Assembly (NCBI RefSeq): GCF_002234675.1
Contig: NC_019867.2
Coordinates: 30,347,747-30,411,746 of the forward strand
Direction of reading: 5' to 3'
DNA length: 64,000 nucleotides
Origin: Oryzias latipes
Lineage: Eukaryota; Chordata; Actinopteri; Beloniformes; Adrianichthyidae
In this document: piece by piece, positions 1 to 64,000 of the stretch
Layout of the letters: each line of letters begins with the position of its first letter
Numbering within the stretch: the stretch's first letter is position 1
The notes under the pieces: model-generated
What the model was told of the DNA's origin: nothing
The model's database searches: none
Seen by the model: only the letters and a program-made list of their open reading frames with translations
Program-made: the position numbers and the translations under genes

Positions 1-326
1 CTTCTGCTGCTGCCACCGAAGAAGTTTTTCACAGAGTCAGGGATGAAGCGGCGGACCGGCTTGATGTCCATGGCGTCGCGGTCGCCTTCGGGGGGCTCAC
101 TGTCACTGGGGGAGTAGAAGCTCTCTGGCCCAACTGCTGGCTGTTCAGGAAGAGGAGGCGGGGGAAGGGGGTCCAAGCTGAATGCTGGCACCTTCGCCAT
201 TCCATTTAAGGTTGGTGGTGGTGGCGGGGGTAGCTGGGTATCCAGATATGGGGGGTCTGCAGTAACCTCGTCATAAATTGTAAAGTCCCTGGCTCTGTCG
301 AACCTTCCAAACCCTCTTGAAGACAT
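1..326 (-). CDS. marveld2: tricellulin (MARVEL domain protein 2), first coding exon, cut by window edge
   Basis: Reading the minus strand from the ATG at 326-324 gives an open frame to the window edge (108 codons plus 2 bases). The protein begins MSSRGFGRFDRARDFTIYDE, has two proline runs (TQLPPPPPPT and DPLPPPPLPEQP), then FYSPSDSEPP and DIKPVRRFIPDSVKNFFGG. The order YDEV, Y-D-T, DPLPPPPLP, FYSSD and LKPVRRFVPDSWKNFF is that of the cytosolic N-terminus of vertebrate tricellulin, a four-pass MARVEL protein of tricellular tight junctions. The MARVEL and occludin-like parts would lie to the left of the window. An AG (…CACACAG) sits 11 bases before the ATG, so a 5' UTR intron probably precedes this exon. 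Which of the fish paralogues (a or b) cannot be told. Confidence 0.88.
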   Translation of the reverse strand, partial: MSSRGFGRFDRARDFTIYDEVTADPPYLDTQLPPPPPPTLNGMAKVPAFSLDPLPPPPLPEQPAVGPESFYSPSDSEPPEGDRDAMDIKPVRRFIPDSVKNFFGGSSR

Positions 327-688
327 CTGGACCAGGACTGTGTGCCTTCTGTGGGACCAAACACAAGAGATTATTCTTCTGCAGAGTGGAGATTGGTCCC
401 ACATTGTTCTTTTAGGGCGGACCTGAACGGGACCCATGAGAGGAGCCCCAACCCCAGGCCTGTACCCCAGTGACACCAATCCAGGCAACGTTACAAAATC
501 TTTGATTGTACTTCTCATAAAGGGGTTCTGAACCACTTTTTGTCTGGCTCATCACTCAGGACCTTTTTCCCATGAGAGACCCTACCAGTCTCACGAACAG
601 TATGGTCTCTGTAGGACTTAGCTAGTTCTACAAAGGGGTTAAAACTGACAAAAAGTGACTTAAAAAGAAAAATTGTTATTAGATAGGC
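327..688. other. upstream of marveld2, no further gene seen
   Basis: Probable 5' UTR boundary and start of an upstream intron or promoter of marveld2 on the minus strand. Nothing else is recognisable. Confidence 0.4.
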
Positions 689-1272
689 CAGCAGTCCCCA
701 ACCCCCGGGCCGCGGACCAGTACCGGTCCGTGGGTCATTTGGTACCGGGCCGCACAGAAAGAATAAATAACTTACATTACTTCTGGTTAATTTTTTCTGA
801 ATCTGAAAGATTTATTATTTTGAAAAATTGCCAGATTCTCTGTTACATCCGTCTATGTCAGTCTTGACGCAGGCGAAGGCGCTCTTCTCGGTCACGCAAT
901 AGGTTACCACTATAATAAAACCCAGGAGCTAGCAAAATGAGTAAAAAACAAACTTCTTTGGAAAGTTATTTGCCAAGGGGAAAACGCCCAGCCAGGAGAC
1001 AGAAGTGGAGCCCTCGACTTCCAAAAAAAGAAAGCTACATTTAATAGACAGCACTTTTTTGTAGCACCATGAGTGTTGGAAGGGGGGATGATGATGAGAC
1101 CTGTGCGATGTACGATGACATGCATGTTAAAGCTCAGGGTTCGTCTTGTCACGTCTCTGTTCCTCCTTTGTCGTAGCATTGCTTCATTAATCGTCCTCCA
1201 CATTTTAAAGACTGGTCCGTGAAATCTTTGCATCATACCGGTCCGCAGCATTAAAAAGGTTGAGGACCGCTG
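689..1272 (+). mobile_element. non-autonomous hAT element with remnant of transposase start
   Basis: The ends are inverted repeats: left CAGCAGTCCCCAACC, right GGTTGAGGACCGCTG (its complement is CAGCGGTCCTCAACC). Both are followed inward by the CCGGGCCGCGGACCAGTACC type of sequence typical of Charlie-like hAT elements. The flanks AGATAGGC (681-688) and AGATAAGT (1273-1280) are an imperfect 8-bp target duplication (6 of 8). Inside, an ATG at 937 opens a 35-codon frame starting MSKKQTSLESYLPRGKRP, which resembles the N-terminus of ZBED-type hAT transposases; the rest of the transposase is gone. At 584 bp it is a deletion derivative. Confidence 0.8.
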
Positions 1273-1280
1273 AGATAAGT

Positions 1281-2889
1281 AACCTGAAAGGGTTTACTAT
1301 GCTAGAAATACATGTGTTAGGGTTAGTGTTTACAGACCCACTCCAATACAAATTGTGTTTTTGGTGTTTTTAAAAATGCTCTCATGGCATTTTTCTTATA
1401 ATGGAGGAATTGTACATATATTTATTATTATACCGCCACTGTTAGGTTGGGGGTGTGAGTGGGGGAGCATGTAAAAGTGGCTTTCCTGCAAATGGGTGGC
1501 AGGAAGGGGGGCGGGGTTGCTCCAAGCCAATGTTTCACCACAACTCAGAGTTGAATTTCTAAGGAACTCCTGCGGCTCTGCAGAAACTATGTCCTAGAAA
1601 ATGACAGTTTTTTAAATACGTCATAATCATAATTACAAGAGCACTGGAAATGCTTTGGAAATAGATCAAAAGATGATTGGAGCGGGACTAAAATACAGAT
1701 ATGTACTTGGTGGTCTACCAAAGTGTGACCACATTGTGATGCTACAGTGAATCAAAGCCAGGTGACAAAATAAGTCCTCAAGTTCCTCAAACGCCAAAAA
1801 ACATTCATTAAAACCATTCTAACCACAAAAGCTTTTTTAGAATGGTCATTCCAAACCATTCATATCACACTATTGGTTTAGACATCAGACTCTTAAATAG
1901 GGACCCAATGCCTCCCTGCGTTTTATGGGGGGGGCGAACCACCCAAAAGGTTCTCAAACGCGGCTGTGTCTGCATCTCCCTGCTTCCTCAGAGGATGGGT
2001 CCAATGCAAATAACTGACTTCACACCAGGAGTGTGATAACTAATGGGACTTAAATTTAAACTTAACAATACAGTTGAAGTTTTTAATCCTTTCCACCCAT
2101 CCATTGTCTGACCCCACTAAATCCCTTTTAGGATCAAGCGGTTGCTGGAGCCTGTCCCAGGTGCACCCTGGATCTGTCGCAAGTCCATTGAAAGTAATTT
2201 TAATTATTTGTTCTGAATAATTGTGTTTATTGTCCTACAGTTGAGATGACCAACAGGCCACACCCCCTGCCTGATCAGCTTTGTGCTTAGAAAACCATCA
2301 TCACTGTCTGTCTGCAGAAAAACGTCAATCACATCATAGAGAAGCCCAACATGGTAAAATTATCATGTATTCTTCAAGTCTGAGCCACCATCAACAGCTG
2401 ATTCAGCTTTAATGGAAAGACCCCCCCCCAAACATTGCCCCTCCATATAAGAGTTCTCCTCTAACCCTGACTGAGACCTGACCGCCCACGAGCCAACTCT
2501 TCACCTTCATCACACACACCCACGGCTTGCGCTCCTGATATAACAACACCTGAGCTCACAGAGTCCCAGAAAAGCTGTCCAAACATGTCCCCACTCAGAG
2601 GATCCACGGGGGACATCCGGTTCCCGTGGACATCTGGGAGACTCACCTTCTGATGGCTCTTTGCGTTGCTCTGCCGTGCTCCTACTGAACCGGGTTTGGC
2701 TGGAGACAGGAAGGACAGGTGTCCTCGTCACCCAGACTCCCCTAGCCAGTCTGACAAGCCTTGTGGTGCGTTCACTGCCTCCTCCAGTGTCAGAATTGTC
2801 ACTATTCACTCAAACTAAGATAGAATAATTTTCTCAGCCAACAATACAAACGTATTTAACAAACTGCTCTCAAGCTGTGGTTTAAGGAA
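1281..2889. other. intergenic, no gene recognised
   Basis: AT-rich sequence with short G-rich and C-rich runs (for example near 1440-1510). Short open frames here have no recognisable protein and no splice context. Nothing firm to annotate. Confidence 0.5.
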
Positions 2890-3800
2890 GAGACCTCCTC
2901 ATCCTCATAGTATTATTGACGGTTAGGTCACCTGTCCTCTTCTGTGGGCTTTGTGGGGCTCTGAGCACAAGATTTGTTCGAGGTAGAATTCCTGGGGGCG
3001 TGGCTATCCTCTGGAATGTTAAGAATGACGCTGTTGTTAATGTGAGACTTAATGTTGATTGGGCTGTTGGCTTGGAAATTAACATGGGTGATAAGAAATT
3101 TATAATTCTAAATGTCTACATGCCCCATGAGTCTTATCTATTGGAAGATGAATTCTTACACAAATTAGCATTCATAAAAACATTTATTGAGGATAGCAGC
3201 TCGACTTATGGGAGAACTGTTATGGGAGATTTTAATGCTGTTCTCTCAAATAACTCATCAATATTTGGTAATCATTTAATCTCTTATTTGTAAAGAAAAT
3301 AATCTCACTTTATCAAGTAGAATACTTCTCCCAGAGACAAGCTTTACTTATATCAGTGATGCCTGGCATTCCACCTCATGGCTGGACCACTGTATCTGTA
3401 CTGCGGATGCTCATGCTTCTCTGAGTGATATGGATATCCTGTATAATTTGGCTTCCTCAGATCACATACCAGTAGTCTTCTCTTTAAATGTGGCAAATAT
3501 ACTATCTCTTGTGACCAAAGAAAATAATGATCTTACAGAGAACCTTGATTGGTTCAAAGTTACAAATGAGGATTCAATAAATACACAGCAAACACAGATG
3601 CTTCATCTCAGTTTTGGGATACAAACACTTTTAAAAGTCTGCTCTGACTATGGCAGAGACTTTGATATTATCTACAATCCTTCTAAAAGCAGAATAATGA
3701 TTGTAAGGACCTAAGATGACAAAAATGTAAACTTTCCTGTTTTTAAGCTTTGTGGAAAGCCTCTGGAACAAACCTCAACTATCAAATATCTTGGACATTT
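2890..3800 (+). mobile_element. non-LTR retrotransposon remnant (endonuclease plus a scrap of reverse transcriptase)
   Basis: The frame from 2916 contains GGVAILWNVKNDAVVNV, IILNVYMPHE and VMGDFNAVLS, the order seen in apurinic endonuclease domains of LINEs (the GDFN motif is diagnostic). After a frameshift near 3290 the domain continues with SWLDHC (about 3380) and SSDHIPVVFS (about 3450), the catalytic SDH end. Directly after this, about 3640, comes LLKVCSDYGRDF followed by NPSKSRIMIV and KYLGH, which belong well downstream of the reverse transcriptase active site. The copy therefore lost most of its reverse transcriptase by internal deletion and is dead. Clade not assigned. Confidence 0.8.
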
Positions 3801-6036
3801 AGCACGTTAGCTGTGCAGATGTGTCTTGGTGGGGGGGGGGTCATTGTCAAATTTGTTGGGAGTGACAGTGATTGACAGCTACTCAGTATTTTATCAGACT
3901 GGTTTATAACAAACAGTTCTGCCATCAGCATGAGCTGAGAGCAGCAGGAAAATGTATGAAAAAGGAGGAAGAATTTAGCGAAAAGTGGTTCACTTGAAGT
4001 TTATCTTATTACATGTACCTGAGTATAAGTATAGCTAGTATTAAAGTACTTACATATATATAGTATATAGTTAACTTAAAGCATACATTGTGACTTCTAG
4101 TAAAGACAAAGTATACTTGTGGTAAATTTTAATAGACTACTTTTCGTTTTGACTCAGGTTGGAGCTGTGTTGAGCAGATGCATTTCTCACATTTTTAGTG
4201 ACTAATATTTCCTTCACCATTGTTTTTCCTAAGTGTTTTAAGTACCTCTAATTATGACACTACAACATCATTTGTAAACAGCATTAGTTTGTTTTTCTTT
4301 TACGTTTCAGTTTTGTTATTGCTCTCAAAGGGAAATGACTCTACGTTTTAATCTCTACATTAAATTGCTTCTTGGCTTCTGAATTTGTCTTTTTTATATT
4401 TTTTTCTTCTATAACGTTTTACCTTGCTTGTGGGAAACGTGTCCCAAGCAAATCTTTGATTAGATTTGATGTAGTGAACCTGGAGTGTGATGTCCCTTTT
4501 TAAATGGCAGCAGAAGTCAGTGGATGATTGAAGGATTGTGACTCTGTCAACGTGACAGAACACAGAATGCTGGACACGGCCTCGTCAGGAATCAGCTTGA
4601 GAGCAGGTGTAACAGCCTACAGGTGCTTTTCACGTTTCTTTTTTTATGTTGTCTAACTCTTAAACTCTTCCTCCTCACCCTGTCTCTGTTCAGCACCTGA
4701 AGGATGTCAGCTCAAACCCCACACGTGTTTTTCCTCCTGCTCCTCTGGGTTTCCCACAGCACTCAAACGTCTCTCTGAGGACATTTGTTTATTTCTGGAG
4801 GAGACCACGCCCATGAATGCACGGACAGACTCCGCCCCTTAAAAGACAGGATGTGAAACCTGTGTGAAACTAAAGGGGGGGATGATGTTTGTAACAAACT
4901 AAAGAGTTGAAACCATGCTGGAAACCATTTTATGTGTAATCTTCAGATGATCAGCAGCTGACAGGAAGACAAATATTTTCACCTCTGCAAGGATGCACAA
5001 AAAAATAAAACTTCCAAATCTGCTGCTCTTTTCTGGAATCTCCAAGGTTTTCTTCATGGAGCGGTCCTCTGAACACTTTGCTTTTCTTAATGCTTCATGC
5101 AAACAACAGGAGGATGGGACTCCATGACGCCATTTCTGTTTTTAGCTGTAAGATGGCCAACATTGTTGAGAAGATGATTCAGATCAGAAGCAGGAGTTCA
5201 CTTCAGACAAGATGTGAAAAACCTTCAGAGATTCAGAAAAACTATTCACAGATTTGTTGGGGCTCCGGCTGTGCATAGAAAGCAGGACGAGTCTTTAGCT
5301 GTGATGGATAATCACAGGGAGACCTTTGACCTCTGCAGGAAGAGCTGTGGGCTCAAAATGAAGACGAGTATTCTCAGGTGGACAGAACGTCACTCAGCAC
5401 CTCCGGTTTTTCCCCCACAGCTCCTCCTCCAAGCTCTTCAAGTTTCTATCGTTACAACTTTCCTTTGTTTTCAGTTTTTTTACCTGTCTGACTGCCACCT
5501 CAGGAAAAGTGATCAATGACGCTGCTGTTAAAGATTTTAAATGTTTAAATACTTTCAAATTGAAGTGTGTTTTTTTTAAAAACCATTTATGGTAAAGTAT
5601 TTATGGTAACACGCTATTCTATTCTATTCTAAACATCAGACTCTATGGTCCTATAGAGCCCGTCCCACAGAGGACCACAGGGAACTAGAGCAATTACTGG
5701 CTCCAAATCCACAACACTCTTAGCAAAATGTAGCACATGTAAAGTTTATTTTATTGAGTATATTGCAGTATAAGTATATCGAGTATACGACAGACTATGC
5801 ATGTGTAGAGGAAGCATACTGGCTGAATACTTCTTCAGACTAAATTAGAACATTTTAAGTTTATAGATAGTATATAAACAGTAAACTTCAAGTACACTGC
5901 CTCACTGAACTAAGTATACTAGCAGTATACTTCAATAGACTACCTTTTGCTAAGTGCGCCCGTAAGGACTGGATAGACAAAGAGGGGCAAACATAGATCC
6001 TCAAACATTCGGTGTAAATAAATAGGCCACATGAAA
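3801..6036. other. intergenic; AGTATACT-rich degenerate repeat copies
   Basis: Two stretches, about 4010-4150 and 5690-5970, are rich in AGTATAC, AAGTATA and TATACTT words and both end in similar text (ATAGACTAC followed by CTTTT or TTTTCG), so they look like diverged copies of one AT-rich inverted-repeat element. A C/G run lies at 3828. No gene seen. Confidence 0.4.
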
Positions 6037-7154
6037 CAGGGCTGCCAACTATCACGCATTTGATTGATCTCTCACGCCACACCTCTATTTCTAAAAACGA
6101 AATGCACCTAAAGTCACTTTTTCCAGTTTGATTTTTTTAAATGATTTTTTCAGGCTGAAGCATAGCTTAGGCCTGCAGAGACTGTGGTGAGTAGTCCATT
6201 ACATTAAGTGGGATTCTTTGTTTGCACGGCGGTGGGCGCATGGTTTCTGCGCGCGCGCAATATACCATTACTGTGTCGCATCATCATTTCTCAAGTTAAA
6301 CGTCATCAGAGTCCCTCTACTTTGATTTTTACCTTCCAGGTATGTATTTTGAGTTTTTGTGGCAATTAGTTCTGAATACTATTAACTGACTTTAAGGATA
6401 ACTCGTTTTAAAACCTTTTTATTTTTCATTTTGAGTATCTTGTAAACATAACGTGGAGACGCAGATCGTGTTTTTCATTATTGTAACGGCTCTGGTTACC
6501 GGAGCGAACAGGAGCGGAGCGAACAGCGCACAGACCACTGGTCACTAAAGCTTTACTCCCATACTCCCGCACAGCGGAATAAACGGGTGCTGCGGGTGTT
6601 TGGCACGGACTCCCTGACCGCACGCAAATGCTTTACGCACGGGACGTGCACGTGATACGTAAGAGCCCGCGGGATCCGCGTGGGATGCCCACACAAACTA
6701 CCCTCTGACTGTCTAATTTTCTCCTTTGGAACAGCGAGACTGCACACAAAAAGCACACACGCACCTGCCCCTTTAACCGCACTAACTGGATTTCTGCACA
6801 GTGGGAATTCGGGCTGCGGTGAAGTTAGCTTTAGGTTGGATGTTCCACTGACGTGCTGCGCGGATCCCCAGTGGGGTTTCTTAGGGACCGTCAACAAATT
6901 AACAAGTGCAACTAAATTGTACCGACCCAGCCGTTACGTCACTTTGGCGGGGAAGCGAAAGCTAAGCTGCTAATGAAGTGGCTTCATTGTATCGCAAGCC
7001 ATTTTAACATTAAAAAGTTAAGTTTGACCATCCGGAATTAACATTGTAGATATCACCAACGTTTTTCTGACTAGTCGTAATTACATTTTGGATGGTCGGA
7101 ATTGTAATTCAAGATAACTGTAACGTAATTGTGACTAGTCGAAACGACCGATAG

Positions 7155-7204
7155 AGATATATATAATGCAGTTTTGACTAGGCAAAACTGCATTATATAT
7201 ATCT
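7155..7204. repeat. perfect 22-bp hairpin
   Basis: The arm 7155-7176 is the exact reverse complement of 7183-7204, with a 6-base loop. It sits among the GATATC palindromes of the fold-back element. Confidence 0.9.
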
Positions 7205-7804
7205 ACAATTCAGTTACAGATATCCGTAATTCATAAAGTGGACATCTGCAACTGAATTGTAGATATCTGTACTTGTAAACCCCGTGCAAATGAATGGTGA
7301 AAGTGATGTCATTTGTCCTAGGAATAATATCTTTGATGATATCTGAAATTACAATTATGGATAGGAAGAATGCAGTTGCAGATATCTGGAATGTTCTCTA
7401 TGACTAGGCAAACCTGAAATACAGATATCTGCAATACACATCCAGTCTAGCTTTTCAATGTTAAAATGGCTTTCCAAAGTCTCTGCCTCATACACCTCAT
7501 GACCTTGGACAGCCTCAGGGAGGAAGAAACAGGCAGAAAATCAAAGTTTACTGTTCAGCATTAAGCCCATTTATTTAAGCACACGCGAGCAACCCAAACA
7601 GCATGGATGTCACTTCTACTTCCAGCCCTCTCACTCAAGGTTTTCACACCAAGATTCCCCACTTCCCATGAATCATGGGGGCTGAAGGCGGGGCTAGCTC
7701 CCAGGTCGCTGCAATTTTTCGAATTGTGGCGTGGAATTACCTCTGAAATTTTAATCTAAAAATTCACATTAAATTTGTGTCATGAATGATTGCAAAATAA
7801 AGTG

Positions 7805-8095
7805 GTGTGTCTGATGTTGGGACATCAGTACCACAATTCGGCATTGGTTCCATCTCTTTGGGTCACGTGGTTTGGGAGCTATTGAAAAAGATGACCAGAA
7901 TTCATATGCAAACCTCTGGAATTTAGATATAAAAATGTATATAAAAATATTCATCATCTATCATTTTAAAACAATCTAGTGTGTCTGATGTTGGTATGTT
8001 GGAGCCACAATTCGCCAGATATTTGGAATCATAAAGTCACATGGTTTAGGAGCTGTTGAACAAAATATCAGAATATTAACTTCAAACCATTTTTC
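7805..8095 (+). repeat. two diverged tandem units of about 172 bp
   Basis: The text GTGTGTCTGATGTTGG…CCACAATTCG…TCACGTGGTTTGGGAGCTATTGAA begins at about 7807 and recurs at about 7979 with substitutions. The order of sub-motifs is conserved, so it is an old tandem duplication inside the fold-back element. Confidence 0.7.
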
Positions 8096-9399
8096 TCATA
8101 AAAACATTGCAAAATAAACAAAATCCTTTGAATAGAACTTGAGGGAATCTTTCATTGTAATTTGTTTCTTTTTGCAAAGCATTTAGTTTTGGGTTTGATC
8201 TGAAATCTTTGCCATATCATGCCCTTTTAACTTGTTGACGGTCCCTAAGAAACCCCACTGGGGATCCAACTTAAAACTAACTTCACCAAAGTTTTTTTTT
8301 TTTTATATGTATTTACTTGATACAGGGACAGCACATATTAATAGACATTCCTGTCAATATGCCAGTTAGCCAAAGGGCTATTTTCCATCTGCAGTCCCTA
8401 GGTAGATGTTTAAAATCAAACATTGTAACATTTTTTACAAACATTATTGTAAATTTAGTCAAAGGAATTGTAAGGCATTGTAAATTTTAAAAATATTGTT
8501 CTGCTCTGCAGAAAATTTAACTCGAGGCATCCATCATACATAGCAAGACAAAACAGAACAATAATACAATTTCATTAGTTGTAAGTGACCAAACAGGACC
8601 CCAATAAGACACAGTAGACATGACGATTGCCTGAAGATATGTTACAGAAACTGACAGAGACAAATGTGGCCTGATTTTACTCGCAGCCTGTGCTGAAACA
8701 CAACAGGAAATATGCTAAATGCTATTAAATAAGAAATTCATAGTCAGCCAAACCATTTTCTCATTGCTGAAATGCAGATATTAAAAAAGTTAACAGAAAA
8801 AAGTTCCAAAGAATTGGGTCTTGTCCCTATTGAATGGTGGAGAAAGCACTGAACTAATGCTTTTCTTTACAAAGACAAGAAATAGTTAATAGCTTATTGC
8901 ACTGTATGTTATTTATTTCTGACAGTTTACAGGAGCCAGACTGGTCCAGAGGCTTGTCACCATGCAAAGATGATCCTGGTGCTGCTCCCCTCAGATGTAA
9001 ACAAAACCAAGACCAGGAACAGTTTGGCCTTGGAGGAAACTTTATCATCGATAATGACATTTAAAACAGCAGGCCTTGAGCCGTGTTTCAAGTGGGAGCC
9101 ATTTACTAGAATTCTCAACGCCTCATAAACCGCCAAAGGTCATTACTAGAGGGAACAGAGTTTTAAATTTGCCTTGTGTCTGGTCTTAGTATGTAGTTTA
9201 GTTTGTTCCTCATGTTTTTAAAGTGAATCATTGATTTTTGTTGCTCTTTCAATTTTCTTTTTTTTTACCTCGTGGTGCTTTATTTAAAGAATTACACTGT
9301 CACAAAACTACCCTAGACTGGTCTTAGGACTTGCTGACGTATAGAGACTTATTTTTCCTGAGTCTCACTCCAAGCTTTTATGAAAAGTTGGCAGCCCTG

Positions 9400-9730
9400 C
9401 ATAAATGAATAACAGAAGAAAAATAAATGAAAGCATGATTAAAATCTTCGTAAACGCTAACAAATATTTTTGAAACAAACCATTCAAAAAGTATTCCTTG
9501 ACAAATGTATAAATGAATGAATCAATCGATACAAACAAAAAATAAATATTCGATTGACTAATTTATTCTTTGAATTAATTATTTGATGAATAATGAATGT
9601 ATCAATAATTAATGGATCAATGAGTGAGTGTGAAAAGAACAATTTAATGAATGAACGTTGAAAAGGGATCCTTCAGTCCTTCACTTCCTGTTTGTCACCA
9701 ATGTTGTGACGGCACATCGGCGCGCAGTGA
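9400..9730. other. AT-rich stretch with AATGAATGA-like words
   Basis: Simple-sequence-like run of ATGAATGAAT and AATAAAT words (9500-9640) just upstream of the sdf2l1 promoter. No gene. Confidence 0.5.
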
Positions 9731-9785
9731 CCAATCACGGGCGAGAACGAGCCCACGTGACAGGGACTTGGCACGTCGTGATTGG
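9731..9785. promoter_or_regulatory. sdf2l1 proximal promoter with ER-stress-like element
   Basis: A CCAAT box lies at 9731-9735, a CACGTG at 9754-9759 and an inverted CCAAT (ATTGG) at 9781-9785. Read on the minus strand, 9785-9767 gives CCAAT, nine bases, CCAAG: one base away from the ER stress response element CCAAT-N9-CCACG bound by NF-Y and ATF6. Mammalian SDF2L1 is known to be induced by ER stress, which fits. The start codon is about 60 bp downstream. Confidence 0.55.
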
Positions 9786-9843
9786 TGGAGTGCGGGAGGA
9801 AAGTCCCGCCTGCTGGTGCCGGTGTGTTTGAGTCAGGTCAGAG

Positions 9844-12122
9844 ATGGATGCTGCTGTCGCTTTTCGCGGGATTGTTGCCTCGGTTCTGTCGGTTCTGCTG
9901 CTACTGAGCTCCGGCTGCGGCGCCAAAGAACCGGAACTCAACCACGTGACGTGCGGCTCCCTGGTGAAGCTGCTGAACACGCGCCATAACGTCCGGCTGC
10001 ATTCACACGACGTCAAGTATGGTTCAGGTAAGAGACCGTCACCGTTCACTGAGGAGGTGCCGGTTCTGTTCAGAAACTGGACTTCTTTAAAGCGAAAGTA
10101 CAGCAGTCAATCCAGAACCCAGCAGACCCGTTTCACATGTGGACTGAAAGGGCCGAACTACGGAGGTTCTGCTCACCCTGCGGAGGGTTTCTGCGTACAG
10201 GGGCGTCACAAGCCTCTCTGGGGGCTGGGGGGGCAAACAAGGGCCCCTTTAACAGGTGTTCACCACCTACAATTCATCATTTCAAATAATTTATGCAAAA
10301 AGTTAGTATCCTGTTTGAAAAACAAATCATTAAAATATGAACAAAACCAGAACAATAAGCATTACCAGAATAATAATGTAAATAAATGTGACAACAAATA
10401 TTTATTATTGGGAGAGGGGGGGTAATCATTTGCCTGGATCACAGATGGGCATGTGGTGCCGCTGCCATTCCGGTTCTGGGGGTCTCTCGGATTTACTATG
10501 ATTTTGAATACTTTGATTTAAAAAAAAAGGTTTTAAATTCCAAACAAGTAACAGTTAAATGACACAAACGTGCAAAATATTAAAGCTCATTAGTGTTTCT
10601 GCTGTGGTCTCATGGGGGTCATTTGGGGGTGCAGATAATTCATAATATAGGTGGACCACACAGGATTCAATGTATAAAGTTATGTTTGTACCTCTGGAGT
10701 AAAAACAAAAAGCAAAAATAAAATCTGAACTGTTGCTGCAGACTAACCAGTGGAACAGGAGCGCATGAGTGTGGCTGCTGCACTGCTGCCCCCTTCTGGT
10801 GAAATATGAAACTGCTTTTTGTTGGATGCATTTTATTTAAGCTCCGCCCAACAGTACTGGCAATCATATTTAATACTTACGTCCTACTATAACCGCGTTC
10901 CTAGTAGTCTTTTAATCAGGATTATGATGTTTTTTCAATCCATAATCAATACAAATGTGTCGTTTTCTAGGACATAACTCGCCCCCCCCCGTCTCTCACT
11001 GTTGCTGACGCTCTCTCCTGCTAGCTTACAGCCCTTCACAACCCCAAGCTAGCATTGGCGGTGCGAAAAAATGGCGATCAGTATCAGAGCCATCCAGGTG
11101 TGACGTTTTCAGCCTGATTCAAGCTCGGACCAGGAAAACAAAGAGCTTGTGGCCCCGCCCACTTACTTTCTGTCACAAATCTTTTTCCAGCTGCATCTTT
11201 TCGTCGGCTCCAGAATCACAAAGATTTTGATTGAAAAAATGTAGACACGCCTCCATTAGAACAAACCGAACCACTCCCCTCAGGTGCTGTTCACGCAACA
11301 CAAAGACCATCCCTGAGTTCCTGTGAGGCGTTCATGAACCTCTGAGGGATTTTCCAACCCCACAGGTGGTCTTCCTGGTCCGGACCCTGATGGGTCTTTG
11401 ATTCAGAGACTCTTTTGAGCAGAGACCTGCTTTATCTGGACCCCACAAGATAGCACAAGGGGTAATATTTTCATTGTTCACCTGTGCGTGTGTGTTTGTG
11501 TGTGCAGGCAGCGGGCAGCAGTCTGTAACCGGGGTGGAGACCGCCGAGGACGCCAACAGTTACTGGCAGATCCGGGGGAAACCGGACCGTCCGTGTCAGC
11601 GCGGGTCGCCCATCAAGTGCGGCCAGGCCGTCCGCATCACGCACATGAAGACGGGCCGGAACCTCCACTCCCATCATTTCAGTTCCCCGCTGTCCAACAA
11701 CCAGGTAAGCGGCTCCCTTTGCTGAGGGGGAGGGGTCTAAACTGGTTCTGCTCGGGTTCTGGTGTCGGGCACAGTGGGGTGTTCCCGTGGTGCTGTTGTG
11801 GTCCGGATCAGCAGGTCACCGATCCGTGTCTCGCGTCCCGCAGGAGGTCAGCGCCTTTGGCGAGAACGGCCAGGGCGACGACCTGGACGTGTGGACGGTC
11901 CAGTGCGACGGCGTGCTGTGGGAGCGAGACGAGGCGGTGCGGTTCAAGCACGTGGGCACCGAGGTGTTCCTGAGCGTCACGGGCGAGCAGTACGGACACC
12001 CCATCCGAGGCCAGCGCGAGGTGCACGGCATGAGCTCCCCCACCCAGCACAGCTGGTGGCGCACCATGGAGGGGGTCTTCATCCAGCCCAGCATGGAGCC
12101 GCTGCGCCACGACGAGCTCTGA
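9844..12122 (+). CDS. sdf2l1: stromal cell-derived factor 2-like 1, ER-resident MIR-domain protein
   Basis: Three coding exons: 9844-10027, 11508-11704 and 11844-12122, all with GT-AG borders, giving 219 residues (human about 221). The start gives a hydrophobic signal peptide (residues 1 to about 27, VASVLSVLLLLSSGCGA), followed by VTCGSLVKLLNTRHNVRLHS, SGQQSVTGVE, NSYWQIRG, HFSSPLSNNQEVSAFGE and FLSVTGEQYG, the three MIR repeats of the SDF2 family. The last four residues HDEL are the ER retention signal. The family works with the ER chaperones BiP and ERdj3 to hold misfolded proteins in solution. SDF2L1 is preferred over SDF2 because of the HDEL end and linkage to top3b and ppm1f. Intron 1 carries a copy of repeat R1 and a MITE end. 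A polyadenylation signal follows 557 bp after the stop. Confidence 0.96.
10925..11245 (+). repeat. repeat family R1, copy A (sdf2l1 intron 1)
   Basis: Shares TCGTTTTCTAGGACATA, GCTAGCTTACAGCCC and GGAAAACAAAGAGCTTGTGG with copies at 28.0, 41.9, 45.1 and 48.1 kb. Translated, it retains the trace PDSSSDQENKEL of a motif shared with the other copies, with a stop just upstream. Confidence 0.7.
11431..11462. mobile_element. end fragment of TTAA-type palindromic MITE
   Basis: ATCTGGACCCCACAAGATAG followed by CACAAGGGG matches one arm of the palindrome family best seen at 14342-14452. Only the one end is present. Confidence 0.7.
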
Positions 12123-12678
12123 CCTCAGCGCCAGGCGCCGCGCTCCCGGATGTAAATACAAACTGCTGACGCCACGCCTTCCTCGGCGTGGGGGGGTGGG
12201 GGTTATGGTAGGCGAATTTTGGTTGTTTTATGAACTTAAGGATGACGGAAGGAGCCGCCCCCGCTTCACATTGATTGCACCGTCCTGCAGGGGGCGCCAC
12301 GCTGCCTCGCCGTCCTCGGCTGCTGTCTGTCAAACAGGCTTTTAGGGTCCCGTTTGCAGGTTTTTTGGATCATCAGAAGCAGTTCTGCGCCCCCCCTCAG
12401 TGACCCCTCCCGTGCAGCTCAGACTGCAGCAGCCGCTGGGCTCAGACTCCGCCTCCTCTCAACTCTCTGCTGACCTTTTTGAACTGAAGTGAAGATTTTT
12501 TTCTTTTTTTTGCATAAATGTTCACCCCCTTCAGCTCTCAGGCATAAAAACTACACTTCCCAGGATGCAACTTCCCACCCGTCACGGTTTGGTCGGTCTT
12601 ACTGGTTCATTTCTGTTTGTCAGTAGATGTTGGCGTTTGTAGAATGAGGGTGGGGCTGTTTTTATTTCAGGGAGCAAC

Positions 12679-12684
12679 AATAAA
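12679..12684 (+). terminator. sdf2l1 polyadenylation signal AATAAA
   Basis: AATAAA followed by TGTTTGTGTCAG and a T/GT-rich stretch, 557 bp after the sdf2l1 stop codon. Confidence 0.75.
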
Positions 12685-12726
12685 TGTTTGTGTCAGTCAT
12701 TTCTCATGAATGGTGTTTGTCTCTCC

Positions 12727-12727
12727 C

Positions 12728-12758
<31 letters not shown>

Positions 12759-12764
12759 ACACAA
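12727..12764. repeat. poly-C then (CA)n microsatellite between convergent genes
   Basis: About 18 C residues directly followed by about ten CA units, in the short gap between the two facing polyadenylation signals. Confidence 0.9.
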
Positions 12765-12791
12765 ACACCAGGCTCATCTGAGGATGTTGTC

Positions 12792-12797
12792 TTTAAT
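12792..12797 (-). terminator. candidate polyadenylation signal ATTAAA of the IL-17 gene
   Basis: Minus-strand ATTAAA about 80 bp after the stop of the minus-strand gene. With the sdf2l1 signal at 12679 the two transcripts end about 110 bp apart or overlap slightly. Confidence 0.5.
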
Positions 12798-12875
12798 GAT
12801 TGGAACAGAAACTGAAACCCATTGAGAGGAAGGTCCGTGGATCAGAACTTGTGTGCAGTTCTGGTCCGGTCCGGC

Positions 12876-13911
12876 TCAGTTGTGCCTGGAGATGACGCAC
12901 AGACACGCCACTGTAATGAGCTCATAGTCCACGGAGTAGCCGGTGGTGGAGAAGCAGGCGGGGTTCTTCTTCAGGACCGGCATCCTCAGCGACACCGGGA
13001 CGGTCTCCAGGCTGTAGCCGCTGTCCAGACCCGGGCAGGCGTGGCTGCTGTGGCAGCTGGCCTCGTGGATCACCTGAGGGACGCGGTTCAGGTCGATGTT
13101 CTCCCTGCCAGAGATCAGAGCAAGAACCGCTGAATGTACAGGAGAACTGGACGTTCCAAACAGGGAGTATCTGCAAAATCCCTTAGACTAACCCTAAGGT
13201 CACCTGAAGCTTTAAAACGGACCTCCAGCTTTCTGAGATGATGTTGAGTCATGAAAGAGCCAATCAGAGATGAGCTTTAAAGTGATGAGACACACCTCTT
13301 CAGCATCCTGAACCGTCTGCAGATTGCTCGTTACCGAAGAAACACTCCTAACTAACCAGGTCGCTGTCTGGTTTCCTAACTAAAAAAAAAACCTGCTTCC
13401 TGGTCAGGGGAGTGGCTAAGCAGCTCACTCTACAGGTGTCTGAGCGAGGGAGCCTGACAGGTGAGCGATCTGGTTTCAGCTGTGGGATGCGGCTTCAGGT
13501 GAGTGCTGAGGATCCAGAGCGTGTGAGTGAGCAGCTGCAAACAGCTGGAGGACGTTTCAGACTCACACGTAGCTCCAGGTGGGGATGCTGCGCTCGTTCA
13601 CGTGGCTGGGCAGGTTGACCAGCTGTCCGTGGACGTCCTGCAGGTTGAAGGTGCAGAAGGACTCTTCCACGCACTGCGTGCTCAGGGGCGTGGCGGCGCC
13701 GCGCTGCAGGCCCAGCAGGCACAGCAGCAGGACCTGCAGCAGCTGCAGACAGGAGCGGGACGGTGAGCTGTGTCAGACAGCTCCTCATCTTCATCCTCAT
13801 GTCTCCTCTTCAGCTTCAGCAGCTTTGTGAGCAGACGGTTGCTTTGAAAGCTGCTGAGACGGAAGTTCTGAAGATGATGAGGGGCCGGTTCCTTACCTGG
13901 AGCTGTTCCAT
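12876..13911 (-). CDS. interleukin-17 family cytokine
   Basis: Three coding exons on the minus strand: 13911-13897 (MEQLQ), 13742-13567 and 13104-12876, all GT-AG, 139 residues. Exon 2 starts with a leucine-rich signal peptide (cleavage near GAA/TPLS, residue 22). The mature part has RSIPTWSYVENIDLNRVPQV (residues 56-75), the IL-17 signature of W followed by D-x-x-R-x-P, then Cys81, Cys87, the strand VPVSLRMPVL, and Cys131-x-Cys133 near the C-terminus, the four cysteines of the IL-17 cystine knot; Cys29 and Cys114 are further pairing candidates. Secreted dimer acting on IL-17 receptors. Acceptor choice for exon 2 is ambiguous by 9 bases in frame. The subtype is uncertain; IL-17A/F-like or the fish-specific IL-17N are the best candidates. 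A TATA box lies about 120 bp upstream. Confidence 0.9.
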
Positions 13912-14026
13912 AGCTGAAGTTCTGAAGCGGTTCTGGTGCTGTGGAGCTTTTTTTTCCCCCCTCGCCTGCTGCTCTGCTCTCCGGCGTTCTCTGAAGTCGG
14001 ACTGGACTGGTTTCCGGACCCGCCGC

Positions 14027-14036
14027 TCTTTTATAT
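14027..14036 (-). promoter_or_regulatory. TATA box of the IL-17 family gene
   Basis: Minus-strand CATATAAAAG about 115-125 bp before the start codon, a normal distance for a short 5' UTR. An inducible TATA promoter fits a cytokine gene. Confidence 0.65.
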
Positions 14037-14341
14037 GTCCTGCTGCTGGGGGGCTCTTGGTTCTGGCGCGGGGTCCGGTTTGTGTGCCGAAGGTTGTGGT
14101 TGACGTCAACATGGTCGTGATGTTCCCGTCATTAACATGCAGCCTTGACAGAGCAGCCTCATTTGAATTAGAACGATGGAGGGAGGGGGGCTGAGTCAGA
14201 TGCTCGGGTCTGAACCAAAGGCTTTGGGTTTTCTGTGTTGACCCGCTTCTGCAGAACCAACGAAGCCACAGGCTCCTATGATGGCTAAAATTATGCCGCC
14301 ATTTATTACAGAGGATATACAATCTGTAGATGTGGTTAGAA

Positions 14342-14452
14342 CCCTTGTGCTATCTTGTGGGTCCAGATGACCCAACTCCCAATGTTAACGTGCCTCCGAG
14401 GCACGTTAACATTGGGAGTTGGGTCATCTGGACCCACAAGATAGCACCAGGG
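14342..14452. mobile_element. palindromic MITE, near-perfect 55-bp hairpin
   Basis: Arms 14342-14396 and 14398-14452 are reverse complements with a single mismatch (14346/14448) and a one-base loop at 14397. The ends read CCCTTGTGCTATCTTGTGG, and other copies in the window are preceded by TTAA, as in piggyBac-type insertions. Related pieces occur at 11431, 23283, 41018, 54522, 56835 and 56985. Confidence 0.9.
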
Positions 14453-14459
14453 CACTGTT

Positions 14460-15790
14460 TTTCCATTCTTAGACTGTCCATTTGGATTCATCCTCCGTGC
14501 AGTTGCTTTGAAAAACAGGATCGAGGGTGGAGCTTTGGGTTTTCTCTGTTTGTCTTTGGGATTAACATTCATTTTACGCCTTTTTTTTGTCATTAAAAGA
14601 ATATTTTAAAGTTTCAAAGTAAGAATCTGTTTGACTTGAACATTCGGTGGTTTTGTTTTCATTTAGATAAATGAAAACATCCGGGTAAAAAGAAAATCGT
14701 GAACATTTTAGGGTCAACTCGCATTAAAGTAAATTGAGATTTTTTTTATTTTTTTTACAGCGAGTTGAATTAAAAAACAGAAAATTACTTCTCAAAGAAA
14801 CAGAAAAATGCTCTGAGATAAATCATATTTTTCCTCTTTAATCCCTTTTCAGTAAAGTATCTCATTTTATTTAGAATAGAATAGAACTTGAATCGATCCC
14901 ACAATGGAAAACTTGACTTGTTACCATAAAAAAAGGATAATAATGAAAACAACACAAAATACAGATTACAAATTCAACAATAAAGTGTCCAATGTCTATG
15001 AGGCGATGTGGCTGATGGTGGAAATCTTCCAAAGAAGAAAGAGTGATGGCAGGAGGAGGACCTCACCTTTATAGATTCAACTAATCACTATAAAATTACA
15101 TTTGAAAGCATTTTTTTAAATGCCAGTTGAGATGTAGCTGCTATGGACACTGAGACACTGAGAGGTTGTCAGAAAAATGTGTGGGAGCCAACATTCTTTG
15201 GACTGTTTCATCAACTTTACATGCAAGTGAACATTGCTGTGGCGCACTTCTCATTTCCTCAAGTGGAACACAAATACATCTAAATGTGTTTTTACCAAAA
15301 CGATGTAAAACTGTTCCTCTGATCATTTACATGGAGGCCGACTTTCCCTTTTTTATTGACACTTTTGACATTTTGGAAATGAGCTTGAAAGGGTCACAGA
15401 AGGGTCAGGAGACGGTGCTACTGCAGGTTTACAACGGCTTAAAACACAAGTTTTCCCATCACAATCAAGAAGTAATACACCGTTTTTAGAAAGTGCTGGA
15501 GCCACATGTTATTCATTTTTTGGAAGGGAATCCTCAGACCCACAGCCGGACTTTGGACATGCCTACTTTAATGCAATCTGTTGCAGTTGAAGAAAAGTGT
15601 CACAGATCTTAAACTCCGTTCATCTTTTGATCTGTTTTCAAAATGTTCCCACATAGAACTTTGAACATTCTTCATACTTCTGACCTGATTGTTTGTGGAA
15701 TATCTTGCATTGTTGTTGTTTTTTTGGTTCTTGTTTGAAAAATAAAATAAACAAAATAAATACGGAGAAATGCCATTTTAATCTCGTATT
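14460..15790. other. intergenic between IL-17 gene and top3b; one unexplained open frame
   Basis: AT-rich. An open frame of 107 codons at 15166-15489 (plus) starts MSEKCVGANILWTVSS and has no domain I recognise; base composition and the lack of splice signals or promoter make it a weak candidate. Nothing else stands out. Confidence 0.4.
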
Positions 15791-15814
15791 TCTTAGTTGA
15801 GAAAAATGCCACAA

Positions 15815-16029
15815 CAACGATCCCCGCCGCCGATCAGCGGCTGACCGCAGCTCCACCAGCGCGCTGCTGTTCCTCTCCTCTCCACACGGGGGCGCAGCGG
15901 GCGAGCCGCAAAAGCACCAGATGACCCCGGAAGTGAAAAGTTTGTTTTTTACCGGGACAGAGAACAAACCTGTCCGTGGAGCGGCTTCAGAGTTCTGCTG
16001 CAGAGCGGAACCGGACCGCGCCGTGCAGC
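15815..16029 (+). promoter_or_regulatory. top3b promoter / 5' UTR, CpG-rich
   Basis: The sequence changes from AT-rich to CpG-rich at about 15815 (CCCCGCCGCCGATCAGCGG, GCGGAACCGGACCGCGCCG) and leads directly into the top3b start codon without a TATA box, as in housekeeping promoters. Confidence 0.6.
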
Positions 16030-19000
16030 ATGAGGACCGTCCTGATGGTGGCGGAGAAGCCGTCTCTGGCGCAGTCCATCGCCAGAATCTTGTCCAAAGG
16101 TTGGTCCGGTTCGGAGGCGGGTTGGGGGTTGGGGGGGTCATCTTTAGTTTAGAAAAAGTATATTTTTGTGGGGTTTTTTTTGGTTTTGTTTTGTTTCATT
16201 TTTTATGAAAGAATCTTTCAGTAACAGGAACACTGTGAGGATCCAACAGGGCAGTGGCTATCATTCAGGAGGAGACAGTTGTCATGGAAACGGTGTTCGA
16301 ACAAATCTGGAAAATCTTAGTTTCAAATCCCCGAGACAGTTTTCTTCATCTTTAAGATAGTTTTCTTAGGGCAGCAAGTCATCTGCCTCACCTAAGCATC
16401 TCCACTTCATCTTCCTCACTCTCACCTTCCTCCCTCATGTCCTCCTCCTCTCCATCCCACACATCTTCAAGTCCTCCACCTTCTCCACCTCTGCTCTCTG
16501 TGACATCGCCATTCCTCATGAGTTCCTCTCATCTACACAAAAACATAGAGATGCAGAGGATCACAAATGTTCTGTTTTTCTACGTTACAGTCTAAAAAGA
16601 GTCTGGGCAGATTGAACATTGAAACGTGAATCTATCAGTTCTCCTTCACTATAGTTACAAGCTTTAGTGTTTGTGCTCAGACCTTTGACCCTCGTTGTCT
16701 CCTGTTGGGTCTCATTATGTCTCCTGTCTGGTTTTTATGTGCATCATTGTTGTGAGGCATTGTTGTCGTGTCTCATTGTTGTCTTGTTATCTAGCCTCGT
16801 TGTTGTCTTTGTCATGTCTCATTTTCTTGTTGTCATGTCTCATTGTTGTCTCTTTCTTGTCTTAATGTTGTCTCATTGTTTTCTTGTTTTCGTTTTGTTG
16901 TCCTCTCATTGTTGTTTCATAGTCGTCTCATCATTGTCTCATTATTGCCTCGTTGTTGTCTAACTGTTGTCTCATTTTCTTATTGTTTCCTTTTTGTCAT
17001 ATTTCATTACTTTCTTGTCATGTCTCATAGTCGTCTCACTGTCATCCTGTTGTCTTGTTTTTGTCTCGTCGTCTTATTGTTGTCTCAAGGTCATTTTGTA
17101 AATATCTTGTTGTCCTCTTGTTGTCATCTCATTGTTGTCTTGCTATAGTCTCATTGTTGTCTCATTTTTGTCTTATTGTCGTTTCGTTGTGTTGTTTTTG
17201 TCTCATTATAGTCTTGTTATAGTCTCATTGTTGTCTCTTTGTTTTTTTTTTCATTTTTGTCTTATTGTCATCTTGTCTTGTTTTTGTCTTGTTGTCTTAT
17301 TGTTGTCTCATTGTCATCTCGTTGTTGTCCTGTTTTCGTCTCGTTAAAGTCTCATTGTTGTCTCATTTTTGTCTTGTTGTCGTCTCATTGTTGTGTTGTT
17401 TTCTTGTTGTGACTGTCAGACCTTTGAATGTGGACCAGAACTATATTGTCTGCAGAAATCGGAATCTTTAGTTTCTTGTTGACGGTTGTTTTCAGACCCA
17501 CAAAGGAGATCCAGAGTTAGTTCTTGAGAGAACCCTGTGGTTCTGCAGAGGAACTGCAGGCTCGTCTGTCCGGACGCTGACACTCACCTCCGCTTTCGCT
17601 CTCCCCAGGCAGCTGTACGAGCCGTAAAGGCCTGAACGGAGCGTGCTCAGTGCACGAGTACACCGGCACCTTCCAGGGCCAAAGCGTTCGCTTCAAGATG
17701 ACCTCGGTGTGTGGACACGTCATGAGCCTGGACTTCATCGGTGGGTCCACTCAGAATCTCCACTTTTGGGGACGGTGGTCCTTGGCGGATGGGAATGTCC
17801 GCTCTGGGACGGTTCTCCTCATTTCTTCCTCCTCTTTCTGCAGGGAAATACAACAACTGGGACAAAGTGGACCCTGCAGAGCTCTTCAGCAAAGCTCCAA
17901 CGGAGAAGAAGGAGGCCAACCCCAAACTCAGCATGGTCAAGTTCCTTCAGGTGGGTCAGCCAAGTGGGAGGGCAGTAGGGTTGGGCGATGTCCCTTAAAT
18001 TGGCCGTTGACGATGTTTGCTGTCAACCATCGGGATGGACGATGACATCGTCGGGGGGGGGGGGGGGGGGGGGGGGTATTTTTACATTTTTCGTTCTTAT
18101 ATAACTGCTATTCGTTTTTTTGCTTTTTTCATTTTATTTCCCAACTAATGACTAATCCGCGATGATCCAGTATAAACTGAGGGAAGTGACTTTAACAAAA
18201 AAGTAACAAACAAAATAGAAAAGAAGTAGTCCGCTCCCGCACTTCCGGGGGAGTGCGGACTTACAGCTTTGTGTTTGATGGGAAGGGGGGGGGGGGGTAC
18301 ATGAGCGGTATGTGTGGGAGATTTAAGACTGCGATCCGTCCCGCAGCTCTAGGGGTACAAGCAACCGAACTCAGAACCGGGTCTAAGTGCGTGTCTGAGC
18401 ACAGCTCGGATCGTCAGCAGAAACACAGCGGTTTGAGCTTCAAAGCAGAAATGTCGCTCAGTCCTTAGAAAACATTCAAAAAATCACGCGGATTTGTGTT
18501 TCCAGTCGTGTCCCGACTAAATAAAGTCTGATGTTATTCTTACATGTTTACGTGCAGCCAGCAAGCAGCACCACCCAAAGCTAATGTTGTTAGCCCGTGT
18601 TAGCATACTGCTAATCCTGGTTTCGTTCAGAAAAAGCACTGACCACACGGATTAAAATTAAAATGATGAGCGAACAGGTGTTTCATAATAACCGTAACAT
18701 TATTAAAAGCAGGTTTAGAAGATCGTCTCGTATATTACCGAGCTGACATGTCAATGTATATAGCCGCTCGGCGCTGTTTAACAATGTTTTGTATTGAATT
18801 GTTACATACAATAAAGTTTGAAAAAAAAAAGCCGCTCGGCGGAGTTTATATCCTTCCGTTTTTCAAACCCTACTGCGCATGTGCGAATGATTTATTCCGA
18901 CGGAAAGTGTGACCTTAGTGAACGTTTTTATATTCTGAAAACATTTTTCTGGGCCCATCTACACGGTTGGATTCTAATCTGACCATTGATCCCATCAAGA

Positions 19001-22000
19001 TATTTTGTACATGTAACCGCGGCTTATGGTGTCGACACGCAACGTGGCGGGGGCGTGGCATCACGATGGTGGTCTCTCCATCGGGATGTCAGTCACCCAT
19101 CACGATGGACGATGATATCGTCCATCGGCACAACCCTAGAGGGCAGTGGGAGGTGTCCAGCTGTGTCTGGCTGCAGGCTGTGGGTGTGTGCAGGTGGAGG
19201 CCAGAGGCTGCGACTTCGTGGTGCTGTGGCTGGACTGTGACAAAGAAGGAGAGAACATCTGTTTCGAGGTAACCCTGGAGCAGCAGCCATCATCTGCTGA
19301 TTCCCATGGCCTTAAATCAGTTAAATCAACATCGGTTGCGTCCCACAGGTCCTGGACGCCGTCCAGCCCGTGATGAACAAAGGCGGAGTCAGGGAGCAGA
19401 CGGTTTTCCGAGCCAAGTTCAGCTCCATCACGGACACGGACATCTGGAACGCCATGAACCGCCTTGGAGAGCCCAACAAGAACGAAGCTCTGTCTGTGGA
19501 CGCTCGCCAGGAGCTGGACCTGCGCATCGGCTGCGCCTTCACCCGGTACGCCGCTGCGCCCTCCTCCACCCTAAATGGACTGAAGATGAATTTAAGAAAG
19601 GATGTTTGACTCAGGATGAGCAGATTTCCTGACATTTGTGATGCCCTGCAGGAATGGTCACAGACTCACAGCTAATATTACTCCCTTTATCAGAAGAGTC
19701 CGTATTTGTTAGGCAACAGCTGGAGCTGTGTGTCAGCAGCTCCTCCCGGTTCTGTCCATCCTCCCTGAGCATCACCTCCTCCTCCCGTTTTCTGTCTCCT
19801 CCTCAGCTTCCAGACCAAATACTTCCAGGGTAAGTACGGAAACCTGGACTCCTCCCTGATCTCCTTCGGGCCCTGTCAGACTCCAACTCTGGGCTTCTGC
19901 GTGGAGCGTCACGACAAGATCCAGTCCTTCAAACCGGAGACCTACTGGATCCTGCAGGCAAAGGTACCCGTCCTTTCAAAGAGGGAATCTTTATGGTGAC
20001 GTAACGAAATTCAAAGTGCATTCTTTATAACAAACTATATAAAATACTCACAAACAATTCTAAAATAAATACTGACTAGACATATAAATTCAGAAAGACT
20101 AGAGTCTGCAGAGTTAATGTGGTTACACATTAATAAATAAATAGTTCTTAATTTGTGTTATTGTTTGTTCCTCTTTTGCTACCCTGAATGTGTTTTTATG
20201 TGTTTTATAAATAAAGTTTTAAATTGATGATTGAGTTTGTGCTTGGTTCTGACTGCTGTCCAGGATCACTGACTGTATAAGAGAACTGGACTGAGTGGCT
20301 CCTCCCCCCTGGCGTTCCAAACAGGCAAAATCCCGTAGACTTCTATAGAGAAATAAACAGCTGCTACTCAGTCGTTCTCTTGATCAGAAGAACCATTCTA
20401 GGTCTGATATCTGTTTTTTTTAACATCTTCTTGATAATCTTCATTTTTTTCATGATATTTTTTTCTGTAGTGCAAGTTATTCAATCTGACCAATCAGATG
20501 CCTGAATAAAAGCATGTGATCTGACGTCAGACATTTGAAGCATTTGATTGACGGATTCTCCTGAGCAGTGGTAGGGGTGCAGTCTTCCAGTGTAGACCGA
20601 CTCGGACCAATCACTGCTTACTGACTATCTCTGGTCCCAACACGGCGACTTCATTTGCTTGGAGCCAGACGTGAGTCATTTCCTGTGGGTGACGTCACAC
20701 TCAGCTGTTCAGTTCTCTCATATACAGTCAATGACCGGGACTGAGCAGCGTTCGATCCTCTGGAAGCGTCTGACTCCTCCCCCTGGAGCTGAATGGAAGT
20801 CAGTCTCAGTCTGCAATGAAACCCTCCAAACTGTTCTGGTCATCTTTTATCTTTAAAGCAAAGATTTTTATTTTTATTTTTTTAAAGCTGACATATTTTG
20901 ATGATAAGTAAAACTGATGACTTTTTAAATAAAAATATGTATTTGCTGTTAAGTAAACCTGGAATCAGGTTTGAAATCATTTTTAGCTCTTACTGAAAAA
21001 TGATCCTAATCTCGCTCAAATTCATATTATTATGTTTTAGCTGTGATTGATCTGGTATATTTTTATGTTGAGGAATCTTCCAAACATCCCAGTTTCTCTG
21101 AATTCAGATAGTTCTCGTGGCATTTGTTAATTCCAGTTGGAGCTGTGATTCTGCCTCCTGATAAGCGCACAGTTACAGTCTGAGGTCATGTTGGGTTTGG
21201 TTCAAGCTTCTGGTCTTGGTTGATGCAGAACTCTGCAGCCTGAATTCTCCCCAACCCAGCGGGACATTTGAGAAGGTCTTATGTCCAAACAGCAGCTCTG
21301 ACCTGCTGGGTTCTGCTCAGGTGTTCAAGGGGAAGGACGGCCCGCTGACCCTGGACTGGAGCAGGGTGAGGGTGTTTGACCGGGAGGTGGGACAGATGTT
21401 CGTCAACCTGGCCAAGATGTCTAAAGAAGCCAAGGTAGGAAGATCATGAGCAGTGCTGGGTCTCTGTGACCCGGTACAACCCACCTGAGGCTCAACACAC
21501 ACTCCTAGACTCACAGCTACACAGTAGTGAGATGATGAAATGGTCTCTGATGATGGACCAAAACACACACAACCCAACTTTAGAAACACCAAACACTAGG
21601 AGTGATGCCGGGTTTTATTTTAGTGGACCCATAAGGACCCGGTTCAGAACTTGCTGATGGAGAACCTGGTTCTGAACCGGATGTCCTGTGTTTTGGATGC
21701 AGGTGGAGGCGGTGAGTCAGAAGGAGAAGACCAAGCAGAGACCTCAGGCCCTGAACACCGTGGAGATGCTCCGAGTGGCCAGCTCTGCTTTAGGTGATCC
21801 TCTCCTCATCCATTGATGACCACGAATAACAATAACTAGCATGACTAGCATGACTGCCATGACTCGTTCTTGGAGTCATGTGACTAGCATGACTTGTCCT
21901 ATGACTCGTATGAACCTTGTGGTTCTGTCGCAGGAATGGGCCCCCAGCACACCATGCAGATTGCAGAGCGCCTGTACACCCAGGGCTACATCAGCTACCC

Positions 22001-25000
22001 CCGCACAGAGACCACCCAGTACCCCGAGAACTTTGACCTGAAGGGAACCCTGAGGCAGCAGGCCAACAGCCCCATGTGGGCCGAGGAGGTGAGCTGCAGT
22101 GGGGGTGGGGGCTCAAAAACTCCTGTGCTTTGACCTGTAAGCACCTCTTCTGAGGCTGCAGCTCAGTGACCCCCCCCCCCGCTATCGTTCATCAGGTTAA
22201 AGCCTTGCTGTCGGCTGGACTGAACCGACCCAGGAAAGGAAATGACGTCGGGGACCACCCCCCCATCACCCCCATGCGTGCAGCCTCAGAGGGAGAGCTG
22301 GGTGAGTCGGTGGGGACGGGGGAGGGATTTAAAACGAATCACTGATGCAAGAAAAGAAGACCCCCCCCCCCCCCCCCCCCCCAGGTTCTGAGAAAGCCTG
22401 TCACTTCTGACATCTTAGGAAAATGCAAGAATTTATCACAAGGTTCTAAAAAGAATTTCAAAATGCAAAAAGAAGAAAGAAGGACAAGAGAACTCATATT
22501 TTTGGCTGCCAGTTTATTAAAAATAACAATTTTAAAGAAAGAAACTGATCTAAAGTTAAGGACCACGTCCTTTAAAAGCCAGACTTTGCCCCAAAATCTA
22601 CATTCAATGTTGTTTTCTCCAAAGTAATCGTGGTAGGATTGTTGAGCGGCATAAGGAACGCCTCTCACATCCTGCCGTCCCTGCTGAGGTTGGACGCTGT
22701 AAAACTGGAATTTAATTTCTTTTATAAAAGATCCTGATGGTTATGGAACAAAAAAGGTCAAAAAATGTTACTGGGAGGATCCAAAAGGCTGTTCGCCATG
22801 ACACGGGACGGTTCTTGACCCAAATGAAGACGGTGCTGACTGTACCGATCAGACGGCGTCTGCGAGAGAAGGACTTCTAAAACAAAGGCCAAAGGCCACG
22901 CCTAGGCCACTTGACTAGGGAACGCCAAACATGGGATGTTTGAAAGTGGAAGAACGTCCTCTAACTCGGACGGTCCTGACCTCTGTCTGGCATGACATGA
23001 AATGTTTTCTATGCAGCACAGTGGAGGCGCCATCATGGTCTGGGTTTTTTTTTCCTGCGGGTCACAACACCCGCCTGACCGCGGCGGACCCCACTCTGCT
23101 GCATGTTTGAATCCAATTGGATGGACGTCCTTCATGAAGGACCTCTTAGCAGAAAGCCTTATGGAAACACATCAATGAGTTTTTTAGGTGATCATCAAGA
23201 TGGGCGGAGCTACTCAGTACTGAGGTTTTTTTAATTCTATGGTCCAAAACCTTTGATCAGCGGATGAACAACCCATTTCTGTTAACCCTTGTGCTATCTG
23301 GTGGGGTCCAGATGACCCCACTCCCAAGGTGAATGTGGCACCTCCACACGCATGCATGTGTGCGTAGTCTTGGCGTGCCTTTGCTAATGCAAGCAGGTAC
23401 ATCCACACTTAGCTGGGGGGGCGCTAACACCCCGTAACTCATCAGACCCGCTCTGTCCTGCAGGCTCTCACTGCACACGGATTCATGCTTTTCCATTGCA
23501 TGCTGCAGTTCATTTGAAGCTTCAAATCTGCGGTTCCGACCGCTAAAACTTGGATTTAAGGGATTGGTTCGGTTCTGGACAGGAGGACATCACAAAACCA
23601 TCTGTTGTTTACAGTCCAAAGAACAGAAAACAACAGCAGAACAGAGCCGCCCGCTGTCTGGTTCAGGACTCCGCACATCTACCACGGCCTTGAGTTTCTC
23701 CGTTGTTGGGAGCAGATGGAGGTGCTGCACACAGAAAGATGTCCTCTGAGGTTTGCCCCGCCCACTTTGAGGCTGGATTTCAAAAATTCAACCTCGACCA
23801 AGAGTGAAACTTTACCAGAATAGAGAAAGAGCTTCACAGTTCCCCGCTTTGCTCAAAGAAACTTTGATATTTGACTGGGTTAGCAGGGAATCGAACCACT
23901 TCTATAATGAATCACAGCATAACTAAAAATCACAGCTCTGACCAGTGCGAAGGTTGCGAGCAGTGATCCTGAACTTGGGCAACAATATTGGGTCTTCAGG
24001 ATCTCATCCGGATTGTCCTGTGCTGCTCTGCAGGAAGTGACGGCTGGCGGCTGTACGAGTACATCACGCGGCACTTCATCGCCACCGTCAGCCAGGACTG
24101 CAGGTACCTGCAGTCCACCATAGAGTTCAGCATCGGCACGGAGCGCTTCTCCTGTGGAGGGAAAACGCCCATTTCTCCAGGTGAGCTCAGAGGGAGCAGA
24201 TCTTTGTGACAGAGCTCGGTTCTCTGCAGCTTCAGAAACGCAGAGAAGCTTCTTTTTTGTTTTTGAAAGATAAATTAATTTTTAAAAAAAGCACTACTTT
24301 TTTCATAATGTTAGTTTTTCTGTTGGTTGTATCTCCATAGCAACCATTCTATTTTTGGGTTGCTCAGGAATAACCGGCAGATCTACGTACTTTTAGAAAA
24401 TTAAGCAAAAGTACATTTTTGCAGTTCTTAGGCAACAGACCGTTCTGGTTAACCACGCCCACATTCCTCATATGGTCATACTGTACGTCATATCCCTTCA
24501 TTTAGTCACTGCGTATGTTTTGCTCATTTTCACGTATCAAATTTCCGTCTTTCGTGTATCATGCGTGATGTACTTGACGTGCTGCTTGCATTCCTCATAC
24601 ATCGATGTGCGCAGATGTCCGGTTTGGAGTTGTTCAGAATTTTTGGTCGGGTGAGAATTACGCCGTTTACGCATTTTTCTCATAGTTTCTACACAGTGAT
24701 ACCAGGGTCCGGGTGAATTCATGATTCTGATTGGCTGCTGGAAGCGGACATAAAGTGATAGTCCACAGAGATAACGCACCCCTAAAAAAAGAAGTTCTGG
24801 TCACATAGCTTTGATGTTCTGTATCACTGCGCCGGCTTCTTTAAAACAAACGTTTTCTTTATCATCTGGACATACATAAACAAGCGGTTAGAGGTGAACT
24901 TTCTCTCTGAACTGATGCTTTATTTAACCCATCGTGACCATCAGCATATATTTGGCTTTCCTTTGCTTCTGCAGTCGAGGTCCGTCGCCACTCAGCGGGC

Positions 25001-28000
25001 TAAGCGGCGCGTTGTCATGTTACCGTGACAACCACACCAAACAAGAATCTCCTGAAGGAGAAAACAGTTTGAAGCCAAGAAACCTGAAAAAGAAGAAATT
25101 CAGATTCTGGGGTTCCTCAGCGTTCACACAAACATGAGAGGAAACGCGATGGAAAACCCTCTGAGCATTTGAGCAGCTCTGGTTCTGTGGACTAAGTGGG
25201 CGTGGTCTTGGATCTGTGCTCTCCTTCAGGTTACACGGCCCTGATGCCCTGGCAGGGCGTCCCGCTAGAGGAGGCGCTGCCGACCTGCCAGCCCGGAGAC
25301 GCCTTCACGGTGGACGAGCTCCGCCTGGTGGAGAGGCAGACCGGCCCCCCGGACTACTTGACGGAGGCCGAGCTCATCACGCTCATGGAGAAGCACGGCA
25401 TCGGTACCGACACCCGCCTCGCTGAAACGGGCCGGGCCTCAGAGCTCTGCGGAGCAGAGTCGTGACGCCCGAGTTCTTCCCAGCGCACTCACATGGGCTG
25501 TCCTTGGTATTGCAGGGACGGACGCCAGCATCCCCGTCCACATCAACAACGTCTGCCAGAGGAACTACGTTACCGTGGAGACGGGGCGCAGGCTCAAGCC
25601 CACCAACCTGGGTGTCGTCCTCGTGCACGGATATTACAAAATCGGTGAGCGCACGTCTGAGCTGTGACCTCCGCGCCGCCGCTGCATCAGTGGCCATGGC
25701 AACCGGCACAGGCGTCCTTCAGCACAGCTCATCCGCACTCATGCACCCCCCCCCCCCCCCCCCCCCCCCCCCACAGACGCAGAGCTGGTGCTGCCCACCA
25801 TCCGCTCCGCCGTGGAGAAGCAGCTCAGCCTCATCGCGCTAGGGAAGGCCAACTTCCAGCAGGTGCTGCAGCACACGCTGGACATCTTCAAGAGGAAGTT
25901 CCACTACTTTGTGGACTCCATCAGCAGTGAGTCCTGCGGAGGCCCCGCCCCCTTCTCCTCTTCCTCACTGATGGGGTGTTCTTCATTTCATTTTAGAGAA
26001 AATGTTCTCAGAATGCAAAAACAAAACCAATATTTTGAGTAAATTTCTTGAAGATGCAATTAGAAGCAGAAGAACCGGAGTGTTTGTTCTGATAGAACCA
26101 TGTGGTGTACGTAGACTCATTCCGGACAGTCTGGTTCTGATCGTTTGGACTAACAGAGGACTGGACTGATGACGGGCTGTTGCTCCTGCAGGCATGGACG
26201 AGCTGATGGAGGTCTCCTTCTCCCCCATCGCTGCCACGGGGAAGCCCCTGTCCCGCTGCGGGAAGTGCCACCGCTTCATGAAGTACATCCAGGTGAGCCG
26301 CGAGCTGCACATGCTCATGTGTCCATAGGGGGGCGCTCACAGGTCACGTGACCCGTCCATCCGATCAGAACCCTGTCATCTCTGTGGGTCATGAAACAGA
26401 ATTCTGGGATCAGGACTGTCCTCCTGGATTAGTTGAGCTGTGCCCTCGTTGTCCCTCCCTCTGCCCGCAGCAGATGTTTCAGAACCGGTCCGGTCTTTGG
26501 GTTTCTGTTAACTCTGACCCAGATCCCAGCTAACGTCTGAGCTCCTCCTGCAGGCAAAGCCCAGCCGGCTCCACTGCTCCCACTGCGACGAGACCTACAA
26601 CGTTCCCCAAAACGGCGCCATCAAGCTGTACAAGGAGCTGCGCTGCCCTCTGGACGACTTTGAGCTGGTTCTGTGGACCTCAGGGGCGCGGGGGAAGAGC
26701 TACCCCCTGTGCCCCTACTGCTTCAGCAACCCGCCATTCAGAGACATGAAAAAAGGTAATCTGATTACCTTCTTTAGTTTGTGGTTCTTCATTTAAGGTT
26801 CTTCTTACCTGAAGGGCTTATATCATGCTTTTTTAAGCTATATCCATATATATGATCATATAGGACCTTTGGCACACTAAAGAACCATTTCTTTAAAAAC
26901 GGCATATTCGTGGTTAAAAAAGCTCTAGGAACGCTTTGACAACAGATCAGACGATGATGAGAGGGACTTTAACAAACTCTAACTATTAAAGCTCAGAGTT
27001 TCATAGTTTTTTGTTCTTCATCCGTCCATCTCTTAGAGGTGGGTCCTCCTCCTCTTGACGGACACTCATGTACTTTTACCGCGTTGGAAAAGTCTTTTGT
27101 CAGAGGCAGAGCCAAAGGCTCAGCTCCCTCAGAAACCACAGGTTTCCATGGTAACGGGCCTTCAGCAGCAGCAGCCTGGCTGTTTTTACCGCGTATGCCG
27201 CTAAAGCACTTTCCACATGACCGTCTCACATTTACCTCTTGTTCTCACGGAGGGAGGGGGCTCGGTTTCCGTGACGATAGATGGGTTGTTGGTGGTAGGA
27301 GGTGTGCGTACCAGACGTTTCTGCACCGTGTTCTGAGCTCAGCAGAGCGTCGGGTCACCCAGCCTTCGGACCTGTGGACTGATGTGTGTGTGGGGGGGTC
27401 TTCCTTTGTTCTTTTAGGTATGGGCTGCAACGAGTGCACCCACCCGTCCTGCCAGCACTCCCTGAGCGCTCTGGGCATCGGTCAGTGTGTGGAGTGTGAG
27501 TCCGGAGTTCTGGTTCTGGACCCCACCTCTGGACCAAAGTGGAGGATGGCCTGCAACAGGTGCAACGTGCTCGTGCACCTCTTCGAGCACGCTCACAAGG
27601 TGCAGGTGAGGACGGTCTTCCTTAACCGTGTTGCTCATGAGCACACCGGGCAACACATTTGGACCCATGAACGATGGTTCTGAAACACGTGCAGAAGGCA
27701 GCGGCTCCTGAACCAGACTGACTGAAGGACGGGCTCAAAGGCAAAGGGGGACTGGAGGCTAAAAAAAAAAAGAAACCTTACGTCCACGTCAGCCTCGTAC
27801 GGGCCGGTCCGTGACGTTAAACCGGTCTAGGATCTAGATGACTGCAGAACCACATGATGCTGCTCAGAACTCCAGATTCTGAACCTCTTTTTTTTCTTTA
27901 AAGGAGTGGATTCTGTAAGATTAAAGCTTTTTAAACTTTCCCTCTCCATTCCTACCGGCTCATATTGATTTAAAAGTACCGGTACACGATTCTGCTGCAG

Positions 28001-29423
28001 CGACCCGCTCCGATCGTCTCTTGATCTGTTTTTAAACGTTCCAGGTGTTTTTTTGTTTACGATGATGCAGTTTTTAGCTAAAATCTAAATACCTGTGTCG
28101 TTTGCTAGGACCTAGTTTCTGCTGAGCAGCAGTAGTTCATTGGAAAGGTCCCGCCCCCCCTCCCTTCCCCTCCCTGTTGTTGAGAGCTTAGAGTAGGAAG
28201 CCGATTGCAGTTTGTACACAAAAACTACGAGCTTTATAAAACTGCGTTTTTTTTTGTCTGCTCCTGATACACAGCGATTTAAACAAAAGAAAAATGTAAA
28301 AAAAAAAAGCAGTTTTCACTTTAATTGTCTTAATTATGTCGTCCATCATCAGAAAAAAGCCACAGGAACGTGTTAAAAACACTAATTTCATTCTTTTCAC
28401 TCTTTTTATTCTTTTTTTTCCCATGTTGCTTCGATATTTATTTTGTGCAAATTAAAGGGCCTATATCATGCAATGACGATATCAAAATGCACTTTTGAGT
28501 TAGTTCCTCACTAAAAACAATCCTAAAGCGGTAATTTGATCCATTGATGCATTTCTAAAAACCTGCTCTCTGAGCGATGATCAGTTCCTCACATTGTGAC
28601 GTCACGAAGTGAAGAACCGCCCCTTTCAGGAAGAGTCTGAGCTGCCAGCTCCGTCCCCAGGCTAACACACACGCCGACTTTCTCAGTGGAGCTAGTGCTG
28701 ATCGACTAAACGCTTTTTATGTTTTAGAAAAAAAATACGCACTTCCATCTTTGCAAAAGTTCAGATGTTTGTTTGTTTTTGTGGTAGAAACGCTGCTGAG
28801 GCATGAAGAGAAAGGCGGAGCCTCAGAGGTCGAGTCGTCTTACTTCTGGGTTGGAAAATAGCTGCGAAAATAACAAATATTTCATTAAATAGGTATTCTT
28901 TTGTGTGTCAAAGGTTATGATACATGTTCATATTATCCTCTGAATAAAAGCGATATAGACCCTTTAAGCCCAGGACACTTCCCTGCTCTCTTCTTCTGCC
29001 AGCCCCAGCTGCGACACTCTGGGGGCCCCTCACCCCGTCTGCCATCCCTCATTTTCACCGACCTTCTCTTCTTCATGGCTAACATTCTTGCAGAGATGTG
29101 AAAATGTGGACCCTGAGGTTCTGATCCGGTTACCCTCACAGGTCTCTCAGGACAGCTGTGAGGTCTGCGACGCCTCGCTGGTCATGGTGGACTTCAACAA
29201 GGCCCGCACCCCCCTGCCGGAGGGGGACACGCAGCACACCGGCTGCGTCTTCTGCGACCCGCTCTTCCAGGACGCGGTGGAGCTCAAACACGCCTCCATG
29301 AGGCGCACGGCGCACCGAGGCGGGGGCGCCAGGCGAGGGGGCCGGGGGCGCGGACGCGGCCGGCGACCAAACCCTAAGAAGCCCAAAGACAAAATGGCTG
29401 CCCTGGCAGCATACTTTGTATGA
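16030..29423 (+). CDS. top3b: DNA topoisomerase III beta
   Basis: Eighteen coding exons, all GT-AG and in phase: 16030-16099, 17609-17740, 17844-17950, 19194-19268, 19349-19545, 19807-19963, 21321-21434, 21703-21793, 21934-22088, 22196-22301, 24034-24180, 25230-25403, 25516-25644, 25777-25926, 26192-26292, 26554-26755, 27418-27605, 29142-29423. Product 858 residues (human 862). The TOPRIM domain shows VAEKPS (residues 7-12) and DCDKEGEN (117-124, Mg-binding acidic triad). The catalytic tyrosine is Tyr336 in GYISYPRTE. The C-terminal third carries paired cysteines (CGKC/CSHC, CPLD/CPYC, CNEC/CVEC, CEVC/CVFC) and ends in an RGG-type stretch (about [17 protein letters not shown]) and AAYFV. Type IA enzyme that passes single DNA or RNA strands, acting with TDRD3 and FMRP. 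Intact in every visible key residue. Confidence 0.97.
16660..17415 (+). repeat. degenerate GTCTCATTGTT minisatellite in top3b intron 1
   Basis: About 750 bp made almost only of GTCTCATTGTT, GTCTTGTTGTC and similar words of 10-12 bases, so the plus strand is nearly free of A-rich text and dominated by T, C and G. It makes long stop-free frames rich in Leu, Val, Ser and Phe that are not genes. Confidence 0.9.
17976..19138. mobile_element. hAT element in top3b intron 3 with exact target duplication
   Basis: The ends are TAGGGTTGGGCGATG (left) and CGGCACAACCCTA (right). They are flanked by identical octamers GAGGGCAG at 17968-17975 and 19139-19146. The 1163-bp interior has CATCGGGATGGACGATGA repeats near both ends, a run of about 26 G at 18052, and no transposase frame. 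It accounts for almost the whole intron, which without it would be about 72 bp. Confidence 0.92.
20267..20733. mobile_element. repeat family R2, inverted-repeat element in top3b intron 6
   Basis: The left end CACTGACTGTATAAGAGAAC and the right end (complement CATTGACTGTATATGAGAGA) are inverted copies. The interior contains GGACTGAGTGGCTCCTCCCC and GCTGCTACTCAGTC. Other copies lie at 44.46 and 47.43 kb. Confidence 0.75.
22620..23245 (+). mobile_element. Tc1/mariner transposon remnant in top3b intron 10
   Basis: Text such as GACGGTTCTTGACCCAAATG, TCAGACGGCGTCTGCGAGAG, AGTGGAGGCGCCATCATGGT and GGCGGAGCTACTCAGTACTG follows the order of a common fish Tc1-like transposase gene from its DNA-binding part to its 3' end. 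It is full of deletions and stops. Confidence 0.75.
23283..23332. mobile_element. TTAA-flanked palindromic MITE end
   Basis: TTAACCCTTGTGCTATCTGG begins at 23281 with GGGGTCCAGATGACCCCACT following; one arm plus the start of the interior only. Confidence 0.75.
28000..28440 (+). repeat. repeat family R1, copy B (top3b intron 17)
   Basis: Contains CCGCTCCGATCGTCTC, GATGCAGTTTTTAGCTAAA, CTAGGACCTAGTTTCTGC and, near the end, GTCCATCATCAGAAAAAAGC with AACGTGTTAAAAAC, the same order as copies D and E. Confidence 0.75.
28452..28967. mobile_element. TTAA-bounded inverted-repeat MITE, directly beside R1 copy B
   Basis: Starts TTAAAGGGCCTATATCATG and ends GCGATATAGACCCTTTAA, inverted over about 16 bases with TTAA at both edges, 516 bp long. 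No coding capacity. A similar end (GGGCTTATATCATG) occurs in intron 16 at about 26814. Confidence 0.8.
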
Positions 29424-29533
29424 GGGGGGGGGCGGAGTCCAGCAAGACCAGAGGGACAGTGCATGATGGGACAGTAGGGGGGGGGGGGGGGGGGTAACCG
29501 CTGCTTACAGCTCAACCTGATGTTGTGAAGGAG

Positions 29534-29539
29534 AATAAA
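29534..29539 (+). terminator. top3b polyadenylation signal AATAAA
   Basis: AATAAA 111 bp after the top3b stop, followed by a GT-rich stretch. Confidence 0.75.
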
Positions 29540-31024
29540 AACTTAAAAACATCTGTTTCTGTGTTTGTTTAGCCCAGAGCAGCAGAGTTTCTCCCTCCTT
29601 TGATTTAACCAATAAAACACAAAATCAGACAAAAAGATGAACACAACAGCGCAGACACACGTATTTAAAACCCTAATAAAGTCTTATAAGTCTGTCTGTT
29701 CCCTGAAGGCACCAGGAGGATGAGGAGGAGCTTCTTGCTGCATTTTGGCCCTTAACCTAAAAACCTAACACCTGTATTCCTGGAGCCGCACACACACACA
29801 CACAACACACACACACACACACAAGACACTGCAGCGGTTTCTGAACAGAAAACCGCACTATTCTATGGAAAATCTGCAAAGCAACGTCACTTTATACAAT
29901 TGAAACATTTAGCAGCACATAAACACTTTTGTCACCTTAACACTGTTATATTATATTGGCATTTGTTGAAATGTCTTTTCATTCTAACATGAATCCTTTT
30001 ATAGACTTCCTGCTCTTAGGCCTGAACAGTCATGCAGAATATTTCACTCGACTGTATTGTGGAGGTGACAAAAAATGGAATTTGGGCATCAGGTAAACAA
30101 TAAAACAAGATCATGGAGGTCCAGACTTCTGCTAGTTTACTGTTTAATCCCCTTTTAAACACGGCTGTGGGGGTTCCTCCAGAATATTCTTTATTGGGGA
30201 GGGGAGGCATATAGGTCCACTAAAACATGAAACTGATTGGTGCAGCTGTGTGATGCTAAGCCCAAACTTTAAGAATCACCTCTCCAGTTCTAAGAAACAG
30301 TAGGAACCCTTGAACACAACCTGGTTTAGATCAGCGGTTTCAACACTTTTTTCTGAATCAAACTAATACAAAATTTATTTCCACTAAATTTTTCATTATA
30401 ATTTTGAGTCATTTGATGGAGTTACATTTTGAAAATGAAAAAGCATTTCTGTTAATCCATTTTAACTGTCAAATTAGACATTTCTAAATTAAGTTTGCTA
30501 CACATTTACCAGAGAACTTTTTGAAAATGAAATGTCAGATACCATTTTGATTTTAATTAAGTGACAGAATAAGCGGTGTTGAAGAAGAAAATGAAAAAGC
30601 ATTTTGTTGGATTGCAGCTTCATTTTGAAAATGAAAAAGCATTTCTGCTTTTGACTTTTATTTTTAATTATGCCACAGAATCGCTTCCATACAGTAAAGT
30701 CAAATGTAATGACTGGTGGACAAATAGGACCAGACTGCCCCCTATAGGTGGAGGTTAGAGTTGTATCGACATAAGATGACCTCTGATTTACATGCTTGAA
30801 AGTATTTTAGTAATCATTTATTAATGTTAAAATGTCACACACACACATACATAGGAAAACAAAATGTAATTATATATATATACATAATTAAGATTTATTT
30901 ATTTTTCATAGAATATGAAGATGACACAATTGTTTTCCACTCATAGTTAGTCGTTCGGTGAAGCCATTTACTATCAAAAAGTTCTCTTTAGTCTTTGTAA
31001 ATCATAAACTACCCAAATGCCCCT

Positions 31025-31430
31025 ATTCAAAAGTTTACATAACCCAATGACTTTGTTCTGAAAACATCCACACACAATCTGATCCAAAAGGGTTTGAATG
31101 GCAGCAACAGGTAACAATCCTCACCTGTGACTCGTTTACCTGTATGCATGTGTGCACAAAAGGTCGTGGAGTTTCAGTGCTGCACTGATATTTCTGGATC
31201 CTGAGTCGTGAGGAAAACTTAGAGCTGTCAAAGGATCTACGGGAAAAGGTAACCGAACTGAACAAAACAGGACAGGGATATAAGAGGATATCCAAGAAAC
31301 TGAGAATGCCGGAATAATACCAGATCAAAGACCATCGCCATAATCTATTCTAGATGTAATAAAAGTCTGTTTTGATATTTCAGAACTGGTTCTGGACAGA
31401 ATGGTCTCAATATGAGGCCATTCTGATAAA
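31025..31430 (+). mobile_element. Tc1-like transposon remnant
   Basis: Starts with TTCAAAAGTTTACATAACCC, like a Tc1 inverted-repeat end. AAAACTTAGAGCTGTCAAAG, GGGATATAAGAGGATATCCA and GAATGGTCTCAATATGAGGC then follow the order of a fish Tc1 transposase gene. Heavily degraded. Confidence 0.6.
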
Positions 31431-32371
31431 AGCTCCATGGGAGGCTCATCCGTTCATCTGGTTTTTTTGCATCATAAACCAGAAGAGGTCTGTCCAAACC
31501 TGGTTGTCACATGTTTGGAGCAGGAAACCGCTGGCGTGGAACAACAGCGTTCACTGCTGCTTCCACAGCTCAGACTGATGAGGATCAAGGCTCCGTCTTC
31601 CGTTTGGAGCTTCCAAAATCCGATCTTCCAGTTCCACATGAAGGTTTCTGACCAGCAGGTTCTGCACGAGTGAACGTCAGTCCTCAACAAACCAAAGCAG
31701 CAGTTTCTACAAACCTGGAGCTTTTTCTGATCAGACCCCCCCCCCCCCCCCCCCATTAATCCACTGTCCCCCCCATCCCAATCCAACAGAAAAACACACA
31801 TTTTAGTCAGATTTTATTCCAGCAAACAGAAATTCTTCCAGCATCAAACTCTGACTGGAGTGTCTGTCCTGCAGCAGATGAAGTCTGTATTTGGTGAACG
31901 TCACTGTTCTGCAGCAGGTTGATCAATTTATCCAAACGATCATGGAGAAGTGACCAGAAGTCTCAGGTTCTAGTCTGATTTTCACGTAAAGATATTCAAT
32001 GTTAGGACTTTTTCCCCGTTTATTTATTTGCATTTTCTAGGTTTTAAATTCATTCAATGGTTCTGAAATGTAGAATGCATTTGAGTTTTTATTTTAGGTT
32101 CATATCATACAAAAAATAATAATTAATTTTTATCTAAAATGTAATAAATAGTCAATGGGGTAAAAAGTACATCTGCTAACAGGAGGGTTTGCCTTCGAAA
32201 AACAAAGCATTTTTAAAGAAAAACATTTTTAAAAGACTTTGCTTTTCGATCAGCTGTTTTCCTTTAACTGGTCACAAGAGGAAAGAAATTACTTTACAAA
32301 CAGAACCGATGTTTAAAAAACACTAATTAAAAAACAAAACTTTACAAAACCCAGATTTAATAGTATTTTTA

Positions 32372-32376
32372 TTATA

Positions 32377-32462
<86 letters not shown>
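32372..32462. repeat. (AT)n microsatellite
   Basis: About 90 bp of nearly pure alternating AT. Confidence 0.95.
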
Positions 32463-32465
<3 letters not shown>

Positions 32466-33269
32466 ATCTAATAACTCCATTCAGTTCATTCATAATTTTG
32501 AAACATTTTCTGTTTTGGACCTTATTCTCAATTTGTTTTCTTCTTTTCTTTTCTTTTTTTAAATGTAATCTTTTTTATTAAGAACTTTCAGATTGTCATG
32601 GAAATGAGCAATAGTTCCTGATCAATTTATTCCTCACAGAAAGTAAAAGTAAGAACTTAATCCAAACTAATATTGCAATCATCTAATAAAACCTTTAATT
32701 AAATGAATCCCTGTAGTTTTTATTTTTTTACATTTGACTATAATTTATAAAGTTATTTCTATTTGTTTCTTTTTTGTCTTGTTTAATTTCCAGTGAGGCA
32801 GACATCACCAATTAATTTGTTTTTAATGTTTTAATTTTTGTTCATTCGTTGTTCTACTTGTTTTATGGTTTGATTTGTACCCACACATAAAAGCAAAAAC
32901 ACAAACTAAATAAAATAAAACTTAAACACAAAACGACTTTAAACAAATAAAACCAAACTTGGCAAATTTCACTTTGACAGAAAAGTTAAATAGCTTTTAG
33001 AAGACGAAGAGTCAAGATACAATTTTAATAAAATGTAGAGAAATCACTAAACTATACGAGAAACGTAATTTAAAGGTTTTTTTTAATTGGGGACATTTAT
33101 TTTGAAAATAAAAATTAAGATAAATATCAACTAAACTCAGTAGTTTAAGTTTCACTTTTTGTGGTTTGATTTTTTAAAAATGAGGAGGAGCACAAGTGTC
33201 TTCCATAGGGATAGTAGCTTTGCATTATTATATATTTTAAATACATTAAATTAAATTTCGTTCTCTTCA

Positions 33270-34680
33270 TGCGTCTCCATCCTGTTCATGGCACGCGCGT
33301 GCCCCTCCGCCGTGAGCACGCACGTGACAGAAGCTCCTGAGCTCCAGAACTGGAGCCAGAACCAGAACAATCTCCAGGTGGTCCGGACTGAAACCTGCCG
33401 AAAGCTGGTTTGCATCACGTTGTCTGGTTGGGGCTGCCCAAGTGCGAGCGCGCACCTCCCGCACGCACGTGTCCGGCTGAGCTCACGCATTGGTTCCAAG
33501 GTCAGAGAGCCACGCGCACGTGAGCTCTTAAAACTGCTTCAAATTTAGAGAATTAAGCAGAGAGCTCAGAACCAGAACAGGGCCTACAACCCATCTGGTG
33601 AGTCACGTGCGCGGATCCGCGTGCATCATTCCCACAGAGGAACTCCTTTCATCTGAGCTTCGCCTCCATATACGGGCATGGAGCTTCCTGGGGGCCCCAC
33701 ACTGGGAGCAAGCTGGAGAGCAGGCAGAACCAACATGAGCGCGCGTGCCTTACATAGCATCTGCAGGACGTCACCCCCACCCCCACCCCCAAAAAAGAGT
33801 GAAGCGCGCGTGCTACTAACTCCCTGAAGAACTCAGGCGAAAACACGACCGTTTCTGGATTTCCCGCTTCACTCGTGACCCGCTCGGTCCAGATTCTGAA
33901 GCGGTTCGGTTCCTCCCTCTGCTCGGTTCGGTGCGCGCGCGCACGGCAGCGCCAGATTTGTGAATGAAAAACAGGATTTGTGTTCATTGTTAAATTAAAG
34001 TCCACCGTGACGTCACTGTGGTTTGCGACCAATCCGGGAGAGCGAGAGAGGGGCTGCAGCCAATGAGAGCGGAGGCGGCCGCGGCCAGCAGCCAATCAGA
34101 GGCCGGCATGCAGATGCGGCTGCGCTCCAGAAGCTGAACGTCAACCAGCAAAGATGGAGTCCAGAACCGCGAGGCCGCAAAATACCGACCCACCGGAGGA
34201 CCTTCTAAAGAGGGGGGGCACCGTGAGTCTTTCCCGGGGACGAGAACTGGACCGGATCGTGCGTGCACGCGCACACTGCGGAGCGGGAGGCTTTCTCGCT
34301 GTGGGACGCGCTTGCGCTTCTCCGCGCGTGCCTCCCTCGGACCGGCCCTGCAGGTACCAACAGAACCTCCTGGCCCGAAAGCGCGCGCACACGTGGATGT
34401 CGCGGTTCTGATTGGCCGCAGACATTCAGACCATGCTGAGCTGCGGAGCGCACGCGCGTGTTTTTACCAGAGTGGAAGCGCGTGCGTGTGCGTTGAGAAA
34501 ACCGTGATTGACAGGTGGGTGAAAAACGCACGCGCCCGTCCGCCGGGCGGCAGGAGCAACGGCGGACTCTGGCTCCGGACTGCAGGAGGTCCGGGTGTTC
34601 TGCAGGCCCGTTCGGGTCAGAGGTGGAGGGTTCAGATCCGCTGGGAGGCCTCATCATGCTGAACATCCACAGAACCAAGG
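33270..34680 (+). promoter_or_regulatory. CpG-rich block with three spaced CCAAT boxes; probable pri-microRNA promoter
   Basis: An island of CG-rich sequence (many GCGCGC and CACGCGCGTG words) stands between AT-rich flanks. CCAAT boxes lie at 34029-34033, 34060-34064 and 34092-34096, that is 31 and 32 bp apart, followed by a CG-rich stretch without a TATA box. No coding exon is found here. It is 0.6-1.3 kb upstream of the first microRNA hairpin on the same strand, so a promoter for the microRNA transcript is the simplest reading. Confidence 0.5.
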
Positions 34681-35025
34681 GGTCGGGTTCTGGGTTCTGG
34701 TTTGTCCTTCCTGTTCCAGAACAGGACCAGCTGGGTTCAGGTGAACGTCTCAGTGGAATCCACAGCCTTCCTCTAGTGGGGGGCTTCAGGGGCTTCAGGG
34801 CTGCTGGGACAGGAATAGAAGGTATCAGATGAGGCAGCATGAAGCTAAAGAGGGAGGGGGCTCTCCCTGGACCATAGACCACCACTACCCCCCCACTTCC
34901 TACATCCTCTCTTCCTACACTTTTGCTTCCTTTACTTCCACCCTGCTGGTGTCCCCCACCCATTTTGACTTCCTCCACCCTCACTTCCTGTACCCTCATC
35001 TCCTTCCTGTCCTGTCCTGCAGGAA

Positions 35026-35056
<31 letters not shown>

Positions 35057-35267
35057 GTTGACTGGAACAGATCTGAACAGACATGACTGTAATGCTCACA
35101 TTGTAAAGTGGTGTGTGCACCCCCCCCCCCAGCCTGCATCTATGACATGTCTGTGTCTTCAGGCCCGGGTCGGGCAGCGTGACCCCCCACCCCGCAGCAG
35201 CCGTAAGCCTGTTTGTCTGTTTCACGGCTGCTGTTGTGAGGCGATGTGTTAATCGTGCAGCAGTGTG

Positions 35268-35348
35268 TTGTTGTCTGGAGCCCTTTTTCTGTTGTGCTAC
35301 TGTGAAATCAGGTGAGCAGTGCAATTTTAAAAGGGCATCGGCCAACAG
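35268..35348 (+). ncRNA. microRNA hairpin, miR-130 family
   Basis: The 3' arm 35317-35338 begins CAGUGCAAU and ends AAAAGGGCAU, identical to miR-130a except base 10 (U for G). The seed AGUGCAA is intact. The 5' arm (about 35281-35303) reads CUGUUGUGCUACUG, the usual miR-130 passenger strand, with the loop UGAAAUCAGGUGAG, and the outer stem pairs GCCC with GGGC. It is a member of the vertebrate miR-130/301/454 group. Which named paralogue (130a, b or c) cannot be decided here. Confidence 0.9.
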
Positions 35349-35538
35349 CGCCCCCCCTCCTCCTCCCCCCGCCCACCCCTTCCTGCCCCACACATGCTTG
35401 TGGCTGTCGGTGCTGCAGTTTGGACTCTGTTGTTGTTGTTGTTGTGCAGTTTCTCTGGTCGACCCGGAGCTGCTGCAGGCGGGACGCTGCTGTTGTAGAG
35501 GAGCAGACGGACAAACAAACAAACAAACAAACATGAGC

Positions 35539-35658
35539 ACGGCGTCTGCTCTGACTGCACGGCGTCTGCTCTGACTGCACGGCGTCTGCTCTGACTGCAC
35601 GGCGTCTGCTCTGACTGCACGGCGTCTGCTCTGACTGCACGGCGTCTGCTCTGACTGC
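35539..35658 (+). repeat. six exact 20-bp tandem units
   Basis: The unit ACGGCGTCTGCTCTGACTGC is repeated six times with no mismatch, preceded by (AAAC)n at about 35510-35532. It starts 190 bp downstream of the miR-130-like hairpin. Being perfect, it is either recent or easily variable in copy number. Confidence 0.95.
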
Positions 35659-35659
35659 T

Positions 35660-36366
35660 TAAAATAACTGCAGGAAAACGGCGTTCCTTCAATACCTGAC
35701 CTAATCCAGATGTTCACACTAATTAATGTATCACTGTTTAATTCATGTATTTCTTTAATTCTTATTTAAAAAATCAGAAATTTAAAACCGTTTTTTTCAC
35801 ACAAATGTTTCCTTTTTCTTAATGCAGGAAATCTCAATAATAAATCACGAGACAATAGAGGATCATTGAATTAATGAAACAAAGTAACAATAGTCATGAT
35901 TTTCAGGAACAACATGGAGGCAAATCAGGTTTCGCTTTAAGAAAATAAAACTCTAAATTTGAAAAAGGAATTAGGAAAATAAAAGTGGTTTTAATTTTGG
36001 GAGTGCATATTTTAAACTTGAAGGAAATACTTAAAATTTGGACAAAAAAGTATTGAAAATTTAAAAACAAAGTACATTTGAAACTTAAAAATAAACCTAA
36101 ACTGTTACCATTTGAAAAATAATATTTGTTAATGAAAGTTTTCAACTTTAGTTTTTTGCGTTTCTCTCAGTCTTTGCTTCAGTCGGTTTCCAATTTCAGT
36201 TCAGACTTCCTGTTTTCTGCTGATCCTAATTTGACGCGTGGGCGGGGCTTTGAGCCTCTTGGCCACCGGAAACGCCGTGTGTGTCATTCCTCCTCTGCTG
36301 TACCCAGCTTTGGGAGAGCGTCATCACCGCCGTGCGTCTCTGGGTTTTCATTCACCATCAGCTGTT
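35660..36366. other. AT-rich, nothing recognised
   Basis: No gene, repeat end or hairpin recognised. Confidence 0.5.
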
Positions 36367-37463
36367 GCTACGGTGGCCCTGAAGTGCCAATAACAACTCC
36401 CTCCAAGCAGAGTCATATTAAAGATCACAACCAATATTAAAGAAAGTAATAACAATTTATAAAAATAAAAAAGCAGAATTAGATTTTAGAAATCAAAACA
36501 TAATTCAAAATAAAAAACATTTCCAGAAAACCAAATGTAAAAAGAAACACAATAAGAAACGGTGCGTAGTACTCGCTGGACATCGCTGATCGGATGATGA
36601 CATTTGATTTTTGTTCATCAAACCGACCTAAACCGTTATAGAACGGTTGCAGAGTGAAAAATATCTAATCTGATCGATATTGGAAAATACCATCTGGATT
36701 GAGACACAGTAGGTTTATGTGACTATAAGGTAAAACCGACCAATCACAGCGGATGACACACATGATGTCATTAAAGCGGATCAGTCCATCATTCCAGTCC
36801 AATGTGTGGACAGACTTTAAAGTCATGTGACCATCTGGAATGTTCTGAGAATGTTCCCTTTGAAAACACAACAGTGGTGAACTTTAGAAACTATCATGTG
36901 AATGGATTTGACATTCATTCTAGTTTACTTGTTTGTTTGGACACAGATTTCATTAACTTGATGATCTGGAAGAAATCCAAGAATCTGGAAAACTGTTCAG
37001 TAGCAGGAATTTCTGTCTGAGTTTCACTGCTGGAAGTTTGGATCAAGAGGATCTGGATCCACTTTAGGGCAGAGAATCGGATGAAATCCAATACTGAATA
37101 TAAATTCAGATATGAATCCGTGTTTTAGTGAGTTGTTACGGCCGTAACCTTTAGCGTCTGCATGCGTTCTAATAACAATGAAATCCAAATGACCTTCAGT
37201 TGAAATGATGCACAAACGTCATCATCCAATCAGTGATGTCCCATAGAACCAACTTGTTCAGATTTCTGTTTCTTTTTTAACATTTTGTTTTTTTAGCATT
37301 TCAATTCCATTTTTGATTGTAGTTTTTTTTTTACATTTGTTTTTGGTTTCCAGGATTTTCTAAAAAGTAACTCTATTTTTTTATGATTTGTCGTTGTGAT
37401 CCTTAATATGTTTGTGCATTGAGTGGTTTGTTGGTGTGATTGGCACTTCAGGGCCACCGTAGC
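36367..37463. mobile_element. DNA transposon-like element with 25-bp perfect terminal inverted repeats
   Basis: 36367-36391 (GCTACGGTGGCCCTGAAGTG…) is the exact reverse complement of 37439-37463. The interior (1.05 kb) has no transposase frame. Target duplication not clear, so the superfamily is unassigned. Confidence 0.7.
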
Positions 37464-39075
37464 CTCCTGATTTGACCCGACAGAGCACGTCAAAGATTTA
37501 TCAAAGGTTTTGATGTACGGGAATACACAAACATTCCGACTGAAATGATGACGTCACTCCAGAAAAATGTTACATTAATAAAAAAAACCGTGTATCAAAT
37601 GAAGAGGCATTTTAACGTCCCCCGACGTTAAAATGCAGAACCCCGCTGCTGCGCACGTGCGTGCACAGGACACAGGCTGTGGGGGGAGCGTGCACGTGAC
37701 CGTGCACATGCAGCTTCCTGTTCCCCAGACTTTTTTCAGAGCAGATCAAGCCTGAAGTTAGTTTTTTTTTCTTCAGTGTAAGGTGGGGGGGCTCTGTGAG
37801 GAATGTGAGGGGAGGGGTGTCAGGGGCCCCAAGCCTGCGTGCACACGTCTGCAGAACCAGCTGGGGCACGTGCGCGCGGTTCCTTACAGACAGACTGCTG
37901 CTAATTCAGGTTCTCCATCTAAACAATAAAAAACCCAAATGTAAAAATAGAAAAGCTGCCAAATATCACATTTAAACTGTTTCATAAATGTTTGCTTTGA
38001 TTTCAAATATTTAATGTTTTCAACATTACAATATTATATATTGTGTTGATTTAATCTGTTTTGGGGCCTTATTTTAATACTTTTGTTTAAATAATTCTAC
38101 ATATTTTATTGTTTAATCAGGTTGGAAATATTTAGTTCAGACAAAAAAAATGTTCTTTGAATTTTAATCTTAATGTTTTTGTTTTTCATCTGCACCTTTA
38201 ATATTAGTGAAGCAGAAAAATATGTTTTTCAATTTGCAGCAAATCCATTTTAACATTTTTAATAAATAACAATATAAAAATAAATTAAATGGAATCTATT
38301 TGTTTTATTTTAATAGGAGTTTAGTGCAGAAATGGACAAAAACGAACAATAAAACTGAAAACCTGATGCAACAAATCCAAAAAAATTAAAAACAAATAAG
38401 TCTGTTATAAAAAGAGAAAAGAAAAAACTATTAGGCCTTTAATGATGTGAAGAATAAATTCTACAAATATTAGAAATGAAAAAGATTTCACCCAAATGTA
38501 ACTAAGAAGTAAAACCTTTATAAAATGCTGCAGCAAATGTTTTTTACAGCAAGTAGAATAAAGTAAAAGTTTTACTAACAATAAATTCAGTAAAAATCTT
38601 AAATATGACGGCTATTTTTTCAAAAATCCAGATTTAATACTGAGGTCATTGAATAATAATTAAAAGCATGTGAGTTTATAATCCACGTTATTTTATTCAG
38701 ACAAAATGATCCTGGCTGCATTTTTTCCCCGGTTTTACAGAAAAACATGTTTTTATGTTTTAACTGAGGAATTTCAGGAGTTTAAATAAATAATCATTTC
38801 TTTAAAAGACACTAAAATCCTTATTTAATTATAAATTCCATGTTTTTACCATAAACGAAATTAAAGAAGGAAAACGTTTGATTTTAAAAATCTACAATTC
38901 TGAGGATAAAGTATTTTTGAATTTAAAGTTGACGTTTTTGTCCTTGTGGACGTGAATCTTCTCAAACTGAAGAAGTCCTAACAGACCTGGAGGCAGAGGA
39001 GGGTCATCGGCGTTCCGGTGGACCTCCCCCCACCAGGACCCCCCAGGAGCAGGACTGTCCTCCCCAGAGCCTTGC
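37464..39075. other. between transposon and miR-454; CG-rich patch then AT-rich DNA
   Basis: A CG-rich patch with several CACGTG-type words (37640-37880: GCGCACGTGCGTGCAC, GTGCACGTGACC, GGGCACGTGCGCGCGG) stands out, then about 1 kb of AT-rich sequence without features. The patch could be regulatory; no gene seen. Confidence 0.4.
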
Positions 39076-39077
39076 AG

Positions 39078-39158
39078 ATGGGACCCTATCAATGTTGCCT
39101 CTGCTCTCAGCAGCATTTCTCAGTAGTGCAATATTGCTTATAGGGTGTCGTCTGTGGG
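39078..39158 (+). ncRNA. mir454: microRNA hairpin, miR-454
   Basis: The 3' arm 39124-39146 begins UAGUGCAAUAUUGCUUAU and ends AGGGU, identical over all 23 bases to the human miR-454 I remember. The 5' arm (39083-39105) reads ACCCUAUCAAUGUUGCCUCU, the passenger strand, and the outer stem pairs CAGAU with GUCUG. Seed shared with miR-130 and miR-301. It lies 260 bp upstream of the next hairpin, as the mir-301/454 member does in other vertebrate clusters. Confidence 0.94.
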
Positions 39159-39337
39159 GGACTACCTCGTGCCAACTGCCCCCTTCACAGGAAGTGATGT
39201 CATCTCCGCAGCGGGGAGATGTGATGGCGCCGGCCTGGTCTCCCGGTTGTCATGTCCGACTGGGTTTGGTGGGGGCAAACGCTCATCTGTGAGGTGAAGA
39301 AGAGTCTTCGTCCGTGAGGAAGAGGAGCAGACGCTCT

Positions 39338-39415
39338 CTGACTGACACTCTTTCCCTGTTGCACTACTGTGGGGGTGCAGGAGCAGTGCAACCATGAAAG
39401 GGCATCAGTCGACGG
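39338..39415 (+). ncRNA. mir130b: microRNA hairpin, miR-130b
   Basis: The 5' arm 39347-39368 (ACUCUUUCCCUGUUGCACUA…) equals the human miR-130b passenger strand I remember. The 3' arm 39384-39405 has CAGUGCAA then CC in place of UG, then AUGAAAGGGCAU. The outer stem pairs GACUGA with UCAGUC. Seed intact, bases 9-10 changed. Confidence 0.92.
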
Positions 39416-39419
39416 GCCG

Positions 39420-40742
39420 AGCCCCAGCGTGTGCGTGTAGTGAAGGGTCTGATCCACGATCCTTATTGTCCTTCAGCCTGTGATGCTGTCAGATCCAGAA
39501 CCAGACCAGCGGTGTCAGAAGTGGACTAAGGTTTCATTTCTTTGCTGCTTCTGGTTTCTCTGCTTCAGATCCTTCAGGTTTGAGGCTCTTCTGCTGTTGG
39601 AACTTCCTCCGGTCTGAGGAACATCCCGCTCTTCTGGATCCAGCTCTTCCAGCTGGACTTAGAACAATGAAAATGCTAGTTTAGGTCAGAGTCACTGAAA
39701 GACCAGAAGCACTACCGTCTGACCTCGGCTCCTCTGGTTCCTGTCGGTGAGCATGTCCGTCATGCTGCCATCGTGTTTTCTGTGTGGCTAAAAATTAAAT
39801 AAAGATGTGAAACAGAACCTGTTCTCTCTCCTGATTGGCTCTCAGCCACAGCTGCTCAAAGGGTCAGAGTCAAACCGTGGAACAGTGAAGGAACCGTGGG
39901 GGTGGGGGGTATTTTGATTGGCGGGTGGGCAGAACTCAATTACTATTCTTACCATACTTTCTCTTTCTTAATGGGCTGTTCATGGAACTCAGGTCCGTCC
40001 CAATCCAGGCTTTGGTTTCTCAGTCCTGAATCCACAGGGTTGCATCAGACCCGTTCATGGTTCTGATCCGCAGTAGAACTCCAACGGGTCCTAAGGTGAC
40101 GAGGCTTCTGAGGTTCTGCTCTGATCCGATCCTCAGTACAGATTTCTAAATCAAGTTGAGACAGAAGAAAATGGCAAAAACAGGCCTTTTAGAAATAAAA
40201 AGTTACTACCCCAATTTGCCTATAAATAGGCAAAAAAAAAAAGAAAAAGAAAATATCAGCCAATGGTCTTACCAAGAATTCTTATTTAAAAAAAAAGAAT
40301 TCCAGTCATTAGCATATTTTCTCTAAGATTATTTTAAAAAACTGTCTGGATAAGATTATTTTGACAAATAAAAAGGCAATTCTCCTGGAAACGAAGGACA
40401 TTTTACTTTCTAAAGATTCACTTTTTGCAGTGAAACAATGAACCCGTGGATGGGACACGAACACAAAGTGCAGAGCAGACACTGCACACTTGGCCATCGC
40501 ATGGAAACTACAACAGACCTGTTGGATTATCCAGATCCAACTCTCACATCAATATCTCAAAAGTCAAATATCCGATAGATGGCAGCATCCTCAAAAAAGT
40601 CATTAAAAAATCATTCCTCATATTAAATTAAATATAAGGAACATCAAAATCTTAGAAGCGGGCGTGGCAGAGCATGCAAGTACAGTTACGTTTATTTAAA
40701 ATTCAGCCTTTTCTGTGCAACAAGCATGAGGGTCTTGGAACT
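39420..40742. other. downstream of microRNA cluster, no gene seen
   Basis: Ordinary intergenic sequence with A-runs near 40230 and 40290. The AATAAA at about 39797 (plus strand, AAATTAAATAAAGATG) could end the primary microRNA transcript. Confidence 0.35.
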
Positions 40743-40750
40743 ATTTAACC

Positions 40751-41350
40751 CAGGGGTCTCCAACTCCGGAGCCTCTTTTATTCACTTAATTGTGGCTCTT
40801 TAACTTTAAAGAAAAAAAGCAATTATTGCTATTTATGTTCAGATTTTTTAAACGGAGGTGATCTAATATCAGCAAAAGTACTTATTTTATTATTTTTTTT
40901 ACCACTGATGACACTGTATCAAGAGGTCCTGAATGCTTCTCTACTGTTTCATTAACTAGCCATAATGATATGTTTATAAAGTTTATAAATATATTTACAT
41001 GTATAGTTTTTTTAAACCCTTGCGGAGGCACGTTAACGTTGGGAGTGGGGTCATCTGGACCCCACAAGATAGCACAAGGGATATTATAGCATTCTACCTC
41101 AATGTTGTCACATTTATATTGAACAGTCATGATGAGCAAATGTCATGTTTGAAATGACTTTCCTGCGTTTTAAATTAAATAAATCTGCTGAAGGGCAAAA
41201 TTAATTGCGAAAGGAACTCACCCGAACTGCTGTCTATGCTAAAATAAAATAAATAAATAAAAATGTGATCAAATAAAGGCATTAACTGCTACAAAAGGTA
41301 AATAGTGTTTTGCTCGGTTAGAAACTGGCCTCAAAGGTTACTGACCCCTG
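40751..41350. mobile_element. 600-bp hAT MITE with target duplication and nested palindrome fragment
   Basis: Left end CAGGGGTCTCCAACT, right end GGTTACTGACCCCTG. Flanks ATTTAACC (40743-40750) and ATTTGACC (41351-41358) match in 7 of 8 bases. Inside, 41018-41080 is an end of the TTAA-type palindrome family (GTGGGGTCATCTGGACCCCA). Confidence 0.8.
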
Positions 41351-41869
41351 ATTTGACCCCAAGGTGCTGCCCCCTGCTGGATGTTCAGTGAACCTGAAAC
41401 GAGGGCTGCTGCCCTTAGTGGCCTGCAAACAGGTCAGAGCTCTGTGGCAGTTCTGCTCTAATCTCTGTGGCAGTTCTGCTCCAATCCTGTTCATTTCTAA
41501 ATCTGCCGTTCGACAAACTCCAAAATGATACAGTCTTTGGTAATGGAGGATGTAGTGATTTATCAGCAAACATAAATATGTGACGTTTGGTTTTCTGAAT
41601 GCACACTTCCACCTGGTGCTGCAGCTTTTTGACCCCCGATTGCTTTTCTGTGTGAGCCACACAGAGGCTGATTACAGACCAACATCCCTACATTTTTTTT
41701 TACTGTTTTTTAGGATCTTGAAAGTAACAAATTGTCCACAAACAGTGATGTGATGAAGTGAAGAAAAAGCCAGTAGTAGCAGACGAAAGCCCTTAGAGTT
41801 TCCTCAAGGATGAGGAGTGGACCGACCATTAAAGATGGAAGACGGCCCTCATCTTTAATTTTAATCCAT

Positions 41870-42195
41870 CTTCACAGTGAGGAGAAGACCGATTATCGCT
41901 CCAAAAAACATGCTGAACAACACCAGAGCTATCCGGCTGTACAGTTCTGATCCAGATATCAGCTCAGACAAGGAAAACAAAGACGTTCATGGATCTGTCG
42001 TTCTGCACGGGGACGCATCGGAATGGAGCGGAGCAGGGAGCTCGAGGCCCGTTGACTGTAGCGCCCACGTCTCCGATATTTTCCAACAGCCTTTTTGTCG
42101 TCTGCTCTTCATTCACAGTGAGTTGAATAAAGAAATACTTAGAAATGCAATCCATCACAAGCCTAAGCAGTGAAGGTGAACCTGTCTGCTTTTAT
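41870..42195 (+). repeat. repeat family R1, copy C, with the best preserved coding-like frame
   Basis: An open frame of 98 codons (41877-42173) includes AIRLYSSDPDISSDKENKDV. The same segment recurs in copies A and E. Ends in AGAAATGCAATCCATCA like copy D. Not a gene with any recognised domain. Confidence 0.65.
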
Positions 42196-42199
42196 TCTA

Positions 42200-43430
42200 A
42201 AAGACTTGGCTTATGGTTCATTTAGAAAAGCAAATGTTCAAGAATAAGGATTTTCTGATTTCTTCCAAGAATTATTATCAGGCAGTTTACCTCTTTCTTT
42301 TTTCAGATTCAAAGTTGTGAAAAAAGCCACAAGTCTGTCTGTTCTGTTGGAGGTCATTTAACCCGCATTGATGATGCAGCAATGAAGTCTTTCTGAAAGA
42401 CACAGAACTCAGGATCACTTTCAAATATTCATCAATGACTAACTAATTTGCTACGAGTCGTTTAGTCAATTGTTTGTGTCATTAGCCCCAACCGAATTAT
42501 TTGGCACAGACGTTTTGTTAACAGGTGAGTTACAGGTTAACAGGTAGTTCACTCACAGTTTAAATTGGATTTTGACAGGAACTTAATTTCATGAGTTAGA
42601 CACTTATTGTTCATTAGTCACATAAAGGGCTGTGTACAAGTTAAACACTGAGAAAGTGACAAACAGGATTTATAACACTTACTGTTTTATATGGTGTGAT
42701 GGACCAGGCAAACGCAGGACAAAAGTGCTGATATTTAGTCCAAAAATAAATCCTTTTAACGCCAAATCAATTCAAAAACACAAAACTGAACATACATCAC
42801 TGATTTGAAGGACCTATCAGCAAAAGATTAAGTCACTAACTGGTTACAGATGGGTTATTCCTTTATTGGTTGAATGCTATAAAGCAGTTTCACTTTCTTA
42901 ATTATAGCATCTTCTGCCATGTTTTGCCGCTTAACTCCAATTTTTCAGATACTTTAACCTTTCAACTATTCAAATGTTCAGCTCTTTCAGCTTTTTCCAG
43001 CTATGACTTTTTGTCCTTCAAATCCTTGAACCTTTCCAGATATTCCAGATATTCCAGGATTTTTGTCTCCGTTGAAATACATGGGGAATCCTTGGTGCAG
43101 AAGCTCGCTGGTTCGATACCCGGCTCTGGCATTTTTAAAAAAAAATGTTTTTGTTATTGTGCTGTTTTCACTTTATTTATAGTCAACTTTTATCTTTTAT
43201 TTCTTTGTTTTTTTGTGTACCAATTATTACCCTTGAAGTTTCATTTTTATTCAACCATACATGTCTTCTGGATATACAGCTCTTTCTAGTTGTTGTTTTT
43301 AATAATAAATGGTTAGTAAAACATTTGTTCGGTGACTTATTAAAGTGTAGGTTTATTTTTTCTGAGGGATAAACCAAAAGTCTCCCATACAGGAGCAGTT
43401 AGAGGGGTTTAAAAACTTTCATGAAAGTCA
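42200..43430. other. intergenic, AT-rich
   Basis: No gene. At 43096-43134 a short stretch with GGTTCGATACCCGGC resembles the T-arm of a tRNA, but no complete cloverleaf forms. Confidence 0.45.
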
Positions 43431-43434
43431 TTGG

Positions 43435-43620
43435 AAGCGGAAGTGGGCGTGGTTTTCGATGACGCGGAGAAGTAGAGGTCCAATAGGCGCGCGAGCGCGG
43501 CGCAGCTCTGTAAACGCTGTGGAAGAGCACATCCGGCTGGGTCTGTGCGCGAGCGTTTCCTTTGTCCGCGAAGGGCGTGTTCGCTGAACGTCTGCCCCGC
43601 GCGCAGCTCCTGTCCCAGGT
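43435..43620 (+). promoter_or_regulatory. ppm1f CpG-rich promoter and probable non-coding first exon
   Basis: CG-rich sequence with CCAAT at 43480-43484, ending in the strong donor CCCAG/GTAAGAAAAC at 43618/43619. The first coding exon of ppm1f is preceded by an acceptor (GCTGATTCAG/ACC at 47820/47821) 16 bp before its ATG, so an upstream non-coding exon is required; this is the only CpG-rich block with a donor in between. Joining them is an inference. Confidence 0.5.
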
Positions 43621-44461
43621 AAGAAAACTCACCCTTTTCCCGCCACCTGCCAACGTATGCGCGCGCGCGCTGGCCTTACTAAAGTCTGGAAGTTCCGTGC
43701 TCAGCTCGAGCGCAGGGGTGCGTGACTTTAGACCCGAGGGGGGAGTTCTGTGAGGTTCGGCTGCTAACGGAACCTGAACGAAGCAGTTACGATGAAGTTG
43801 GTGGTTTTAGAAAAGTTTTTTCTTAGAAGTCTCGCGCGCTCACGTTTGGTGGTGGCTTGTAGCAGACGCACGAGAGCGCGCGAGGCAGAGTGTTGTGATG
43901 GGAGACATTTGTGTGCAGAACCGCGTCAGTCCGCGAGGCTGTGATACTAATCTAAAGTAATCCAGATGTTCTTCACGGGAGAAGAAGCAGCTTCCAGCAT
44001 GTCCAGAACCGAGATGGTTCCGCAGAACCAGTCAGAATCGAACCCAGTGAGATGAGGAACTCAACAGGTGGTAACTCATCATTATCTCGACATATTTCAA
44101 GTTTTAAGAAACGTTTTTTAAAAAAAACATTTTAAACTACACAGGATAAAGGAATAAATAGAAATAGAGCCCAACTGAACTGAGGTGAAGCTGAACTCAC
44201 GTTGTATTTATACTGAATGGTTGAGAGCCTCAGCAGAACACCTGGGGAAGTCATTCTCCACCTGCACCTGTTCTGTTGGTGGGCCGGGTCCAGACCCTCT
44301 GGGTGGATTTCCAGCAACCAAACTACCTCCACCTAAAACGACTACATTCCTGTTCCAGGTGTACGCGTTTTTTCATAAACCTTACTCCTACGTCCCATAA
44401 TTCCTTGTGTGTTAGCAGTGGGCCATTTTCTCCCCCAACATCAGTTGCAGGCGTTGACCCT

Positions 44462-45115
44462 ACATGAGAACTGGACTGAGTGGCCCCTCCCCCCTGGGAG
44501 TACCTACTGGTTCCAGGAAACCAAACTCCCTCAGACTTCTATGGAGAAACAGCTGTTCTATTGGTCAGAACAACCGTTCTGGTTCTGATACCTTTTTAAT
44601 AGGCCTGCACAATATACCGCAAATTTATCGTTATCGCAATATCCAGCTCTGCAATAGGCATATCGCAAAAGACTGCGAATATCGCAATAAATCGTAAACC
44701 CAAAATGTGTTAAAACAATCTTATGGCAGCTTGACGCTTTTAAATAATCAAATAAATCCCTTTATGCTTTGACCAATCAGATGGAGGCCTATTATGTTAG
44801 ATGTTTGTCACCTATGTCAATGAGGGTCATTTCGAGTGTAATTTTAAACTGTTTCTAATGAAATGGGAATGATGTTTTTGGCATTTTTCTATTTTTTTAT
44901 ATACCGCAAATTATATCGTTATCGCAATATTAATCTTTAATATCGCATATCGCAAGTTTTCCTCATATCGTGCAGCCCTACTTTTTAACATGATAATCCT
45001 TTTTTTTTCATGATGATTTAGTGCAACTTATGCAAGTTATACACGGACCAATCAGAAGCCTGACCGTAAGCGGCCTCATGTCTGACGTCCGAGGTGTTTG
45101 CTTTCAAGTGTTGGT
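44462..45115. mobile_element. repeat family R2, copy with nested hAT MITE
   Basis: GAGAACTGGACTGAGTGGCC at 44466, then CCTCAGACTTCTATGGAGAA; continues after the nested element with TTTTAACATGATAATCC, CGGACCAATCAGAAGCCTGA and TTTCAAGTGTTGG. Confidence 0.7.
44600..44980. mobile_element. hAT MITE with exact 8-bp target duplication
   Basis: Ends TAGGCCTGCACAATAT and ATATCGTGCAGCCCTA. Identical flanks CTTTTTAA at 44592-44599 and 44981-44988. The interior is made of TATCGCAATAT and CGTTATCGCAAT words. 381 bp, no coding capacity. Confidence 0.93.
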
Positions 45116-45119
45116 ATTA

Positions 45120-45550
45120 TGAAGATGCCATTTTTAAGCCAAAACAAATAAAATAATTGATTGTTTTCTAGGACGTAGTCTCTGTAGAACAGCAGGATTT
45201 CATTAGAATTCCACCTCTGAGTTGTTGGTGAAGAGTAAGACCCCCCCGCTGTCACCTGTTTACACACGCTCCCACTAGCTTACAGCCCCTCTAACCGCAC
45301 ATTAACGGTGCATCATCAGCGCCGTCCACTCGTTCAGTTTATATCCAGATTCCAGGAAAACAAAGACGTTCGTGGATCCATTTGTCTGACAGTGGACGAT
45401 CAGAAGATTCACATTGACTTGTATAAAGAATTACTCAGGAATGCAATATTGATCTGAAGTTTTTTTTTTTTCAATGCAAGTGTCCTCCATCATCAGAAAC
45501 AGGTACAAGAACGTGTTAAAAACCCTTTTTTCATTGGAGTGGGTGTTTAA
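45120..45550 (+). repeat. repeat family R1, copy D
   Basis: GTTTTCTAGGACGTAGTCTC, CACTAGCTTACAGCCCC and GGAAAACAAAGACGTTCGTG, ending TTGGAGTGGGTGTTTAA, the terminal sequence of the family. Confidence 0.75.
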
Positions 45551-46212
45551 CGGCTCATAAATAACTAAAACGTTGCTTCTGAGGAGGACCATTTGAAGTC
45601 TTACCACTTCACTTCCTGCCTGAGTGCCCCCACCTTTTTATAGACACCTCCATGTTTCCTAAGCGTCCTAGCTTTAGATTATATAAAGCTATATAATCAG
45701 AGCTTTTAGAGTGCTGGTCTACTGCGTTTCGCTTAGCATAGAGTATCATAGTAGTAGGTTTCACCTCAGGTGAAACGTCTTCTAACTTTAAAAACTAAGT
45801 CCAGATGACAGCCCCTAAGCCTACTACTATGCTGGAATCAACCTGGATGAATGAGAGTCTTCATAACTTAGCAGAGAGTAATGCTTAACTTGACCAGCAG
45901 CACAGGGTAGCAAAGACAGAAGGGGGTTCTGCTGATGTGACAGGTCATTAAAGGGCGCCGTCCGGCCCAACGCCACCAGCCGTGAACGCGGAAACAGACG
46001 GCTACCACATAATAAACCTACAAGAGTTTCATGCTCCTACATGTTTGAAAGGCTGGAATGTAGGAAACTGAAGCCATGAGGATGTTTGCACACAAAGACT
46101 GTAGAAAACTCATCCAGAAACCTGCATGGCAGCTTCTGACAACAGCGCCCCCTGTCTTTATTTATCGGTGGTTCTGTTTGCATCAACTCAGTACCCAGGC
46201 TAACATCTAGAC

Positions 46213-47424
46213 CACGGGACGCCAACCTTTACCCCTCAAAGAGCCATTTGGGTCAGTTTCCCACAGAAATGAAAACACAGGGAGCTGCAGAACCCTTTGG
46301 AAAGCCCGGTGTTTCCAGTGATGCTATTATTTAACTCCTTTTTAACGTTCCTGAAGAGATGTTCATTTTGTTTTGGATCCTCATTTAACAGATGAGAACT
46401 ATTTACAGAGAGGCCACAAAACTAGCAAGTGTGTCGTCGTCAACTAGCAGTTAATCTGTTTCTCCAATAGATTATTGAAAAACAAAGAACTGTTTTTCTG
46501 CTCTGGATCAGGATGTGTTTTGGGCAAAAGCTGCATGTTTATTCTGGGATGTCTCGCCACGTTTGAGACTTTGTTGTTTGCTAATTCCTCTTTATATATA
46601 TGATTCATACTGGTAAAGTCGTTGAAAGCAAATGAATCTGCCCAGGTGCCATTAAATGTACTGTTTTCTTCAGGAACTTTCATTTTCTCCAAGTTCTCCA
46701 TCGTTGTCCAACCCGAGTCGGAACATTTATGGCGGGGGGGTCAAACTCATTTTCACCATCAGCATAGTGGTTGTCCTCAAAGGGCCAGATATAACTTACA
46801 CAAGTAACTAAATGTAATGAAAAATAAATGTAACTACTCCTTAATGTTAAATAACTCATTATTTAGTTACTATAATTTTTTAAAGTGACAGTTGCATAGA
46901 AAACATGTTTGCTTGTTACTCTAACATAAATCCTTTTACATTTGATTCTGTCAGGTTAGGTTATATGGACAGTGTTTAAGTCCTAATGTATAGCCGCCCA
47001 ATCCCATATTTCAAGTCCGATTCCCCCTAGATATAAATAAATACCTAATACTCTGCCCGTTAGTTTTTTGTTTTGTTTCATATTTTTTTTATAAACCTTT
47101 CCTGTGTACCGCTTGCCAACCGTAGTCGTCAGCACTGGGTAGCTGCTCCAGGGACGAGCAGCTCGCCTGGTTCCGACCCGCTCCAGGTTCAGACCTGCTC
47201 CCAAAAGTACAACAGCGGGTCAAACAGACGATTCTGCATGATGAGGCTTTTTTTCATTCTCATTCAACATGTCCTGTCTTTTAGACAAACTTTTCCTCCT
47301 TCTGCCCGCTCGCACATCCCGACGCTCTTAAGGCACCACGACAACCTCAGAACATGATAGTTATTTTCCAGAACCACAGGGATGAGAGACATGCGGCTCT
47401 GGAGCCGCAGGTTGCCGACCCCTG
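46213..47424. mobile_element. hAT element (CAGGGGTCGGCAACC-type ends)
   Basis: Left end CACGGGACGCCAACC with AAAGAGCCATTTGG inside; right end GCGGCTCTGGAGCCGCAGGTT then GCCGACCCCTG. Flanking octamers ATCTAGAC and GGTTAGAC share their last five bases. 1.2 kb, no transposase. Confidence 0.7.
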
Positions 47425-47433
47425 GGTTAGACC

Positions 47434-47740
47434 ATTGACTGTGTATCAGAACTGGACTGAGTGGCCCCTCCCCCCTGGTGTCCAAACAGGAAGTGGCTCC
47501 AAGAAGCCAAAATCCCATAAACATCTAGAGAAATAAACAGCTGCTACTCAGTCATTCTATTGGTCAGAAGAACCATTCTGGATCTGAAACTTTTTTTTAA
47601 CATAATCCTCTTTTTTTCTCATGATATTTTTATTATAAAAGTATAAACTGATCAATCCGATGCCTCAATAAAAGTAGGTGGTGGCTGTTGGCCGCAACGT
47701 TTAAAACATTTGATTGACTGATTTTGTGTAGCCCACCTTC
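47434..47740. mobile_element. repeat family R2, third copy
   Basis: Starts CATTGACTGTGTATCAGAAC then TGGACTGAGTGGCCCCTCCC and AGCTGCTACTCAGTCATTCT, as in the 20.3 kb copy. Ends just before the ppm1f coding exon. Confidence 0.75.
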
Positions 47741-47836
47741 AAGTGTTGGAGGAAAGTCTGTCCCTTCTCCTCTTTGAGTTCAAACCTGAGCTGGATTTTG
47801 TTCTCCAGCTGCTGATTCAGACCAGAACCGGCCCAG

Positions 47837-49101
47837 ATGGAGGACAAGGCCCGCCTCTTCCTGCAAAAGTTTGTGCAGGAGTTCCCAGCGGCTCTGGAGA
47901 AGGACCAACCGCTGCCCGCCAGCCCCCAGAGCCGCCGGGTGTCTGAGGAGGAGCTGCCGGGGGAGAGCCTGGAGCTGGGGCTGAGGCTGCTTTCATCCAG
48001 GTACGGTGTGGGGGGGTCTGCTTTTGCTGCTGCACCCAGAATCTTCAGGCAGGCTGTTTTATTAAAGTCCCACTCCGATCATCTTTTCATCCATTTCCAA
48101 AGCGTTCCCGGTGGTCTTCTCATGATGATGATGCAGTTTTTAGCCTAAATCACACAAACCTGTCTAGGACCTAGTTTCTGCAGAGCGGCAGGAGTTCATT
48201 AAAACTTCACCTCTGAGTTGTGGCCGGGACTGTAGACGTGAAGTGAGCCTGGCGCCCCTCCCCTCTTCGTTACTGAGAGCTCTCTGTTTACAGATACTCC
48301 TGCTAGCTTACAGCCCTTACAGCAATGTTGGAGCTATCCGGCTGTACAGTTCTGGGCCGGATTCCAGCTCAGACGTGGAAAACCAAGACGTGAACTCACC
48401 TGCCTCTTTATTATTTACACCTGTTCAACTGCTGGTTAATGCAAACTTCTAACCAGCCAATCACACGGCAGCAACTCAATGCCTTCATGTAGACATGGTC
48501 CAGATGATCTGCTGCAGTTTAGAGCATCAGAATGAGGGAGAAAGGTGACTGAAGTGACTTTGAACATGGTTGTTGGTTCCAGACAAGCTGGTCTGAGGAT
48601 TTCAGAAACTGCTGATCTACTGGGATTTTCACCCACAACCATCTCTAGAGTTTACAGAGAATGGTCAAAAAAGAGAAAATATCCAGAGAGCAGCAGTTCT
48701 GTGGTCAGAAACAGTGGCGGTTCTACCCTGAATTACTCCCCGGGCGAGACCCTCCTCTGGCGCCCCCCCCCCCCCCCAATAGAGTCACTTTGTCCATTTA
48801 TTGTAACTGAAAATACAGTTAGGAAATATTTAATCAAACACAAATAATCTGAAATAAATATTATAAACTACAAATCACACTAATAACACACTAGAATAAA
48901 TGTAACTGCAGCACTAAGAACAGAAAACACTAACTAAAACCTAACCTTTGTGGCCTTCCTGATGCAAACTTGTCAATAACGTCATCATATGAAATCTGCT
49001 CCCCCCCTAATGATTGATACTAACAACAGCAGGTTAGTGAGTTGCTCCTGAGACATTGGTGATCTCAGGTATGCCTTGATCAACTGGAGTTTTGAAAAGC
49101 T

Positions 49102-49157
<56 letters not shown>

Positions 49158-52100
49158 GCTACCATCACAGCTTATTTAACATTATGAACTAATATACAAC
49201 AATAAAACACAACAAAAACTTTGTGTTACAGCAGAGCAGACAGACACACGAATCATAACTAATGTTACAAGTTAAGGCAGAGCAAACATTTAAGAATAAA
49301 TATCTTAAAAATGACGTTATTTGCAATATTTGGGCCTACTTCAGTTTTGGTCATGATAGACCAAACAAGAGATTTTTCCTCTGCAACGTTGTTGTTGTTG
49401 TTGGAGGGCAGGTAGCATTCGAATTTAGAAAACGTGCATCTAGCTATGCGATAATACCCTTTTCTTTGTCTCTTTTCTCCTCTTCTTCTCTTTTCTTTCT
49501 AAATTGGGCACCAGCTTTGACCTTTTTTCTCCATATTTCAGATGTTTCTGCATTTAGCATAAATGTCCTGACATAGGTATCAAGTCTGTCGACTAAACCA
49601 ACTGTCATCTAAGTGAAGAATTTTTTTTGTTTTCCCATTTTTTATTTGGGCATTTCACACAAAAATAACCAAAAAAGCATGATTTTTTTTATACCTTTTT
49701 TATACCCGCAGCCCCCCCTTCGTCAAACATTTCCTGCAGAAGCGCGTGCAGCTGCACCCAGGGGCGCCAATTCGCTACATGGCGGCGCATTTTTTGTTTT
49801 TTCATCAAGCACTGAGCCGCGGCCCGCGACCGTTGCCCCCCTGGAAGAAGATCCAGCCAGGTTTGCGCATGCGTTTTGTGCTCCGTGCTCACCTCTCAGC
49901 CTGCACCCTTCACCCCGCGCCCCCTCCCTTCTCCTTCTTCACCCCGCGCCCCCTCCCTTCTCCTTCTCACACACATTTGCGTCTACTTCTCAAAGACAGG
50001 AGGGAGCGCAGCTGCGGGGCGGGGGCGCCGCCAGGTTTCAGGCTGTTACAAACTCTGTGATATAAGTAAACCAATAGTGGTGCATAAAGTATTTTACAAG
50101 AGCTGAGCCGCTGGCGCCGCCCCTCCGTCATTTTTCCGCCCCGGGCGATCGCTCGTATGGCCCGTGCCTAAAACCGCTACTGGTCAGAAATGTCTTGTTG
50201 GTGCCAGAGGTCAGACTGGTTCCAGCTGATAGAAAGACAACAGGAACTCAAAGAGCCACTGGTTCCAACCGAGGTCTGCAGAAGAGCATCTCTGAAAGAA
50301 CAACACGTCCAACCTGGAGGCAGATGGACTACAGCAGTAGAAGGCCACACCGGGTACCACTGCTGTCCGCTAAGAACAGGAAACTGAGGCTACAATTCAC
50401 ACAGACTCACCAAAACTGGACCATAGAAGATGGAAAAACGTTGTCTGGTCTGATGAGTCTCCATTTCTGCTGCCACATTCAGATGGTAGGGTCAGAACAG
50501 AACAACATGAAAGCATGGATCCATCCTGCCTGGTATCAAATCTGCAGCAACTGTGTGATGCTATCCTGCATGGATCCAAGCGGATGCATCAGAATGAAGC
50601 GGAAGCACATTTTTTACGTCTCAACTGCATGCTTTTATTCCATCTGCTCCTGATTCACAACAATTTGAATTAAAAACGTACTCTGAAACGCATTATTATG
50701 CTTAATATTTTTATGTTCTCCATCATGGGACCACAAAAACATGCTTTTCATGGGAGTGGGTCTTTAAAGTCACCATCAAAGCAGTCTTCCAACCATCACT
50801 GTTCTTGATCCAAAGCGTTCTTCATCAATTTTAGAGGTCCTCTCCTCAAACCCGAACGTCTCTGCTGAATATTTACGGTTCTTTCTTCAGTGGAAACGTT
50901 TGTTTCTCACTGACACAGACTCTGGCCACAGGTTGGTGTTTTAAAGGGAAGATTGTTGATGTTTCATCAATCTGAGTTTTCTACTGCGTTCTTCTCCTGT
51001 TAGCATCAAAGTTGATCTTGGAACCTGGCGCGCTCCTCAGATCTGACTGGCTGTAAAATCTGGAGCTCGATGTTCTGAGACCCTCAGTTCTCTTCCTGCT
51101 GGTGCCGCCGTAACAGGAAGTCCTCACATCCCTGCCTGACGAAGCCCATTGTTCCCTGACTTCCTCTTTTAGTCGCAGAGAATGTGCTGCTGAAGCCCAG
51201 CGGAGGCGGGGCCAGCTCCTGGCCCGGTTCTAAGGTCCAGCTGACCGTTTGTGTCTGTGTGTCTACGCAGGGACGCTCCTACTGGCCTCAGCGCTCTCCT
51301 GTGCCGGGCCGCCATGACCCGGCTGCTTGCAGACGACCTCTCACCTTTCCACTGCAGCCGAGAGGCGGAGCCTGACAACGGCGAGGAGGAAGTCCGTGAG
51401 TCCTTTCAGCTTCTAGTGACAATACAGGCCCCACAGCGCCCCCCCCCCACAGACAAAACCGGTGCGCTGTAGGGGCCTCTATAGTCAGAAGGGGGTCTGG
51501 AGCGTGGCTGTAGAGGTCCATGCACTTCCTTCCAAGTTATTATGTAAATTGTACTTAGGTGTCATTTTTTTAGTAAGTTCATGAATGGCATCGTGTTCTA
51601 AGGCTCTTTGGATTAATGTGACGCCAAGACAGACATTTATAGGAACAGAGCTGTGAAAACAAAGAGTCTGGAGCCTTAAAAGTCTATGCAAACACACCTT
51701 TTTGGAGTTTAAAACTCACCGTCACGCACGACCACACAACACTTTAACTCTGGCTCTACGTGCAGAACGTGCGGCCATTGCATTGATTTGCATCGACTAT
51801 GTAGAGAAATGGTAGAAACATATCATTTTATAATAATGTGGAACCCAGAGTAGTCTGGGAGGGGGACTGGGTTCTGTTTGCAGGTTTCTTTGGGTCCCCC
51901 CCCTCATCGTAGCTTTCTCTCTGATTCAGTTCTTCAGTCTGAGGCTGTGCAGCGAGTCTTCATCAACAAGATGATTGAGGTGGCGTTGGAGTGGAACCAA
52001 GACCTGCCCCCTCTGCCCCCCCCCACATTCCAGTGCTGCGTTCACGCCATCAAGAACGGGAGGAGGAAGATGGAGGACAAGCACGTGCTTTTGTCCGAGT

Positions 52101-53320
52101 TCAATCAGCTGTTTGGCGTGGAGGTACGTCAGGAGCCGCAGGTTCCTCCGCCATGTTTCTGTGAGGAGCCCAACCGCCACACCTGTCTGTCTGTCTCCAA
52201 CCTGGACCAGGACGGTGTGCAGCGCGCCTTCTACGCTGTGTTTGACGGCCACGGCGGGGTGGACGCCGCCACCTTTGCTGCCACTCACCTGCATGTCAAC
52301 CTTAGCCGGCAGGGGGCGCTACAGAGCAGCCCGGGCCCGGCTCTGAAAGCTGCCTTCAAACGCACAGACGACATGTTCAGGAGCAAAGCCCAGAGAGAGG
52401 TATGAGTGGGCGGTTCAGGGGCGGAGAACATGGGCTGTGGGCGGAGCTCCCTCTGGAAGTGCATGTCTTTGTGTTATCAGCGCCTACGGAGCGGCAGTAC
52501 CGGCGTGGTGGTTCTGATCCATGACCAGGAGCTGACTGTGGCCTGGCTCGGAGACTCTCAGGCCCTGTTGGTCAGGGAGGGGCAGGAGGTGGTGCTGATG
52601 GAGCCCCACAAACCAGAGAGGGAGGTAAGTAAGGACGGCTGCAGGCTGGCTTAGTTCTGGAGCAGGAAGGGCCCGAGACCCGGTCCAGGACTGCAGACCT
52701 TGTGAGCCCAGCAGCTGGAACTCCTGCATGTGACGTGTCCCCCCCCCCCAGGATGAGAAGCAGAGGATCGAGGACCTGGGTGGATGCGTCACCTACATGG
52801 GCTGCTGGCGCGTAAACGGCACCTACGCAGTCTCCAGAGCCATAGGTGGGTGGTGCCAATAGGGTCAAAGGGCATCTGTGGGTCGGTTCCGCCTCATCGG
52901 TTGGGTTTCCGGGGTTTTCTTCCCCCTCCAGGTGACTTTGACCAGAAGCCCTACGTGTCTTCAGACGCCGACTCCTCCACGGTGCGGCTGCAGGGCAACG
53001 AGGACTACGTGCTGCTGGCCTGCGACGGCTTTTTTGATGCAGTCCAACCTTCGGAGGTCCCCCAGCTGGTGATGGGGGCCCTGCAGGGGCTGCCCCTCCC
53101 CGAGGAGGCATCTGAAGCTCAGCCTGACGGTGGGACGGGACAGACCGTTGCTCAGAAGCTGGTCGCTCACGCCAAAGAGGCCGGATCGAGCGACAACATC
53201 ACCGTCCTGCTGGTGTTCCTGCGTCCACTGCCGGATCTGGGCTGCGCCACCGGGGGGCGCTGCGCCTCGCCGCAGTCTTCTGCAGAGGCAGCACCCTTAC
53301 GCGGGGAGGCAGAGACCTGA
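47837..53320 (+). CDS. ppm1f: protein phosphatase, Mg2+/Mn2+ dependent 1F
   Basis: Seven coding exons, GT-AG and in phase: 47837-48000, 51271-51395, 51930-52123, 52211-52399, 52481-52624, 52752-52845, 52932-53320; 432 residues (human 454). PP2C catalytic motifs are all present: RRKMED (residues 141-146), AVFDGHGG (170-177), AWLGDSQ (245-251), ACDGFFD (333-339) and SSDNITV (389-395), which supply the metal-binding aspartates. The N-terminal 96 residues are acidic, as in POPX2, with [10 protein letters not shown] and EPDNGEEEV before the catalytic domain. The human enzyme removes phosphate from PAK and CaM kinase II. The 87-bp intron 52124-52210 is a multiple of three without a stop, so its retention would keep the frame; removing it restores the length seen in human (FGLSDPVNRAYF against [12 protein letters not shown]). 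Intron 1 holds a three-level transposon nest. Confidence 0.95.
48712..50182. mobile_element. hAT element, inner layer of the nest, exact 8-bp target duplication
   Basis: Ends CAGTGGCGGTTCTA and TAAAACCGCTACTG. Flanked by identical octamers GTCAGAAA at 48704-48711 and 50183-50190, so the surrounding Tc1 frame rejoins exactly when it is removed. The interior holds CCCGGGCGAGACC / CGGGCGATCGCTCG near the ends and a CAG tract. Confidence 0.93.
49104..49154 (+). repeat. (CAG)17 trinucleotide tract
   Basis: Seventeen uninterrupted CAG units inside the inner hAT element, intron 1 of ppm1f. Confidence 0.95.
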
Positions 53321-55115
53321 GCGGCCCGGTTGGCGCCTGAGCAGCACCATGTTCAATGCCATACAGAGACTATTGAGGGAGTTTCAGCAGGACCAACCGA
53401 GCCCAGACCGGCTCCTCTGGACCCCCCAGAACACCGGTCCCTCATGTGAAGGACTGTCTTTAAGGCTTCATAAGTTGTTCTCCCACAGAACCTTTCTGCA
53501 TCAGCAGTTCTTCAGATGTTCAGCAGCTTCTGTTTTTCTCTGTCCAGTTCGACTAAATATGTTTGAACTGGACCAGACCCGGTTCAGGAACCGCCCTGAG
53601 AAAAAGCAGCGAAAAACCTGAATGTCTTCAGAACCGCTGATGGAGACCTGCAGAGGTTCTGGGTCTTTGAAAGAAAAGCTCCTGCATGTGGGCACATTTC
53701 CCCTCAGCACTGGCTTTGCAGAAGTGGTTCTGGAACTTGGAGGTTCTGAGCGGTGCAGTTCTGAGGTCCGGCCCACTGACCTGAAATGTTCCCTTTAAAG
53801 ATCACAAACCCGGTGTGGAATTCTGCCGCAGACCGCCTGACTGAAAGGTCACATAGTATTTGGTTCCGAAGGGATCCAGAGATTTGGACCAGAACAAGGT
53901 GAAAGGATGAATTAAGCTTCAGATCTGGGCGGTTCTTTCAGAATATCCCAAATGTGTCTGACGGATTCGGACTCGGCCGTTTGGTTTGTCTTCAGGGCAG
54001 AAAACTGCAGCTGTCCTTCAGTTCTGATGCCTTTGACCTTCTCATTAAAGAGCTTCAGCTGCATTTCAGAGACTCCTCTTTGGCCCGTCTGACACGTTTA
54101 CATCAGCTTCCGCGGCCAGCAGGGGGCGGCGGCGAGAAACGTCCACTTCCCGCCTGAATCAGCATCTAAAAAACAAACGACACTTACAGGAGCCAAATCC
54201 GCCTCACAGCTGACCACAGGGGGATTTTTAAGCAACCCCAGCACAAATATGCGCTCCATCATTGTGACGACGGACGTTTCAAAATGTGCTGCATCGTCAC
54301 AGGGCTGCCGGCCGGAGCCTAACCCGGCTGCTGGCAGGCGAAGGCGGGATGCGCCCTGGACAGGTGACACAATCACACACCCATTAAGCATTTTTTTATA
54401 TTTGATACTAAATACAAATGGCAGGCTGGTGAGGAGAGCCTAAACAGCTCTATGGATGCCTGTCTGACCTATTTTATTTAGAATTGGTTGCCCTGGTTAC
54501 AGAGAAGAATAATGACTTTAACCCTTGTGCCGTCTTGTGGGGTCATCTGGACCCCACAAGATGGCACAAGGGCTAAGAGATTCAAGGTCAGTAGTTAACA
54601 ATCCACTCATTTAAACTTCTTGCTGCAGACATGGGAGTCTTGGTTCACGGTTCCTGCTTATCGGTTTGAATCCCAAACTCCCTCCGCTTTCCCAGACTTC
54701 TCCTTCCTCCAGACGGCATGTGGGGAAGAAAAAAATCAATCCCAACACGGCAGCCTTCAAAAAGCAGTCTTAAAAACAGCCGTTTGGATGATAAGGAAAA
54801 TAAAGTGCAGACATCCAACAGCTTTTTATCCGAATGTGTGATATTTGTGTTTTCTAATGCTACAAACGCTTTAAAACAATAAAGAAAACTCTTTGGAGGG
54901 GAACAGGCTGAAGACTTGAGTGAATAAGCAGTGAAGAATGAGGTCCTTGTTAAATCAGCAGCACCATCAGTTTCTGGACCCCCCCCCCTATGACTGCTGC
55001 AGACGTCTCCAGACACCAAAGTTTCATTCTTTTGGTTCAGACTATGTGCCAAATATAGAAATGTTCCATCCAGGAATGTCCTGTTTGCCAGCAACAGCAG
55101 GTTTGACACCAAAAT
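53321..55115. other. ppm1f 3' UTR and downstream intergenic DNA
   Basis: No further coding exon. The first plus-strand AATAAA in a good context is at 54878-54883; whether ppm1f runs that far is unknown. The hairpin at 54522 lies within. Confidence 0.4.
54522..54572. mobile_element. minimal TTAA-type palindrome
   Basis: Arms 54522-54544 and 54550-54572 (23 bp, one mismatch) with a 5-base loop, preceded by TTTAA and followed by CTAA: the two ends of the family fused, without interior. Confidence 0.85.
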
Positions 55116-55116
55116 C

Positions 55117-55198
55117 AGTCACCACAGCACATCAGATTAAAAAAAACACATTTAATAGAGTTTCAAACAAATTAAAAAACACACAAAATGTCATAAAT
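55117..55198. repeat. partial tandem copy of 55363-55440
   Basis: ACCACAGCACATCAGATTA, CACATTTAATAGAGTTTCAA and AAAAACACACAAAATGTCAT recur about 245 bp further on, so part of the duplicated 3' UTR is itself tandemly doubled here. Confidence 0.75.
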
Positions 55199-55724
55199 GA
55201 ATATTTGACAAAATGACTTCTAATAAAGCTGTTGAAGTTCTCTTTGCTGTAATTCTCTATTTTATTTTATAGCAGAATTGATAAAGATTCTGTAACATTT
55301 TTTGCCATTTCAGAAAAAAGGAAGAACCCAGAGGAACAAAAACTTCCTTCAATTTCTGATCAGTGACCACAGCACATCAGATTTAGAAAAAAACACATTT
55401 AATAGAGTTTCAAACAAAGTGAAAAACACACAAATGTCATCATAGCTTTTTAAACAGTGATCTCACCTATCCTACATCATTTTGAATGATACCTTTTCTC
55501 ACTGTGAGACGTTCACTTCATCTGAATTGTTGACAGACTTTCTGGCAGTGAGCATCAGGATGTGTTTGACTCTTTATCAGCACAATAGAACCATTCAAAG
55601 CTTCTTACAGCAGAACTGAAGTTTCTACATGTTCAGTAAAGGTTCTGTAAATGTTATTGAAGTTTCACTAATGAAGCGGCTCCAGATTCTCCTGCAGACT
55701 GAAACTGAATGAAGTGGCCTCTCC
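55199..55724 (-). repeat. duplicated terminal exon and 3' UTR, copy 1
   Basis: 526 bp that align without gaps to 63241-63766, with roughly ten substitutions seen by eye. Read on the minus strand it holds the last 18 codons of a protein (GEATSFSFSLQENLEPLH, stop at 55670-55668) and its 3' UTR. Unlike copy 2 it is preceded by a good splice acceptor (CTTCTGTTTTTAG/G at 55724/55723), so it may be a second, alternative terminal exon rather than a dead copy. Confidence 0.8.
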
Positions 55725-56830
55725 TAAAAACAGAAGCAGATACTTATTGTACTTTTTTCCCCTCTTTCCTGCAGACATCCCATTTCCCAGAATCCCCTTC
55801 TTGTCCAGTTTTGCTTCAGGCATCCTCGGTGAGCAGCAGCTCCTTATATCTGTAACGTTGGGTTCATGTTTGGGTTTAGCTTTTTTTGGGGTTTTTGAAT
55901 ATATTTTTTTCTTAGTGTTGAGGTTTTGATTTGCTTCCACATCTTTGATTCCTGTCGTCACGTCAGGTTTTGGTTTCAGTTTTCACAGCAGTTTCTGATT
56001 CTGATAATCAGCTTAGCTTTTTTGTTGTCCAGGTTTTGACCTATTTTGTCTTATTTTGAAGGTCAGTCAGTGTTCATGTTGAAAAATGTCTATGAGCTGT
56101 TCTGCTGCCAGTCATCTGCTCCTCACACCAAGTCAGGAAGTTCATGAATTTCCGAGAAACCTTTTCTGCAATACAATAAAAGATTCTTGCTTTTTGAAGT
56201 TTACTGCAATGTGAGGTTTCATGTTTACACGGTGACGAGGCGGCGTGGAGGAGCGGGTTAACGGCAGGTCACCATATTTGCTTTAGAGAAGCAGAAGTGA
56301 GAATTTGGTGGGAGAATTCCACTGAGAAGCTGCTGAACACATTGGAGACCAAAGACCTCAAACGGCACGACGCACTTCTGCTTTAAGAACCACAACTGGA
56401 AAGGCGGCTAAATATTTGGAATATCCCTTCCAAAAGGTGAAGCCCATGAGACAGAAGTCAATGATAAATCAGCTCATTTTAACGTCCTTCTCCAGAAAGT
56501 GTCAGGATCATTTTTAATGGAATATATATGAGTTGGTTAGACTTCATGTTGTGTTTTCTGTTTACAGTTGGCTCTGTTTTTCATTTTGGTGTCTTTACCT
56601 CTCAGCAGATAAATGTTGGCCCATTTAAGTGTCTCCATGAACCCGTTTAGAGCAAATCTCCCTCGTAGGGTCGCTAGACGAAGAGGGGTTCAAATTCCCC
56701 CACATGAAAATTGAAAAGGAGGTCTGCCACGTTTACCAGACTAATGCAACGCAGGTTCCATCCCAGAGCCAGGTCTAGAGTTCTCAGGCGCACGAAATGG
56801 AATCTTAAGAAAGTACAAGAAAAAGCAACA
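55725..56830. other. intergenic, no gene recognised
   Basis: T-rich text (55850-56200) and ordinary sequence; no feature recognised. Confidence 0.45.
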
Positions 56831-56832
56831 TT

Positions 56833-57027
56833 TCACCCTTGTGCTATCCAAGGCACTTTAACGTTGGGAGTGGGTTCATCTGGACCCCACAACCGTTCTT
56901 GATCTTCACTGGTGTCCATGGATTACATGAAATCCTCTCCACCTTTATCCACCTTTGTCATGGTAGGGAGAACACGTCAATGGAAGGGTGGGGTCATCTG
57001 GACCCCATAGGATAGCACAAGGGTTAA
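56833..57027. mobile_element. palindromic MITE ends, two fragments
   Basis: CACCCTTGTGCTATCC at about 56833 with GGGAGTGGGTTCATCTGGAC, and GGGTCATCTGGACCCCATAG then GATAGCACAAGGGTTAA ending at about 57026. Together they may be the two ends of one disrupted element. Confidence 0.7.
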
Positions 57028-57304
57028 AGAACATCTGGCAAAAGCATAAGATTGTGTGACTTCTTTCTAAGGGGCCCGGGCTTTTTGCAGTGTGGTGGCC
57101 AGGCCTCTCCCACAGGACCCAGGTGGGTTCAGGCGGAAAAGACTTTGTGATACCAGCTTCCCATGGGTCCAGCACCTCCTACAGAGAGCTGGCGGTCAAG
57201 CGTGGACGCCTCCAAAGGAAGGAGCTTCAACCATTGGGAATGCCTCCTCACCAAGTGCGAAGGAGCCAACCCTGAGTAGGAGGCTGAGAAGTTTAGAGAT
57301 ACAG

Positions 57305-57630
57305 ATTTGGTCAGCCACCATTTGTCTGGACTCGTCTCAAATGTGCTAAAGAGCATCCTGATGATCCACAGGAGGATTGGGAAATGGTTATATGATCAGA
57401 TGAAACCAAAATGGAACTTTTTGGAGAAAACAGAAATTGTCATTAGAGGAGAAATAACGCTAAATTCCATCCAAAGAACACTATACTTAGTGTAAAGCAT
57501 GGGGGTGGAAGCATCATGCTTTGAGGCTGTTTGTCTACAACAGGACAATTGATCTGTTTTAAGCAGAGAAGGAATGTGGGGATGTGACGCTGACATACTG
57601 AGTGAAAACAATCAGCAAGTGCATTGAAGA
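57305..57630 (+). mobile_element. Tc1-like transposon, left part, interrupted by a LINE
   Basis: GGAAATGGTTATATGATCAG, ATGAAACCAAAATGGAACTT, AAAGCATGGGGGTGGAAGCA and TCAGCAAGTGCATTGAAGAT follow the Tc1 transposase gene. Continued at 58899. Confidence 0.8.
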
Positions 57631-58890
57631 TTTTATTTAATTTTTAATTTTTATTTGAAATGGTTTATTTCAAGCAATTAAATAGGAACAATACACAAAA
57701 ATAATACAATCATCAGTTATACATTCATACAATAACTAATCAAACTTAAGATAATTAGACATATTAATAAATACTGCTTGAAAGGGAGTGGAAGGAAGCG
57801 AACTTATATAATCCCACCCCTGTTCTACTGTAACCATTTTATTACATGATTTATCAATATCCGGTTCATAACCTTTATCAGACAGAAATAAGAATCCTGA
57901 AATATCTATAAAGCACATGACAAACATGAATTGCTTGAATTATTTTCTAAAAAATAACTTTTAGAAATCAACTAGCAAATGCAGATCAGTTATCCAAAAT
58001 ATATGCAGATTATTTTAGTTATAAAAGTCATTGATATGATTAAAAAATAATACTATATCAGTAAAATAGACATCAAAAGTTAAAAATATGTGCAAAATTA
58101 AATTACATTAGGAAAAATCATGAATCTATGTAATCAGTTTTTTGGAGCAAGTGAGGTAATATCATTAAAAGTCAATCAATTTAACCATTTTCAATAATTG
58201 ATTAATCATTTGTTTTATTATTATTATTTTTTTGTATTTTTATAATAAAAGAATGCTGTGAAGTAAAAATAAAAAGGCTCCATATTTGTTGAAAGACCAA
58301 GGCTGGTATTCCTTCTTCTGCTGATTAACAGCCGTTTTTCTATAAACAGAGTTTATAGTTCTCCTTGATGTTATGATAGATAAAGGTCCATCTCCTTCTT
58401 CAGCTGATATCAGCGGCACTGAAAGTTGAGGTCAAATTGTCTGCCGGTCAGAACTTTGCTGAGAATCAGGTTACTTCAGACTTTTGGAGAAAGTGATGAA
58501 TCCAGGCGTCATATTTCTTGAAATTATATTTGACTCTTTGATTCATTAGTGCATGTTGGTTCAGACGTCTGTGATCAAACACTTCTCATAGTCCTTCATG
58601 GTGTTCACAACCAGGACCTTGGACCGGTCCGGTGGACCGAGTGGTTTGACGTAAATCCTGCAGCCTTTAACCCAAGTGTTCTCGATCTGCTTCTGCTTCC
58701 TGAGGAGCCTGGCATGTTTGGCGATTTCAGCATTCCTTCTGGTCAGATGGTCGTTCAGATATGCAGCAGATCCCTTCAGATTTTTCCTTTGATTCATCAG
58801 AGCTAGCTTGTGTTTTTGATCCACAAACCTGATCAAGATCGCTGGTTTATCCGTCTCCTTTCTCCTGGGGAGCGGGTGGCAGGTCTCCAT
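57631..58890 (-). mobile_element. LINE fragment inserted in the Tc1 copy
   Basis: On the minus strand, 58890-58561 encodes 109 residues with KPAILIRFVDQKHK, AAYLNDHLTRRNAEIAKHAR and WVKGCRIYVKPLG, the pattern of LINE ORF1-type RNA-binding proteins. The 57640-57830 end resembles a LINE 3' tail (plus-strand GGAAGCGAACTTATATAATC then CCACCC). A similar tail lies at 59580-59620. Confidence 0.65.
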
Positions 58891-58898
58891 GGGGTTTA

Positions 58899-59240
58899 GA
58901 TCCAGTCCAGCCAGTCTCCAGATCTCAACCCCATGGAAAATCTCTGTGGAGGGAGTTGAAAGTCTGTGTTTCCCAGCAACAGTCCTAAAACTTTACAGCT
59001 CTAGAGAAGATCTGCATGGAAGAATGGACCAACATAACAGCTACAGTGTGTGAAAACCTTGTAAAGACCTACAGAAAACGTGTGACCTCTGTCATCACCA
59101 AACAAGATTTCAAACAAGTAATCCAGGTGAACTTTTGTCATTTGACCAATTGATTATTTTCCACCATAATTTGGCAATAAATTCTTAAAAAATCAAACAA
59201 TGTCATTTTGTGGATTCTTTGTTTCTCATATATGACGTGT
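58899..59240 (+). mobile_element. Tc1-like transposon, right part
   Basis: CCAGTCTCCAGATCTCAACC, GGAGGGAGTTGAAAGTCTGT, TACAGTGTGTGAAAACCTTG and TTTTCCACCATAATTTGGCA match the 3' end of the same Tc1 family as 57305-57630. About 100 bp of the element between the halves is missing. Confidence 0.8.
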
Positions 59241-60604
59241 TCTTATAAAAGTCACAGCCATCTTTTTAAAGTGGGAGAACTTCAGAACTGGTGGCTGACT
59301 GAATCCTTTTTTTTGCCTCGCTGTAGTTGTTCCTCGCCTCCACACATAGTTTAAGCTCTGAAAGCCACTCTTGGTGTCCTCTTGCAGGTGTTTGTGGATG
59401 ATGCGTTCAGGGAATCGGGAAAAACCGGTCGTCTTTCAGCTGCTGTTTCTCCTCTGAGAATTTCCTCCTCAATGTGGAGACGAGGCCGCTGTCCCAGGAA
59501 GCATCTAACTGCTTCAGGGCTCTGACAGTTACAAACGAAAAGCAAACATAACTAATGGTGTTTGATCAATTGCTTTAAGGGGAGTGGGAGGAAGCAAATT
59601 TATACAAACCCACCCTTTTAGCGGTCCAAGTGCTGATTTTTCATCCAGAAGTCTTACTATTATCAATCAACAAAGATAAAATGTTTATTGATTACAAAAA
59701 AAAGGCATGGCATTTTTCCAGAAACCATTGACACATGTCACACTTCCAATAACAAAGTGGAATACTTTTTGATTATAAAAGAAAATGATTATTACCTTAT
59801 TTTAGAATTGGGGAGGAGCATCAGTTCTGGTCTGATGGAGCGTGGAGCGATGTGTTTATCAATGCATGGTAGAAACTGAGAATGTGGAGAGATCAGGTTT
59901 ATTATTTTGAAGAGTTCTACTTGATAATCATGTTTCCATGTTTGAGTTCATAAAATCATCCCAGAGAAAGTCTCTGCTTCAACTTCCGCAGGGAAAGCTG
60001 CGTCTCAATCTGACGCCCGTGTTTGCATCTCTGACAGAGTTTGAAGCCAAAGCCCCTCCTCCACCTCTTTACCTGCTTTTCCTCTCTTCCTGTTTACCTG
60101 TTCACATCCTCTGCAGCTGAGAGTTGTTTCCCCCGCGCTCCTCAGCGTGTCCCACAGAGAGCACAAAATACGGTCATCATAGGTTGACACGATAGTCGTG
60201 GCGCTCCAGCGCCGCACAAGGATGAAAGAGCCGGACGCAGGTTATAGCGGGGATAGAGCGGGTTAAGCAAATGAATGGAAGAAGGCGGCCCGCTGAAGAA
60301 ATATTCAATATTGAACACATTTTATTATTAGTCTGAACTATCTTTTATTTAGAAAAATCTTTTGTTTTATCAGTCCAGTACGAAAAAAAACATAAACAAA
60401 AGCTGTGTTGGGCGGTTTTTGGCTGGGTCTGGCGGTTTTCAGATGACTTTTGGGCTGGAAAACTGTGACTCTATCTGGCAACACTGGCGTGAACTCTCAG
60501 TCTGTCATCAGCGAGTTGGTCTCTGCCCCACGGTACGTCAAGTTCCCGGCAGAAGACTGGAGTGTTAATTGAAGCCGCCCCGCGTGCCTCTCCCTGTTAT
60601 CAGC
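59241..60604. other. intergenic, no gene recognised
   Basis: Contains a LINE-tail-like stretch near 59560-59625. No other feature. Confidence 0.45.
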
Positions 60605-60612
60605 TCTGCAGG

Positions 60613-62786
60613 CAGGGCCGGCCCTGGTCTTCTGGGGGCCCTAAGCGAAATTTAATTTGTGGGCCCTCCAACTGATCAGCAGCACCAAAAAAAGCAACTG
60701 TTGTTGTAATATAAATGAGATCTCTCTATTAATACATTTGTGAATTATTGTTGCTGCCGAAGAATTGAATACAGTAAATTGTCTGCATGTTGGATGCACA
60801 TTTAGTGGTGCCAAACAAATTTTAAATGCAAAGAAATAAATATGAATGACAAATGTATATAGATATACATTTTTTAATGTAACATTAGGCACTCAACAAA
60901 TGACATTCACAAAACTCCAACTTATTAAAAACAGCAACTTAATACCAAATCAGATAACGATAAAACAATCCAACATAAAGAAAACAACAGCTCACTGAGG
61001 GGGATTTTGGAAAGTCAGAGTCTTTTTCAGTCTGAAAAGGACCTCTTTGCACCAAATCCATTCTTACTGGATCAGAGAGTGTGGTTGGCCATTCAGCTTG
61101 AACAACTGGGTTTGAGGTACCGGTAGGTGGAATTTTGGATCCAGTAGCTCCTCTTTCATACACGCCTCTCTTGGAGCCTCTGGAACATAAGATACAGAAC
61201 TTCAATAAAAGCAAACAATGAAAAGTAAAACAGTCAAATGTTTCCCCTTTCAACAGTAGATGTGGTGACAGCAGTTTCTTCTGCAGCTAAAAAACAAGAA
61301 TTATAATTATACAATAATCAATGATAAAACTAATAAAATACCTAAAGCAGAAAACTACTAATAGTTTAGTGGCTCGATTAAAATCTGTGTGCAGGTTTTT
61401 CACAAATTCATGATCTTTTTATATATTTATGAGATTTATTGTTTGATTGTGATATTTATTAATTTAATTATGAACAACTTGGGACTCCATTCTCTTCAGC
61501 TGCTGTTTATGAACATAAGGGGTTATGCAGACACTGTTTTTTTTAATTACTTTACATTCTATTAAAATTACCTGAGATGACATCTTCAGTGATGTCAGGA
61601 ACATCTTGGGATGTGGACGCTGCACCACCTCCAATACTTTTTGAGAGCAGAAGAAACTGCTGAGACGGAACTGTGGAAAACATCCTCATTATGTAGAATC
61701 AAAACTGCAAAATACAAATAAGAAAAAAATGTACCCATTTATAAATAATAAATGTGAACAATATTTTGAGTATAAATGGAAATTTAAGCATTTATACACG
61801 TCTTTATCAATTATTTTGTATGTTCATGATTTTAAAATTAGTACATTTATTTTGTTTATCATTTATAAATGATAACATTCATTTCCTATGTATTTGGCAG
61901 TTTTGATTCTCCATATTTCATGCTAATGCAAGATTTTAAGACACATTCAATGTTGAAAAAGTCAAACTACCTGACCTGCTATAATAAACAGCAGTTTTTT
62001 TAATGACATAAAGCTGAAAATGCAGAACGCACTAAATATTTGTAGCAAAACAATAACCAATACGATAACGTGAGTTAAACATTTTTCAGCCACCATAATC
62101 ATCATTATTTACTTTTCTCTGCTCTCAGCTGTTTTAGAAGGTCATGTCCGACCTCATCTTAGAAACTTGGGTATCAGAATTATTTTCGAGTTTTCCATTG
62201 GAAATGACGACAAAAACGGGGTCGTTAATGTGCAATCTTCACCTCGGATCGATTAGTATTTTACGTAAATCGCGCAGCTGCATAGAAATACTGGATAATG
62301 TAAAAATAAAGCCCCAACATCCTCCAAACTTACCTTGTGACTGATGTTGAATTCTTCATCTTTTTTCAGCTCCTAATGATGGATAAAGTCTCTAATGGCA
62401 TGAAGTTGTCTTGTTGTCGCTTTGATCAGTGTGACAAAATGTGCTCGTTTTTTTCTTTTTCCCAACTTTATTGAAATAAAATGAGCTCGTAAATACAGTG
62501 TGCCAGGCTCAGATGCAATGATGTTGACCAATCGCTGCTAAGAGGGGCGTAACGTCCTTTTTTGGGTTGCCAGATTGGTTCGGGTGTGTTGAAGGGGGGG
62601 ATCACAAAAGTGCAGGCAACTTTCTCTTGCACAACATTCAGAGCGCACGCTGGTACGTAAATTCTATGAAATTGGTTGCCAGGTTTGGGTCTTTTTTGTT
62701 TATTTTTTTTCGCCACTTCGGGGGCCCTGGTAGTGACGGGGGCCCTACGCGGCTGCGTAATTCGCGTATAGGGAGGGCCGGCCATG
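60613..62786 (-). mobile_element. 2.2-kb hAT element with exact 8-bp target duplication and transposase remnant
   Basis: Ends CAGGGCCGGCCCTGG and GGAGGGCCGGCCATG; identical flanks TCTGCAGG at 60605-60612 and 62787-62794. On the minus strand 61253-60939 includes AEWPTTLSDPVRMDLVQRGP then FPKSPSVSCCF, like the N-terminal TTF-type zinc-finger part of hAT transposases (WP-LSD, RGP and FPK). Stops and gaps break the rest. Composition is AT-rich inside, CG-rich at both ends. Confidence 0.88.
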
Positions 62787-62819
62787 TCTGCAGGTCTCGC
62801 TCGATAAATACGAGCTCAT

Positions 62820-63018
62820 TACGAAGCTGTTTTTTACGTGGCTCGCGCTTCGTGCGGAGCCAGCAGCGCCTTTGAAATGGCATGAAAAATGAACAAACTA
62901 AAATAAAATTTAATTATTATAAAATACTCATTATTTTCCAAAGTCACAGGGAGCCACAACAGATGGATGAAAGAGCCACATGTGGCTCCGGAGCCATGGG
63001 TGGTCGAACCCTGCTGTA
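62820..63018. mobile_element. hAT element end fragment
   Basis: GAGCCACATGTGGCTCCGGA followed by GCCATGGGTGGTCGAACCCTG is the end of the family seen at 46213-47424; the other end is not clear. Confidence 0.55.
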
Positions 63019-63240
63019 GGGACACTGAGGAGCTTGAAGGAGCTATTAGACTCTACATAGACACTGGACACTTCATTGTGTGTTTTAGTGTTAGTTTTTA
63101 TCTGTTGTTTTCATTATGATCGCTTGTTTTTGAGCTTTGATAACAAATAATTTCCCTCATTGTGGGATCACTTACAGTTCCATCTTCTTCTTCTAAATGA
63201 ATGACTCCATAGTTGGTTTACATTCTTCTACTGTCAAAGT
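63019..63240. other. intergenic, nothing recognised
   Basis: No gene or repeat end recognised before the second copy of the duplicated 3' end. Confidence 0.4.
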
Positions 63241-63766
63241 GAATATTTGACAAAATGACTTCTAATAAAGCTGTTGAAGTTCTCTTTGCTGTAATTCTCT
63301 ATCTTATTTTATAGCAGAATTGATAAAGATTCTGTAATATTTTTTGCCATTTCAGAAAAAAGGAGGAACCCAGAGGAACAAAAACTTCCTTCAATTTCTG
63401 ATCAGTGACCACAGCACGTAAGATTTAGAAAAAAACACATTTAATAGAGTTTCAAACAAAGTGAAAAACACACAAATGTCATCATAGCTTTTTAAACAGT
63501 GATCTCACCTATCCTACTTCATTTTGAATGATAGCTTTTCTCACTGTGAGACGTTCACTTCATCTGAATTGTTGACAGACTTTCTGGCAGTGAGCATCAG
63601 GATGTGTTTGACTCTTTATCAGCACAATAGAACCATTCAAAGCTTCTTACAGCAGAACTGAAGTTTCTACATGTTCAGTAAAGGTTCTGTGAATGTTATT
63701 GAAGTTTCACTAATGAAGCAGCTCCAGATTCTCCTGCAGACTGAAACTGAATGAAGTGGCCTCTCC
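63241..63766 (-). repeat. duplicated terminal exon and 3' UTR, copy 2
   Basis: Gap-free match to 55199-55724. On the minus strand it ends a frame with ATSFSFSLQENLELLH and a stop at 63712-63710. The two copies differ at the third-last codon (CTG here, CCG in copy 1). Confidence 0.85.
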
Positions 63767-64000
63767 ACTGGTTGCTGGATCAGCTCCTGGGACTCTGGCT
63801 GGGTTCAGACGTCCTCCCGGACGTGGTCTGGGGTCTTCTGGGGGCTGAGGTGGAGGTCTGAGCGGCTCCAGTCTGTCCCCCCCTGAAGCAAGAAGAAGGT
63901 CAGTCAGAAGGAGCAGAACCCGGACGCTCTGGTGCTGAGGTGAGTTCTGCAGGGTCCGTCAGAACCTGCAGCTCTCCTGGTGGTCCTACCTGCTCCACGT
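63710..64000 (-). CDS. 3' end of an unrecognised minus-strand gene, proline-rich C-terminus
   Basis: A probable last exon 63882-63710 starts after TTGCTTCAG and reads GDRLEPLRPPPQPPEDPRPR to the C-terminus SLQENLELLH (57 residues, proline and arginine-rich). A donor-like GAGCAG/GTAGGA at 63990/63989 suggests the end of the preceding exon at the window edge. I do not recognise the protein. The frame is short and rich in CCA/CCT codons, so the upstream part of the exon is uncertain; the stop and 3' UTR are supported by the copy at 55.2-55.7 kb. Confidence 0.35.

Follow-up and report, generated by a model that had tools for sequence, protein, structure and literature searches.

The closest described human system is the MIR301B-MIR130B pair, in a 22q11 block that also holds SDF2L1, TOP3B and PPM1F; ppm1f also belongs to the vertebrate mir-130b/301b neighbourhood. 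No mir-454 or mir-130c is known at this place in the human genome. The two human genes, on chromosome 22, stand 245 bp apart (PMC6659797) and are reported to be carried on one 2,460-nt polyadenylated transcript (PMC10667839).

Alongside mir130b and mir301b, teleosts and the coelacanth are reported to have mir130c-2 and mir454b, and the teleost cluster lies near sdf2l1 and top3b (PMC9245644). According to the same source, platyfish and medaka lack mir130a, mir301a and mir301b, and seadragons, pipefishes and a seahorse are without the cluster. On zebrafish chromosome 5, two pairs have been described, miR-130b/miR-454b-2 and miR-301b/miR-130c-2 (PMC2427041). On chicken chromosome 15, a miR-130c-like sequence (there called miR-130a) precedes miR-130b by 8.8 kb in the same orientation (PMC6586908), and mir-130c-2 may therefore occur outside teleosts and the coelacanth as well. 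At hatching, miR-130c exceeded all other miRNAs of sole in abundance, a result that does not distinguish between the two mir-130c loci (PMC4097167); the main text of PMC6408482 does not name the miR-130/301/454 family.

Three hairpins of one seed family

A 64-kb stretch of the medaka genome (C9:30347747-30411746; hereafter the window) was run in full through Rfam cmscan, with cut-offs of 40.6 bits for mir-130 (RF00258), 60 bits for mir-454 (RF00746) and 56 bits for mir-301 (RF02061). Three matches reached gathering level, all full length and on the plus strand (Table 1), and they are the same three hairpins that an earlier reading of the sequence had assigned to one seed family. The AGUGCAA seed of the miR-130/301/454 family lies in the 3p arm of each. 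The guide CAGTGCAA starts at 35317 in mir-130c-2 and at 39384 in mir-130b, and the guide TAGTGCAA at 39124 in mir-454b, in agreement with the predicted starts.

Table 1. Positions in the window of the miRNA hairpins, neighbouring genes and associated elements.
Feature	Position	Strand	Details	Evidence
sdf2l1 exons	9913-12119	+	3 rows, 65-72% identity	tblastn, human SDF2L1; Pfam MIR
top3b exons	16030-29423	+	18 rows spanning residues 1-862, 52.7-94.4% identity	tblastn, human TOP3B
Candidate promoter	33200-34600	+	CpG-rich, CCAAT, CRE, CACGTG	inferred from sequence
mir-130c-2 hairpin	35269-35347	+	5p ~35280-35301, 3p guide ~35317-35338	RF00258 52.5 bits, E 5.8e-8; fold
Transposon-like element	36367-37463		between mir-130c-2 and mir-454b	29-nt terminal inverted repeats, 97% complementary
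mir-454b hairpin	39061-39163	+	5p ~39083-39104, 3p guide ~39124-39146	RF00746 71.3 bits, E 3e-14
mir-130b hairpin	39336-39415	+	5p ~39347-39368, 3p guide ~39384-39405	RF00258 44.7 bits, E 7.2e-6
ppm1f coding exons	47838-53230	+	start codon at 47838 and end inferred	tblastn, human PPM1F; Pfam PP2C; frame

By itself, AGTGCAA is not enriched in the window (8 occurrences against 12.9 expected), and the evidence is therefore carried by the hairpin and arm sequences. At the other AGTGCAA sites (6905, 20469 and 45020 on the plus strand, 8903 on the minus strand), no miRNA-like fold was seen by eye. Searches of 1-33000, 33000-43000 and 43000-64000 gave no further mir-130, mir-301 or mir-454 match at E <=5 beyond the hairpins, together with weak matches to unrelated families.

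Folded at the intervals of the original prediction, the sense strands of mir-130c-2, mir-454b and mir-130b reach -31.1, -27.0 and -31.8 kcal/mol (z of -3.48, -2.55 and -2.73), with 1, 2 and 3 of 200 shuffles, respectively, folding equally well or better. The Rfam hairpin of mir-454b is longer than the 39078-39158 first proposed for it. Similarly, the 260 bp by which miR-454 was said to precede miR-130b is correct as a start-to-start distance but not as a gap, which amounts to 179 nt between the predicted ends. The antisense strands fold too, at -21.7, -18.2 and -36.2 kcal/mol (z of -2.79, -1.86 and -5.52), so that folding alone cannot set the strand, which is set by the Rfam scores. The CNNC and basal UG motifs are features of Drosha processing. 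A CNNC motif lies 16-18 nt beyond the 3p end of all three hairpins, although the match after mir-130c-2 means little, as the stretch there is very C-rich; a basal UG at -14 is present in only one of the three, which counts against the cluster reading.

The mir-130b hairpin is nearly self-mirroring, being more stable in antisense than in sense and carrying AGUGCAA in its antisense 3p arm as well, with a candidate minus-strand start near 39366 (UAGUGCAACAGG). AGUGCAA occurs on both strands in four of the six family hairpins found in the genome, and mir-130b alone among them folds better in antisense. Were this hairpin transcribed both ways, miRNAs with the same seed would arise from either strand, but we attach very little weight to the idea that mir-130b is such a strand-indifferent gene.

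Naming of the members

The 5p arm of mir-130c-2 differs from the published snakehead miR-130c-5p at one of 22 positions (PMC4783888), and its guide differs from the published miR-130c at position 10 (PMC4211694). As this guide is also one base away from miR-130a, the assignment to 130c rests on the arm and the locus. The guide of mir-454b is identical to the snakehead miR-454b sequence over the 22 bases published (PMC4783888). For mir-130b, the 5p arm is identical over 22 of 22 bases to human miR-130b-5p, while the guide differs from the human guide at two of 22 positions. It differs from the chicken guide at positions 9, 10 and 21 (PMC6586908). The three hairpins are therefore best called mir-130c-2, mir-454b and mir-130b.

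Despite their full-length matches to RF00258, the two mir-130 hairpins have guides that depart, at position 10 in mir-130c-2 and at positions 9-10 in mir-130b, from every family guide compared. Searched in two spellings each, neither window guide was found in the main texts of the papers covered. While these departures could signal that one or more of the hairpins is a decaying, unprocessed copy, the changes fall outside the seed, and seeds, arms and pairing have all been kept; decay is consequently very unlikely.

Gene neighbourhood

The order on the plus strand is sdf2l1, top3b, the miRNA cluster and ppm1f. The cluster thus lies, as first proposed, between top3b and ppm1f in the block of human mir-301b/130b, with sdf2l1 in the window too. 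The gene names rest on human protein queries, and Pfam backs sdf2l1 and ppm1f but not top3b. An N-terminal tblastn row of the PPM1F query falls at 47858-48001. Three of ten ORFs searched against Pfam gave a match (two PP2C, one transposase), with none in the three ORFs within top3b and the two overlapping sdf2l1; in addition, the intervals 1-15002, 29450-39450 and 39501-64000 were scanned against Pfam in all six frames. No convincing match to YPEL, MAPK1 or UBE2L3 was found in the window. When single exons were compared with the genome, that of top3b had a single match, that of sdf2l1 one other, 68% identical, on C14, and that of ppm1f three weaker ones on C14 and a fourth, also weaker, on C13.

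Sdf2l1 and top3b are therefore close by, as at the vertebrate mir-130b/301b locus. However, whereas PMC9245644 places the cluster between sdf2l1 and top3b, here it occupies 35269-39415, beyond top3b, so that top3b separates it from sdf2l1, and ppm1f follows it.

Several other elements were observed in these intervals. Between sdf2l1 and top3b, the minus strand carries an exon for an Interleukin-17 domain (12894-13106; Pfam IL17, E 6.1e-12). At 14348-14446, a match to Rfam mir-5892 reaches 51.3 bits against a cut-off of 82, equally on both strands, and is presumably an inverted repeat. A long degenerate TGTCTCATTGT-like repeat with strong AT skew fills 16836-17394, between two top3b exons. A Sleeping Beauty HTH match below cut-off at 31222-31311 and a Tc3-type transposase HTH match at 50210-50416 are DNA transposon fragments.

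Absence of mir-301b and its relation to mir-454b

No match to RF02061 above 56 bits was found in the window. The three sub-threshold mir-301 matches in the window all fall on the mir-130 hairpins (45.4 and 26.2 bits on the plus strand, 22.7 on the minus strand), and the intervals 1-33000 and 43000-64000 hold none at E <=5.

The original prediction had explained the arrangement by placing miR-454 in the position of miR-301b. Indeed, mir-454b stands immediately upstream of mir-130b, just as mir-301b does in the human pair (PMC6659797). Yet mir454b and mir301b are reported jointly in teleosts and the coelacanth (PMC9245644), and zebrafish chromosome 5 has both 454b-2 and 301b (PMC2427041). Since the two coexist elsewhere, the loss of mir-301b is a separate event, and mir-454b is an old neighbour rather than a substitute for miR-301b. 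Replacement of mir-301b by mir-454 at this locus is accordingly highly improbable.

A perfect 20-bp tandem repeat of 6.1 copies at 35537-35658 contains CTGCTCTGAC, as does the 5p arm of mir-301, and stands about where C12 carries its mir-301. It was considered as a remnant of mir-301b by collapsing it to one unit and comparing it, with the C12 and C14 mir-301 hairpins as queries, against 3000 background draws. Under strict scoring, the background equalled or exceeded the repeat in 57 (C12) and 41 (C14) of 3000 draws for the 5p half and in 118 and 135 for the whole hairpin; under loose scoring, the corresponding counts were 576 and 206 for the 5p half and 2100 and 1832 for the whole hairpin. 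The similarity is weak and was chosen after the fact, and the repeat was rejected as a remnant.

Family members elsewhere in the genome

Among the best candidates scored, mir-130 matches the genome twice on C9 and once on C12, and mir-301 exceeds its cut-off on C14 (94.2 bits) and C12 (89 bits); mir-454 is found on C9 only, among the matches listed. Across 14 control genomes, mir-130 and mir-454 had no match and mir-301 one sub-threshold match. The C12 mir-130 carries the published miR-130c guide and is followed about 210 nt on by mir-301, on one strand. As in the window, mir-130 comes first and the members share a strand; unlike the window cluster, the C12 pair keeps mir-301 and has no mir-454 among the matches listed. 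It is probably a duplicate of the window cluster from the teleost genome duplication.

The second mir-301 hairpin, at C14:12977736-12977819, lies ahead of a ska2-like exon, and the first base of its guide would be U instead of C. The presence of this hairpin conflicts with the report that mir301a is missing in medaka (PMC9245644). In keeping with medaka, one of three astacin ORFs compared on C3 departs at 1 of 179 residues from PDB chain 3vtg_A, the medaka high choriolytic enzyme 1, and the other two depart from it more.

Candidate promoter and primary transcript

Ahead of the hairpins lies a CpG-rich region that is a candidate promoter (Table 1). Its CCAAT boxes at 34029, 34060 and 34092 are the only such trio within 100 nt on either strand of the window, and a CRE lies at 34008, one of six in the window against an expectation of 0.68. 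A GC content of 0.55 with a CpG observed/expected ratio of 0.9 is reached in four of 127 500-nt segments, two of which make up 33501-34500, one 43501-44000 and one within sdf2l1; the CpG-rich sequence at 43.4-44.0 kb is the better candidate for ppm1f. Just after the CCAAT trio, by eye, a short ATG-started open stretch runs to a GTGAGT donor-like site (34154-34222) and may be the first exon of the primary transcript.

Of the 18 CACGTG sites in the window (8.5 expected), five lie in the candidate promoter (33321, 33466, 33517, 33604 and 34390), and four sites are 5.7-6.0 kb ahead of mir-130b. In man, BHLHE40/41 repress through a CACGTG E-box located between -7850 and -5351, upstream of MIR130B (PMC6659797). 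As it was looked for after the fact, the parallel is only suggestive.

By the most probable mechanism, RNA polymerase II would start in the CpG-rich CCAAT region at about 34.1 kb and produce a plus-strand primary transcript carrying all three hairpins. Drosha and Dicer would release these, and the 3p strands, all with the seed AGUGCAA, would load Argonaute and repress common targets. We think it probable that one single transcript serves the whole cluster, as the three hairpins share a strand and follow a single CpG-rich CCAAT region. The 3.7 kb between mir-130c-2 and the other two hairpins counts against a single cluster, however, and about 1.1 kb of this gap is occupied by the transposon-like element, the middle of which (query ~245-722) is repeated on many contigs, with no other full-length copy among the matches listed. 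This gap, the three additional CACGTG sites at 37654-37872 and the grouping of the zebrafish halves into two separate pairs by a 3-kb limit (PMC2427041) would suit two transcription units, one for mir-130c-2 alone and one for mir-454b with mir-130b; given the common strand and the one upstream region, this arrangement is possible but the less likely one.

Identity and significance of the cluster

Rfam matches above cut-off, the folds and the presence of sdf2l1, top3b and ppm1f in the window, taken together with the published cluster and its missing mir301b (PMC9245644), the pairs on zebrafish chromosome 5 (PMC2427041), the chicken chromosome 15 pair (PMC6586908), the C12 pair and the human joint transcript (PMC10667839), argue strongly that this is the teleost mir-130c-2/mir-454b/mir-130b cluster, orthologous to human mir-301b/130b and without mir-301b. 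Judged by sequence, its members are very probably working miRNA genes. The cluster is already known in fish, and the window has the members of the teleost cluster of PMC9245644 except mir301b; with the human locus it has mir-130b and the gene block in common (PMC6659797, PMC10667839).

The analysis gives this conserved miRNA cluster an exact position in medaka, records which member is absent there, and sets right the view of miR-454 as a stand-in for miR-301b. The order of genes at the locus, the E-boxes in the candidate promoter and the C14 mir-301 are small additions to a general picture that is unchanged.
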